Assembly: GCA_026874595.1 (NCBI GenBank)
Contig: CM049308.1
Coordinates: 45,453,327 to 45,517,326, forward strand
Direction of reading: 5' to 3'
DNA length: 64,000 nt
Origin: Sipunculus nudus
Taxonomy: Eukaryota > Annelida > Sipuncula > Golfingiida > Sipunculidae
The position numbers and the translations under genes are program-made. Below are positions 1-64,000 of this stretch, piece after piece. The notes below the pieces were generated by a model. It searched no databases and had not been told where the DNA came from. It was given only the letters and a program-made list of their open reading frames with translations. Position 1 is the first letter of the stretch. Each line of letters starts with the position of its first letter.

Positions 1-2301
1 GGTCAGAGGTCAACCAAAAATGAAGCCTCAGCAGTTCACATGTGACTGATCATAATTCCGAATTTTAAAAAATTCTGCCACGTGGTTATGGAGGAGTTCT
101 CCGGAAACCTATGCGGTGATGGCATCCGACTGAAAACATAGTATCCGCAAAACTCTGTTTTGACGGATACAATGATTGTAGCTGGCACCACCAGTCTTTT
201 ATTTACCATGGAAGAGATATATTAATATGCCCAATGTCAGACTGATATGTCAAACCCCTCTAGTGAAATAAGCAGGGACATACACTGTGCAAAAATTATT
301 GTAGGTGGCGCCACATGTCTTGTACATTATAAAGCTACCCGAAATGTATTAACATGCCCAATTTTAGGCTGATATATCAAATTCCTCTGTAGAAATAAGC
401 AGGCGCATACACTGCAAAAGTCAATGTAGGTGGCACCACCTGTCTTGTTAATGAGAATACCATCAAAGACGCATAGACAGGTCAAAATATTAGTCCAATT
501 CATCAAACTTCCCCAGAGTTTGATGCACAGGGCTGACAAGGCTTAAGTGAGTAAGTCACTTGCCTCCCGAGTGACCTGTGACAAATTGCTGCCTCAAGCT
601 ACTGCACTGAGTGAACTCTTGACCTGGACCTGGCTAGACTGAGTGAACTTTTGACCTGTACCTGGCTGCACTGAGTGAACTCTTGACCTGTTGCATAATC
701 TGACACAGTTGGCAGTCTACCAAAGCTTTAAAAAGATTCAGGCTGAACTTTGGTGCCAAATATGATGCAGTGAGCAGTCTGCCAAAGCTATAAATAGAAT
801 GCAGCTACTGCACGGGGTGAACTCTTGACTTATACCTGGCTGCACTTCTTCCAACCCTGGCACTGTGCCAAAACTATTTATAGAGCTGACATCATCTTGG
901 CTAATGGCCAACATCAAGGCTCTGGCAAGCTGCCAATGGTAAACCAAGTGCTGCCATCTGTACACAAAAAAGGTCCCTACTTGAAATAACTTTGAAATTT
1001 ATTTTCCCAATACAAAATGCTTTTCAGCTGACTTTTTTATAAAAAAGAAATCAGGAATATATGTAAAATTATTACGGATGCATACTGAATGCAAAATTAA
1101 AATACAGATATATTTCATTGATGGTCAATTCTTGAATTAAGTTGAGTAGGGATACCAATAATTTATAATCTACGTACAGTTGTCTTTATATAGCCACAGA
1201 GAGCTGAATATCCATGATTGTAACATTGCCTGGTAGGATGAATAACTTAAATCAAATATCTAAATTTTTTTATTAAAAATGACTCAATTCAATCTCAATA
1301 ATTCAGCCAGAAAATCATTCATGTGGAACCATTAATGACAATTATTATAAGAATTATTGTAAGGATTATTCTTGTAAAATATTTAACAAACTGGCTTCAG
1401 TGGCATCATTCTAAAAACGTTTATAACTCATATAGGAAGATACAGCAAACTGGCTAAGTTCAGCTTACTGTAACTCAGCCAAAAGGCACTGAATCAAAAC
1501 CATTTGAACAAACTTGAATTATCTTCATCTGAGGATAATTAGTGTGTGAGATTTAAGAATTTGGCCCAGTGGTTTTTGAGAAGAAGATCTTTTAGCCACT
1601 GAGCTAAAATGGGCTGTTATGGCATATGACTAATTTCAGCTTTCCATAACTTAGCCAAAAGTCACTGAACAAACTTCATAAAGCACTACCCTAGGATCAT
1701 ATCTGTGCGATATTAAACAATTTGGCCATATGGTTTCAGAGAAGAAGTTTTTTGTAGCCCTCAGTGTGATACAGGCACCAATGACCCCATACAAAAAAGG
1801 CCGATGCAGGTGGCGCCACCAATACCTCAATTTTTAGATATGACTCATGTGACCAATATTGGCATAAAATTTGGTCATGATAGCTCCAGCCGTTTCTGAG
1901 ATTTAAATTTTAATATGCATTTTTGCACAGTTAACAAAGTTCAACCTCCTGTAACTCAACCAAAAATCTCCGAACTGGAACCATTTGAACAAACTTGAGA
2001 AAGATTGTTCCAGGGATCATTTCTGTGAAATATTGGACAATTTGGCTGGACAGTTTCGGAGAAGAAGATTTTTAAAACTTTTTTAGCTTTTTCCCTATAA
2101 AATCTATGAAAATGCAGTTAGAAAAAAAATAAACAAAATCCGATATAGTTTTTGGATGACTAATTATTTGCAAAAAAATTCGCAACGCTAGCTCCTGCCG
2201 TTTTTGAGATAGCTATGGTTAACGTACAGACGACGCACGATGCACGACGCACAACACACGACGGACGCCGCCGCACCAGCGCATAAGCTCTCAGGTTCGC
2301 T
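1..2301 (+). mobile_element. F4 rolling-circle-like element, 3' part
   Basis: The left end lies outside the window. The segment carries the F4 core (paralogous to 10500-12000, 37560-38821 and 46970-48157) and closes with an ACG-rich microsatellite followed by GCATAAGCTC...GGTTCGCT at 2281-2301, the F4 terminus. Positions 1-170 are the 3' end of an F3 element nested in it and are almost identical to 9173-9344. No protein-coding signal was recognised. Family identity rests on internal comparison; the rolling-circle class is inferred from structure. Confidence 0.65.
141..170 (+). other. F3 terminal hairpin
   Basis: Arms GTATCCGCAAAAC and GTTTTGACGGATAC pair with a single bulged base around a 3-nt loop. 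The same hairpin closes other F3 copies at 9315-9344 and, diverged, at 18755-18784. It is a candidate 3' terminator of rolling-circle transposition. Confidence 0.7.
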
Positions 2302-2958
2302 AAAAATACAGGTGGCTCCTGTCTGCAGTCTGCAGAAACCAATAAAAACACTTAATGGTCAATATCCATGCAAAGAATCATGGTGATCTCTGCATTAGTT
2401 GTTCAGATACTTCAGGTTTTGTATCAAATTTTCCATTATTTTGAGAGATACTTTAGAGTCCTAAAGCTTGAAGGATATGGGTAACAGAGACCTTATTTCA
2501 GGTTTCCACAGACTCTTTTCATGGGCCTCCTTGCATGACAAGAATGAAGATTCTAGGTCCTGTTGTTACAATTTGTTCCACATTAACAGATGACAGCATC
2601 CTTAAAGGTCTCAAAAATAGAGAAAAAAAATCGAAAAATTGAATAAAATACAGGTTACACCACCAGTCTGCAGAAACTGATGAAACACTCTATAATCAAT
2701 ATCCATGCAAGAAATCGTGGTGTCTCTGCATTAGTTGTTCAGTTACTTCAGCTTTTGTATCAAATTGTCCATTATTCTGAGGGATTCTTCGGAGTCCTAT
2801 AGCTGGAAGGATATGGGAAATCCAGACCTAATATCAGGTTTCCACAGACACTTCATGGGCCTCCTTGCATGACAAGAATGAAGATTCTAGGTCCAGTTGT
2901 TACGATTTGTACCCTGTTGACAGATAACCAAACCTTTAAAGGTCTCAAAAATAGAAAA
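2302..2958 (+). repeat. F1b-type core array fragment
   Basis: Two diverged units of the core seen at 12100-15650: a 'tctgcag...aactgatgaa' block, a 'gaaggatatgggtaacagag' block and a 'tctaggtcc..ttacgatttgt' block, spaced roughly 330 bp. The array stops abruptly at 2958 where the F1 head CAAGGGACCC begins. A matching array segment reappears at 42803-43160. No gene is visible. Confidence 0.6.
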
Positions 2959-3599
2959 CAAGGGACCCATGGGTCTCAGCTCAGCTGAATTTGGGAAAAT
3001 ATTAGTAACTGCAAAATATTTTTATGTCTTATGGTTTTTCATGTATATAACCATTTGAAAAGCTAAGAGAAAATGGCCCAGCTAAAATGATACTCTGTAA
3101 ATTATAGAATGTTGGATATGCGGTCAAGCATATGGACTGTGAAATAAATGAAACCTTTGACCTGAAACCATTGAGTGATGCACCAAGGGAAAAAACTGGG
3201 CCTACAATAAGTGTCATATAAAAGTTCCATTTCATAAACAAATAATGTGTGAAGGTAATTAAGTTTTTAAAAGTTAAATATATGGCCATATGATTTAAAA
3301 AATAATCCCACAAAGTTTGACCAATATTCCTAATTTTAAAACTAAGTTTAGCAGTGATATTCACACCCAGGCCCGGCCAACTTTAAGAGATATGAGTGAA
3401 ATGCTACAAAGTATTTATATCTTCTTAAATCTTGTCAGTTAGCACTTACATTAGGTCCTAATATTTTATCACACTTAAATATTAGGATTAAATTCCTGAA
3501 CATTTTTTTTCTTTGAAAAATCAAAATTGTCCAAGTCAAAAAAAAAATTTATTTAACATTAAAATTATAAGATTTGTCTTGTTTTTAGTCCTGTGTATT

Positions 3600-3735
3600 G
3601 AAGTGGTGGGTGGGGGGGAGGGGTCTCTGTTGTTACTGCTTGTTGCTGAAAAAAATGTGAAATTATAAGATTCATCTTGTTTATAGTACAGGTCTGTCAA
3701 CAGAATGGGAGGGGTGGGGGGGGGGGGGAGGGAAA
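3600..3735 (+). repeat. G-rich tract in F1
   Basis: Two G-rich runs (about 3607-3622 and 3708-3733) with long uninterrupted G stretches, compatible with G-quadruplex formation. A comparable G run sits at the equivalent place, just before the core, in the F1 copy at 33177 (35396-35409). Confidence 0.6.
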
Positions 3736-6559
3736 GAAAGGCTCCCTGTGGTAGCCTGATCAAGCTCAACAAGAGAGAGGGCTTGCCCCAGTGATGGGAT
3801 TACATAAGAACCGCCTGGGCAGCATAGAGAGCTGCACTGAATGGCCTACAGTGACCAAAGTGGACTGCTTGACATTGTAAGGGAATACAACAAGAGCCTC
3901 CCAAAAAAATTCAATAACTAGCCTAATTTTGCAGCTTTTTTTTCAAATTTCAGATTTTAACAGATTACATCCTTATGTGTACATGCTGAGAAAATTAAAT
4001 CCACATTACTTACAGGAAAAAACAAGGGACCTATGGGTCACGGCGCTCAGCTGTTATATATGATGAAAACTATGATTTAGAAATGAGGCACATGCTGGTT
4101 TTGTGTAGTAATAAATATAAGCTGTATTATGAGTTGTTGTTGTTTAGCTTATGTATTATTTTAATAGTACCTTTGGAGACAGGGAAGAGGATTGATTTCA
4201 TTTATTTTATTAACAAATGGAGTACTATTGTCAAACAGATTTTGACTTGGCCATATAACTTATAAGCAGAACATATAATATAAGAGTTTAACTATTTATT
4301 AAAAAAAATTACAAATAATGTCCCAAATATAACTTTTATTAAAAATAACAAGAGAATCGTATGATTTTTTAAAATGAAATATAACTGAAAAGATTAATAA
4401 AATAATATTAAAGAATATATTCATGAATGCATTCATGAATACATTTTGAAAGTATTTGCACTGGTATTAATATACTTTAATTTTACCTGAATTCCCATTC
4501 TTTATGCAAGAAATTTTATAATGGAGTACATATTCATATTCGTATTTAAATACAATTGCAAAGTATTCACACCATGTCTGGTATTTATATAGTTTTCATC
4601 AAACAATGATGTTGAGAATCCGGAATATACAAAATTCACACATTTAAATAATGATCTTAAGTACCTGGTTTTATGGCTTTTGTTTATATTTAAAAAAAAA
4701 TAAATGTAATATATTCATTTTGGACTAATTTCACATCAGTGTACACTAGACACAGTAAGAATCTAGATTAATATTATCAACTGCATATTTGTTGATCATT
4801 AATTTCCTTCATATAATCCCTAATGATTAGTAATGAATAATATGATTTACTTTTTTATCATTAAAACTGGACTGAAAAATACTGCATGGTGTTATTTGGA
4901 ATATGTGACATTCTATCCATCAATACAAGATTCTTATATTATCAGTAACTGCAAGTTAATTTCCTGTTATTATAAACTAACAAATTCCTTTTCTATTTTT
5001 CTTTAATTTGTTATTAAAATCCAATAAAAATTTATTAATTTATTGTTTATTGTTATGTTGTTGGTTAAAACTACTAGATGAGTTGGGTTGGACACTTGGA
5101 TCAACTGTGGCTGGCCATAAGCTGCCTGGCTGCCCCAGTGAAAGCCTCTCCTCAAGCATGCATAATTTGCTGAAAGTTCAACAAGGTCAACATACAGGTG
5201 ACTCAGGAGGCGCTTGAGAGAGCCAAGGTCTGACATGGTCTCATAAAAACATTAATAAAAGCTACAATTTTTGGCCAATTTCTTTCAGCTTTCTAAACTA
5301 CAAAGCTGAAATCCTTATGTGTGCATGATATGAAAATATATCAACAGTGCTCACTGGAAACAACGTGCCATGGCCAAAGTTGGGCAAAATTTAAGGTACT
5401 AATTTTATATTTATACTAATAACTTATAAAAATTTGAAAAATTCAGAACTAATTTTGGGTATTCAATTGAATCTTGATTAAATAATGTTACATCCCTGTA
5501 AAAAAATCTTTAGCTTCAGCAATCCCCTTGTTGAGGGAGTAAATATATTTCTTGATTTTTTACAAAGTGCATTATGTTGGGGCCCATAACTTAAAACAAT
5601 TACGCAATACTGACATCATTTCTGACATGTGCATAGAGAATGTTTTGAAAAATATATATATTATATATGATTAAAGTCAGATCAGTGGTTTTGATATTAG
5701 GCAGTCTTGAAGTGTAACAATGGGTTTTTAATGGAAAAATGAAGTTTTATATTAATATCTCGAAGGTATTAAGTCCTAGTGACCAAATTCTTGGCATGGT
5801 AGGGGATTTTGGAGACATCTAATTGTATGCCAAATTTTAGGAACTGAGAGCTGAAGCTGAGGAGCTGAGCTCTTGCAAACTGTATGACACTAGCTTGATG
5901 TAAACAATATGTTACATGGTGCTTGAAAACTTGAATAAAATCTACAGTTTTTGATCAACTGGTTTCAAATTTTCGGTGTTTACAGACAAAATGCTAACAT
6001 AAACATGCTGTGAAAATGCAATCCACAGTACTTACAGGAAAAAAACATGCCATGGTCAAAATTGGGCAAAATTTAAGGTACAAATTTTTTATTTTTGTAA
6101 ATATTTTAAAAAATTTAAAAGATTTTGATCTAATTTTGGGTATACAATTTAATTTCAATTAATTTAAGTTATATTACTGGAAAAAAAGTCCGTAGCTTTA
6201 ACATGTTTTGTGTTAAGTGATTAAATATCTTTCCTGATTTTTTACAAATTGCATTATGTTGGGGCCCATACCTTTTTTAAATTATATAATTCAGACATAA
6301 TTTCTGGCATGTACATAGAAAATATATAGAAGAATATTTATGGTAAATATGAGGAAAAACAGATGAGTGGTTTTGATAATAGGCAGTCCTGAAGTGTGAA
6401 AATAGGATTTTAATAAAAAATTGAGGTTTTTCCTTAATTTCTCAAAGGAACGAAGTCGCAAAGACCCAGTTTTCGGCTTGGTAGGAGATCTTGGGGACAT
6501 CTAACATTATGCTGAATTTTGAATTCCTAGGTCTTACGGTTTCAAAACGTGCCACATCT

Positions 6560-6620
6560 ACGGATGGACGGACGGACGGACAGACGGACGGACGGACGGA
6601 CAGACAGCCGGACGACGGAC
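6560..6620 (+). repeat. ACGG/ACAG tetranucleotide microsatellite
   Basis: An almost pure run of GGAC/AGAC tetranucleotides directly upstream of the F1 terminal hairpin. Equivalent runs precede the hairpins of the other F1 and F1b copies, so it is a structural part of the element rather than a random microsatellite. Confidence 0.85.
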
Positions 6621-6636
6621 AATGGACCATGACTAT

Positions 6637-6665
6637 AGCTCAGGTGACTTATAGTCAGCTGAGCT
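6637..6665 (+). other. F1 terminal hairpin
   Basis: Two 13-nt arms with one central mismatch around a 3-nt loop, then an A run. Close copies: 13141-13169, 15641-15669, 24598-24626, 36858-36886, 39016-39044, 42774-42802; diverged copies near 19120-19149 and 40378-40406. Confidence 0.8.
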
Positions 6666-7489
6666 AAAAATTGCAAATTTCAGATCTAATTTTGGGTATA
6701 TAATTGAATCTTGATCAAATGAAGTTATATCCCTGAAAAAAATTCTCTAGCATCAGCAATTCTTATGTTAAGAGAGTAAATATATTTCCTGATTTTTTAC
6801 AAGGTGCATTATGTTTGGGCCTATAACTTCAACAAATTATGCAATACTGACCTAAATTTCGTAATGTACATAGGAAATGAATGGAAGAATATGAATATTT
6901 ATTATGACATTTAACATTATGCCAATATTTGGATAACCAGGCAAAGCTGTAGTAAACAAAACTGGGGTAATGATGCTAGAAAATACAAATACATTAAGGC
7001 CTCTCAAAACTTCAATAGCTGGACTATTTTTTAAGCTTATACTTTCAAATTTCAAAATTTATCAGATTAAATCCATATGTGAACTTGCTGTGAAAATTAA
7101 ATCAAATGTACTTACAAGAAAAAAACATGCCATTGTCAAAGTTGGACAAAATTTAAGGTACTAATTTTTTATTTTTGCTAATATTTTTTAAAAAATTTTA
7201 AAGATTTTGATCTAATTTTGGGTAAATAATTTAATTTTGATTAATTAAAGTTATATTACTAGAAAACAAGGCCTACAGGCCTAATGCAAACCTGTGCATT
7301 GGGAAATACACCAGGTATAATGCTTCAATGCTAGACCATGACTTCAAATGTATATGAACAATGCAGGTACTAAACATTTAGAATAAGAAACAATTACACA
7401 AACATCACTGATGAAATTCTGGCATGGGTGCACACAACACAACTAGAGACCCATGGGTCTCAACGCTAAGTTGAATTTGTCTATAAGGA

Positions 7490-7960
7490 TATTTTGAAAG
7501 AAATTTTTCAGAATGACAGTTCTGTGACCTTAACCAATGACCATGTAACCAAAAAATCTTAGAACTTAATATCCTTGAACTTGCAGCATTAGGATTATTT
7601 ATAACAATCTTTTAAAAAGTGACCTTGACCTCTGACCAGATAACCTCAAATTCTACAGGTTTCCTCACTTTGCGCAAGTAAGCCATGCGTGAACGTTAGT
7701 TCAGGATGAAAAGTTTGATTTACAGTGCATCCACAATCTTTTTAAAGATGTGGCTTCTGTGACCTTCAACTTAGATTGCTGGACCCTGAAAATCAAAATG
7801 AATTTACATATGTGGTTAGTCATTATTAAATCAAGTTTGAAGCCAGTCTGTCTATCCAAAGCAGAATTATCATCCATAAACTAAATTGTGAATGAATGGG
7901 CCCTGTGACCTTGACCTTTGACCTATGACCCAAAAATCAAACAGAATCTTCCCTTAGTGG
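7490..7960 (+). repeat. TGACCT-rich core repeats
   Basis: Core units carrying CCTGTGACCTTGACCTTTGA-like blocks, i.e. tandem AGGTCA half-sites on the minus strand. Paralogous to 16800-17620, 20280-20740 and 39260-39690. Confidence 0.75.
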
Positions 7961-8034
7961 CAGGTTAGCAATATCTTGAAGATGGAAGGTTTGCGATGAA
8001 AAAGTTTGGCTTCAAATGCATACACATTCCTTAG

Positions 8035-8126
8035 TGGTGGGCCATTTATAAGTTAAGTTTGAAACCAATATATCAACTTAACTGTTGATATATTGGTTTC
8101 AAACTTAACTTATAAATGGCCCACCA
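8035..8126. repeat. Near-perfect 43-bp palindrome
   Basis: Arms 8035-8077 and 8084-8126 are exact reverse complements over 43 nt, with a 6-nt loop (ttaact). The left arm is the normal core sequence (compare 17340 and 39793); the right arm is its inverted copy. Confidence 0.9.
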
Positions 8127-8343
8127 GATTAGGCAATAGGTCAAGTGTTCACTTAGTACAGTTAGGTACAGGTCAAAAGTTCACCCAGTCTAGCCAGGTG
8201 CAGGTCATGAGTTCACTCAGTGCAGTAGCCTGAGCTAGCAAATTTGTCACAGTTCACTCGGGGCAACTGCCTTTCTCACCTAAGCGTGGCCAGCCCCATG
8301 CATCAGACTTAAGGTAAGTTTGATGTATTGGCCTAATATTTTG
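8125..8343 (-). repeat. 219-bp inverted copy of 9682-9900
   Basis: By eye this block is the reverse complement of 9682-9900 with about three mismatches. It begins exactly where the 43-bp palindrome ends. After it the core resumes with 'gttgataagtt...gagttatcatctgg'. Compare the uninterrupted paralogue near 39793-39870. Confidence 0.85.
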
Positions 8344-8399
8344 TTGATAAGTTACTATATAACTTAACTTAACTTGAGTTATCATCTGGAAACTAATTT

Positions 8400-8452
8400 G
8401 TGTGGATGGACGGATTGACAGACAGACAGACATACAAACAGACAGACTGACA
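8400..8452 (+). repeat. GACA microsatellite
   Basis: GACAGACAGACA-type run with interruptions closing the receptor-half-site core. Equivalent runs lie at 17710-17760 and 39885-39925. Confidence 0.75.
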
Positions 8453-8939
8453 GACAGGGTGATACGGCGTCCACTTGTGATCAATAAACACACCAGGTTT
8501 TGGGACACTAGATGTAATGACAGCTGAGAAACTGGCATGATTGTTGTCATTTAATAGTAAATAAATAGAAAAATATTTGTTAAAATAGGAAAACCACCAT
8601 GTTTCAGGAACTGACAAAACTAGTCATGGTCAATATTCAAGGCAAAATTCATGACAAATCATGCATTAATTATCAAGATATTGGAGGTTTTGTATCAAAT
8701 TTTTTACTATTCTGGGGGGTACTTTCAAAGCCCCAAAGCTCGAAGGAAAAAGGTTGCAGTGACCTAATTTCAGGTTTCCAAGGAAATTTTTAATTGACCT
8801 CCCTGGATGTTCACTTAGAAGTTTCTAGGACCAGCTGTTATGATTTGTGCCCTGCTAATGGATGGCTGGACGTCCAGACAGACGACAGACAAAGCGCCAT
8901 TCCTATACCTCAGTTGACTTACAGTTAGCAAAATTTCAG

Positions 8940-9344
8940 GTTGATAAGTCAAACCACTTCTGAGATATGAGTGATTTTATCCAAAAGCAGATGAGCAGAT
9001 GGACGCTGTGCATAGGTGGTTGCAGGTGGCACCACCATTTTTAGTGTATGTTATAAAGCTATCAAAGGGCTACATTTGTGCAAAATTTTTAGCCTGATCG
9101 GTCAAACAGTTCCCGAGATATGTGGGTTTATGTGTGGAAACAGACGCACAAATTGACGCTGGGCAGCGAGGAAAGGTCAGAGGTCAACCAAAAATGAAGG
9201 CTCAGCAGTTCACATGTGACTGATCATAATTCCGAATTTTAAAAAATTCTGCCACGTGGTTATGGAGGAGTTCTCCGGAAACCTATGTGGTGATGGCATC
9301 CGACTGAAAACATAGTATCCGCAAAACTCTGTTTTGACGGATAC
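8940..9344 (+). mobile_element. F3 element, 5'-truncated
   Basis: It starts inside the F3 core ('ataagtcaaaccacttctgag'), carries one GGTGGCACCACC at about 9026 and the conserved F3 tail ('gtggaaacagacgcacaaa...aggtcagaggtcaacc'), and ends in the GTATCCG...CGGATAC hairpin at 9315-9344. The last 170 bp are nearly identical to window positions 1-170. Confidence 0.65.
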
Positions 9345-12003
9345 AATGATTGTAGCTGGCACCACCAGTCTTGTATACAAAAAGGTTTCAGAGATATATA
9401 CATATGCCCAAGTTCAGACTGATCTATCAAAACCCTCCTGAGAAATATACAGGGACATACACTGTGCAAAAAATTATTGTAGGTGGCACCACCAGTCTTG
9501 TATACGACAAGTATACAATAATTAAAATACGATAGGTATGAATATGCCCAATTTCAGGATGATATATCAAATTCCTCTATAGAAATAAGCAGGCACAAAA
9601 GTCACACACTGTGCAAATGTCATTGTAGGTGGTGACACCTGTCTTGTGAACGAGAAACCAATCAAAGACACATAGACAGGTCAAAATATTAGGCCAATAC
9701 ATCAAACTTACCTTAAGTCTGATGCATGGGGCTGACCACGCTTAGGTGAGAAAGGCAGTTGCCCCGAGTGAACTGTGACAAATTTGCTAGCTCAGGCTAC
9801 TGCACTGAGTGAACTCATGACCTGCACCTGGCTAGACTGGGTAAACTTTTGACCTGTACCTAACTGTGCTAAGTGAACACTTGACCTATTGCCTAATCTG
9901 ATACAGTTGGCAGTCTACCAACAATATAAATAGATTGGCTCCACATGCAGCCCTGAGGGGCATGACACCCATGAGGGGATCACATGCCTTGTGCTTGGCT
10001 GCACTGACTGAACTCTTGACCTATATCTGGCTGCACTGAATGATCTCTTGATCTATTGCCAAATCTGAAACAGCTGGCAGTTTCTTAACCTATGTAAATA
10101 TAAAGACACAATCCTGGCCTGTTGGCAAATCTTTTTACACATACTGGAAGACTTTGGCTAAAATGCTTTTTTCAAGCTGAAATATTCATAAACTTTTTAT
10201 CAAAATATCTAGAAAAATAAAAGATTCAGTTCTTTCATTGTTAAAGGTCCAATAATTCTGCCAAAAATCATTCAAGTAAACTTGAACAAAGGCCACCTAA
10301 GAATAACTTTTGTGCCACGTAACAGAAGTTATAATTGAAAGAATAATTTTGTAGAAGAACAGTTTTGCAGTCCTCAGTTTGAGTTAGACATAATAATGGC
10401 CATAAGACCAACTTAAGTTTTTCTGATATGATTGAAAGAACCATGTCCTACGATAATTCTTTTGAAAAACTGTACAATTCAACTTGACAGTTTCATCATA
10501 AACATTTTAAGCTGAAAGAGGCTACAATTATGAGGTTTTTGCCCATAAAAAACAGGTCAATGTAGGTGGCACATCAATATCTGCAACTTCAAATATGAGT
10601 CATGTGACCAACATTTGCACAATACTTGGTAATGCTAGCTTCTGTCATTTCTGAGATAACTATGTCAGTATGCTTACTTGGCCAAATGACCGTTCAAGTT
10701 CATTTAACACCACTAAAATTCATCAAATGCAAACCATTTGAACAAACTTGGGAGTGCTTGCCTCTGGGATCATTTCTGTAAAATTTTGAACAATTTGGCT
10801 GGACCGTTTACAAGAAGACTTTTAAAGGTTTTTCAGCTTTTCCCCAATAAAAACTAAGTAAACGCAGATAGCAAAAACATAAGCTGAATCCCACAACATT
10901 TGATATGTGACAGATAATTGCATAAAATCTGGGGATGGTAGCTCCTGCAATTCCTGAGAAATTATGGGTTGATATACAGATCACCTATGACCCCAGTACA
11001 AAAAAAGGTCAAAGCAGGTGGCGCCACCAATACCTGAATTTCATATATGACTCATGTGAACAACACTGGCATAAAATTTGGTGATGATAGCTCTGGACGT
11101 TTCTCAGATTGTCATTTTAGTATGCTTTTTGGACAGATGACAAGGTTCAACTTCCTGTAATTCGGCCAAAATTCACAGAACTTGAACCATTTGAACAAAA
11201 TTGAGAGATGGTATGAAAGATTATTTCTGTGAAATATTGAACAAATTGGCTTGACCATTTCAGAGGAGAAGATTTTTAAAGGTTTTTTAGCTTTAGCTTT
11301 TTCTCTATAAAATCTAAGAAAATGCAGATTTTTTTCAGATGGCTAATTTTTTTTATTAAATTTCATGATGCTAGCTCCAGTCGTTTTCGAAATAGTATGG
11401 GTTAACGTATAACTGTGATTGTAAACATTACCTGGCATGAGGAATATCTAAAATCATAAATCTACATTTTTTAAAAAGTTTTTAAAAACCATTCTTGTCA
11501 ATATTAACCAAAGATAACCTGAAATCTAAATGTCTGGAGGCATGATGTAACGGATGCTGATAAACTGGTTCCAGGCTAGATGTATCTGCTTCACACAGCT
11601 AACATATATGGTAAAATGACTCAATTCAATCTTTATTATTCAGCCAAAATTCATTCTTTGGAACCATAAAAGATAATTATTATAAGAATTATTCAGGGGA
11701 TTATTCTTGTAAAATATTAAACAAATTGGCCTCAGTGGCGTCAGTCAAAAAACTTATTGCAGGTTTATAACTCATATGGGAAAATAAAGCAAAATGGCTA
11801 AGTTAAGCTTCCCATAACTCAGCCAAAAATCACTGAACCAAAACCGTTTGAACAAACTTGAATTATCAACATCTAAGGATAATTAATGTGTGAAATTTAA
11901 GAATTTGGCCCAGTGGTTTTTGAGAAGAAGATCTTTCTGGCAACTGAGCTAAAATGGGCTGTTACAGCATATGACTAAATACCGCTTCCCATAACTCAGC
12001 CAA
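9345..12003 (+). repeat. F4 interior and core
   Basis: The block 'gattgtagctggcaccaccagtc' to about 10100 includes repeated 'tgcactgagtgaactcttgacc' motifs of ~45-bp spacing. It is followed by F4 core units ('ccgtttctgagattgtcatttt', 'gaaccatttgaacaaacttgag') up to the nested F1b insertion. Paralogous to 19150-20140, 40407-41735 and 36890-38800. No gene seen. Confidence 0.6.
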
Positions 12004-12452
12004 CAAGTGACCCAGGGGTCATGACGCTCAGCTGACCAGGAAGACATTGACAAAAGTAATTTTATCATCTGAATGTCAAATTTGAATGAAATACTTTTTC
12101 CAAACTTGACCTTTTGTATAAAATCATCCAATATTCATTGGGGTACTATGGAGCTCTGTAGCATGAAGGATATGGGTAACAGACACCTATTTTCAAGGTT
12201 TACAAGATGACTTTTCAGGGGTCTCCCAGCATGTCAAAAAATAAAATTCTAGGTCCAATTATTATGATTTGTGCCCTGTTAACAAATCCAAATGTTTATT
12301 CTGGGGGGTATTTCAAAGCCGCATAGGATGAAGGATATGGGTAACAGAGATGTAATTTCAGGTGCACAAGGAGACTTTTCAGGGGCCTCCCAGCATATCA
12401 AGAAAGGAGATTCTAGGTCAAGTCATTATAATTTGTGCTCTGTTAACAGATG

Positions 12453-12781
12453 ACCAAATCTTTATTCTGGGGAGTACTTCAGAGCCCCAGAGCATGAAGG
12501 ATATGGGTAACAGGGACCTTATTTCGGGTTTCCATTTGGACCTTTTATGGGCTTCCCTGGAGGTGAGGACAGAAGATTCTAGGTCCAGTCATTATGATTT
12601 GTGCCCTGTTAATATATGACCAAATCTTTATTCTGGGGGGTACTTCAGAGCCCCATAGCTCACAGAATATGGGTAACAGGGACCTTATTTCGGGTTTCCA
12701 TGTAGACCTTTTATGGGCTTCCCTGGAGGTGAGGACAGAAGATTCTAGGTCCAGTCATTATGATTTGTGCCTTGTTTACAG
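12453..12781 (+). repeat. Recent tandem duplication, ~164 bp x 2
   Basis: Two consecutive copies (from ~12453 and ~12617) differ at only a few positions, e.g. both contain 'cttccctggaggtgaggac' and 'tctaggtccagtcattatg'. They are far more alike than neighbouring units, so this duplication is young. Confidence 0.8.
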
Positions 12782-14742
12782 ATGACCAAATGTTTAAAGA
12801 TCACAAAAGTAGAGAAAAAAAATCGTAAAAAATAAAAAAAATTGATGAAACACTCCATGGTCAATATCCATGCAAAGAATCATGGTGATTAATGCATTAG
12901 TTGTTCAGATACTTGAGCTTTTGTTTTAAATTTTGCATTATTCTGGGGGGTACTTCAGAACCCCATAGCTCGAAGAATATAGGTCACAGTGACCTAATTT
13001 CAGGTTTACAAGGAGAATTGCCATAGACCTCCCAGGATATCAAGTAAGAAGATTCCCGGTCTGGCAGTTACGATTTGTGCCCTGTTAACAGACAGACGCC
13101 TGGATGGCCGGACAGACGACGGACAAAAGGTGATCCCTACAGCTCAGATGACTTTCAGTCAGCTGAGCTAAAAATTGAAAAAATACAGGTGGCGCCACCA
13201 GAATGCAGAAACTGATGAATTATTTCATGATCAATATCCATGCAAAGAATCATGGTGATCAATATAATAATTGTCCAGATACTTGAGCTTTTGTATCAAA
13301 TTTTCCATTATTCTGGGGGGTACTTCGGAGCCCCATAGCTCAGAGGTTATGGGTAACAGAGACCTAATTTCAAGTTTTTAAGGAAACTTTTCATGGGCCT
13401 CTCAGCATGTCAAGAGAGAAGATTCTAGGTCCAGTTGTTACGATTTGTGCCATGTTAACAGATGACCACATCTTATGAGATCTCAAAAATAGAGAAAAAA
13501 ATTCGTAAAAATAAAATAAATACAGGTGGCGCCACCATACTGCAGTACTGATGACACATTCCATGATCAATATCCATGCAAAGAATCATGGTGATCACTG
13601 CAATAGTTGTTTAGATACTTGAGCTTTTGTATCAAATTGTCCATTATTCTGAGGGATACTTCAGATGACTTACAGTCAGCTGAGCTAAAAACACTTAATG
13701 GTCAATATCCATGCAAAGAATCATGATGATCTCCGTATTAGTTGTTCAGATACTTCAGGTTTTGTATCAAATTGTCCATTATTCTGAGGGCTACTTCAGA
13801 GTCCTATAGCTTGAAGGATATGGGTAACAGAGACCTAATTTCAAGTTTCCACAGGCACTCTTCATGGGCCTCCTTGCATGACAAGAATGAAGTTTCTAGG
13901 TCCAGTTGTTGCAATTTGTACCCTCTTGATAGATAACATAGGTGGCGCCACCAGTCTGCAGGAACTGATGGAACATCTCATAATCAATATGTATGCCAAA
14001 AATCATGACCATCAGTGATGTAGTTATTGAGATATTGAAGTTTTTGTATGAAATTTTTGACTACTCTGGGGGGGTACTTTGGGGCCCCATACCTCGAAGG
14101 ATATGGGTAACAGAGACCTAATTTCTGGTTTCCATGGAGACATTTCATAGGTCTCTCAGTGTGTCAAGAATGAAGATTCTAGGTCCAGTCTTTACGATTT
14201 GTGCCTTGTTAACAGATGTTTACATTTTGAAAAGTCTCAAAAATAGAGAAAAAAATTCGTAAAAAATTGAACGATACAGGTGGCGCCACCAGTCTGCAGG
14301 AAGTGATGGAACATCTCATGATCAATATGTATGACAAAAAATCATGACCAGCAGTCAAGTATTTAATGAGATATTGAAGTTTTTGTTTGAAATTTTATAC
14401 TTTTCTGGGGGGGTAGTTTGGGGCCCCATAGCTCGAAGGATATGGGTAACAGAGACCTAATTTCTGGTTTCCATGGAGACTTTTCATAGGTCTCTCAGTG
14501 TGTCGAGAATGAAGATTCTAGGTCCAGTCGTTATGATTTGTGCCACGTTAACAGATGACAGCATCCTTAAAGGTCTCAAAAATAGAGGAAAAAATCGTAA
14601 AAAATCAAACAATACAGATGGCGCCACAAGTCTGCAGGAACTGATGGAACATTTCATAATCAATATGTATGCCAAAAATCATGACCATCAGTGATGTAGT
14701 TATTGAGATATTGAAGTTTTTGTATGAAATTTTTGACTACTC

Positions 14743-14757
14743 GGGGGGGGGGGGGGG
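14743..14757 (+). repeat. Poly-G run (15 G)
   Basis: An uninterrupted run of 15 G where sister units have 5-8 G ('ctggggggtac'). The site is an unstable homopolymer within the F1b core. Confidence 0.85.
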
Positions 14758-15569
14758 TACTTTGGGGCCCCATAGCTCGAAGGATATGGTTAACAGAGAC
14801 CTAATTTCTGGTTTCCAAGGATATTTTTCATGGACCTCTCAGTGTGTCAAGAATGAAGATTCTAGGTCCAGTCGTTACGATTTGTGCCATGCTAACAGAT
14901 GACAGCATCCTTAAAGGTCTCAAAAATAGAGGAAAAAATCGTAAAAAATCGAACAATAAAGGTGGCACCACCAGTCTGCAGGAAGTGATGACACATCTCA
15001 TGATCAATAGTTATGCCACAAATCTTGACCATCAGTCAAGTAGTTAATGAGATATTGAAGTTTATGTATGAAATTTTTTACTTTTCTTGGGGGTACTTTG
15101 GGGCTCCATAGCTCAAAGAATATGGGTAACAGAGACCTAATTTCTGGTTTCCATGGAGACCTTTCAGAGGTTTCTCAGTGTGTCAAGAATGAAGATTCTA
15201 GGTCCAGTCTTTACGATTTGTGCCTTGTTTACAGATGTTTACATTTTGAAAAGTCTCAAAAATAGAGAAAAAAATTCGTAAAAAATTGAACGATACAGGT
15301 GGCGCCACCAGTCTGCAGGAAGTGATGGAACCTCTCATGATCAATATGTATGCCAAAAATCATGACCATCAGTCAAGAAGTTAATGAGATATTGAAGTTT
15401 TTGTATGAAATTTTGGACTTTTCTGGGGGGTACTTTGGGGCCCCATAGCTCGAAGGATATGGGTAACAGAGACCTAATTTCTGGTTTCCAAGGAGATTTT
15501 TCATGGACCTCCCTGGATATCAAGTAAGAGGATTCCAGTTCTAGCGGTTACGATTTGTGCCTGGTTAAC

Positions 15570-15623
15570 GGACAGACAGACGGACAGACGGACAGACAGA
15601 CAGACAGACAGACGGACGACGGA
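15570..15623 (+). repeat. AGAC/GGAC microsatellite
   Basis: Thirteen or so GACA/GACG tetranucleotides immediately before the F1b terminal hairpin at 15641-15669. Confidence 0.85.
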
Positions 15624-16799
15624 CAAAGAGTGATCGCTATAGCTCAGATGACTCTCAGTCAGCTGAGCTAAAAATCACTGAACTGAGACCATTTGAATAA
15701 ACTTCAGAAAGCACTACCCTAGGATCATTTCTGTGCGATATTAAACAATTTGGCCATATAGTTTCAAGAGAAGAAGTTTTTTGTTGACGTCAGTATGATA
15801 TGGGCACTGATGACCCCTGTACAAAAAAGGCTGATAAAGGTGGTGCCACCAATATCTCAATTTCAAATATGACTCATCTGACCAACATTGGCATAAAATT
15901 TGGTGATGATAGGTCCAGCCTTTTCTGAGATTGTAATTTTAGTATGCTTTTTTGGACAGAAGACTAACTTCAACTTCTTGTAACTCGGCCAAAAATCATC
16001 GAACTTAAACCATTTGAACAAACTTGAGATAGGTTGTTCCGGGGATCATTTCTATAAAATATTGAACAATTAGGCTGAACAGTTTGAGAGAAGAAGATTT
16101 TTAAAGCTTTTTTAGCTTTATCCCCATAAAATCTAAGAAAATGCAGTTAGCCAAAAAATAAGCAAAATCCGATAGGGTTTTTAGATGACTAATTTTTTGC
16201 ATAAAATTTGGTGATGCTAACTCTTTCCGTTTTCAAGATGGTATGGGTTAACGTACAGAGGACGGACGATGGACGGACGGACGGAAGACGGACGACGCCA
16301 TACCATCGCATAAGCTCACAGGTTCGCTAAAAAGTCCTTAGCTGTAACATGTTTTGTGTTAAGTGATCAAATATCTTTCCTGATTTTTTTGCAAAATGCT
16401 TTATGTTTGAGCCCGTAACTTTTTTAAATTATACAATACAGACCTAATTTCTGGTATGTACATAGGAACTGTATAAAGGAATATTTATGGTAAATATGAG
16501 AAAAAACAGATGAGTGGTTTTGATATTAGGCAGTCCTGAAGTGTGAAAATCGGTTTTTAAAAAACAAGGCCTACAGGCCTTATGTGAACCTGTGCATTGG
16601 GAAATACACCAGGTATAATGCTTCAATGCTGGACCACTACTTCTCATTATTATAAACAATGCAGGTACTAAACATTTTGAATAAGAAACATTTACACAAA
16701 CATCACTGCTGAAATTCTGGCATAGGTGCACACAACACAACTAGGCACCCATGGGTCTCGACACTCAGCTGAATTTGTCTATAAGGATATTTTTAAAGA

Positions 16800-17765
16800 A
16801 ATTTTCAGAATTACAGTCCTGTGACCTCAACCAATGACCTTGTGACCAAAAAATCATAGAACTTAATATCCTTGAACTTGCAGCATTAGAATTATTGTAA
16901 CAATCTTTTAAAAAGTGACCTTGACATCTGACCAGATAATCTCAAATTCTACAGGTCTCCTCACTTTTTAATTTACAGTGCATCCACAATCTTAAAGATG
17001 TGGCTTCTGTGACCTTCAACTTAGATCGCTGGACCCTGAAAATCAAAATGAATTTACTTATGAGGTTGGTAAATATTAAATCAAGTTTGAAGCAAGTCTG
17101 TCTATCCAAAGCAGAATTATCATTCATAATCTAATCTGTGATTTGATGGGCCCTGTGACCTTGACCTATGACCCAAAAATGAAACAGAATCTTCCCCTAG
17201 TGGCAGGTTAGCAATATCTTGAAGATGGAAGGTTTGCGATGAAAAGTTTGGCTTCAAATGCATACACATTCCTTATAAAGAAATGGGACCTTGACCTTTG
17301 ACCATTGGACCCCAAAATCACATGTTTCCTACTTTAGTAGTGGGCCATTTATAAGTGAAGTTTGAAACCAATATGTCAAACTAAACTTGATTTATCATCT
17401 GGAAACTAATTTGTGAACAGATGGCCCCTGTGACCTTGACCTTTGACCTTGTGACCCCAAATTAATTCATGCTCTCCCCATACTGGCAAGTCAGCTAAAT
17501 GCGCAAGATGGAAAGTTTGGGATGAATAGCTTGGCTTAAAATGCAGCCATAATCTTTTAATTAAGTGAGTCCTGTGACCTTGACCATTGACCTCATGACC
17601 CCAAAATCAAATAGATTCTTGCTTTAGTGATGGGCCATGTGTAAGTCTAGTTTAAAATCCATGTGCCAATCCAACCTGGAGTTATAGTCCGGAAACAAAT
17701 TTGTGTGGATGGACAAAGACAGACAGACATACAAACAGACAGACAGACAGACAGACAGGGTGATT
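16800..17765 (+). repeat. TGACCT-rich core array with GACA microsatellite
   Basis: GACCTTGACC-type blocks recur near 16916, 17154, 17289, 17437 and 17577, i.e. every ~140 bp, and the array closes with a GACA run (17710-17760). On the minus strand each block reads as AGGTCA half-sites with one-base spacing followed by TCAAGGTCA. Confidence 0.75.
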
Positions 17766-17879
17766 AGTATAGGGCATCCACTTGTGATCAATAAACACAC
17801 CAGGTTTTTGGACACCAGATGTAATCACAGCTGAGAAACTGACATGATTGATGTCATTTTATAGTAACTAAATAGAAAA

Positions 17880-18784
17880 CTAGAATACGGGTAGTCGAAA
17901 AGGGACTACATGTATCTGCCAAAATCAGAGTAGGACGGGTGAAGTGAGGCATGGATTGAGTGGCAAGGGGAAACAGAGTTACATGTGTTACAGATTATAA
18001 TGGATGTCTGCCATGTAAACATGATTGAAGGTGGCGCCATCTGTTAACTGAACAAGAAACTATCCATGATGTATACACATGCAAAATTTCAGGTGGAAAA
18101 GTCAAACCACTGCAGAGATATGAGTGATTTTATCCGACAGCAGACAAAACAGATGGATGCTGTGCAAAAATGGCTGCAGGTGGCGTGACCATGTTTGTGT
18201 ATGTTATAAAGCTATCCAAGGGCTACATTTGTGTAGAAATTTTTCCCTGATTGGTCAAACAAGTCAGGAGATATAAGCATTAATGTCTGCAGCGTGAACG
18301 TGAATAAAGCTAGGGCAACCTGTCATAAAATCAAGAAAGCTATCCAGGATGTATACGCATGCCAAATTACAGGTAATTTGGTCAAACCACTGCAGAGATA
18401 TGATTGATTTTAACCCAAGGCAGATTAACAGATGAACACTGTGCAAGCATGGTTGCAGGTGGCGCCACCATTTTTTGTGTTTGTTATAAAGCTATCCAAG
18501 GGCTACATTTGTACAAAATTTTTTTCCTGATCGGTCAAACGGTTCCTGAGATATTAGGGTTTATATGTGGAAACAGATGCACAAACGGACACTGAGCAGA
18601 GAGGAAAGGTCAGAGGTCAAGGCCAATTGGTAAGGCATCAGTTCACATGTGACCCGATAATTGGTGTAAGTTTCCGAAAAATCTGTCCAGTAGTCTCAGA
18701 GGAATTCTCCGGAAACAAAGGCGGTGGCGGCCGCGGGTCCCGGTCAAAAACATAGTATCTACAAAACTTCGTTTTGGTGGATAC
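17880..18784 (+). mobile_element. F3 element, complete, 905 bp
   Basis: It starts CTAGAATACGGGTAGTC with the subterminal motif GTATCTGCCAAAATCAGAG (17912-17930), which is a near reverse complement of the right arm of its own 3' hairpin (18755-18784). The core has two ~277-bp-type units with GGTGGCGCCAT and GGTGGCGCCACC. Left flank 'aaatagaaaa' and right flank 'aaatatctgttaaaatagg' rejoin the uninterrupted sequence at 8560-8590 and 40030-40062 without target duplication. Non-coding. Confidence 0.8.
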
Positions 18785-18799
18785 AAATATCTGTTAAAA

Positions 18800-19149
18800 T
18801 AGGAAAAAGTACAGGTGGCGCCACCACATTTCAGGAACTGACAAAATTAGTCATGGTCAATATTCAAGGCATGATTCAAGACAAACCATGCATTAATCAA
18901 GATATTGAAGGTTTAGTATCAAATTTTTTACTATCCTGGGTATTACTTTCAAACCCAATAGCTCAAAGGATATACGTCGCAGTGACCTAATTTCCAGTTT
19001 CCAAGGAGATTTTTTATTGACCTCCCTGGATCTTCACTTACGATTACGATTTGTGCCTTGCTAAAGGACTGCCAGACGCCCGGACGTCCGGACGGACGAC
19101 AGACAGGCGCCATTCCTTAACCTCAGTTGACTTACAGTCAGCTGGGCTA
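18800..19149 (+). repeat. F1b-like single unit with terminal hairpin
   Basis: GGTGGCGCCACC at ~18816, one 'tttcaggaactgacaaaa...tagtcatggtcaatattc' unit, a GGACG-rich stretch and an F1-type hairpin (~19120-19149). Paralogous to 8600-8940, 32300-32640 and 40070-40406. Confidence 0.65.
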
Positions 19150-20143
19150 AAAATGATTGTAGCTGGCACCACCACACTTGTATACAACATAGCTATCAGA
19201 AATATATAAATATCCAAAGTTCAGACTGATATATCAAACCCCTCCTGAGAAATAAACAGGGACACACACTGTGCAAAAATTATTGTAGGTGGCACCACCA
19301 GTCTTGTATATGACAAAGCTATTTGATAGGGTAAAAATATGCAAAATTTCAGGATGATATATCTAATCCCTCTATAGAAATAACCTGGCACAAAAATCAC
19401 ACACTGTGCAACAGTCATTGTAGGTGGTGACACCTGTCTTGTGAACGAGAAAGCCATCAAAGACACATAGACAGGTCATAATATCAGGCCAATACATCAA
19501 ACTTACCTTGAGTCTGATGCATGGGGCTGACCAGGCTTTGGTGAGAAAGGCAGTTGCCCTGAGTGAACTGTGACAAATTTGCTGGCTCGGGCTACTGCAC
19601 TGAGTGAACTCATGACCTGCACCTGGCTAGACTGGGTGAACTTTTGACCTGTACCTGGCTGCACTGAGTGAACTCTTGACCTGTTGCCTAATCTGATACA
19701 GTTGGCAGTCTGCCAAAGCTATAAATAGATTGGCTCCACATGCAGCCCTGAGGGGCATGACACCCATGAGGTGATCACATTGTGCCCATGAGGTGTTCAC
19801 ATGTCACCCATGAGGGGATCACATGCCATGTGCTTGGCTGCACTGACTGGACTCTTGACATATATCTAGCTGCACTGAATGAACTCTTGATCTATTGCCA
19901 AATCTAAAACAGTTGGCAGTTTCTTAACCTACTTAAATATACAGACACAATCTTGGCCTGTTGGCAAATCTGTTTACACATACTGAAAGACTTTGGCTAA
20001 AATGCTTTTTTTCAAGCTGAAATATTCTTAAACGTTTTACCAAAATATCTAGAATAATAAAAGATACAGTTCTTTCATTGTTAAAGGTCCAATAATTCTG
20101 CCAAAAATCATTCAAGTAAACTTGAACAAAGGCCACATAAGAA
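19150..20143 (+). repeat. F4 interior block
   Basis: Paralogue of 9345-10300 and 40407-41450: 'gattgtagctggcaccacca', repeated 'actgagtgaactcttgacc' motifs, and three copies of 'cacccatgaggtgatcaca'-like motifs near 19767-19830 that act as a small tandem repeat. No gene seen. Confidence 0.6.
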
Positions 20144-21170
20144 CTAGACATTTCCCCCCTTTAAGAATAGGCCCCCATTTTAGCAGCATATACTGACACT
20201 TGGCAAGCAATTATTGTTTCTTCCATCTATCAATCCACAATCTTTTTCAAGATGTTGACTAATTTTTGGACAGATGGCTTCTGTGACTTTCACCTTTGAC
20301 CTTGTGACCTCAAAATGATAGGGGTCTTCATCTATTGGCATATGAACTATATGTGCAAGTTGAAAGGTCTGAGATGAAATGTTTGGCTGAAAATGCATCC
20401 ACAACCTTTTTAAATATGTGTCCTGTGACCTTGAACTTTGACCTCATGACCCCAAAATCAATTGGAGTCTTGTCTTTTCAATAGGACATATATAAGATAA
20501 GTTTGAAATCAATGCATCAATAAAAGCAGGAATTATCATCCAGAAACTAATTTTTTGACAGATAGCTCCTGTGGCCTTGACCTTTGACCCCAAAATTGAT
20601 ATGGATCATCCACTATTGTCAAGTGAGCTATATATTCAAGATGGAAGACCTGGGATCAAAGTTTGGCTTAAAATGCATCTACAGTATCTTTTAAGATGCG
20701 AGTCCAGTGACCTTGACCTTTGACCTCATGACCCTAGAACCTATAGGGTTCTTACTTTAGTGGTGGGCCATACATAAGTCATGTTTGAAATCCATATGGC
20801 TATCAACACTGGAGATATCATAAGAGGTGTGTGATTTTCACCAAATATGGCTACACTAAAGGTCAAGGCCACTCTCATGGTAAAGGTCATGACCCAAATG
20901 TAAATAGACCTCATCCCATAACCCATCTCTCTACATGTGCATAATATGAAAGAAATCTGTCCAATAATTTTTTAGACTTATAATGCTTACAGTACTGTCA
21001 AGTGACAATTATGGGGGTTATTAAAAGGCGTAAAAACAAGAAAAAGATAATAAGTGACGCCACCAATTTCTGGTATATCACAAGGCTATCCAAGATCTTC
21101 GGTCACCTTGATTTTTGGACCAGTCTATCCAAGCTTACTTTATATTAGATATTTAAGAATTTGTGTTATT
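20144..21170 (+). mobile_element. F5-like element, degraded
   Basis: It begins CTAGACATTTCCCCCC, as in the F5 heads at 43600 and 45607, and carries cores with GACCTTTGACC blocks (20287, 20427, 20576, 20709) and 'aaggtcatgacccaaatg', shared with 46060-46700. Left flank 'ggccacataagaa' and the sequence after ~21170 ('cgtttacaagaagactt') match the uninterrupted F4 core at 10290 and 10806. No clear 3' hairpin remains. Confidence 0.5.
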
Positions 21171-21246
21171 TTCTCCGTTTACAAGAAGACTTTAAAAGGT
21201 TTTTCAGCTTTTCCCCTGTAAAATCTAAGTAAATGCAGATGGCAAA

Positions 21247-24200
21247 CAAGGGACCTATGGGTCACGGCGCTCAGCTGTTATATAAGATAAAAAAGTATGA
21301 TTTAGAAATGAGGCACATGCTGGTTTTATGTTGTTACAAAAATAAGCTGTATTATGATTTGTTGTTGTTTAGCTTATGTATGATTTTGATAGCACTTTGG
21401 AGACAGGAAAGAGGATTAATTTAATTTATTTTATTAACAAATGGAGTGCTATTGTCACACAGATTTTGACTTGGCCATATAACTTATAAGCAGAACATAT
21501 AATATAAGAGTTTAACTATTTATTAAAAAAATTACAAATATTGTCCCAAATATAAGAGAATATTATGATTTTTTCAAATAAAATATGACTGAAATGATTA
21601 TTAAAATAATATTAAAGAATATATTCATGAATGCATTCATTAATACATTTTGAAAGTATTTGCACTGGTATTCATATACTTTCATTTTTACCTGAATTCC
21701 CTTTCTTATGAAAGAAATTTTATAATGGAGTACATATTCATATTCGTGTTTAAATACAATTGCAAAGTATTCGCACCATGTCTGGTATTTATTCAGTTTT
21801 CACCAAACAATGATGTTGAGAATCCAGAATATACAAAATTCACACATTTAAATAATGATCATAAGTACCTCGTTTTTAGGCTTTTATTTATATTAAAAAA
21901 AATGTAATATATTCACTTTGGACGAATTTCACATCAATGTACTAACTATAGACACAGTAGGAATCTAGATAATAATATTATCAACTGCATCATTGTCTAT
22001 CATTAATTTCCTTCATATGATCCCTAATGATTAGTAATGAATAATATGATTTACTTTTTTATCATTAAAATTGAACTGAAAAATACCATAGGTGACTGCA
22101 TGGTGTTATTTGGAATATGTGACATTCTATCCATCGATACAAGATTCTTATAACATCAGTAACTGCAAGTTAATTTCCTGTTATTATCAACTAACAAATT
22201 CCTTTTCTATTTTTCTTTAATTTGTTATTAAAAACCAATAAAAATTTATTAATTTATTGTTTATTGTTATGTTGTTGGTTAAAACTACTAGATGAGTTGG
22301 GTTGGACACCTGGATCAACTGTGGCTGGCCATTATATAATAAGCTGTCTGGAGCCACAGTTTATGACTCGCCTCAAGCATGCATAATTTGCTGAAAGTTC
22401 AACAAGGTCAACATACAGGTGACTCAAGAGGTGCTACAGAGAGCCAAGGTCTGACATGGTCTCATAAAAACATTAATAAAAGCTACAATTTTTGGCCAAT
22501 TTCTTTCAGCTTTTTAAACTAAAAAGTTGAAATCTTTATGTGTGCATGATATGAAAATTATATCAACAGTGCTCACATGAAACAAACATGCCATGGTCAA
22601 AGTTGGGCAAAATTTAAGGTACTAATTTTATATTTATACTAATAACTTATAAAATTTGAAAAATTCAGAACTAATTTTGGGTATTCAATTGAATCTTGAT
22701 TAAATAATGTTACATCTCTGACAAAAAATCTCTAGCTTCAGCAATCCTCTTGTTAAGGGAGTAAATATTTTTCTTAATTTTTTACAAAGTGCATTATGTT
22801 TGGGCCCATAACTTAAAACAATTACGCAATACTGCCATCATTTCTGGCATGTTCATAGAGAATGTATAGAAAAATATGTATATTATATATGATTAAAGTC
22901 AGATCAGTGGTTTTGATATTAGGCAGTCTTGAAGTGTAACAATGGGTTTTTAATGGAAAAATGACGTTTTTCATTAATATCTCGAAGGTATTAAGTCCTA
23001 GTGACCAAATTCTTGGCATGGTAGGGGATTTTTGAGACATCTAATTGCATGCCAAATTTTAGGAACTGAGAGCTGAAGCTGGGGAGCTGAGCACTTGCAA
23101 ACTGCATGACACTAGCTAGATGTAAACAATATGTTACATACCGTAAAATCTCCACTTAAAATCGCGGTTTAATCAAGAAATTCAAAATCTTGAAATCAGG
23201 TTGATTTCCTGAAAGCACTGTGCGGTTTATACTAGAAGGGTTTCCTGAATATCTTCCTGACAGTCATCGTTTTTGGGCCGGCGAGTGGGCGATAATATTG
23301 CAACTTTCGAAGGCCGTTCTTAGCAGCAGTCTCGCATGCATGGGAGCCGTGTGTAAATGTATTACTTACGATTATTTGTTATATATAAATTAAAATATTG
23401 CTGATTAGTTTTCGTGTGATATATAACTTGTTATAAAATCTTGGTAATTGTTACCAAATAATACGTTTACAACAACCCTGCTGTAACACACAGCGGCCTA
23501 ACTGCATTAAATGCGGCGGTATAAAAAGCTTCAGAGTAAACTGGAAGAACTTCAAACCCTTGTCGGAAAAAAATCGTGTAAAATCAAATAGTGCGTTTAT
23601 GACAAGGAAACTTTAAGTAATCCAAGGGAGATATAGTACTTTATTCGAATGACCACGAAATTCAGCTAAATATTATGTTTTAGTATGTAAACAAGACTCA
23701 CTTTTAAAACTTTGCAATCCTTGCGCTTGAAACTGTCTCAGAATCTGAAACAATGAACTGCGTGACCTTTGCTCGCTGAGCCAACAAGGCCCGTTACCAC
23801 TGGTTACACAGGCGGCTGCCGGCCAGCCGTGGCTGGAGGGAAAACCCAGAGCAGACATCGTTCCCCGTGTATCACCATTTAGCCTGATGTAAACAATATG
23901 TTACATGGTGCTTGAAAACTTGAATAAAATCTACAGTTTTTGATCAACTGGTTTCAAATTTTTGGTGTTTACAGACAAAATGCTAAAAAAAACATGCTTA
24001 GAGAATTAAATCCACAGTACTTACAGGAAAAAAACGTGCCATAGTCAAAATAGGGCAAAATTTAAGGTACCAATTTTTTAATTTTGTTAATATTTAAAAA
24101 AATTTAAAAGATTTTGATCTAATTTTGGGTATACAATTTAATTTTGATTAATTAAAGTTATATTACTGGTAAAAAAGTTTATAGCTTTAACATATTTTGT

Positions 24201-24626
24201 GTTAAGTGATCAAATATCTTTCCTGATTTTTTACACAATGCATTATGTTTGGGCCCATAACTTTTTAAATTTACATAATACAGACATAATTTCTGGCATG
24301 TACATAGGAACTATACAGATGAATAATTATGGTAAATATGATGAAAAACAGATGAGTGGTTTTAATATTAGGCAGTCCTGAAGTGTAAAAATAGGTTTTT
24401 AATAAAAAATTGAGGTTTTTCCTTAATTTCTAAAAGGAACGAAGTCGCAAAGACCCAGTTTTCAGCTTGGTAGGAGATCTTGGGGACATCTAACATTATG
24501 CCGAATTTTGGATTCCTAGGTCTTACGGTTTCAAAATGTGCCACATCTGCGGACGGACGGACAGACGGACGGACGACGGACAATGGACCACGACTATAGC
24601 TCAGATGACTTATAGTCAGCTGAGCT
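21247..24626 (+). mobile_element. F1 element, complete, carrying a 746-bp insertion
   Basis: Close paralogue of 4023-6665 along its whole length: same head, AT-rich left part, 250-bp block (22200-22460), ~680-bp cores, ACGG microsatellite and hairpin (24598-24626). Flanks 'gcagatggcaaa' and 'aaaaataagctaaatc' rejoin the F4 core seen at 10864-10885. Without the inserted 23140-23885 and its duplicated target the element is about 2.6 kb, matching the other copy. Confidence 0.75.
23140..23885. mobile_element. Unclassified 746-bp insertion with 21-bp target duplication
   Basis: The 21 bp at 23119-23139 (starting GATGTAAACAAT) are repeated at 23886-23906, and the sister F1 copy (around 5899) has the site only once. 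The insert is richer in CpG than its surroundings, starts ACCGTAAAATC and ends ATTTAGCCT. It has no poly(A) or recognisable terminal inverted repeats. No protein was recognised. A target duplication this long fits LINE-machinery insertion (SINE or processed transcript) better than a DNA transposon, but the tail is missing. Confidence 0.7.
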
Positions 24627-24756
24627 AAAAATAAGCTAAATCTAACAACATTGATATGTTACAGATTATTGCATAAAATCTGGGGATGGTAGATCCTGCT
24701 ATTCCTGAGAAATTATGGGATAATATACAGATGACCAATGACCCCTGTACAAAAAA

Positions 24757-24932
24757 AGGCCTACAGGCCTAATGAGATTACACCAGGTATAATGCTTCAA
24801 TGCTGGACCATTACTTTTCAAGAACATGTGTAACATGTATATGAATAATGCAAGTACTAAACACTTAGAACAAGAAACAATTAAACAAACATCACTGTTG
24901 CAATTCTGGCATGGGTGCACACAACACAAAAA
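24757..24932 (+). mobile_element. F4 head fragment
   Basis: GGCCTACAGGCCTAATGAG at ~24759, with the first C of the usual CAAGG head lost, followed by the F4 left region ('accaggtataatgcttcaatgctggacc'). It is interrupted by the F3 head at 24933. Its tail could be the F4 end at 32297, but the flanks do not restore an uninterrupted site. Confidence 0.5.
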
Positions 24933-26229
24933 CTAGAACATGGGTAGTCAACAAGCCACTACGTGTATCCTCCAAAATCAGAGTGGGAAAGATGAAGTGA
25001 GGCATGGATTGAGTGGCAAGGGGAAATAGAGTGAGGTGTGTTGCACAATAGCCTGGATGTCTACAGCTGAAATGTGTATGTAGGTTGCGCAACCTACCAC
25101 AAAATCCAGAAAGCTGTCCAAGATGTATAAATATGCAAATTTTAGGCAGATAAGTCAAACCACTACTGAGATATGAGTGATTTTAGCCCATGACAGACAA
25201 ACAGTGGGACACTGTGCAAAAATTTCAGGGGGATATGTCAAACCAGTCCTGATATACAAGCCTGAATGTGTGCAGCATAATCCAGAGAGCTATACAAGAT
25301 GTGTAAACATGCAAAATTTTAGGCAGATAAGTCAAACCACTACTGAGATATGAGTGATTTTAGCACACGGCAGAAAAACAGACGGAGGCTGTGCAAAAAT
25401 GGTGGCAGGTGGCACCACCAATTTTGTGTATGATTAAGAGATATGTGAGATCTATACACATGCAAAATTTCAGGGGGATATGTCAAACCAGTCCTGAGAT
25501 ATAAGCCTTAATGTCTGCAGTGTATACATAAATGTAGGTGGCGCCACCTGCCACAACATCCAGAAAGCTATCCAAGATGTATAAACCTGCAAAATTTTAG
25601 GCAGATATGTCAAACCACTGCTAGGATATGAGTATATATTATCCCAATGTAGATGAACAGATGGATGCTGTGCATAAATGGTTGCAGGTGGCGCCACCAG
25701 TTTTGCCTATGATGAAGAGCTATGTGAGATCTATACACATGCAAAATTTTGGCCCAATCGGTCAAAAAGTAACTGAGATATGAGCTTGGATGTCTGCAGA
25801 GTAAATGTGAATGTAGGTGGCGCCACCTGTCATAAAATTGAGAAAGCTGTCCAGGTTGTATAAACCTGCAAAATTTCAGGTAGATAAGTCAAACCACTGC
25901 TGAGATATGAGTGATTTTATCCAAAGGCAGATGAACAGATGGACGCTGTGCATAAGTTGTTGCAGGTGGCGCCACAAGTTTTGCCTATGATGAAGAGCTA
26001 CGTGAGATCTATACACATGCAAAACTTTGGCCCAATCTGTCAACCGGTTACCGAGATATGAGCTTGGATGTCTGCAGAGTAAACATGAATGTAGGTGGCG
26101 CCGCCTTTCATAAAATCGAGAAACCTGTCCAGGATGTATAAACCTGCAAAATTGCATGTGGATAAGTCAAAGGCCGCCCTTATTGACACACTGGGTGTGT
26201 CATACCGGGCCGTGTAGGAGAAGTGGTGC

Positions 26230-27180
26230 ATGGGTTTGGACTAATTATTTATTTTATTTCAGAATTTTAAATAGTCAACAATTTAAAAATAAAATATAAT
26301 TTACATACATATATCTCTTGTTTTATTCAATATCATTTTTCTAATCATAAAATAATAAACAAGGGTAATAGGAGCAAATAGGTTTATTGAAATTTATACA
26401 AAATATAGTAAGTTAATCATAGTTTCTTATGACTAAATATACAAACTTTATATAAGCACATCAATACTGAATAATTAAATAATTGCTATTAACCTGGAGA
26501 AATGGACACTTTATTACTCTAATTATAATACAGAAGCGATTACTGGGAATTTTGTCACATTCTTCTTTATGAAATGTATACTTTTCCAGATTTTCACGAT
26601 GTTAAGTGGACACATTCAAAATCAGAGGAACAAACCAAAAATGAAATTGGCTAAGTTACTACGAGTCATGGAATGGTCATATCTTTATAAACAACTCATC
26701 ATCGTGGCCTGATCGATTATAGAATAACGCTTCTTACTTTAACAAACTTAACCTTATAGCCAAAGATCAGAATGGGGTTCGAAAAAGGACGCTCCTGTAC
26801 TGATCATATTTTTTAGTTATTTCAATATTAACAAATCGTTTGCCTCAAGGAATAGAAACACGTCGCCCTATAGTAAGTGGGCATGCATGCAGGAAAAAAG
26901 CTGTTGATGGGTAAATATAGGAAACTACTCTTCACTCGCGGCTGTTTGGAATAAAAATTGATTACAAAATCTAAAACACCATAAATAGTTTATATAGTAG
27001 TTATTCAGCTTATGTATGATTAAGTAATAATATTTTCACAAATTGGTATGGGGTACTATGTGAGGTACAAGGTGATATAATCCGTCACCCTGTTTAATAT
27101 ATATGTATTAAAGGCTAAGCTGAAAAAATAAAAAGCCTTATGTCGGTATAAAATCCTTTTTTATGGCCTAAAAGTTCTGA
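26230..27180. other. Non-coding interior, unassigned
   Basis: AT-rich DNA inside the 4.9-kb insertion. I see no repeat shared with the rest of the window, no convincing coding frame and no RNA gene. Confidence 0.4.
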
Positions 27181-28250
27181 TTTCCTAGCGCCTGCTGGAT
27201 TTTAAGCTCTTGGTCTAGTATTGAGCAAGTTTAAGAATTTTAAGGATACTATACTTATATGACTCCTTTACAAACTTATATAATATGATGGTAGTAACAG
27301 TCCTATAGATTATGCGTCTGATTTATGGGGATATGCATAAACCCCGTCATGTGATAAAATTCAAAACAGAGCTCTCGTTACCTTTTTTAGTGTTCAAAGG
27401 TTCTGCATAAGTAATTGCTGCTCTAAAAGAGACATTGGTTGTTTAACATATAGATATCATTTGATTGAGATGTTATGGTTTTGGAATCACAATATGGATT
27501 ACACAAGTCTAACCAAGCAATTATTAATTTATATTGGATTATAACCTTGCAAGTCGTGGATAACTGCAGTGCTCAGATGCAAAGAAGTAAGATGACCGAA
27601 TCCATTGATGTATATTAATAAACACATATAATGAAATAGCGCAGCATTGCCAACGTAATCTGAAACAGAAGTTATGTTCTGATAATCAACATAAATGGCT
27701 TGAACAATGCCGATCAGTTCGAAAATTAAGATTTTTTTTATCAGTTTTATCGGCACTCAGTGCACGGAACATAATTAAGTATATACGTTGAAAAGTATAT
27801 GGCCCATTCGACGAAAGCAAAGTTCAGTATACTTGCTCGGCTTTGGTGTGGGATACTTGCGCTGAGAAGTGAAACTGACAGATTTCAGACACCATATATA
27901 GGCTGATACCACCAAATAAATACAGGAACCTAAAAATTGAAGCAAGGGGCTGTCCCATATGTAAAAACGGTGACGTCGAAGATGAGAGGCACAATGGTTT
28001 TGAATGTTCTACCTATATTACGAACCCCTAACAATTCTGTATAATAAAACATCTTACACAATTATGTAGTTTCCTATACCTTATATAACAATTCAATTGG
28101 TTTAATTCATAAATTAAGACGGCAAGACTTTGGTAGAATACTTGGTCAGCTGTTGGAACAAGTGTAAAAATTTACTTTTAGGCCGTTAAAAAAAAGCACA
28201 ATTCGTACACTCTAATGATGTTTATGATGTTTATTATCTACCACTAAGTA
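27180..28250 (+). pseudogene. Non-LTR retrotransposon (LINE) ORF2 C-terminal remnant
   Basis: Conceptual translation with many stops shows the LINE post-RT pattern: a 'DYASDLWGY ... CDKIQNRA' segment at 27308-27400, then 'RLWCGILALRSETDRFQ' near 27838, and a zinc-knuckle-like C-x2-C...H-x4-C block ('CPICKNGDVEDERHNGFEC') near 27952-28010. These features are typical of the region downstream of the reverse transcriptase in several LINE clades. In-frame stops and frame changes between the blocks mean it is dead. The catalytic RT domain is absent. The clade cannot be assigned. Confidence 0.65.
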
Positions 28251-28489
28251 TTTACTGTGTTTATAATTTTAGGTGACATTTATGAGCCCAAAGGGGACTA
28301 TATAATAAACATACCATTATTATTAAAGGGCGTTCACACCTATCCGTTTTTTTCCTTCCTTCCGCACCCGCTTCCATCATCCGTCGTCCGTCATCGGTTG
28401 TCTCTGTTCACACCTATCCGCGCTTTTTCCGTCCACACCCGCACTCATAACCTTTGTTTTATATTAAATACACTATCTTCCACGTATGT

Positions 28490-28592
<103 letters not shown>

Positions 28593-28762
28593 GATATTTA
28601 TTCGAATCTAATCCAAAAACAAATAATGTATTACCATGAACCCTCTTAAACTTGAATTTGACCTAACTCGTGTATATGAGGTTAAGAACTGTGATTCATT
28701 CTGAAACCGCCGTTTCTACAAATTATTCTCCATACATTATGTTTAAATTATATATTATTATA

Positions 28763-28771
28763 TAAATAAAC

Positions 28772-28825
<54 letters not shown>
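28763..28825 (+). repeat. (AT)n microsatellite
   Basis: A second TA-rich run of about 55 bp in the same inverted-repeat element. Confidence 0.9.
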
Positions 28826-28828
<3 letters not shown>

Positions 28829-29399
28829 GTTATATTTTATTTTTCGTGGGCTTACTATTAACTTTATTTTTTATCCATTGACTTATCAGTCTTTATTCCA
28901 AATTACCCAGCCCCGGCTACTTTGATTATTCATATGCATGATTTTACTTATAAAATTCCTTTAATTATATCAATAATAAATAATTAAAGCTTTCCCGAGC
29001 GGAAGAGTGAGTCATTGAATGCTCCTGCGCAGGTTCCAACTTTTCAAAGTGAAAATCAACCACTTTTTTCATTTTCTATCAAGGGGAAGACACAAGGACA
29101 TTCCAGAATATCCCCTTTTATATTACGTCATAGTATGGATTCCCGTCCGCACCCGTCGTCCGCTTCCGTCGTGAATCGGTCCCAGACCGATTTGTGCGGA
29201 CGGTGTGACGGGTGCGGGTGCGGAAGCGGATAGGTGTGAATGCCCTATGTAATTTTAACTGACTCTAATTTTACGGACGACGGATGACGGAAGCGGGTGC
29301 GGGTGCGGAAGGAAAGAACGGATAGGTGTGAACGCCCCTTTATAAATAAACTACTAATAAAACCTGCAAAGAAAATCCAAACAAGAGAAAACAAGAGCA

Positions 29400-30098
29400 A
29401 CATTTAGTCACTCCAGACTTAGTTGTTAAGAAATGAAAACAAGATTTAATTGATATATCAGAGGAGATTGTTTATATGGGATTCTCCAAGATTTATGACA
29501 CAACAATTTTCGTACCACTTAGGAATTTTTCAGTTTTATGTACTACAACTTCGGGTGATGGTAAACCCATTTCTTCATAGACTGAATGTAATAGATTCTC
29601 CTACTTGTACCTTTTGTAAATTAGAAAGAGAAACTTTATCACATATTTTTGGAATTGTTCTTTTGTTGCTAACTTGTGGTTAAAAATACAAGAGGTTTTG
29701 AATAGTTCGTCATTAATCTCCTCTGTTAAGTTTTCAGTATCTGAAGTTCTGTTAGGTTAAAGCAAACATAGATGATAAAATATGCTAACACTGGTTGTAA
29801 AAAAGTATGTTTATAATTGCAGATGTCTCAAAATGTTACCGAACTATCATGGATGTATAAGCTATGTTAAACAGATTTATTCAACAGAAGATGTAATCGC
29901 TAAGAAAGGAGGTAAAATAACTCGACATTATTCAAAATGGGAAAACCTTACCTACCTGCTCTCCTCTACATGAATAATCTTCATGATTCAATGTAAATTG
30001 TTTTTGAAATATTAATTTCTATATGTATGTTTGTATGTATGTACTGTTCTGTTATGCATGTACTACTTTTGTGTAATAAAAAAAATAGAAAAAAATCC
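29400..30098 (+). pseudogene. LINE 3' end: ORF2 C-terminus, 3' UTR and A-rich tail
   Basis: The frame at 29450-29683 carries the zf-RVT-like block 'INxPFLHRLN..DSPTCTFC..E.ETLSHIF', where xPF stands for the local variant, which is the typical zinc-binding C-terminus of L1/Tx1-like LINEs. A second frame at 29782-29973 gives 'KKYVYNCRCLKMLPN' and 'YVKQIYSTE', the end of the same protein; the two are offset by a frameshift and stops. A short 3' UTR then leads to 'aataaaaaaaatagaaaaaaa' at ~30077-30098. 5'-truncated and dead. The zinc-ligand Cys pair and His are visible; the second half of the motif is damaged ('FGIV' replaces the usual FWxC). Confidence 0.7.
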
Positions 30099-30099
30099 A

Positions 30100-31085
30100 A
30101 ACAATTCATCATGTTATATAAAATATACACAATTAATATGCACAATATAAACATGTTAAAATACAGACACAAACATGCATACACATTTTTATAATATACA
30201 AAATATACCATACATAAATATTCAAGCAAGTTCCATATAAAATTGAATATTCCAAAACAGTCTTCTTCAGTATCATCCTTCTCGACCTCTGAACAGTGTT
30301 TCCTAATCGTCTGCATGCCCTGCCATGCCAGGGGCCCTAGATGAGGTAAATATGCAACTAAAGAATTTTTAAAGGCTTGTTTCATTTATTATCTTTGACG
30401 CATTATTTTCAAATTTTTATTATTCTATACTAAGAAGAAATGGATATCTATATAAGAATAACTACCATATTTGATATGTAATGATTAAATGTGCTCAAAT
30501 TAGTCAAATATAGCTTGTACAATGCAATGCAACGTTTTCTTAGCGACTTTATCAATGTCATCGTCATGCATAACGTTATGGTGGTAGGTCAAAGTTTGAG
30601 ACCATAGATTCAACTTAGGATACACAATGACTCTCAAACAACACCACTTTTCATAAAATGCTGATTTTTTTGTAAAATTATACATCTCCTGTATATTACA
30701 GAAAATTACTTTCGTTTATAATTTGTGTTAAAGATGGAAAATAGGCCATTGAAAAAAATTTTAAATACACAATTACCCTAGAAAACCCCTATTACAATGA
30801 GGCAAAAGAAACATCTTTGCAATGATAAAAAAAACACCATATTTCACAATGCCCAATTTCCCTGGTAGCCTTTGAAGTTACCTGGCCCTTTGATCTACGA
30901 CACCAGTGATCAAAGTGATTAATTGGGGCAACGGTGCGCCAGTTTAATTGCGGTACACTTGACTGACCATGGTGACACACGGTAACGGAGACTCCCAATT
31001 CTCAGTACCCAAGACTGCAAAAAACGGTAACCGAGACTTCCAAATCGAGGTAACCGAAACTTTCGGAGTGTCAATAAACACTCCG
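30100..31085. other. Unassigned right part of the 4.9-kb insertion
   Basis: No repeat or protein recognised. Near the right end 'aacggtaacCgaga'-like motifs recur three times (about 30980-31060), followed by the terminal hairpin CGGAGTGT...ACACTCCG at 31064-31085. Confidence 0.5.
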
Positions 31086-31370
31086 TAAGTCAAACCACTG
31101 CTGAGATACGAGTGATATTATCCCAAGGCAGATGAACAGATGAACGCTGTGCAAAAATGGTTGCAGGTGGCGCCACCATTTTTAGTGTATGATATAAAGC
31201 TATCAAAGGGCTACATTTGTGCAAAATTTTTAGCCTGATCGGTCGAACGGTTCCCGAGATATGCGGGTTTATGTGTGGAAACAGACATACAAATGGAAGC
31301 TGGGCAGCAAGGAAAGGTCAGAGGTCAACAAAAAATGAGGGTGCAGCAGTTCACATGTGACCTGATGATA

Positions 31371-32297
31371 AACCCGATCGCTAAAAATGCAAACCAAGTG
31401 TTTTCAAACAGTTGAAAGATATAGTTCCAATTATCTGGAAATTCTGCATCTAAACAACAGTCCAGAAGTCTAGAAGCTGTGTCTAGACATCTAGACACAT
31501 TGTCTAGACACCCCCCCCAGAGCCAGGTCAGTTGCCAAGGTGATGTCTGGACCCCACCTGTTTGTACTGAGTGACCTCTTGACTTGGCTGCTGAAACTCA
31601 GCATATTGTCAAATCTGTTTTCAAATACAGAAAGCCTTTTTCAATTGGCTACAATGCTTTTTTAAATCTGTATTTACCCAATCTATTCTTATAAAACTGG
31701 CAGAACCTACCATAGAATAATTCTTGTAAAGTTTAAACCAATCAGCTTAACAGTTTCATCAAAATCAGTGTATTAGCTAGAAGAGTTTAAAATTACATTT
31801 TCGCTTGTAAAGAACACATCAATGTAGGTGGTGCCACCAATACCTCAAAATCAGATATGACATATGTGACAAACATTGGTATAGAATTTGGTGATTATAG
31901 CTCTGGCCGTTTCTGAGATTTTAATTTTAGTGTGCTTTTTTGGACAGATGACTAAGTTCAACCTCATGTAACTCGGCCAAAAATCATCGACTGGAACCAT
32001 TCGAACAGAGAGAGATTGTTCCAGGAATCATTTCTGTTAAATATTGGACAATTTGGCTGGACAGTTTCAGAGAACAAGATTTTTAAAGGTTTTTAAGCTT
32101 TTTCTCTATTAAATCTAAATTAATGCAGATACCCAAAAAACAGCTCCAAGGCACCAAGTTTCACATGTGACTAATTCTTACATGTAATTTGGAGCTGCTA
32201 GCTCCGTGGGTTTCCGACATACAGGTGGAAAGCCAGCCCTGGACGGCGGACGGCTGACAGACGACGCTGCGCCATCGCATAAGCTCACAGGTTCGCT
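31371..32297 (+). mobile_element. F4 3' part following the F3 tail
   Basis: A block shared with 60166-60480 (including clustered TCTAGA palindromes at 31469-31512), then the F4 core ('atttctgttaaatattggacaatttgg') and the F4 terminus GCATAAGCTC...CAGGTTCGCT ending at 32297. No gene seen. Confidence 0.55.
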
Positions 32298-32299
32298 AA

Positions 32300-33176
32300 A
32301 AATATAAGTGGCGCCACCACGTTTCAGGAACTGACAAAACTAGTCATGGTCAATATTCAAGGCAAGATTCATGACAAACCATGCATTAATTATCAAGAAA
32401 TTTGAGGTTTTGTATTAAATTTTTAACTATTCTGGGGGGTACTTTCAAGCCCCATAGCTCGAAGAATATCAGTCGCAGTGACTTAATTTCTGGTTTCCAA
32501 GCAGATTTTTTATTGACCTCCCTGGACCTTTACTTGGAAGTTTCTAGGACCAGCCTTTACGATTTGTGCCCTGCTAACGGAGGGGTGGACGTCCGGACGG
32601 ACGATGGACGGGCGCCATTCCTATATCTCAGTTGACTTACAGTCTTGTATACACATATATTTGAACAAAGCTATCAGAGATATATACATATCCCAAGTTC
32701 AGACTGATATATCAAACCCCTCCTCAGAAATAAGCAGGGACACACACTGGGTGAACTTTTGACCTCTACCTGGCTGCACTAAGTGAACTCTTGACCTGTT
32801 GCCTAATTTGATACAGTTGGCAGTCTGTCAAAGCTATAAATAGATTGGCTCCAAATGCAGCCCTGAGGGGCATGACACCCATGAGGTGATCACATGGTGC
32901 CCATGAGGTGTTCACATGTCACCCATGAGGGGATCACATGCCTTGTGCTTGGCTTCTCTGAGTGAACTCTTGACCTATATCTGGTGCACTGAATGAACTC
33001 TTGATCTATTGCCAAATCTGAAACAGTTGGCAGTTTCTCAACCTATTTAAATATACAGACACAATCTTGGCCTGTTGGCAAATCTGTTTACACTTACAGA
33101 AAGACTTTGGTTAAAATGCTTTTTTTTCAAGCTGAAATATTAATAAACTTTTTATCAAAATATCTAGATTAATAAA
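32300..33176 (+). repeat. F1b-like unit and F4 interior block
   Basis: GGTGGCGCC-type start ('agtggcgccaccacg') and one unit as at 18816; its terminal hairpin is cut at ~32640 and joined to the F4 interior ('ccaagttcagactgatatatc') shared with 19200-20060. Ends at the F1 insertion. Confidence 0.55.
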
Positions 33177-33959
33177 CAAGGGACCCATGGGTCACAGCAC
33201 TTAGCTTAAGTTTGAAATTTTTGCAAATGCAAAATATTCTATTTTAATGTTTATCATTTATACAAGCATATGAGAAGCTGAGAGGAAAGAGGCCCTCCTA
33301 CTTGGTTATAGATAAGTTCTAAATAAATGATTGCAAACTAATACTCTAACAAGACTGTCATGAAGAAAAACAGTAAAAGTTTTGAGATACTGTGATGCAT
33401 ATGAAAAATTTACAGATGGACAGGCCAGTGGACAGAATGGACTAATACCTTTATTTCACTTTCAAGGGAATAATGCTTTTAAGTTTATATATAAGCCTAT
33501 TATTTAAGCATATCCACTTTTTCCATTAAAATAGTTTTTATCTGATTATTTTTTTTATTTACAAGTTTTATAAATTTGAATTAAAAAACAATGAAAATAT
33601 AAGTTAAAATATTATAATTCTAAGTTGCAATCATTATATATCCAGTGTAGCTCATATTTGGTCATATTATGCATACACATATATTTTTATTATTTTTGAA
33701 TCACTAATGTTTAAACTGAATTTAAAAGAAAACAATGCCACAACATGGCATCTACAAGATTATTCCTTGAATCACTATTAAAAGTTTTGCACATTTGAGT
33801 TTTCAGTACATGCTTAATCTAATTCACTGAAATAAAATAAGAGATTCAGTAAATCTGGTAAAATAAAAACATCCTTTTCAAATAAAGTATACACACTGTT
33901 GGTTGAATGAGGGACAAACAATATCATGATGCTAATTACAATCTAAGCTATAATTTATT

Positions 33960-35390
33960 ACTGGCATTAATACTGTAGATTCAGAAATATGAGTTGGGAT
34001 TTTATTTTCGTGGTTTTCGTGGATCAAGATAATCCACGAATTCATGATTCCAACGATAAAAAAATCACACGGTCAGAGGATATACGGTATCCTAACGGTA
34101 GCTGGTGGTCGACTTTATATATATATAATTGTTACCCCTGGCTGATTTTCAATAAAGATACAAAAATTGTTTACTACTGTTTTATGATTGTATTTGATAT
34201 ATTTATTAAATGCACCGAATTGATTTTTCCTAAATTACTATAAAAATATGGGATTTATAAATAATAATTTGTCAATCAAATTATCCCCCTTACATCGAAC
34301 AAACACAGCCGCCTGATATGTTTACAATCAAACAATATCAACGTATGATTTAAACTGAAAACGTATCCCCATATTTCCTCATTTCCTAAACATTTCGGCT
34401 GAAAAATTCAAGAACAGAACCACATTTCTGTCGCGCAAAGCGGTAGTTCTAACACGCCATGAACGGAAAACAAGTTCCAATGTTCGTAACCACAGCTACC
34501 GAGGCACGGCTTTTTCGGACAGCCTTTTCAACCTTCTTTCAATAGAGATTAAACGAGACTTACGCTACCTATTGGCTTTAACGACAAGGGCCGTGTAAAC
34601 TCTTTGCATTACCGTGATTACCGCGGGACGCGAAAAACCACCTATTCCAAATATTGCGACAACAGTTGCGTGCATAAGAGTGAGCCATTAATAATACATG
34701 TAGGCGGTAGTTCTTCCGAATATTGCTGATAGTTGTACATATTTGTTAGCGTAAGTAAGCGCCACAGAATACTATTAGGCAAATTATTTCTTTATAATCT
34801 CCAAATATAGCTGACATGATGAATGACAAACAAACCGTGTCTCGTCTCACCGCCCCGTCCGGGATTTACAGGCGCCACATGTGACTACCACCTAGATTAA
34901 ACAAAGTTAATAACCTTCATGTGGACAGTCCCATTTCATTTTCCCTCCGGTTAAGTGATGGTTTACGTTTTCTGTCAAAGTGGTGTGATCAGGTGTTATA
35001 ACTAATAGCCGATGTATCGGGTGTTACAACTAACAGCCGATGTATCGGCCGGCACGTGTCGGTCACGGCTGATTAATTCTTAGTTAGGCTCGGGTCGGGC
35101 GGAGCTTGTTTGTTCAACACTAACCCGATTGACCGCGATACAGGCGCACCGTGTGATAAGCATCAGAGCCGAACCACCTTTGTACATCGGGCTCGTCTTC
35201 CTTGTGCAAATGGAGGTATTAATAAACATAATTTCCTGAAGTTTTCTTTGTCTTTCCATGAATTCAAATACCCCACCATATGCGTTTTGTACAAAAACCT
35301 CGAAATTTTAAGCCCACGATATTATCTGAATCTACAGTTGTCAATTTCATACCTGGTGAAGTTTTTACTCTTCTCAAGTAAGGAATTACT
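33960..35390. other. Non-repetitive insert within F1, unassigned
   Basis: Unlike its AT-rich surroundings it includes CpG-containing stretches (e.g. 34560-34700, 34840-34880 and 35040-35170). It holds a hairpin TCGTGGAT/ATCCACGA at 34017-34039 and a 28-bp tandem duplication at 34993-35048. An open frame at 35110-35517 runs from it into the G run and F1 sequence; it matches nothing I recognise and I do not call it a gene. It may be another transposon or captured genomic DNA. Confidence 0.45.
34993..35048 (+). repeat. 28-bp tandem duplication
   Basis: Two adjacent copies (34993-35020 and 35021-35048), each ending AGCCGATGTATCGG, differing at two positions. Confidence 0.9.
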
Positions 35391-35395
35391 TATCT

Positions 35396-35409
35396 GGGGG
35401 GGGGGGGGG
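35396..35409 (+). repeat. Poly-G run (14 G)
   Basis: A homopolymeric G run at the start of the shared F1 block ('tgcagggcagaggggaagcc'), in the position equivalent to the G-rich tract of the F1 copy at 2959. Confidence 0.85.
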
Positions 35410-36886
35410 TGCAGGGCAGAGGGGAAGCCTGCTAGGAGTGGCCATGCTGAGCCAAGGCAAGCTGCCTTACATAATGCAAGTGAATGCTGTACTACTAGGT
35501 GGGCTGGAAATAAATAACACTTGAGATGGTGTATAAAAACTTGAATAAAAGCTACTCTTTTCAATCAATTCTTTTGAAATTTCAGATTTTAAAAGATTAA
35601 ATCCTTATATATATATGCTGTGAAAATTAAATCAACAGTGCTTACAGGAAAAAATGTGCCATTGCCAAAGTTTGACAAAATTTAAGTATTGATTTTTTAT
35701 TCATGCTAATAACTTGAAAAATTTGCAAAATTCAGATCTAATTTTGGGTAAACAATTGAATCTTGATTAAATAAAGTTATATTCCTGAAAAAAAGTCTCC
35801 AGTTTCAGCAATTCGCATCTTAGGTGAGTAAATATATTTCTTGATTTTTTAAAAAGTGCATTATATTTGGGCCAATAACCTAAAAAAATATGCAATACAG
35901 ACATCATTTCTGGCATGTGCATAGCGAATGTATAGAAAAATATGTATATTAAATATGAACAAAGTCAGATCAGTGGTTTTGATATTAGGCAGTCTTAAAG
36001 TGTAACAATGGGTTTTTAATGGAAAAATGAAGTTTTATATTAATATCTCCAAGGAATTAAGTCCTAGTGACCAAATTCTTGGCATGATAGGGGATTTTTG
36101 AGACATCTAACTGTATGCCAAATTTAAGGAACTTAGAGCTGAAGCTCGGGAGCTGAGCTCTAGCAAACTGCATAACACTAGCAATATGTGACATGGTGCT
36201 TGAAAACTTGAATAAAATCTACAGTTTTTGATCAACTGGTTTCAAATTTTTGGTGTTAACAGTTGAAATGCTTACAAAAACATGCTTTGAAAATTAAATC
36301 CACACCAGTTACAGGAAAACAATGTGCCATTGTCAAATTTGGGCAAAATTTAGGGTACCAATTCTTTATTTTTGCTTTAAAAGATTTTGATCTAATTTTG
36401 GGTATACAATTTAATTTTGATTGATAAAAGTAATAATACTGGGAAAAAAGTGCTTAGCTTTAACAAGTTTTGTATTAAGTGATCAAATTTCTTTCCTGAT
36501 TATTTACAAAATGCATTATGTTTGGTCCCATAACTTTTTGAAATTATATTATACAGACATAATTTCTGGCATGTACATACGAACTATATAGAGCATTATT
36601 TAAAGTAAATATGAGGAAAAACAGATGAGTGGTTTAGATATTAGGCAGTCCTGAAGTGTGAAAATAGGTTTTTAATAAAAAATTTCTCAAAGGATCAAAG
36701 TCGCAAAGACCCAGTTTTCGGCTTGGTAGGAGATCTTAGGGACATCTAACATTATGCTGAATTTTGGATTCCTAGGTCTTACGGTTTCAAAACGTGCCAC
36801 ATCTACGGACGGATGGACGGACAGACGAACGGACTATGGACAATGGACAACGACTATAGCTCAGATGATTTATAGTAAGCTGAGCT

Positions 36887-38821
36887 AAAAAATGCAGTTC
36901 TTTCATTGTTAAAGGTCCAATAATTCTGCCAAAAATCATTCAAGTAAACTTGAACAAAGGCAACCTAAGAATAATTTTTGTGCCATGTTACAGAAGTTAT
37001 AATTGAAACAATAATTGTGTAGATGAACAGTTTTGCAGTCCTCAGTTTAAGTTAGACATAACAATGGCCATAAGACCAACTTAAGCTTTTCCGATATGAT
37101 TGAAAGAACCATGTCCTAGGATAATTCTTTTGAAAAATTGAATGATTCAACTTGACAGTTTCATCATAAACATTTTAAGCTGAAAGAGGCTAAAATTATG
37201 AGATTTTGCCCATAAAAAAAGTCAATGCAGGTGGCGCCACCAATACCTGAATTTCATATAAGACTCATGTGACCAACACTGGCATAAAATTTGGTGATGA
37301 TAGCTCTGGCCGTTTCTGAGATTGTCATTTTAGTATGCTTTTTTTGGACAGATGACTAGGTACAACTTCCTGTAATTCATCCAAAATTCACTGAACTTGA
37401 ACCATTTGAACAAACTTGAGAGAGATGGTATAAAAGATTATTTTCTGTGAAATATTGAACAATTTGGCTTGACCGTTTCAGAGGAGAAGATTTTTTTAGA
37501 TGGCTAATTTTTTTGCATTAAATTTCATGATGCTAGCTCCAGTCGTTTTCGAAATAGTATAGGTTAACGTATACCTGTGATTGTAAACATTGCCTTGCAT
37601 GAGGAAATTTAAAATCATAAATCTACATTTTTTAAAGGTTTTTTAAAAAACTTTCTTGTCAATATTAACTAAAGATAACCTGAAATCTAAATGTCTAGTG
37701 GCATGATGTAATAGATGCTGATAAACTGGTGCCAGGCTAGATGTAACAGCATAACACAGCTAACATATATGGTAAATTGACTCAATTCAATCTCCATAAT
37801 TCAGCCAAAAATCATTCATGTGGAACCATTAATGAAAATTATTATAAGAATTATTGTAGGGATTATTCTTGTAAAATATTTAACAAACTGGCTTCAGTGG
37901 CATCAGTCGAAAAAAAGTTTTCGCAGGTTTATAACTCATATAGGAAGATACAGCAAACTGGCTAAGTTCAGCTTCCCGTAACTCAGCCAAAAAGCACTGA
38001 ACCAAAACCATTTGAATAAACTTGAATTATCAACATCTAAGGATAATTTATGTGTGAGATTTAAGAATTTGGCCCAGTGGTTTTTGAGAAGAAGATTTTT
38101 GTAGCCACTTAGCTAAAATAGGATTTTATGGCATATGACTAAATTCAGCTTCCCATAACTTAGCAAAAAGTCACTGAACTGAGACCATTTGAACAAACTT
38201 CAGAAAGCACTACCCTAGGATCATTTCTGTGCGATATTAAACAATTTGGCCATTTCGTTTCAGAGAAGAAGTTATTTGTAGCTGTCAGTATGATACGGGC
38301 ATTGATGACCCCCGTACAAAAAAGGCCGATGCAGGTGGCGCCACCAATACCTCAATTTCCGATATGACTCATGTGACCAACATTGGCATAAGATTTGATG
38401 ATGATAGCTCCAGCCATTTCTAAGATTGTAATTTTAGTATGCTTTTTTGGACAGGTGACCAAGTTCAACTAGTTGTAACTGGGCCAAAAATCACCGAACT
38501 TAAACCATTCGAACAAACTTGAGAGAGATTGTTCCAGGGATCATTTCTGTGAAACATTGGACAATTTGGCTGAACATTTTTTTGGAGAATAAAGATTTTT
38601 AAAGCTTTTTTAGGTTTTTCCCTATAAAATCTAAGAAAATGCAGTTAGCCAAAAAATAAGCAAAATCCGATAGAGTTTTTTATATGACCAATTTTTTGCA
38701 TAAAATTTTGTGATGTTAACTCTTGCAGTTTTCAAGATGGTATAGGTTAAGTACAGATGACTGACGTCAGACGACCGACGCCGGATGATGCCACACCATC
38801 GCATAAGCTCACAGGTTCGCT
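36887..38821 (+). repeat. F4 core and terminus
   Basis: The remaining right part of the large F4 element: core units with 'ggtggcgccaccaatacct' near 37230 and 38335, and 'gaaccatttgaacaaacttgag', ending in the F4 terminus at 38801-38821. No gene seen. Confidence 0.65.
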
Positions 38822-39044
38822 ACAAATTGAGGTTTTTCCTTAATTTCTCAAAGGAAAGTCGCAAAGACCCAGTTTTCAGCTTGGTAGGAGATCTTGGGGA
38901 CATCTAACATTATGGTGAATTTTGGATTCCTGGGTCTAACGGTTTCAAAACGTGCCACTTCTACGGACGGACAGCACGACAGACGGACGGACGACGGACA
39001 ATGGACCACGACTATAGCTCAGATGACTTATAGTCAGCTGAGCT

Positions 39045-41735
39045 GAAAATGCATTGGGAAATACAACAGGTATAATGCTTCAATGCTGGACCATGACTTC
39101 TCATGTATATGAACAATGCTGGTGTTAAACATTTTGAATAAGAAACAATTACACAAACATCACTGCTGAAATTCTGGCATGGGTGCACACAACACATCTG
39201 GGGACCCATGGGTCTCAACGCTCAATTGAATTTGTATATAAGGATATTTTGAAAGAAATTTTTCAGAATGACAGTCCTGTGACCTTAACCAATGACCTTG
39301 TAACCAAAAAATCTTAGAACTTAATATCCTTGAACTTGCAGCATTAGGATTATTGTAACAATCTTTTAAAAAGTGACCTTGACCTCTGACCAGATAACCT
39401 CAAATTCTACAGGTTTCCTCACTTTGGGCAAGTAAGCCATGTGTGAATGTTGGAAAGTTCAGGATGAAAAGTTTGATTTACAGTGCATCCACAATCTTTT
39501 TAAAGATGTGGCTTCTGTGACCTTCAACTTAGATCGCAGGACCCTGAAAATCAAAATGAATTTTCATATGTGGTTGGTCATTATTAAACCAAGTTTGAAG
39601 CCAGTCTGTCTATCCAAAGCAGAATTATCATCCATAAACTAATTTGTGAATGGATGGGCCCTGTGACCTTGACCTTTGACCTATGACCCAAAAATCAAAC
39701 AGAATCTTCCCCTAGTGGCAGGTTAGCAATATCTTGAAGATGGAAGGTTTGCGATGAAAAGTTTGGCTTCAAATGCATACACATTCCTTAGTGGTGGGCC
39801 ACTAAGTTAAGTTTGAAACTAATATATAAAACTTAACTGGAGTTATCATCTGGAAACTAATATGTGTGGATGGACGGATTGATAGACAGACAGACAGACA
39901 TACAAACAGACAGACTGACAGACAGGTTGATTAGTATATGGCATCCACTTGTGATCAGTAAACACACCAGGTTTTGGGTCACCAGATGTAATGACAGCTT
40001 AGAACCTGACATGATTGTTGTCATTTTATAGGAAATAAATAGAAAAATATTTGTTAAAATACGAAAACCACCATGTTTCAGGAACTGACAAAACTAGTCA
40101 TGGTCACTAATTAAGGCAAAATTCATGACAAACCATGCATTAATTATCAAGATATTGGAGGTTTTGTATCAAATTTTTTACTATTCTGGGGGGTACTTTC
40201 AAGCCCTATAGCTCGAAGGAAAAAGGTCGCACTGACATAATTTCAGGTTTCCAAGGAAATTTAAACTGACCTCCCTGGATGTTCACTTGAAGTTTCTAGG
40301 ACCAGCTGTTATGATTTGTGCCCAGCTAATGGACGGCTGGACGCCAGACGGACGACGGACAAAGCACCATTCCTATACCTCAGTTGACTTACAGTCAGCT
40401 GAGCTAAAAATGATTGTAGCTGGCACCACCAGTCTTGTATACAAAAAGATTTCAGAGATATATACTTATGCCCAAGTACAGACTGATATATCAAACCCCT
40501 CCTGAGAAATAAGCAGGGACACACACTGTTCAAAAAATTATTGTAGGTGGCACTACCAGTCTTGTATAAGACAAGTATATGATAATTAAAATACGATAGG
40601 TATAAATATGCCCTTAAAATATGATAGGTATAAATATGTCCAATTTCAGGATGATATATCAAATTCCTCTATAGAAATAAGCAGGCACAAAAGTCACACA
40701 CTGTGCAAATGTCACTGTAGGTGGTGACACCTGTCTTGTGAACGAGAAACCCATCAAAGACACATAGACAGGTCAAAATATTAGGCCAATACATCAAACT
40801 TACCTTAAGTCTGATGCATGGGGCTGACCACGCTTAGGTGAGAAAGGCAGTTGCCCCGAGTGAACTGTGACAAATTTGCTAGCTCAGGCTACTGCACTGA
40901 GTGAACTCATGACCTGCACCTGGCTAGACTGGGTGGACTTTTGACCTGTACCTGGCTGCACTGAGTGAACTCTTGACCTGTTGCCTAATCTGATACAGTT
41001 GGCAGTCTGCCAAAGCTATAAATAGATTGGCTCCACATGCAGCCCTAAGGGGCATGACACCCATGAGGTGATCACATGGTGCCGATGAGGTGTTCACATG
41101 TCACCCATGAGGAGATCACATGCCTTGTGCTTGGCTGCACTGACTGAACTCTTGACCTATATCTGGCTGCACTGAATGAACTCTTGATCTATTGCCAAAT
41201 CTGAAACAGTTGGCAGTTTCTTAACCTATGTAAATATACAGACACAATCTTGGCCTGTTGGCAAATCTGTTTACACATACTTAAAGACTTTGGCTAAAAT
41301 GCTTTTTTTCAAGCTGAAATATTCATAAACTTTTTAGCAAAATATCTAGAAAAATAAAAGATTCAGTTCTTTCATTGTTAAAGGTCAAATAATTCTGCCA
41401 AAAATCATTCAAGTAAACTTGAACAAAGGCCACCTAAGAATAATTTTTGTGCCATGTAACAGAAGTTATAATTGAAACAACAATTTGTAGCAGAACAGTT
41501 TTGCAGTCCTCAGTTTGAGTTAGACATGATAATGGCCATGAGACCAACTTAAATTTTTCTGATATGATTGAAAAAACCATGTCCTATGATAATTCTTTTG
41601 AAAAATTGAACGATTCAACTTGACAGTTTCATCATAAACATTTTAAGCTGAAAGAGGCTACAATTATGAGGTTTTTGCCCATAAAAAACAGGTCAATGTA
41701 GGTGGCACATCAAAATCTGCAACTTCAAATATGAG
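39045..41735 (+). repeat. F4-type composite segment
   Basis: Paralogue of 7300-10620 without the inverted block: F4 left region lacking its head, TGACCT-rich core (39260-39690), GACA run (39885-39925), F1b-like unit with hairpin (40070-40406), then the F4 interior to 41735. It gives the uninterrupted reference for several insertions described above. Confidence 0.65.
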
Positions 41736-42802
41736 TCATGTGACATTCTATCCATCGATACAAGATTCTTATATCATCAGTAACTGCAAGTTAATTTCCT
41801 GTTATTATTAACTAACAAATTCTTTTTCTATTTTTCTTCAATTTGTTATTAAAAACCAATAAAAATTTATTAATTTATTGTTTATTGTTATGTTGTTGGT
41901 TAAAACTACTAGATGAGTTGGGTTGGACACGTGGATCAACTGTGGCTGGCCATAAGGTGCCTGGCTGCCCCAGTGAATGCCTCGCCTCAAGCATGCATAA
42001 TTTGCTGAAAGTTCGACAAGGTCAACATACAGGTGACTCAAGAGGGGCTGGAGAGAGCCAAGGTCTGACATGGTCTCATAAAAACATTAATAAAAGTTAC
42101 AATTTTTGGCCAATTTCTTTCAGCTTTCTAAACTAAAAAGCTGAAATCCTAATGTGTGCATGATATGAAAATTATATCAACAGTGCTCACAGGAAACAAA
42201 TGTGCCATGGTCAAAGTTGGGCAAAATTTAAGGTACAAATTTTATATTTATACTAATAACTTATAAAATTTTAAAAATTCAGAACTAATTTTGGGTATTC
42301 ATTAGAATCTTGATTAAATAATGTTACATCCCTGACAAAAAATCTCTAGCTTCAGCATTCCCCTTGTTAAGGGAGTAAACATATTTCTTGATTTTTTTAC
42401 AAAGTGCATTATGTTTGGGCCCATAACTTAAAACAATTACGCAATACTGACATCATATCTGGCATGTGCATGTGCATAGAGAATGTATAGAAAAATATAT
42501 ATATTATAAATGATTAAAGTCAGATCAGTGGTTTTGATATTAGGCAGTCCTGAAGTGTGAAAATAGGTTTTTAAAAAAAATTGAGGTTTTTCCTTAATTT
42601 CTCAAAAGGAACGAAGTCGCAAAGACCCAGTTTTCGGCTTGGTAGGAGATCTTTGGGACATCTATCATTATGCCGAATTTTGGATTCCTAGGTCTCACGG
42701 TTTTAAAACTTGCCACATCTACGAACGGACGGACGGACAGACGGATGGATGACGGACAATGGACCACGACTATAGCTCAGATGACTTATAGTCAGCTGAG
42801 CT
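41736..42802 (+). mobile_element. F1 3' part fused to F4 sequence
   Basis: F1 right part beginning at 'gtgacattctatccatc' (compare 4907 and 22119), directly joined to F4 sequence ('aatatgagtcat', compare 10598) at a shared ATGTGAC. It ends with ACGG repeats and the F1 hairpin at 42774-42802. A further deletion inside joins two core copies near 42545. Confidence 0.7.
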
Positions 42803-43160
42803 AAAAATTCTTGGAAAACCCCAAACAAATATAGGTGGTGCCACCAGTCTGAAAAAAACTGATGAAACACTCCATGATCAATATCCATGCAAACAATTAT
42901 GGTGATCTCTGCATTAGTTGTTCAGATACTTCAGTTTTTGTATCAAATTTTCCATTATTCTGAGCTGTACTTTGGAGTGCCACAGCTCAAAGGATATGGG
43001 TAACAGAGACCTAATTTCAGGTTTCCATGGAGACTTTTCATGGGTCTCCCTATGTGTCAAGAATGAAGATTCTAGGTCCAGTCATTACGATTTGTACCCT
43101 GTTGACAGATAACTACATCCTTAAAGGTCTCAAAAAAAGAGGAAAAATATTGTAAAAATT
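42803..43160 (+). repeat. F1b-type core unit
   Basis: One unit with GGTGGTGCCACC at ~42836 and 'aaaggatatgggtaacagag', resembling 2302-2958 and possibly its former continuation. Confidence 0.55.
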
Positions 43161-43172
43161 TGAAAAAAAAAC

Positions 43173-44146
43173 CCACTGACTTCTTAATTCATTCCCCTAG
43201 ACATTTCACACTGCCTAGTGTTACAAAATCTGATTTTTTTTCTCCATTACAAAATTTATGTTTATCACGCATACAGGATCTGTTGATATTAGGTTCCGTG
43301 ACAACATGTGCAAGGGTTATTGGCAATATTTTATGGCTGAAAATTCAAAGAAATTAATGGCATTCGTAACACCAAACAGCCTATATCATACTGAGTTACA
43401 CCATTCGGATTAGTAAATTTGACACAATGCTTCACCAGATTGGTCAGAAGGTTGTTTCAGGGAGTCCTTAACATCCGGCATCCATCACAAGTCTTTGACC
43501 TGACATAGTTGGTAGTCTGTCAAAGCTACATTTTCCAAATACAAAATGCTTTTCAACTGACTTTTCATTAAAAAAAGAAATTAGGAATATATGAAAAACT
43601 AGATATTTCTTGGCATCACAGGTGTCATAGTATCCCCAGACAATTAATCCCCCGCCCTTTAAGAATAGCCCCCCCATCTATAGTAGCATATACTGACACT
43701 TGGAAAGCCACTATGATTTCTTCCATCCATCAACATGAGAATCAATATTTATCACCAAATATGGGGACCAATACAGAGAATCACTCCTCAGAAAAGAGCA
43801 TTAATTTATTCTGCGAACAAAAACCACTGACTTCTTTATTCATTCCCCTAGACATTTTACGCTGCCTAGTGTTACAAAATCTGATTTTTTTTCTCCATTA
43901 CAAAATTTATGTTCATCACGCATACAGGATCTGTTGATATTAGGTTCTGTGACAACATGTGCAAGGGTTATTGGCAATATCTTATGGCTGAAAATTCAAA
44001 GAAATTAACGGCATTCGTAACACCAAACAGCCTATATCATACTGAGTTACACCATTCGGATTAGTAAATTTGACACAATGCTTCACCAGATTGGTCAGAA
44101 GGTTGTTTCAGGGAGTCCTTAACATCCGGCATCCATCACAAGTCTT
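43173..44146 (+). repeat. 651-bp tandem duplication (323-bp repeats around an F5 head)
   Basis: 43173-43495 and 43824-44146 are two 323-bp copies differing at few positions. The 328 bp between them, containing the F5 head (CTAGATATTTCTTGG near 43600), are almost identical to 45503-45831. The 323-bp sequence is not recognised; the second copy abuts the Ty3/gypsy RT remnant directly. Confidence 0.8.
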
Positions 44147-44147
44147 A

Positions 44148-44807
44148 GTCCGAGCATATTAAAACACTGAAGATAGTTCTCCATATGCTGGAGAAGGCCA
44201 ACTTGTCAGTAAGACCCTCTAAATGTTTCACTGGGTTCAACAATGTTGAATTTTTGGGTCACCATGTTGGCGGTGGTGCGTTGGCGCAATTCCCCAGCTT
44301 CTAAAGAAAATACAGGATTTTGAGCAACCAAAAACAAAAACTCAAGTGCGATCTTTTGTAGGACTAGTCAGTTTCTACAGGAAATTTGTCACAAATTTCT
44401 ATGATATCGCGTTACCACTCACAGATCTAACACAAAAGGGAAAACCCAATATTGTAACGTGGTGGGAAACTCAGGAGCAAGCATACTGCACGTTGAAAGA
44501 ATGCTTGTCAAACCCTCCTATTCTCAAACATCCGAATTTCAACATAACGTTATACATTAGAACAGACGCATCCGAGGGAGGGATAGCAGCAATCCCGTTT
44601 CAAGAAAATGATGAAACAAAGCATCTGTTCGCATGTTCTTTGAAAAAGTTACTCCAGCGGCATGGCAACTACTCCAGCATTGAGCGGGAGTGCTTAAGCA
44701 TCATTTGGGCGGTACAAAAGTTCGCGGCATACCTATACAGGTGCGAATTTGTTATCCAAATGGATCACAGCTATCGTTTGTGTACACTGACAGATCCAAA
44801 ACCATAA
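44148..44807 (+). pseudogene. Ty3/gypsy RT (C-terminal) and RNase H remnant
   Basis: Translation gives the RT segment after the catalytic site ('LEKANLSVRPSKC', 'VEFLGHHVGGG' near 44184-44275), then the RT connection 'VRSFVGLVSFYRKFV' (44349) and RNase H: 'RTDASEGGIAA' with the first catalytic Asp (~44571), 'SIERECLSIIWAVQKF' with the catalytic Glu (~44680), and 'QMDHSY' in place of the usual TDH. A one-base frameshift lies near 44290 and another near 44775. The YxDD box, integrase and protease are absent. The F4 head at 44809 cuts it off. Confidence 0.85.
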
Positions 44808-45606
44808 ACAAGGCCTAAAGGCCTAATACGAACCTTTGCAATCAGGTATAATGCTTCCATGCTAGACCATTACTTTTCAAGTACATTTGTAACATGTATA
44901 TGGACAATGCAAGTACTAAACATTTTGAACAAGAAACAATTACACCAACATCACTGCTGAAATTCTGGCATGGGTCCATACAACACAAAAATTATTGTAG
45001 CTGGCACCACCAGTCTTGTATACAATGAAGCTCAAAGATATATACATATGCCCAATTTCAGACTAATATGTCAAACCCCTCCTCAGAAATAAGCAGGGAT
45101 ATACACTGTGCATGAATTATTGTAGGTGGCGCCACCAGTCTGGTACACAATACAGCTATCAGATATGTATAACTATGCCCAATTTCAGGCTGATATACCA
45201 AATTCCTCCGTAGAAATTAGCAGGCACATACACTTTGCAAAAGTCATTGTAGGTGGCAATTCCTTTCTTGGAATAAGAAAGCCATCAATGATGCATAGAC
45301 AGGTAAACATATTAGGCCAATGCATCAAACTTCCCTTGAGTTTGATGCACTGGGCTGACCAGGCTTAGGTGAGAAAGGCAGTTGCCCCGAGTGAACTGTG
45401 ACAAATTGCTTCCTCAAGCTACTGCACTGAGTGAACTCTTGACCTGCACCTGGCTAGACTGAGTGAACCTTTGACCTGTACCTGGCTGCATTGAGTGAAC
45501 TCTTGACCTGACATAGTTGGTAGTCTGTCAAAGCTACATTTTCCAAATACAAAATGCTTTTCAACTGACTTTTTATTAAAAAAAGAAATTAGGAATATAT
45601 GAAAAA

Positions 45607-46828
45607 CTAGATATTTCTTGGCATCACAGGTGTCATAGTATCCCCAGACAATTAATCCCCTGCCCTTTAAGAATAGCCCCCCCCATCTATAGTAGCATAT
45701 ACTGACACTTGGAAAGCCACTATGATTTCTTCCATTCATCAGCATGAGAATCAATATTTTATCACCAAATATGGGGACCAATACAGAGAATCACTCCTCA
45801 GAAAAGAGCATTAATTTATTCTACGGAAACAGGAAGGTAAGTGGCGCCACCTGTCTGGTTTACAAGAAAATTTTCCAAGATGGATAGACATGCCCAATTT
45901 CAGACCAATACCTTAAACCACTCCAGACATATGAGCAATTTTCACGCAAAGGAATGTACAGATGGACACCACACCAAAATGACTGCAGATGGCGCCACCA
46001 GTCTTGAATACAAGATGGAGGTATCCAAGATAAATGTACATGAACAATTTCTGCCCAATCTGTTCATTTGTTTTAGAATTATAATGCCCACAGTACTGTC
46101 AAGTGGCAATCATGGGGTATTAAAAGGCACAAAAACAAGAAAATGACAAAAGGTTTCACAGAAGACAAAGCCATCCAAGATCTTCAGTCAATTTAATTTT
46201 TGGACCAATCCATGCATCCCTTATTGAGATATTTATGATTTTGTGATTTCCACCATATATGGCATTATTCAAGGTCAAGGCCACTCTCATAGGAAAGGTT
46301 ATGACCCGTATTTAAATCTACATCTTCCCATAACCCATGTCTATGTACATGCATAATAGGAAAGAAATCTGTCCATTAGTTTTTGACTTATAATGCTCAC
46401 AGTACTGATTAGTGGCAATGGGGGTATTAAATGGGGGTATTAAATGGCACAAAAGCCAGAAAAGGATAACAGGTGGCACCACCAGTTTCCGGCCAGTACA
46501 TGACAACACTATCAAAGATCTTTAGTCAACTTTATTTTCGGATCAATCTATGCAAGATATCTTGAGATATTTAAGAATTTTTTGTGATTTTCCCCCCAAA
46601 ATGGACTTATTCAAGGCCAAGGTCACTCTCCTAGTACAGGTCATGACCCCATTTAAAATAGGCTTCATTCTCTCACCCATATCTATGCACATGTCAAGTT
46701 TGAAGTTTGGTAAAGATCCGTAAAATATTTTTCGAGTTATTGCGTCCAAACAAAATCTCTGCGGCGGCGGCAGCAGTGGCAGCGCGACCGTCCTTAAACA
46801 ATAGTATCCTGACTTTGTCTGGGGATAC
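45607..46828 (+). mobile_element. F5 element, complete, 1222 bp
   Basis: It starts CTAGATATTTCTTGG. GTATCCCCAGAC at 45638-45649 is the exact reverse complement of GTCTGGGGATAC, the last 12 bases of the element, which form the right arm of the terminal hairpin (46804-46828). The interior has tandem cores with 'aaggtcaaggccactctca' and 'ttataatgc.cacagtactg' blocks and GGTGGCGCCACC variants. Left flank 'aggaatatatgaaaaa' and right flank 'aattcctacagatgcatac' rejoin the uninterrupted F4 sequence at 1053-1088, without target duplication. Confidence 0.85.
46804..46828 (+). other. F5 terminal hairpin
   Basis: GTATCC...GAC pairs with GTC...GGATAC around a TTT loop, at the extreme 3' end of F5. It is preceded by a short GCGGCGGCGGCAGC run. 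Confidence 0.75.
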
Positions 46829-48157
46829 AATTCCTACAGATGCATACTGAATGCAAAATTATTATACAGATACATCTCACTGATGGCAAAATCTTTAATT
46901 AAGTTGAGTATGGATACCAATTATTTATAATCCATGTACAGCCATCTTTATATAGCCACAGAGAGCTTTTAACCTGTAATTGTTAACATTGCCTGACATG
47001 GGGAATATCTCAAATCATTAATCTACATATTTTAAAAGCTTTTAGAAAAACATTCTTGTCAATATTAACCATAGATAACCTGAAATCTTAATGTCTAGAG
47101 GCATGATGTAACGGATGCTGATAAACTGGTGCCAAGCTAGATGTAACTGCTTTACGCAGCTAACATATATAGTAAAATGACTTAATTCAATCTCTATAAT
47201 TCAGCCAAAAGTCATTCTTTGGAACCATACAAGACAATTATTATAAGAATTATTCAGGGGATTATTCTTGTAAAATATTAAACAAATTGGCCTCTGTGGT
47301 GTCAGTTGAAAAACATTTTTGCAGGTTTATATAGGAAAATACAGCAAAATGACTAAGTTCAGCTTCCCGTAACTCAGCCAAAAATCACTGAACCAAAACC
47401 ATTTTAAAAACTTGAATTATCAACATCTAAGGATAATTAATGTGTGAGATTTAAGAATTTGGCCCAGTGGTTTTTGAGGAGATGATCTTTGTAGCACTGG
47501 CCTAAAATGGGCTGTTATGGCATATGACTAAATTCAGCTTCCCATAACTTTGCCAAAAGTCCCTGAACTGAGACCATTTGAACAAACTTCAGAAACCTAT
47601 GATCATTTCTGTGCGATATTAAACAGTTTGGCTGTATGGTTTCAGAGAAGAAGTTTTTTGTAGCGCTAAGTATGATACAGGCATTGATGACCCCCATACA
47701 AAAAAGGCCAATGCAAGAGGCACTACCAATACATCAATTTTCAGATATGACTCATGTGACCAACATTGGCATAAAATTTGGTGATGATAGCTCCAGACGT
47801 TTCTTAGATTGTAATTTTAGTATGCTTTTTGGACAGATGACTTAAGTTACACCATTTGAACATACTTGAGAGCGATTGTTCCAGGAATCATTTCTGTGAA
47901 TATTGGACGATTTGGCTGAACAGTTTTGGAGAAGAAGATTTTTAAAGGTTTTTTAGCTTTATCCCTATAAAATATAAGAAAATGCAGTTAGCCTAAAAAT
48001 AAGCAAAATCTGATAGAGTTTTTCAGATGACTAATTTTTTGCATCAAATTTGGTGATGCTAACTCCTGCCGTTTTCAAGATAGTATGGGTTAACGTACAG
48101 ACCACGGCGGACGGAAGACGGACGCCGGCCACCATTGCATAAGCTCACAGGTTTGCT

Positions 48158-49570
48158 AAAATGCATATCATGGGGTAGGCCATGGTACTACAAGAATCCT
48201 GCTTCCACCTAGAAGTGAGTAAGCAAAATTGTTGACCTGACTTTTTTAAGTTGTGTGCCTGGCCAGGATGCTTAGTAAATCTTTGTGCATGGGGTACTTG
48301 TTCTTGTTAGGACCATTCAGTTTGAGAAAGACTTTCTTAAGATTTTTTTTCAGATCCAGACTGGAAATTTTAGTTACGTAAAATGATTAACTTTAAAAAC
48401 AACAGTCTTTCATGATTAGGTTGGAAAAATTCCAGGGAATTTTCTTAAAGGGGGAGTAATGTCACCAAAGATTTTTGTTTACATAAGTGTCACTGTGGCG
48501 GGGGAGAGTCATGTCCTCTTTGACCCTTGGACTGTCGTCCCGGTTCATTGTGAAAGGATTTAATTCTTTTAGAGAGCTGAAAACTTAATTTAGTCTTGCT
48601 GGCACTGGGGCTGCAATTGATCAGCTTTAATGTAACTGGGGTTCCGTTTGAGAGTCCAACTTTAAGGTACTCGGGGCAGACAGCCACAAACCTCAGAATT
48701 GAGCACACATATTTAAAATGCTCTGTGAAACCTGTGAAAATCAGAAACCCTGAGGCTGAAGTTAACGTTGAAATGGGCAGTATTGCAGCTATCAACAAGA
48801 CACATCACTCAACCGTGACTGGCTACCAGAAGGGGCAGTTTGGACCATGTGGCATATGAGGCTGGGGCCAGCTTGACACCGTACAACCATGCTGAGAGGT
48901 TGAGATCGGGCACTGTTCAATATTGGGGTCTGGTAAGCCTTAACCTGATTGTTGGCTTCTTTTGATAACGGAACTGGTGATATTGTAGCCTCTTAATGAA
49001 TGTCATTTGATGTTGGTAGCGTAACCCTGTAATTAATTTGTTAGTATTCATAGCACAAGTTTTGTTAAGGTTTTCATATGTTAAAGGCGTGTCGGCATCA
49101 TTGTCAATCGGTCAATTCCTGTGATTTTATGTAGTTGCCTTTTTTTTCTGCAGTAAACACAAGCCATGGACGGCAGGGCCACGACTGTAAATGTACATGG
49201 CTACTGGTAACCCCCAGCAGCAGGCTGTCTGATACAGGAGGGGAAGTTAGGCACAGTGGCTGAGGCCATATCAGTTTTTTAAATAAATTAGTATACCAAC
49301 CTGCAATCTTGTTATTTGTCATATGCCATCCTGCCTTTAATTTGGTAGAGAAAGAACTCAATCATGAATTTTCGTGACAACATATATTTAAAAAAAATTA
49401 AGTACTGAGGTTATTTTATAAAATTGCAAATTTCAAGCCTTTAGGACACTTTTTCAGAGGGGTAATATTTTGAAATATGATCTCCATGAATCATTTAAAC
49501 AGAAAATGGTAAAAACCTAATAATGACTGGGGATGCAGCAAACTCAAAATTTAGGGCCTTTCTGAAAATT
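48158..49570 (+). other. Possible Ty3/gypsy 3' region with polypurine tract and LTR
   Basis: AAAGGGGGAG at 48447-48456 followed by TAATGTCACC resembles the polypurine tract and LTR start common in Ty3/gypsy elements, and the region lies 3' of the RT remnant once the F4 insertion is removed. I could not find a second LTR or a clear LTR end. An open frame at 48596-48859 is not recognised. Treat as tentative; otherwise nothing is visible in this stretch. Confidence 0.35.
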
Positions 49571-49574
49571 GGCC

Positions 49575-49990
49575 CCATGTCTATCAGCTGTCACAAATTT
49601 CTGTAGATAATTGATCATTCCAAGCAGTCTCCTGACGCCTTGCTTGCTTGTCTTCCAGTTAAGGAATCTGGCTGATGGCTTCCACTTTGATTGGATCAAT
49701 TTGTAATCCTTCTGGTGAAAGTATGTGTCCCATTAAAGGAACAGCAGACAATCTAACTTTCAGTTTTTCTTTATTGAGCTTCATATTCTTTTCTTTACAT
49801 GTCTGTAGTAAAGCTTCAAAGTCTCTGTCATGTATCTGGTTGTTTTTGCCATACACCATGATGTCATCATACATGATCACCACACCTGACTCTGTCAGAT
49901 TCTCTACCCATTTTCATTTTGGCATACATTTTCTCGGAAAATTCTGATTCTTCTGTCTTCTGTTTACTTTAATCACTTTGATTGTCCTAA
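49575..49990 (-). pseudogene. Ty3/gypsy reverse transcriptase remnant
   Basis: On the minus strand 'VIMYDDIMVYG' carries the YxDD-type catalytic box (first residue M-Y-D-D), followed by 'PLMGHILSPEGLQIDP', the usual FLGH..S..G...D block, and, in another frame, 'GVRRLLGMINYLQKFV', the connection segment. Frameshifts near 49905 and 49658 break it. Fingers, RNase H and integrase are missing. Differences from the plus-strand remnant at 44148 show it comes from a different element. Confidence 0.85.
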
Positions 49991-49999
49991 TAATCATCA

Positions 50000-50660
50000 A
50001 CCACTGAACTTGTACCATTTATGCACTAACGGGGCTCTCTGTTGTGTCCTGCTAAAACATTTAACTGCAACATGGTTTAGTTTACTGCATTTTGTGTAGC
50101 TTTTACCCTATTGATGGACACCTTTCTTTCTCTGTTCTATACATTCTCTAATCTAATTTATTACACTCAGTTTCTCTGCCTATATCTTTAAGTCTTTTCT
50201 CTGTTTCTTCTGTAGCTTTGCATATGTGTATACACTGTTTCTGATCAAGTTTTGCAGTTAGAAGTAATTTCTTCTTTGTAGTAGGAGTCCCTAATACCAG
50301 TAACTTTCTCTGATGAGACTGTCGTTAAAACCAAAATTATAAGTTGCTGCTAGTCCCCTTAAACCTGCTTCATATGTATCAATACTCTCACCAACTTCTT
50401 AGTTTCTACAGTTGAATTGATATCTTTCATAAGTCTCATTTAATTTTCCAATACAATTGGCATCATATCTCAAATATCTGATCAATTTTTCTCCTCTCAT
50501 CCTTAGACTGAAAGGCAAACCAATCTGCCAAATTTCTGGCATCTGGCCTATACAGAATTCCATCATGACATTCTTCTGTTATTCTTACAGTTATCTTGCA
50601 TTTTTCCCAGTCTTGCCTCCATTTACGCATGGTTTTGGCAAGATCTGATAACTGAAATTA
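50000..50660 (-). pseudogene. Ty3/gypsy Gag remnant
   Basis: Minus-strand translation has the Gag capsid pattern 'NETYERYQFNCRN', then an in-frame TAA, then 'EVGESIDTYEAGLRGLA' and 'DSLIRE' (about 50320-50445), as in many Ty3/gypsy Gag proteins (ERY.FN.R.Q..GES...Y...LR.LA). It is followed by 'TTKKKLLLTAKLD' in another frame. It lies just upstream (minus strand) of the RT remnant, with protease and the RT N-terminus deleted, so both are probably one dead element. Confidence 0.7.
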
Positions 50661-50699
50661 TACCTGTTGGATCCAAGCCACATCTACTGAGGACTGACA

Positions 50700-51144
50700 G
50701 TAAGTCCATAAGCGTTGGTGGTTATACTGTTCCTATTCAAATTTCAGTGAAGTATCTCAGTGTTAATATTGATTGAAATATTTTAATGCATGATTATATC
50801 AGTAGTATATATCATGCTTCCTTTCTCAAGCTCTGCCATACAGCTTCCCTCTGGCGTTTCTTTTTTCCTTATGCGTGCTGTCAGCTCATTTGCACCACAG
50901 TAATATGTCACCTGTATTACTGTAATTCAGTTCTTCTTGGGTTACCTGCAGAGCAAGTCTTGTGGCTACAGATGGTTCAGAGTACTACTATGCACCTCAT
51001 TCTTAAGAAGTGTAAGACTGAACATGTCCTACCGCTGCTCATACAGCTCCAATGGCTTCCCGTCAAATACCTCATAAAATACAAAATTGCTATTTTTGTT
51101 TACTGCCACATTGATGCCTCACTTCCATCATATTTGTCTGAAAA
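50700..51144 (+). pseudogene. CR1/Jockey-like LINE RT C-terminal remnant, part 1
   Basis: 'VKYLSVNID' (50739) and, after a stop, an open frame from 50786 with the classic post-RT region: 'DYISSIYHASFLKLCHTAS', 'YYCNSVLLGLP' (for DYCNSLLYGLP), 'LQMVQSTT' and 'LQWLPVKYLIKYKIAI...PSYLSE'. This pattern is widespread in CR1/L2/Jockey LINEs. The catalytic RT half and endonuclease are absent. The frame runs into the F4 head at 51145, so the last residues of the open frame are transposon sequence. Confidence 0.85.
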
Positions 51145-51316
51145 CAAGGCCTACAGGCCTAATGCGAACCTGTGCAAAGTTTGGGAGTATGAACGGAGGT
51201 TTATTTTTAAAATTTAATACTGATCCTCTTAAGTCCTGCATATCTACCTTAGTCATTATGATTTCAGCAAAATGGACATTTCGGACCTGCAAGTTTCATA
51301 CTAGGACATTTTAAAA

Positions 51317-54300
51317 CTAGAATATGGGTAGTCAACTATGTGTATCTGCGGAAATCAGAGTGGGACAGGTGAAGTGAGGCATGGATTAAGTTGCAAGGGG
51401 AACAGAGTGAGGTGTGTTGCATAATCACGTAAACGTGAATGTAGGTGGTGCAAACTGTCATAAAATCTAGAAAATTGTCCAGGATGTCTGCAAAATTTCA
51501 GGTGGATAAGTCGAACCACTGCTGAGATATGAGTGATTTTATCCCAAGGCAGATGAACAGATGAATGCTGTGCATAAATGGTTGAAGGTGGCGCCACCAG
51601 TTTTGCCTATGATGAAGAGCTATGTGAGATCTATACATAAGCAAAATTTTGGCCCAATTGGTCAAACGGTTCCCGAGATATAAGCTTGGATGTCTGCAGA
51701 GTAAACGTGAATGCAGTTGGTGCCACCTGTCATAAAATAGAGAAAGCTGTCCAGGATGTATAAACCTGCAAAATTTCAGGTGGATAAGTCAAGCTGCTTT
51801 TGTGATATGAGTGATTTTATCCCAAGGCAGATGACCAGATGGATGCTGGGCATATGTGGTTGCAGGTGGTGCCACCAGTTTTGCCTATGATGAAGAGCTA
51901 TGTGAGATCTATACACATGCAAAATTTTGGGCGAATCGGTCAAACGGTTCCAGAGTTATGAGCTTGAATGTCTAAAGAGTAAACCTGAATGGAGGTGGCG
52001 CCCCTGTCATAAAATCAAGAGAGCTGTCCAGGATGTTCAAATCTGCAAAATTTCAGGTGGATAAGTCAAACCACTGCTGAGATATGAGTGATCTGATCCC
52101 AAGGCAGATGAGCAGATGGACTCTGTGCATAAATGGTTGCAGGTGGTGCCACCACTTTTCCCTATGATGAAGAGCTATGTGAGATCTAAACACATGCAAA
52201 CTTTTGGCCCAGTCGGTCAAACCGTTCCCAAGATAAGAGCTTGGATGTCTGCAGAGTAAACCTGAATGAAGGTGGCGCCACATGTCATAAAATCGAATAA
52301 GCTGTCCAGGATGTATAAACCTTCAAAATTTGAGGTGGATAAGTCAAACCACTTCTGAGATATGAGAGATGTTATCCCAAGGCAGATGAACAGATGGATG
52401 CTGTGCATAAATGGTTACAGGTGGCACCACCAGTTTTGCCGATGATGAAAAGCTATGTGAGGACTATACACCTGCAAAATTTTGGCCCAATCTGTCAAGG
52501 TTCCTGAGATATGAGCTTGCATGTCTGCAGAGTAGACTTGAATGGAGGTGGCGCCACCTGTCATAAAATCAAGAGAGCTGTCCAGGATGTTTAAACATTC
52601 AAAATTTCAGGTGAATAAATCAAACCACTGCTGAGATGTGAGTGATTTTATCCCAAGGCAGATGAACAGATGGACACTGTGCATAAATGATTACAGGTGG
52701 CACCACCAGTTTTGCCTATGATGAAAAGCTATGTGAGGACTATACACATGCAAACTTTGGCCCAATAAGTCAAACTGAGCCTGAGATATAAGCTTGGATG
52801 TCTGCAGAGTAAATGTGAATGTAGGTGGCACCACCTGTCATAAAATCAAGAAATCTGTCCAGGATGTATAAACCTGCAAAATTTCAGGTGGATAAGTCAA
52901 ACCACTGCTCAGATATGAGTGATTTTATCCCAAGGCAGATGAACAGATGGACGCTGTGCATATGTGGTTGCACGTGGTGCCACTAGTTTTGCATATGATG
53001 AAAAGCTATGTGAGATCTATGAACATGCACAAATTTGGAGCTTGGATGTCTGCAGAGTAAACCTGAATGGAGGTGGTGCCACCTGTCATAAAATCAAGAA
53101 AGCTGTCCAGGATGTATAAACCTTCAAAATTTCAGGTGGATAAGTCAAACCACTGCTCAGATATGAGTGATTTTATCCCAAGGCAGATGAACAGATGGAC
53201 GCTGTGCATAAATGGTTGCAGGTGGCGCCACCGGTTTTGCCTATGATGGAGAGCTTTGTTTGAGATCTATGCACATGCACAACTTTGGCCCAATCGGTCA
53301 AATGGTTCTCGAGATACGAGCTTGTATGTCTGCAGAGTAAATGTAAATGTAGGTGGCGTCACCTGTCATAAAATCGAGAAAGCTGTCCAGAATGTATAAC
53401 CTGCAAAATTTCAGGTGGACAGGTCAAACCACTTCTGAGATATGAGTGATTTTATCCCAAGGCAGATGAACAGATAGACTCTGTGCATAAGTGGTTACAG
53501 GTGGCGCCACCAGTTTTGCCAATGATGTGAGATCTATACACATGCAAACTTTTGGCTCAATTGGTACAAAACGGTTCCCGAGATAAGAGCTTGGATGTCT
53601 GCAGAGTAAATGTGAATGGAGGTGGCACCACCTGTCATGAAATCAAGAGAGCTGTCCAGGATGTTTAAACCTTCAAAATTTCAGGTGGAAAAGTCAAACC
53701 ACTGCTGAGATATGAGTAATTTTATCCCAAGGCAGATGAACAGATGGACGCTGTGCATAAATGGTTTCAGGTGGTGCAATGAGATATGAGCTTGGATGTC
53801 TGCAGAGTAAATTTGAATGTAGGTGGAGCCACCTTTAATAAAATCAAGAGAACTGTCCAGGATGTATAAACCTTCAAAATTTGAGGAGGATAAGTCAAAC
53901 CACTTCTGAGATATGAGTGATTTTATCCCAAGGCAGATGAGCAGATGGATGCTGTGCATAAATGGTAACAGGTGGCACCACCAGTTTTGCCGATGATGAA
54001 AAGCTATGTGAGGACTATACACCTACAAAATTCTGGCCCAATCTGTCAAGGTTCCTGAGATATGAGCTTGGATGTCTGCAGAGTAAACATAAATGGAGGT
54101 GGCGCCACCTGTAATAAAATCAAGAGAGCTGTCCACGATGTTTAAACCTTCAAAATTTCAGGTGGATAAGTCAAACCACTGCTCAGATATGAGTGATTTT
54201 ATCCCAAGGCAGATGAACAGATGGACGCTGTGCATAAATGGTTACAGGTGGCACCACCAGTTTTGCCTATGATGAAAAGCTATGTGAGGACTATACACAT

Positions 54301-57300
54301 GCAAACTTTGGCCCAATCAGTCAAACGGTGCCTGAGATATGAGCTTGGACGTCTGCAGAGTAAACCTGATCGGAGGTGGCGCCACATGTCATAAAATCAA
54401 GAAAGCTGTCCAGGATGTATAAACCTGCAAAATTTCAGGTGGATAAGTCAAACCACTGCTGAGATATGAGTGATTTTATCCAAAGGCAGATGAACAGATG
54501 GACGCTGTGCATGTGGTTGCAGGTGGTGCCACTAGTTTTGTATATGATGGAAAGCTAGGTAAGATCTGTGCACATGCACAAATTTGGCCCAATCAGTCAA
54601 ATGGTTCATGAGATATGAGCTTGGATGTCTGCAGAGTAAACCTGAACAGAGGTGGCGCCACCTGTCATAAAATCAAGAAAGCTGTCCAGGATGTATAAAC
54701 CTTCAAAATTTCAGGTGGATAAGTCAAACCACTGCTGAGATATGAAAGATTTTATCCCAAGGGAGATGAACAGATGGACGCTGTGCATACATGGTTGCAG
54801 GTGGCGCCACCAATTTTGAATATAATGGAGATCTTTGTGAGATCTATGCACATGCACAACTTTGGCCCAATCGGTCAAATGGTTCCTGAGATATGAGCTT
54901 GGATCTCTGCAGAGTAAATGTGAATGTAGGTGGCACCACCTGTCATAAAATCAGGATGTTTAAACCTTCAAAATTTCAGGTGCATAAGTCAAACCACTCC
55001 TGTGATATGAATGATTTTATCCCAAGGCAGATGAACAGATGGACACTGTGCATAAATGGTTGCAGGTGGCGCAATCACTTTTGCCTATGATGGAGAGCTA
55101 TGTCAGATCTATGCACATGCACAACTTTGGCCCAATCAGTCAAACAGTTCCTGAGATATGAGCTTGGATGTCTGCAAAGTAAACATGAATGGAGGTGGCG
55201 CCACCTGTCATAAAGCAGAACGCTGTCCAGGATGTATAACCTGCAAAATTTTAGGGGGAAAAGTCAAACCACTGCTGAGGTATGAGTAATTTTATCCCAA
55301 AGCAGATGAACAGATGGATGCTGTGCATAAAAGGTTAAAGGTGGCACGACAAGTTTTGCCTATGATGAAAAGCTAAGTGAGATCTATGCACATGGACAAG
55401 TTTAGCCCAATCGATCAAATGATTCCTGAGATATGTGCTTGGATGTCTTCAGAGTAAATGTGAATGTAGGTGGCACCACCTGTTATAAAATCGAGAAAGC
55501 TGTCCAGGATGTAAAAACCTGCAAAATTTCAGGTGGATATGTTAAACTACTACTCAGATATGATTGATATTATCCCAAGGCAGATGAACAGATGGACGCT
55601 GTGCATAAATGATTGCAGGTGGCGCCACCGGTTTTGCCAATGATGTGAGATCTATACACATGCAAACTTTTGCCCAATCGATCAAACGGTTCCCGAGATA
55701 AGAGCTTGGATGTCTACAGAGTAAATCTGAATGGAGGTGGCACATCCTGTCATAAAATCAAGAGAGCTGTCCAGGATGTTTACACCTTCAAAATTTCAGG
55801 TGGAAAAGTCAAACCACTGCTGAGATATGAGTGATTTTATCCCAAGGCAGATGAACAGATGAACGCTGTGCATAAGTGGTTACAGGTGGCGCCACCAGTT
55901 TTGCCTATAATGTGAGATCTATACACATGCAAACTTTTGCCCAATCGGACAAATGGTTCCCGAGATAAGAGCTTGGATGCCTGCAGAGTAAACCTGAATG
56001 GAGGTGGCACCACCTGTCATAAAATCAAAAGAGCTGTCCAGGATGTTGAAACCTTCAAAATTTCAGGTGGAAAAGTCAAACCACTGCTGAGATATGAGTG
56101 ATTTTAACCAAAGAGAGATGAACAGATGGACGCTGTGCATAAATGGTTACAGGTGGCGCCACCAGTTTTGCCTATGATGAAGAGCTATATGAGATCTATA
56201 CAGAAGCAAACTTTTTGCCCAATCTGTCAAACGATTCCCGAGATAAGAGCTTGGATGTCTGCAGAGTACACCTGAATGAAGGTGGCACCACCTGTCATAA
56301 AATCAAGAGAGCTGTCCAGGATGGTTAAACCTTCAAAATTTCAGATGGAAAAGTCAAACCACTGCTGAGATATGAGTGATTTTATCCCAAGGCAGATGAA
56401 CAGATGGAAGCTGTGCATAAATGGTTGCAGGTGGCGCCACCAGTTTTGCCTATGATGGAGAGCTATGTGAGATCTATGCACATGCACAACTTTGGCCCAA
56501 TCAGTCAAACATTTCCTGAGATATGTGCTTGGATGTCTGCAGAGTAAACCTCCATGTAGGTGGCACCACCTGTCCTAAAATCAAGAAAGCTGTCCAGGAT
56601 GTATAAACCTGAAAAATTTCAGGTGGATAAGTAAAACCACTGTTCAGATATGTGTGATTTTATCCCAAGGCAGATGAACAGATGGACCCTGTGCATAAAT
56701 GGTTGCAGGTGGCACAACCACTTTTGCCTTTGGTGAAGAGCTATGTGAGATCTATACAAATGCAAAATTTTGGCCCAATCTGTCAAATGGTTCCCGAGAT
56801 ATGAGCTTGGATGTCTGCAGAGTAAACCTGAATATAGGTGGCACCACCTGTCATAAAATAGAGAAAGCTGTCCAGGATGTAGAAACCTGCAAAATTTCAG
56901 GTTGATAAGTAAAACCACTGCTTAGATATGAGTGATTTTATCCCAAGGCAGATGAACAGATGGACGCTGTGCATAAATGGTTGCAGGTGGCGCAACCACT
57001 TTTGCCTATGGTAAGAGCTATGCGAGATCTATAGACATGCAAACTTTTGGCCCAATCGGTCAAATTGTTCCAGAGATATGAGCTTGGATGTCTGCAGAGT
57101 AAATGTGAATGTAGGTGGTGCCACCTGTCATAACATCGAAAATGCTGTCCATGATGTAGAAACCTGCAAAATTTCAGGAGGATAAGTAAAACTACTTCTG
57201 AGATATGAGTCATTTTATCCCAAGACAAATGAACAGATGGAAGCTGTGCATAAATGGTTGCAGGTGGCACAACCACTTTTGCCTTTGATGAAGAGCTATG

Positions 57301-60170
57301 TGAGATCTATACAACTGCAAAATTTTGGCCCAATCTGTCAAATGGTTCCCGAGAAATGAGCTTGAATGTCTGCAGAGTTAACCTGAATGGAGGTGGCACC
57401 ACCTGTCATAAAATCAAAAGAGCTGTCCAGGATGTTGAAACCTTCAAAATTTCAGGTGGAAAAGTCAAACCAATGCTGAGATATGAGTGATTTTATCCCA
57501 AGGCAGATAAACAGATGAACGCTGTGCATAAGTGGTTATAGGTGGCGCCACCAGTTTTGCCTATGATGTGAGATCTATACACATGCAAACTTTTGCCCAA
57601 TCGGTCAAACGGTTCCCGAGATAAGAGCTTGGATGTCTGCAGAGTAAACCTGAATGGAGGTGGCACCACCTGTCATAAAATCAAGAGAGCTGTCCAGGAT
57701 GTTGAAACCTTCAAAATTTCAGGTGGAAAAGTCAAACCACTGCTGAGATATGAGTGATTTTATCCCAAGGGAGATGAACAGATGGATGCTGTGCATAAAT
57801 GATTACAGGTGGCGCCACCAGTTTTGCCTATGATGAAGAGCTATATGAGATCTATATAGTAGCAAACTTTTTGCCCAATCGGTCAAACGATTCCCGAGAT
57901 ATGAGCTTGGATGTCAGCAGAGTACACCTGAATGGAGGTGGCACCACCTGTCATAAAATCAAGAAAGCTGTCCAGGATGGTTAAACCTTCAAAATTTCAG
58001 ATGGAAAAGTCAAACCACTGCTGAGATATGAGTGATTTTATCCCAAGGCAGATGAACAGATGGAGGCTGTGCATAAATGGTTGCAGGTGGCGCCACCAGT
58101 TTTGCCTATGATGGAGTGCTATGTGAGATCTATGCACATGCACAACTTTGGCCCAATCAGTCAAACATTTCCTGAGATATGTGCTTGAATATCTGCAGAG
58201 TAAACCTGCATGTAGGTGGCACCACCTGTCATAAAATCAAGAAAATTTCAGGTGGATAAGTAAAATCACTGTTCAGATATGTGTGATTTTATCCACAGGC
58301 AGATGAACAGATGGACCCTGTGCATAAATGGTTACAGGTGGCACCACCAGTTTTGCCTATGATGAAAAGCTATGTAAGGACTATACACATGCAAACTTTG
58401 GGCCGATGGGTCAAACAGTTCCTGAGATATGAGCTTTGATGTCTGCAGAGTAAATGTGAATATAGGTGGCACCACCTGTCATAAAATTGAGAAAGCTGTC
58501 CAGGATGTTTAAACTTTCAAAATTTCAGGTGGATAAGTCAAACCACTGCTGAGATGTGAGTGATTTTATCCCAAGGCAGATGAACAGATGGACGCTGTGC
58601 ATAAATGGTTGCAGGTGGGGCAACCACTTTTGCCTATGGTGAAGAGCTATGTGAGATCTATCCACATGCAAAATTGTGGCCAAATCTGTTAAGGTTCTTG
58701 AGATATGAGCTTGGATGTCTGCAGAGTAAATGTAAATGGAGGTGGCGCCACCTGTCATAAAATCAAGAGAAATGTCTAGGATGTTTAAACCTGCAAAATT
58801 TCAGGTGGTAAAGTCAAACCACTGCTCAGATATGAGTGATTTTATCCCAAGGCAGATGAACAGATGGATGCTCTGCATAAACGGTTATAGTTGGCGCCAC
58901 CAAATTAGCCTATGAAGAAAAGTTATGTTAGAACTATACACATGCAAACAGTTGGCCCAATCGGTCAAACGTTTCCCGAGATATGAGCTTGGATGTCTGC
59001 AGAGTTAACCTGAATTTAGGTGGCACCACCTGTCATAAAATCGAGAAAGCTGTCCAGGATGTTTAAACCTGCAAAATTTCAGGTGGATAAGTCAAACCAC
59101 TGCTAAGATATGAGTGATTTTATCCCAAGGCAGATGAACAGATGGACGCTGTGCATAAATGGTTGCAGGTGGCACCACCAGTTTTACCTATGTTGAAAAG
59201 CTATGTGAGACTTATACACATGCAAACGTTGGCCCATCGGTCAAACGGTTCCCGAGATATGAGCTTGGATGTCTGCAGATATCTGAATGCAGGTGGCGCC
59301 ACATGTCATAAAATTGAGAAAGCTGTCCAGGATGCATAAACCTGCAAAATTTCAGGTGGATAAGTCAAACCACTGCTGAGATATGAGCGATTTTATCCCA
59401 TGGCAGATGAACAGATGGACCCTGTGCATAATTGGCTGCACTTGGTGCAACCACTTTTGCCTATGATGGAGAGCTATGTGAGATCTATGCACATGCACAA
59501 CTTTGGCCCAATCAGTCAAACGGTTACTCAAACATGAGCTTGGATGTCTGCAGAGTAAACCTGAATGGAGGTGGTGCCACCTGTCATAAATCGAGAGAGC
59601 TGTCCAGGATGTTTAAACCTTCAAAATTTCAGGTGGATAAGTCAAACCACTGCTGAGATATGAGTGCTTTATCCCAAGGCAGATGAACAGATGGACACTG
59701 TGCATAAATGGTTACAGGTGGCACCACCAGTTTTGCCTATGATGAAAAGCTATGTGAGAACTATAAACCTGCAAACCTTTGGCCCAATTGGTCAAATGGT
59801 TCCATAGATATGAGCTTGGATGTCTGCAGAGTAAACCTGAATGGAGGTGGCGCCACCTGTCATAAAATCAAGAGATCTGTCTAGGATGTTTTAACCTGCA
59901 AAATTTCAGGTGGAAAGTCAAACTACTGCTGAGATATGAATGATATTATCCCAAGGCAGATGAACAGATGGACGCTGTCCAAAAATGGTTGCAGGTCGCA
60001 CTATCAAAGGGCTACATTTGTGCAAAATGTTAAGCCTGATTGGTCAAACGGTTCCTGAGATATCTGGGTTTATGTGTGGAAACAGATGCACAAATGGACC
60101 CTGGGCAGCGAGGAAAGGTCAAAGGTCAACCAAAAATGAGGGTGCAGTAGTTCACATGTGACCTGATAAA
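51317..60170 (+). mobile_element. F3 element with hugely expanded core array
   Basis: Head CTAGAATATGGGTAGTC at 51317 with subterminal GTATCTGCGGAAATCAGAG, then the array, then the F3 tail ('ggaaacagatgcacaaatgg', 'aaaggtcaaaggtcaacc', 60075-60135). The hairpin terminus is replaced by the same sequence as after 31371. A complete small F3 copy (17880-18784) has only about two core units, so the family's core number varies at least fifteen-fold. Confidence 0.7.
51440..59990 (+). repeat. Satellite-like array, ~32 units of ~271 bp
   Basis: Unit landmark 'gctgtgcataaatggttgcag' recurs about 32 times from ~51568 to ~59977, mean period ~271 bp (full units ~277, variants ~267, occasional ~200-250). 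Each unit has two GGTGGCGCCACC-type palindromes, ~149 and ~128 bp apart, one followed by 'tgtcataaaatc' and one by 'agttttgcctatgatg'. Open frames here (~60-110 codons) are by-products of the repeat and show no protein identity. Confidence 0.9.
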
Positions 60171-60830
60171 CCTGATTGGCTTTAAATGCAAACAAAGTTT
60201 TTTCAAACAGTTGAAAGATATAGTTCCAATAATCTGGGAATTCTGCATCTAGACATTGTGTCTAGACGTGACGCCCGCCAGAGCCAGGTCAGTTGCCATG
60301 GTGAGGTCTGGACCCCACCTGTTTGTACTGAGTGACCTCTTGACTTGGCTGCTGAAAATCAGCATGATGTCAAATCTATTTTCAAACACAGAAAACCTTT
60401 TTCAATTGGCTACAATGCTTTTTTAAAGCTGTATTTACCCATATTTATCTATTCTTATAAAACTGGCAGAACCCTTTTAGTGTGCTTTTTTGGACAGATG
60501 ACTAAGTTCAACCTCCTGCAACTTGGCCAAAAATCTCCAAACTGGAACCATTTGAACAAACTTGAGAGAGGTTGTTTAAGGGATCATTTCTGTGAAATAT
60601 TGGACAATTTGGCTGGAGAGTTTGGGAGAAAAAGATTTTTAAAGCTTTTTTAGATATTTCCCTATAAAATCTAAGAAAATGCAGTTAGAAAAAAATAAAC
60701 AAAATCCAATAGAGCTTTTCAGATGACTGATTATTTGCAAAAAATTTGGTGATGCTAGTTTCTGCTGTTTTTGAGACAGCTATGGTTAATGTACAGACAA
60801 CGCATGACATACGACGCACGACACACAATA

Positions 60831-60930
60831 TGAGTGGGTATGAGTGTGTGTGTGTGAATTGTGCTGTGAGCCTGACTATCAAAGAATTGGTGCTATATAA
60901 ATACTATCTATTATCAACTTTTCCTTTTTT
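60831..60930 (+). repeat. CR1-like LINE 3' tail, part 2
   Basis: 'tgtgaattgtgctgtgagcc' and 'ggtgctatataaatactatc' match the conserved 3' end typical of CR1/L2 LINEs and the SINEs that use them ('gctatataaata' before a short tandem repeat). It is probably the rest of the LINE interrupted at 51144. Confidence 0.6.
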
Positions 60931-62188
60931 TTTATTGCACCACATACAGATGTTGTTTACACACATGTAACATAGATAAATGTAATGACAAGGACATGCA
61001 TACAAACCTGACATTCAATACATCTTACATGAAGGGAAACATAATTACATAAATACACATTAGCTGAAGAGCTGGCTAACTGGTGACCATTTTTTAAGGT
61101 GAAGGTTTAATTTATTATTTTTACATGCTATGAGATATTCAGTATTTTGCATGTCTTTTAATTTACTTTTAACTACCTGAAATAAATTTCCATTTTTTTC
61201 ACATCTTCTACTATATAGTACACTAGCTTATAAACCCGGTATACCGGGCTTATTACCGGAATTGGGGTGTTATATTAACTGAGATGTGGAATGTTGGCTC
61301 ATTATTCATTCTAAAAGTTAACAGAAAATATAGGTTTTCAGTGAGAAACTGTCTCAATAGGATATGTTTAAAAATTTTTTACATTTATTTTGTGGGGCTG
61401 TCCTCATGGCAAGAAATGTTAACCTTGAAGACCTGGTCAGTGATGATGTTTACATTGTGAACTGGAATGAGACGCTCATGGACATTCAGGTTTTTTCGAT
61501 GATATTTGACTGGATTCTATCGTTGGACGTATAAAGATTAGGTTGATGTGAGGAACACATATAAGATTTATTAAATGTATGTTGCAAGGAAACTGTTCCT
61601 GAAGAAAGAAACAGAAATATGCATACCTCGTAAGCAGCAGAAGCTGACCCAAAGGTACTCCATGCAGAGGGTCCGTATCCCATTTTCAGCATTTTTTTTT
61701 CATCGTATCGGACAAATTTTGAGGCCTGAAACCCCTGACACCACTCCACCCCATCCACCCACACCCCACCACTGTTCCTGAAATCGGGACCTTGAATTAG
61801 GTTTTTTCATTAATCCTTCTGGGTGAACTCTCCATTTCATAAAGCGAGAAACATGCCATTTTCTCTTTTACTGGCCACTCACGTGGGTGAAAGCCTCGTT
61901 CAAATGTAAGCCATGAATAGCTGAATAGCTCAAATCCCTAACTGAAAGCAAGTGTTATTCATATGAACAATAGTAGTGTTTGAGGATGAGTGACCACGAA
62001 GCACGATGGTCAATGCCGAAGGCAGTTCGGCTGTGCTCGGTGTGACCTCTGTGCAAGTAAGAAAAAACGGAAAAATCTCTCAGAATTATATGTACATGAA
62101 AAATTATTTATTTTCATATTGCCTATGTCACTGCCGGGCTAATGACCTTTAAAATGATGTATGGCACAGTATTATACATCACGTGGTT
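60931..62188. other. Unassigned intergenic-looking DNA
   Basis: No repeat family from the rest of the window, and no frame I recognise. The perfect 14-bp palindrome CCCGGTATACCGGG lies at 61235-61248. A C-rich stretch (61735-61775) includes repeated ccaccc motifs. Confidence 0.45.
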
Positions 62189-63705
62189 TTAGAGAACATT
62201 GCAAACAGACGTGAACCGAATTCCTTTTATAATTATTAGATATTTATGAACAAGAATCACAGTATTTATCAACACATTATCCATAGTCACTGGAAAACAA
62301 CCATATAAAATATTACATAGATTATAGTCAGGCAAAATAAGATTTACTCCTTTCAACCATTCTCTCATTTGTATATAGAGGTTCCTTGCTGTATCACAGT
62401 GAAAAAATAAATAAGCAATTGATTCATTATAGACAAAACAGTAATTACACTTTGGAGAGTCTATCAAGTTCCATCTATAGAGATTCTTGTGGACGGGTAG
62501 ATAATGATTTATAATTTTAAACTGAAACTCATGAAGGTATGTTTCATTAGTGCAACTATAGATTTCTTCATATGCTTGTTGCCAATACTCCAGACCATTA
62601 TCCCATAGTCTATTCACACATGCAGGTTCTTTAAACAAATAGCTTACCAGCTTTTGATACACTGTTCTACTATCTAATTTTAAAAGATGTTCTTCTTTAT
62701 TGCCATTCATAATCTTAACATCAACTTGGAGTTTTTTCTTCTAATCACTTGGTATAGCACATGTAAGGCTGCTCAATGAAAACATAGTCAATTCTAACGA
62801 TGCACTTCTTTTGGCAAAATTGAGTTCCATAAATGCTTTGAAATTACCATTTTCATCAATTATATCCCTTAAATATTTTACATTCATGTCAAAGAGACTG
62901 CGATAAAATACTGATTGATTATTAACAAATATATATTTGTTATTCCATAAGAATTGACTTGTTATCTCTGCTAAAGTTGTTGGTGGATTGTTAGCATAGT
63001 TACACCATTATCTAAAACATGCTAAATAAAATGGAGCAAAGGACTTTGGAAAACATTTAATATCATAGTTCTGGTGTATTCCGTCTATACCATTGATAGG
63101 TTTACACTTCATATCAAGTAGGGTTCTAGCTGTTCCTTTAAATTTCCTGATAAGATTAGCTACCCAAATTATTCTTTGTGTTTTATATTGTATATCCATA
63201 TTTGGTAGCTTTAATCCGCCAAAAGTATTTGACCCAATTGCTGTGCTAAATTTATATTTAGCCCTACTATTTTCCAAACAAATTTATTTATAGTATCTTG
63301 TACTTCATTACAAAATCTTTTAGGAGGTTCAAGCATATTCATTACACATAGTACTTTAGAAACAGCTAGTGATCTAACTACCTCTATGTGTCCGTAAACG
63401 GTGAGTGATCTACCCTTCCATATATTTAATACCTTCTTCAAATTTTCAAGGCATCTGTTAAAATTAAGCTCGTCCACAAGTTTCTGGTTATATGAATAAT
63501 ATATACCAAGTATTTTCATGGCGTCCTGTTTTAAATTTACTAATTTAAGTTGGAATGGATTGTCAGCTTTATTTTTCCCATTTACCCATCCATGCAAGTT
63601 CAGACTTACCCAGATTTATTTTCAATGAAGAATATGTCGAATATACATCAAATATAGCGAGAACATTATGTAAAGAATCAAGGTCTTTGTTATTATTATT
63701 TAAAC
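62189..63705 (-). pseudogene. L1/Tx1-like LINE ORF2 C-terminal remnant
   Basis: Reading the minus strand from ~63700: 'SLKINLGKSELAW' (RT after the catalytic site, ~63600-63640); in the next frame 'LGIYYSYNQ', 'WKGRSLTVYGHIEVVRSLAVSKV' and 'INKFVWK' (RT thumb, 63211-63597); in the next frame 'GGLKLPNM' (63008-63277); and, after in-frame stops near 63006 and 62742, the zf-RVT block 'FQFKIINHYLPVHKNLYRW' with 'CNYC...HC' (62189-62710). The last two blocks share one frame. The YADD box and endonuclease lie outside or are deleted. Confidence 0.85.
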
Positions 63706-64000
63706 TTGCCTGTTAAGGGCAGGTTTGCAGGTACATAGGCACAGGCAGTAGAGGGAAATATCTGTATCAGTAAGTGGCATGGCAAAGTTTTAAACTTTAC
63801 AACAGATTAGCTTTCCTGACACAACAGTGGCGTTATAGCAACGTCTCTTGGCTTACTTGGCCTAATAGGGGCTGTCAGATTTGTTCATTACTAAATGAGC
63901 TGCTACTCATTGCTTTGACACTATGTAACTTTGTGTAATGGCTGTTTGATGCAGAGGAACAAGGAAAAACAAAGGTTTCCATGAGCAGCTTTATTTCATG
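63706..64000. other. Unassigned, small hairpin at the LINE border
   Basis: AACTTGCC and GGCAGGTT (63705-63727) form a 7/8-bp hairpin exactly where LINE homology stops, which may mark the end of another inserted element. Nothing else is recognised to the window end. Confidence 0.35.

Follow-up and report, generated by a model that had tools for sequence, protein, structure and literature searches.

Results

The window (the whole 64-kb stretch of DNA that was analyzed) contains a main core array in which diverged half-units A and B alternate, together with smaller groups of core units and the ends of HINEs (Table 1). With up to 3 mismatches allowed, the array comprises 61 palindrome-anchored half-units, and it ends on the right with a deleted unit of the Ax type. 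The spacing of the palindrome, GGTGGCGCCACC, is mostly 129 or 149 bp, so that the TRF period of 277-278 bp is that of a dimer of A plus B. At ≤2 mismatches, the array holds 57 of the window's 103 matches to GGTGGCGCCACC (17 of the 57 being exact), one per half-unit; a sequence-only reading of this DNA had placed the palindrome at regular positions in the cores between 51440 and 59990, where these matches lie, and this regularity was borne out. We named the core families A, B, Ax, and C to I, and we could not equate them individually with the F3, F1b, F4, and F5 of that reading.

Table 1. Core units, palindrome matches, and HINE features of the window
Feature	Position(s)	Strand	Remarks
Main core array	51429..60001	+	Alternating half-units A (~149 bp) and B (~129 bp), one palindrome each; from TRF, sequence, anchors, and spacings
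D-type core units	13188..15569	+	Period-337 array at 13940-15569 plus two earlier units; one palindrome per unit
Second A/B-type array	25047..26171	+	Cut off at 26171; GGTTGCGCAACC in first unit
Ax unit, then C-type units	9025..9639	+	
Successive B-like, Ax, F, and C units	18030..19434	+	
C-type units	40419..40731	+	Start directly beside HINE end at 40394
C-type units	45000..45136	+	Resemble the uninterrupted form of the site hit by the HINE ending at 40409
E-type unit palindrome	1809..1820	+	Further E-type: 11017, 15839, 31827, 37230, 38334
Remaining 46 GGTGGCGCCACC matches, first part	181-440, 1809, 9025-9639, 11017, 13188-15309, 15839, 18030-19434, 21053		
Remaining 46 GGTGGCGCCACC matches, second part	25083-26105, 31166-32318, 37230, 38334, 40419-40731, 42834, 45000-45136, 45840-45999, 46472		
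HINE 5' end	13158..13173	-	TTTT + subTIR AGCTCAGCTGAC
Further HINE 5' end motifs	6654, 15658, 19137, 24615, 36875, 39033, 40394, 42791; weaker 11939, 13675	-	
HINE 3' palindrome	12009..12020	-	GACCCATGGGTC type, 1 mismatch; 3' subTIR 5 nt inside
Further HINE 3' palindromes	2964 (3 nt), 4028, 7448, 16746, 21252, 33182, 39203		
(GTCY)n microsatellite	15571..15625	-	GACA on plus strand; between D array and 5' end at 15658
Similar (GTCY)n microsatellite	6560-6621		

Enrichment of the 12-mer, which the sequence-only reading had proposed as a check, was found at both scales: the 103 matches in the window (33 exact) compare with a mean of 0.44 and a largest value of 3 in shuffled sequence, and 111,729 exact sites genome-wide compare with 14 for the reversed pattern used as a control. 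When 20 stretches of 10 kb were sampled at preset places in the first 20 Mb of five contigs, the most widespread complex 12-mers were GGTGGCGCCACC and an overlapping 12-mer, each present in 12 of the 20 stretches (51 and 70 copies). The window gave no Rfam match at gathering cutoffs. The one literature match for the exact 12-mer concerned an endochitinase and was unrelated by its title and abstract, and a search for TGGCGCCA together with motif and binding-site terms gave, among the matches listed, none on such repeats as judged by title.

Anatomy of the elements

The elements that carry the palindrome have the anatomy of HINEs, which are non-autonomous Helentrons. Matches to the 5' end motif TTTTAGCTCAGCTGAC (≤2 mismatches) numbered 27 in the window and a 200-kb sample, although a few of these matches resemble an opposite-strand reading of the IR; the IR CTGAGCTA (≤1 mismatch) lay within 40 nt in 22 of the 27, and the left-flank microsatellite (at least 4 GTCY in the next 124 nt) followed in 20. 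Most HINE ends start with TTTT. At the other end, GACCCATGGGTC (≤1 mismatch) gave 55 readings with both strands counted, 30 of which had the 3' subTIR TCAGCTGAGC (≤3 mismatches) within 60 nt, and in 26 of those 30 it lay exactly 5 nt inside the palindrome. The order 3' palindrome, core arrays, microsatellite, 5' end was found in L016, L020, and L023. Between 12009 and 15673 of the window, this order is broken by two extra 5' end motifs, one before the D-type stretch (13158) and one within it (13675), as nesting predicts. The 5' end matches of the window, 11 in number, all lie on the minus strand, and a HINE insertion at 39203-40409 interrupts a C unit for which the units at 45000 offer a plausible empty site.

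Scoring of 150 of 195 candidates gave 143 matches to Helitron_like_N. A 2,235-amino-acid open reading frame in L039 has predicted Helitron_like_N, PIF1 helicase, and endonuclease domains and represents an open gene of the Helentron type in this genome; the surrounding 10-kb stretch, which extends only ~1.0 and 2.3 kb past the open reading frame, yielded no HINE ends of the kind described above.

Spaced boxes and kinship of the core units

The core unit has up to three boxes, namely, the palindrome, an AAATTT-like box ~44 to 46 bp downstream, and a GAGATA-like box ~75 to 77 bp downstream. Readings with the GAGATA-like box (≤1 mismatch) at +77 numbered 15 of 29 for A, 17 of 26 for D, and 8 of 11 for E, and in B the box was at +75 in 24 of 32; the AAATTT-like box was present at +46 in all 11 E readings. 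Exact AAATTT lies 36 to 50 nt from an exact palindrome in 49,040 genome matches (control, 0), and locally it was found near 38 of 83 exact palindromes, versus 6.5% of random sites. The triple-box pattern had 0 matches in the viral and 0 in the prokaryote collections. The palindrome core resembles E2F, SMAD, and CTCF half-sites, and we claim no identity with any of them.

Models built without the 12-mer recovered the unit in register in several families, and among 151 full-start units found in this palindrome-blind manner, 134 had the palindrome (≤2 mismatches) at the expected spot (random places, 2.2%) and 17 had more than 2 mismatches there. With the family models, more than 2 mismatches were seen in 11 of 37 D, 7 of 20 E, 5 of 12 F, 11 of 67 C, and 1 of 34 Ax units. 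Family A was linked to each of the eight other families (z, 2.6 to 7.4). The pairs C-E, C-F, and E-G had no detectable direct similarity (z, 0.4, -0.2, and -0.1), and their kinship is therefore traced by way of A; neither D nor E units were significant alone against the A/B models (E value, 0.14 and above). We concluded that most core families descend from one common unit, with the link weaker for D, E, F, and H, and that the families have the 12-mer in common through this descent. The sequence-only reading had described the sequences around the palindrome as not alike. They are indeed unlike by eye, but the palindrome-blind models and the boxes show most of them to be related, so that common descent of the cores, which that reading had named as the outcome that would tell against it, is largely what was found (units in register without the palindrome and boxes equally spaced).

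Between family consensuses, mean identity was 0.92 at the 12-mer and 0.51 to 0.56 in the flanks (chance, ~0.47), a contrast inflated by the fact that the nine families compared (36 pairs; G and H are single sequences and F is two) were chosen for carrying the 12-mer. Inside the main array, the 12-bp window ranked only 26th of 136 among A units and 59th of 136 among B units (two B units being counted as A). Thus, the claim that the palindrome is better kept than its surroundings held between families and failed inside the array. Among the 151 palindrome-blind units, it ranked 11th of 131 by weighted majority and 3rd by information, and the boxes ahead of or level with it in this ranking belonged to the finding model. 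Its most variable part is the central CpG. Protection of this CpG, entertained as a separate candidate, was unsupported (78 CG versus 59 TG/CA among the 151 units; retention, 0.57, compared with 0.22 to 0.69 for the unit's other CpGs).

Breaks in unit homology, mapped from HSP ends and by pairwise comparison, fell mostly at -40 to -31 and +80 to +89, the edges of the compared stretches aside. A minority of first units break 1 to 13 nt upstream of the palindrome. A recombination hot spot at the palindrome (as in phBglII400) was considered and dropped, since the breaks lie mostly elsewhere and several of the near ones are nested HINE insertions.

Discussion

Taken jointly, the results make it probable, in our judgment, that GGTGGCGCCACC is a conserved box of an old HINE central repeat and a putative protein site whose keepers are propagated or tolerated. 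It is among the best-conserved boxes of an old tandem unit of roughly 130 to 150 bp, which one branch has incorporated in a 337-bp unit, and this tandem unit forms the central repeats of HINEs, which belong to the rolling-circle transposons of the Helentron group. Between families, the palindrome has been kept while much of the unit diverged to near-chance similarity. A protein may read it as a specific sequence, most simply as a dimer on the two GGTGG/CCACC arms, and the copies propagated or tolerated would then be those that keep the site. It may serve element propagation as a binding site.

Descent might account for everything if a common ancestor and the recent amplification of a few master copies had left the families with a 12-mer that has no function of its own. 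We regard this as unlikely but as a serious contender: common descent is demonstrated for most families, the palindrome of the main array is kept no better than its flanks, and its central CpG decays as CpGs do elsewhere. Neutral descent would, however, erode 12-mer and flanks alike, yet between families they differ (0.92 versus 0.51 to 0.56), although this contrast is enlarged by the choice of families. The opposite idea, raised in the sequence-only reading, that unrelated families acquired the site independently, draws on the fact that D, E, and A/B units are unlike by eye and that some pairs, C-F among them, are no more alike than chance predicts; but A, D, and E have a like box at a like distance and A is tied to all eight other families, and given units in register and boxes recurring at equal spacing, independent acquisition is strongly disfavored and, to our minds, scarcely credible.

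Besides plain descent, the main rival is that the A-rich tract immediately preceding the palindrome, with the palindrome possibly as a guide, is a favored target for new HINE insertions; carriage of the tract would aid the formation of nested, co-oriented composites that amplify together, and this is compatible with our preferred explanation. The exact palindrome lies 0 to 30 nt outside 1,299 of 35,284 exact HINE ends, whereas its density predicts 86 (~15-fold enrichment), with many differing offsets among the junctions listed. It lies (≤2 mismatches) within 60 nt of 4 of 27 local ends (binomial P of 0.02), and the single orientation of the 5' ends in the window also fits. However, much of the list consists of one junction type, so that copies of a single insertion inflate the count. 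HINEs are in any case reported, in the available part of PMC4067079, to prefer T-rich targets, and the palindrome happens to have an A/T tract next to it. We consider a landing site doubtful. Still less probable is a hairpin or cruciform acting in rolling-circle replication or array expansion, for which the tests were mixed and mostly unfavorable. The palindrome is self-complementary, and among 216 local sites, 4 variants were self-complementary versus 0.73 expected under independence (two of the four are identical), which points towards symmetry being kept and led us to give a structural role slightly more weight. Genome-wide, GATGGCGCCATC occurs 431 times versus 203 expected from its 9,525 singles, and in a different satellite, from a clam, a 12-bp palindrome marks junctions at 13 of 16 breakpoints (PMC5139131, available part). 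On the other side, the genome-wide frequency of asymmetric double variants is no lower (927 for two types together versus 130 and 431 for symmetric ones, a comparison that rests on these counts and on local per-position rates rather than on a genome-wide count of single AGTGGCGCCACC), so that the excess of doubles is ascribed to old copies with many changes. Only 6 of 49 local double variants are symmetric, versus 20% expected; the HINE already has a 3' palindrome of its own; and unit homology breaks mostly at about -35 and +85, outside the palindrome. Recognition of a set sequence fits the 130, 431, and 927 counts better than pairing does.

If GGTGGCGCCACC is indeed a conserved protein site of the HINE repeat, the palindrome and its two spaced boxes might further constitute a genome-wide protein platform, in which a DNA-binding protein of the host or the element, bound at >100,000 sites within HINEs, would shape the chromatin or direct where Helentrons insert; we offer this tentatively. 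On this view, a single regular binding site would have been spread through a 1.4-Gb animal genome by one group of transposons. In the parts of the bivalve satellite literature available, it is left open why HINEs and related elements have satellite-like central repeats and why short motifs persist in repeats that are otherwise unlike. The motif kept here is sharply defined, extremely frequent, and at near-fixed spacing to two boxes, which makes it directly testable, and GGTGGCGCCACC provides a simple sequence handle for tracing the nesting and spread of such elements.

The comparisons that follow refer to the available parts of the papers cited. DINE-1 elements and Helentrons (PMC4067079) have subTIRs, an IR, a stem-loop near the 3' end, a microsatellite, and central repeats, as do the elements described here, and they insert in T-rich targets, as the elements here may do. 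Autonomous Helentrons encode Rep/helicase and endonuclease (PMC4067079), as does the 2,235-amino-acid open reading frame of L039, which differs in that its 10-kb stretch lacked detectable ends of the type that the elements here use. A later classification puts pearl elements among the non-autonomous Helentrons (PMC7492417), and the palindrome of the DTC84 and pearl-like elements of bivalves (PMC5139131) can be set beside GGTGGCGCCACC by description only. The BIV160/Cg170 satellite family (PMC5139131, PMC7492417) likewise is tied to Helitron-type elements, and its diverged monomers have two motifs conserved amid otherwise changing sequence; compared by description only, those two motifs stand against as many as three boxes in the units described here, including a perfectly palindromic one. 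Cg_HINE of the Pacific oyster (PMC7492417), also likened by description and not by sequence letters, has a left flank with a subTIR, an IR, and a GTCY-type microsatellite, satellite-like central repeats of ~140 to 180 bp, and a right flank with a subTIR and a palindrome. The account available mentions no conserved palindrome inside its central repeats, and its longest array has 29 monomers, versus the 61 palindrome-anchored half-units of the main array here. As in the window, a Cg_HINE element can hold two differing arrays, and its dissimilar monomer clusters have short conserved segments in common (PMC7492417).

Results

The window contains 103 matches to the self-complementary 12-mer GGTGGCGCCACC at up to two mismatches (33 are exact), where 0.44 would be expected; the presence of the palindrome in the core repeats that the sequence-only reading had noticed is far above chance. 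The main array accounts for 57 of the 103 and is built of two alternating half-units, A (~149 bp) and B (~129 bp), with one palindrome per half-unit. The enrichment extends to the whole assembly (1,426,538,692 bases in 153 contigs), which has 111,729 exact copies and only 14 of the reversed form; a further 45,683 sites (22,877 + 22,806) carry CA or TG in place of the central CpG. In a sample of 20 stretches of 10 kb, drawn from five contigs at predefined positions within their first 20 Mb and so covering the genome unevenly, GGTGGCGCCACC and the overlapping AGGTGGCGCCAC (51 and 70 copies) were the most widespread complex 12-mers, each occurring in 12 stretches; the best 12-mer overlapping neither occurred in 9.

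The elements carrying the palindrome have the anatomy of HINEs (nonautonomous Helentrons), with the core arrays as central tandem repeats. Reading along the window's minus strand, the 5′ end consists of TTTT and the subTIR AGCTCAGCTGAC, ten nucleotides, and the inverted repeat CTGAGCTA (found in 22 of 27 end matches), 3′ of which lies a GTCY microsatellite (20 of 27) and then the core arrays. The 3′ end consists of the subTIR TCAGCTGAGC, mostly five nucleotides, the palindrome GACCCATGGGTC, and usually CCTTGTTT or a close form. Genome-wide, there are 35,284 copies of the exact 16-nt end formed by TTTT and the 5′ subTIR. All 11 of the 5′ end matches in the window are on the minus strand, and self-matches within positions 1 to 60800 are direct in 693 cases and inverted in 18, several of the latter being TA-rich or self-palindromic; this one-way orientation would be accounted for if elements nested by inserting into oriented targets. 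Other features are listed in the table.

Coordinates of features in the window and in two stretches outside it (L017 and L039)
Feature	Stretch	Positions	Strand	Description
Main array	Window	51429-60001		Alternating A and B half-units
Hairpin	Window	60248-60266; 31469-31510		TCTAGACA-3 nt-TGTCTAGA or close form, in flank after Ax units
Hairpin	L017	8004-8046		As above
Inverted sequence	Window	8035-8126		Near-perfect, ~94 bp
219-bp stretch beside it	Window	Within 8035-8343		Inverted copy (98.6%) of 9682-9900; 32-bp subrepeats
Fragments of other elements	Window	44250-44804; 62189-62740		Reverse-transcriptase RNase H domain and zf-RVT domain
Open Helentron-type ORF, 2,235 aa	L039	2310-9014	Minus	Helitron_like_N, PIF1 helicase, endonuclease, and OTU domains

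With 150 of the 195 candidates scored, the genome has at least 143 matches to Helitron_like_N. No HINE ends were found in the 10-kb stretch around the 2,235-aa ORF, which reaches only ~1.0 and 2.3 kb beyond it, so the ORF is at most a candidate partner of the HINEs.

The cores had been described as unrelated, a view that mostly does not hold. Profiles made from the post-palindrome sequence of the main array, searched against the remaining window sequence after masking of palindromes (up to three mismatches), matched other families at the spacing predicted from those families' palindromes. E values went down to 1.3e-40 in an array at 25 kb, the G unit reached 3.7e-11, and several C units fell between 4.7e-6 and 0.008; no reversed or shuffled control did better than 0.16. 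D and E units matched in register without significance (E ≥0.5 with the first models and ≥0.14 with a narrower model spanning +18 to +88 from the palindrome). Outside the main array, the narrower model had 31 matches at E ≤0.05; 22 have the palindrome where predicted and 9 lack it there, 3 of these 9 beginning well inside the model. Of its 171 matches in the window and sample together, 151 extend to the model start, and 134 of these have the palindrome (up to two mismatches), compared with 2.2% of random places. Single-family models, likewise built without the palindrome and with overlapping match sets, recovered it in 26/37 (D), 13/20 (E), 7/12 (F), 56/67 (C), and 33/34 (Ax) cases. Among nine family consensuses (36 pairs), A showed a link to all eight others (z = 2.6 to 7.4), and several pairs not involving A were similar only at chance level.

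Units also share the spacing of two other boxes. A GAGATA-like box (up to one mismatch) starts at +77 in 15/29 A units, 17/26 D readings, and 8/11 E readings and at +75 in 24/32 B units; in the remainder it is shifted by small indels or absent. An AAATTT-like box lies at +46 in 11/11 E readings and 13/29 A units and at +44 in 25/32 B units, and D units have a different sequence in its place. Exact AAATTT 36 to 50 nt from an exact palindrome occurs 49,040 times in the genome (control, 0), and locally it accompanies 38/83 exact palindromes versus 6.5% of random sites. The AAATTT...GAGAT stretch (+46 to +80) may resemble a repeat sequence known in moths and other animals.

The proposal that the palindrome is better kept than the flanking core was borne out between families and failed inside the main array. 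Across the nine consensuses it is 0.92 identical, against 0.51, 0.53, and 0.56 for upstream and downstream flanks (chance, ~0.47 from single-base shuffles), a comparison favored by the choice of families for carrying the 12-mer, a bias that the palindrome-blind counts limit and do not remove. Among 131 windows of the 151 blind units, its rank is 3 on information and 11 on weighted majority, near those of the two boxes that served to find the units. Within the main array it ranks only 26/136 (A, with two B units counted among them) and 59/136 (B), mainly because the central CpG varies: the ten arm positions without it have majorities of 0.96 to 0.97 against a mean of 0.88 to 0.90. There was no sign of special protection of that CpG, whose retention in the 151 units (0.57) falls within the range of other unit CpGs (0.22 to 0.69). 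Observed/expected CpG is 0.26 in positions 51430 to 60000 and 0.42 elsewhere in the window; the low value would fit repeat methylation.

Discussion

We infer that the palindrome is most likely a sequence-specific site, which would be read by a putative dimeric protein. If base pairing were instead the preserved property, changes in one arm should be matched in the other, and local self-complementary variants do exceed expectation (4 versus 0.73; 216 sites). Local symmetric doubles make up 6/49 overall, with 20% expected. Genome-wide, in a comparison made without the count of single AGTGGCGCCACC, the symmetric doubles AGTGGCGCCACT and GATGGCGCCATC number 130 (control, 26) and 431, the latter against 203 expected from 9,525 singles under independence. 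However, the two asymmetric combinations sum to 927, also above the ~473 expected under independence (twice the geometric mean, assuming alike rates in both arms, which is roughly true locally). Since asymmetric doubles are frequent too, we take the GATGGCGCCATC excess to reflect old, many-changed copies, and on balance base pairing tentatively does not seem to be what is preserved.

The main functional alternative to a protein-binding site is that HINEs may favor landing beside the palindrome. An exact palindrome lies 0 to 30 nt outside the element at 1,299 HINE ends (701 + 598), or 3.7% of the 35,284, whereas palindrome density alone predicts 0.24%. Copying inflates this count, as one junction recurs many times among those listed; many others differ, so copies of one insertion and repeated independent landings probably both contribute.

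Several of these features belong to known systems. The domains of the 2,235-aa ORF match the Helentron layout of PMC4067079. In four stretches outside the window (L010, L016, L020, and L023), D units follow an A/B array in the same reading direction, resembling the double arrays reported for oyster Cg_HINE elements (PMC7492417). HINEs with satellite-like central repeats, whose dissimilar monomers share short motifs, are in print (PMC7492417 and PMC5139131), as is the conserved palindrome that DTC84 has close to its repeat junction (PMC5139131). A literature search found no paper with the 12-mer in such repeats, most published repeat letters lying in figures and supplements. Set beside these systems, the motif here is unusually frequent and sharply defined.
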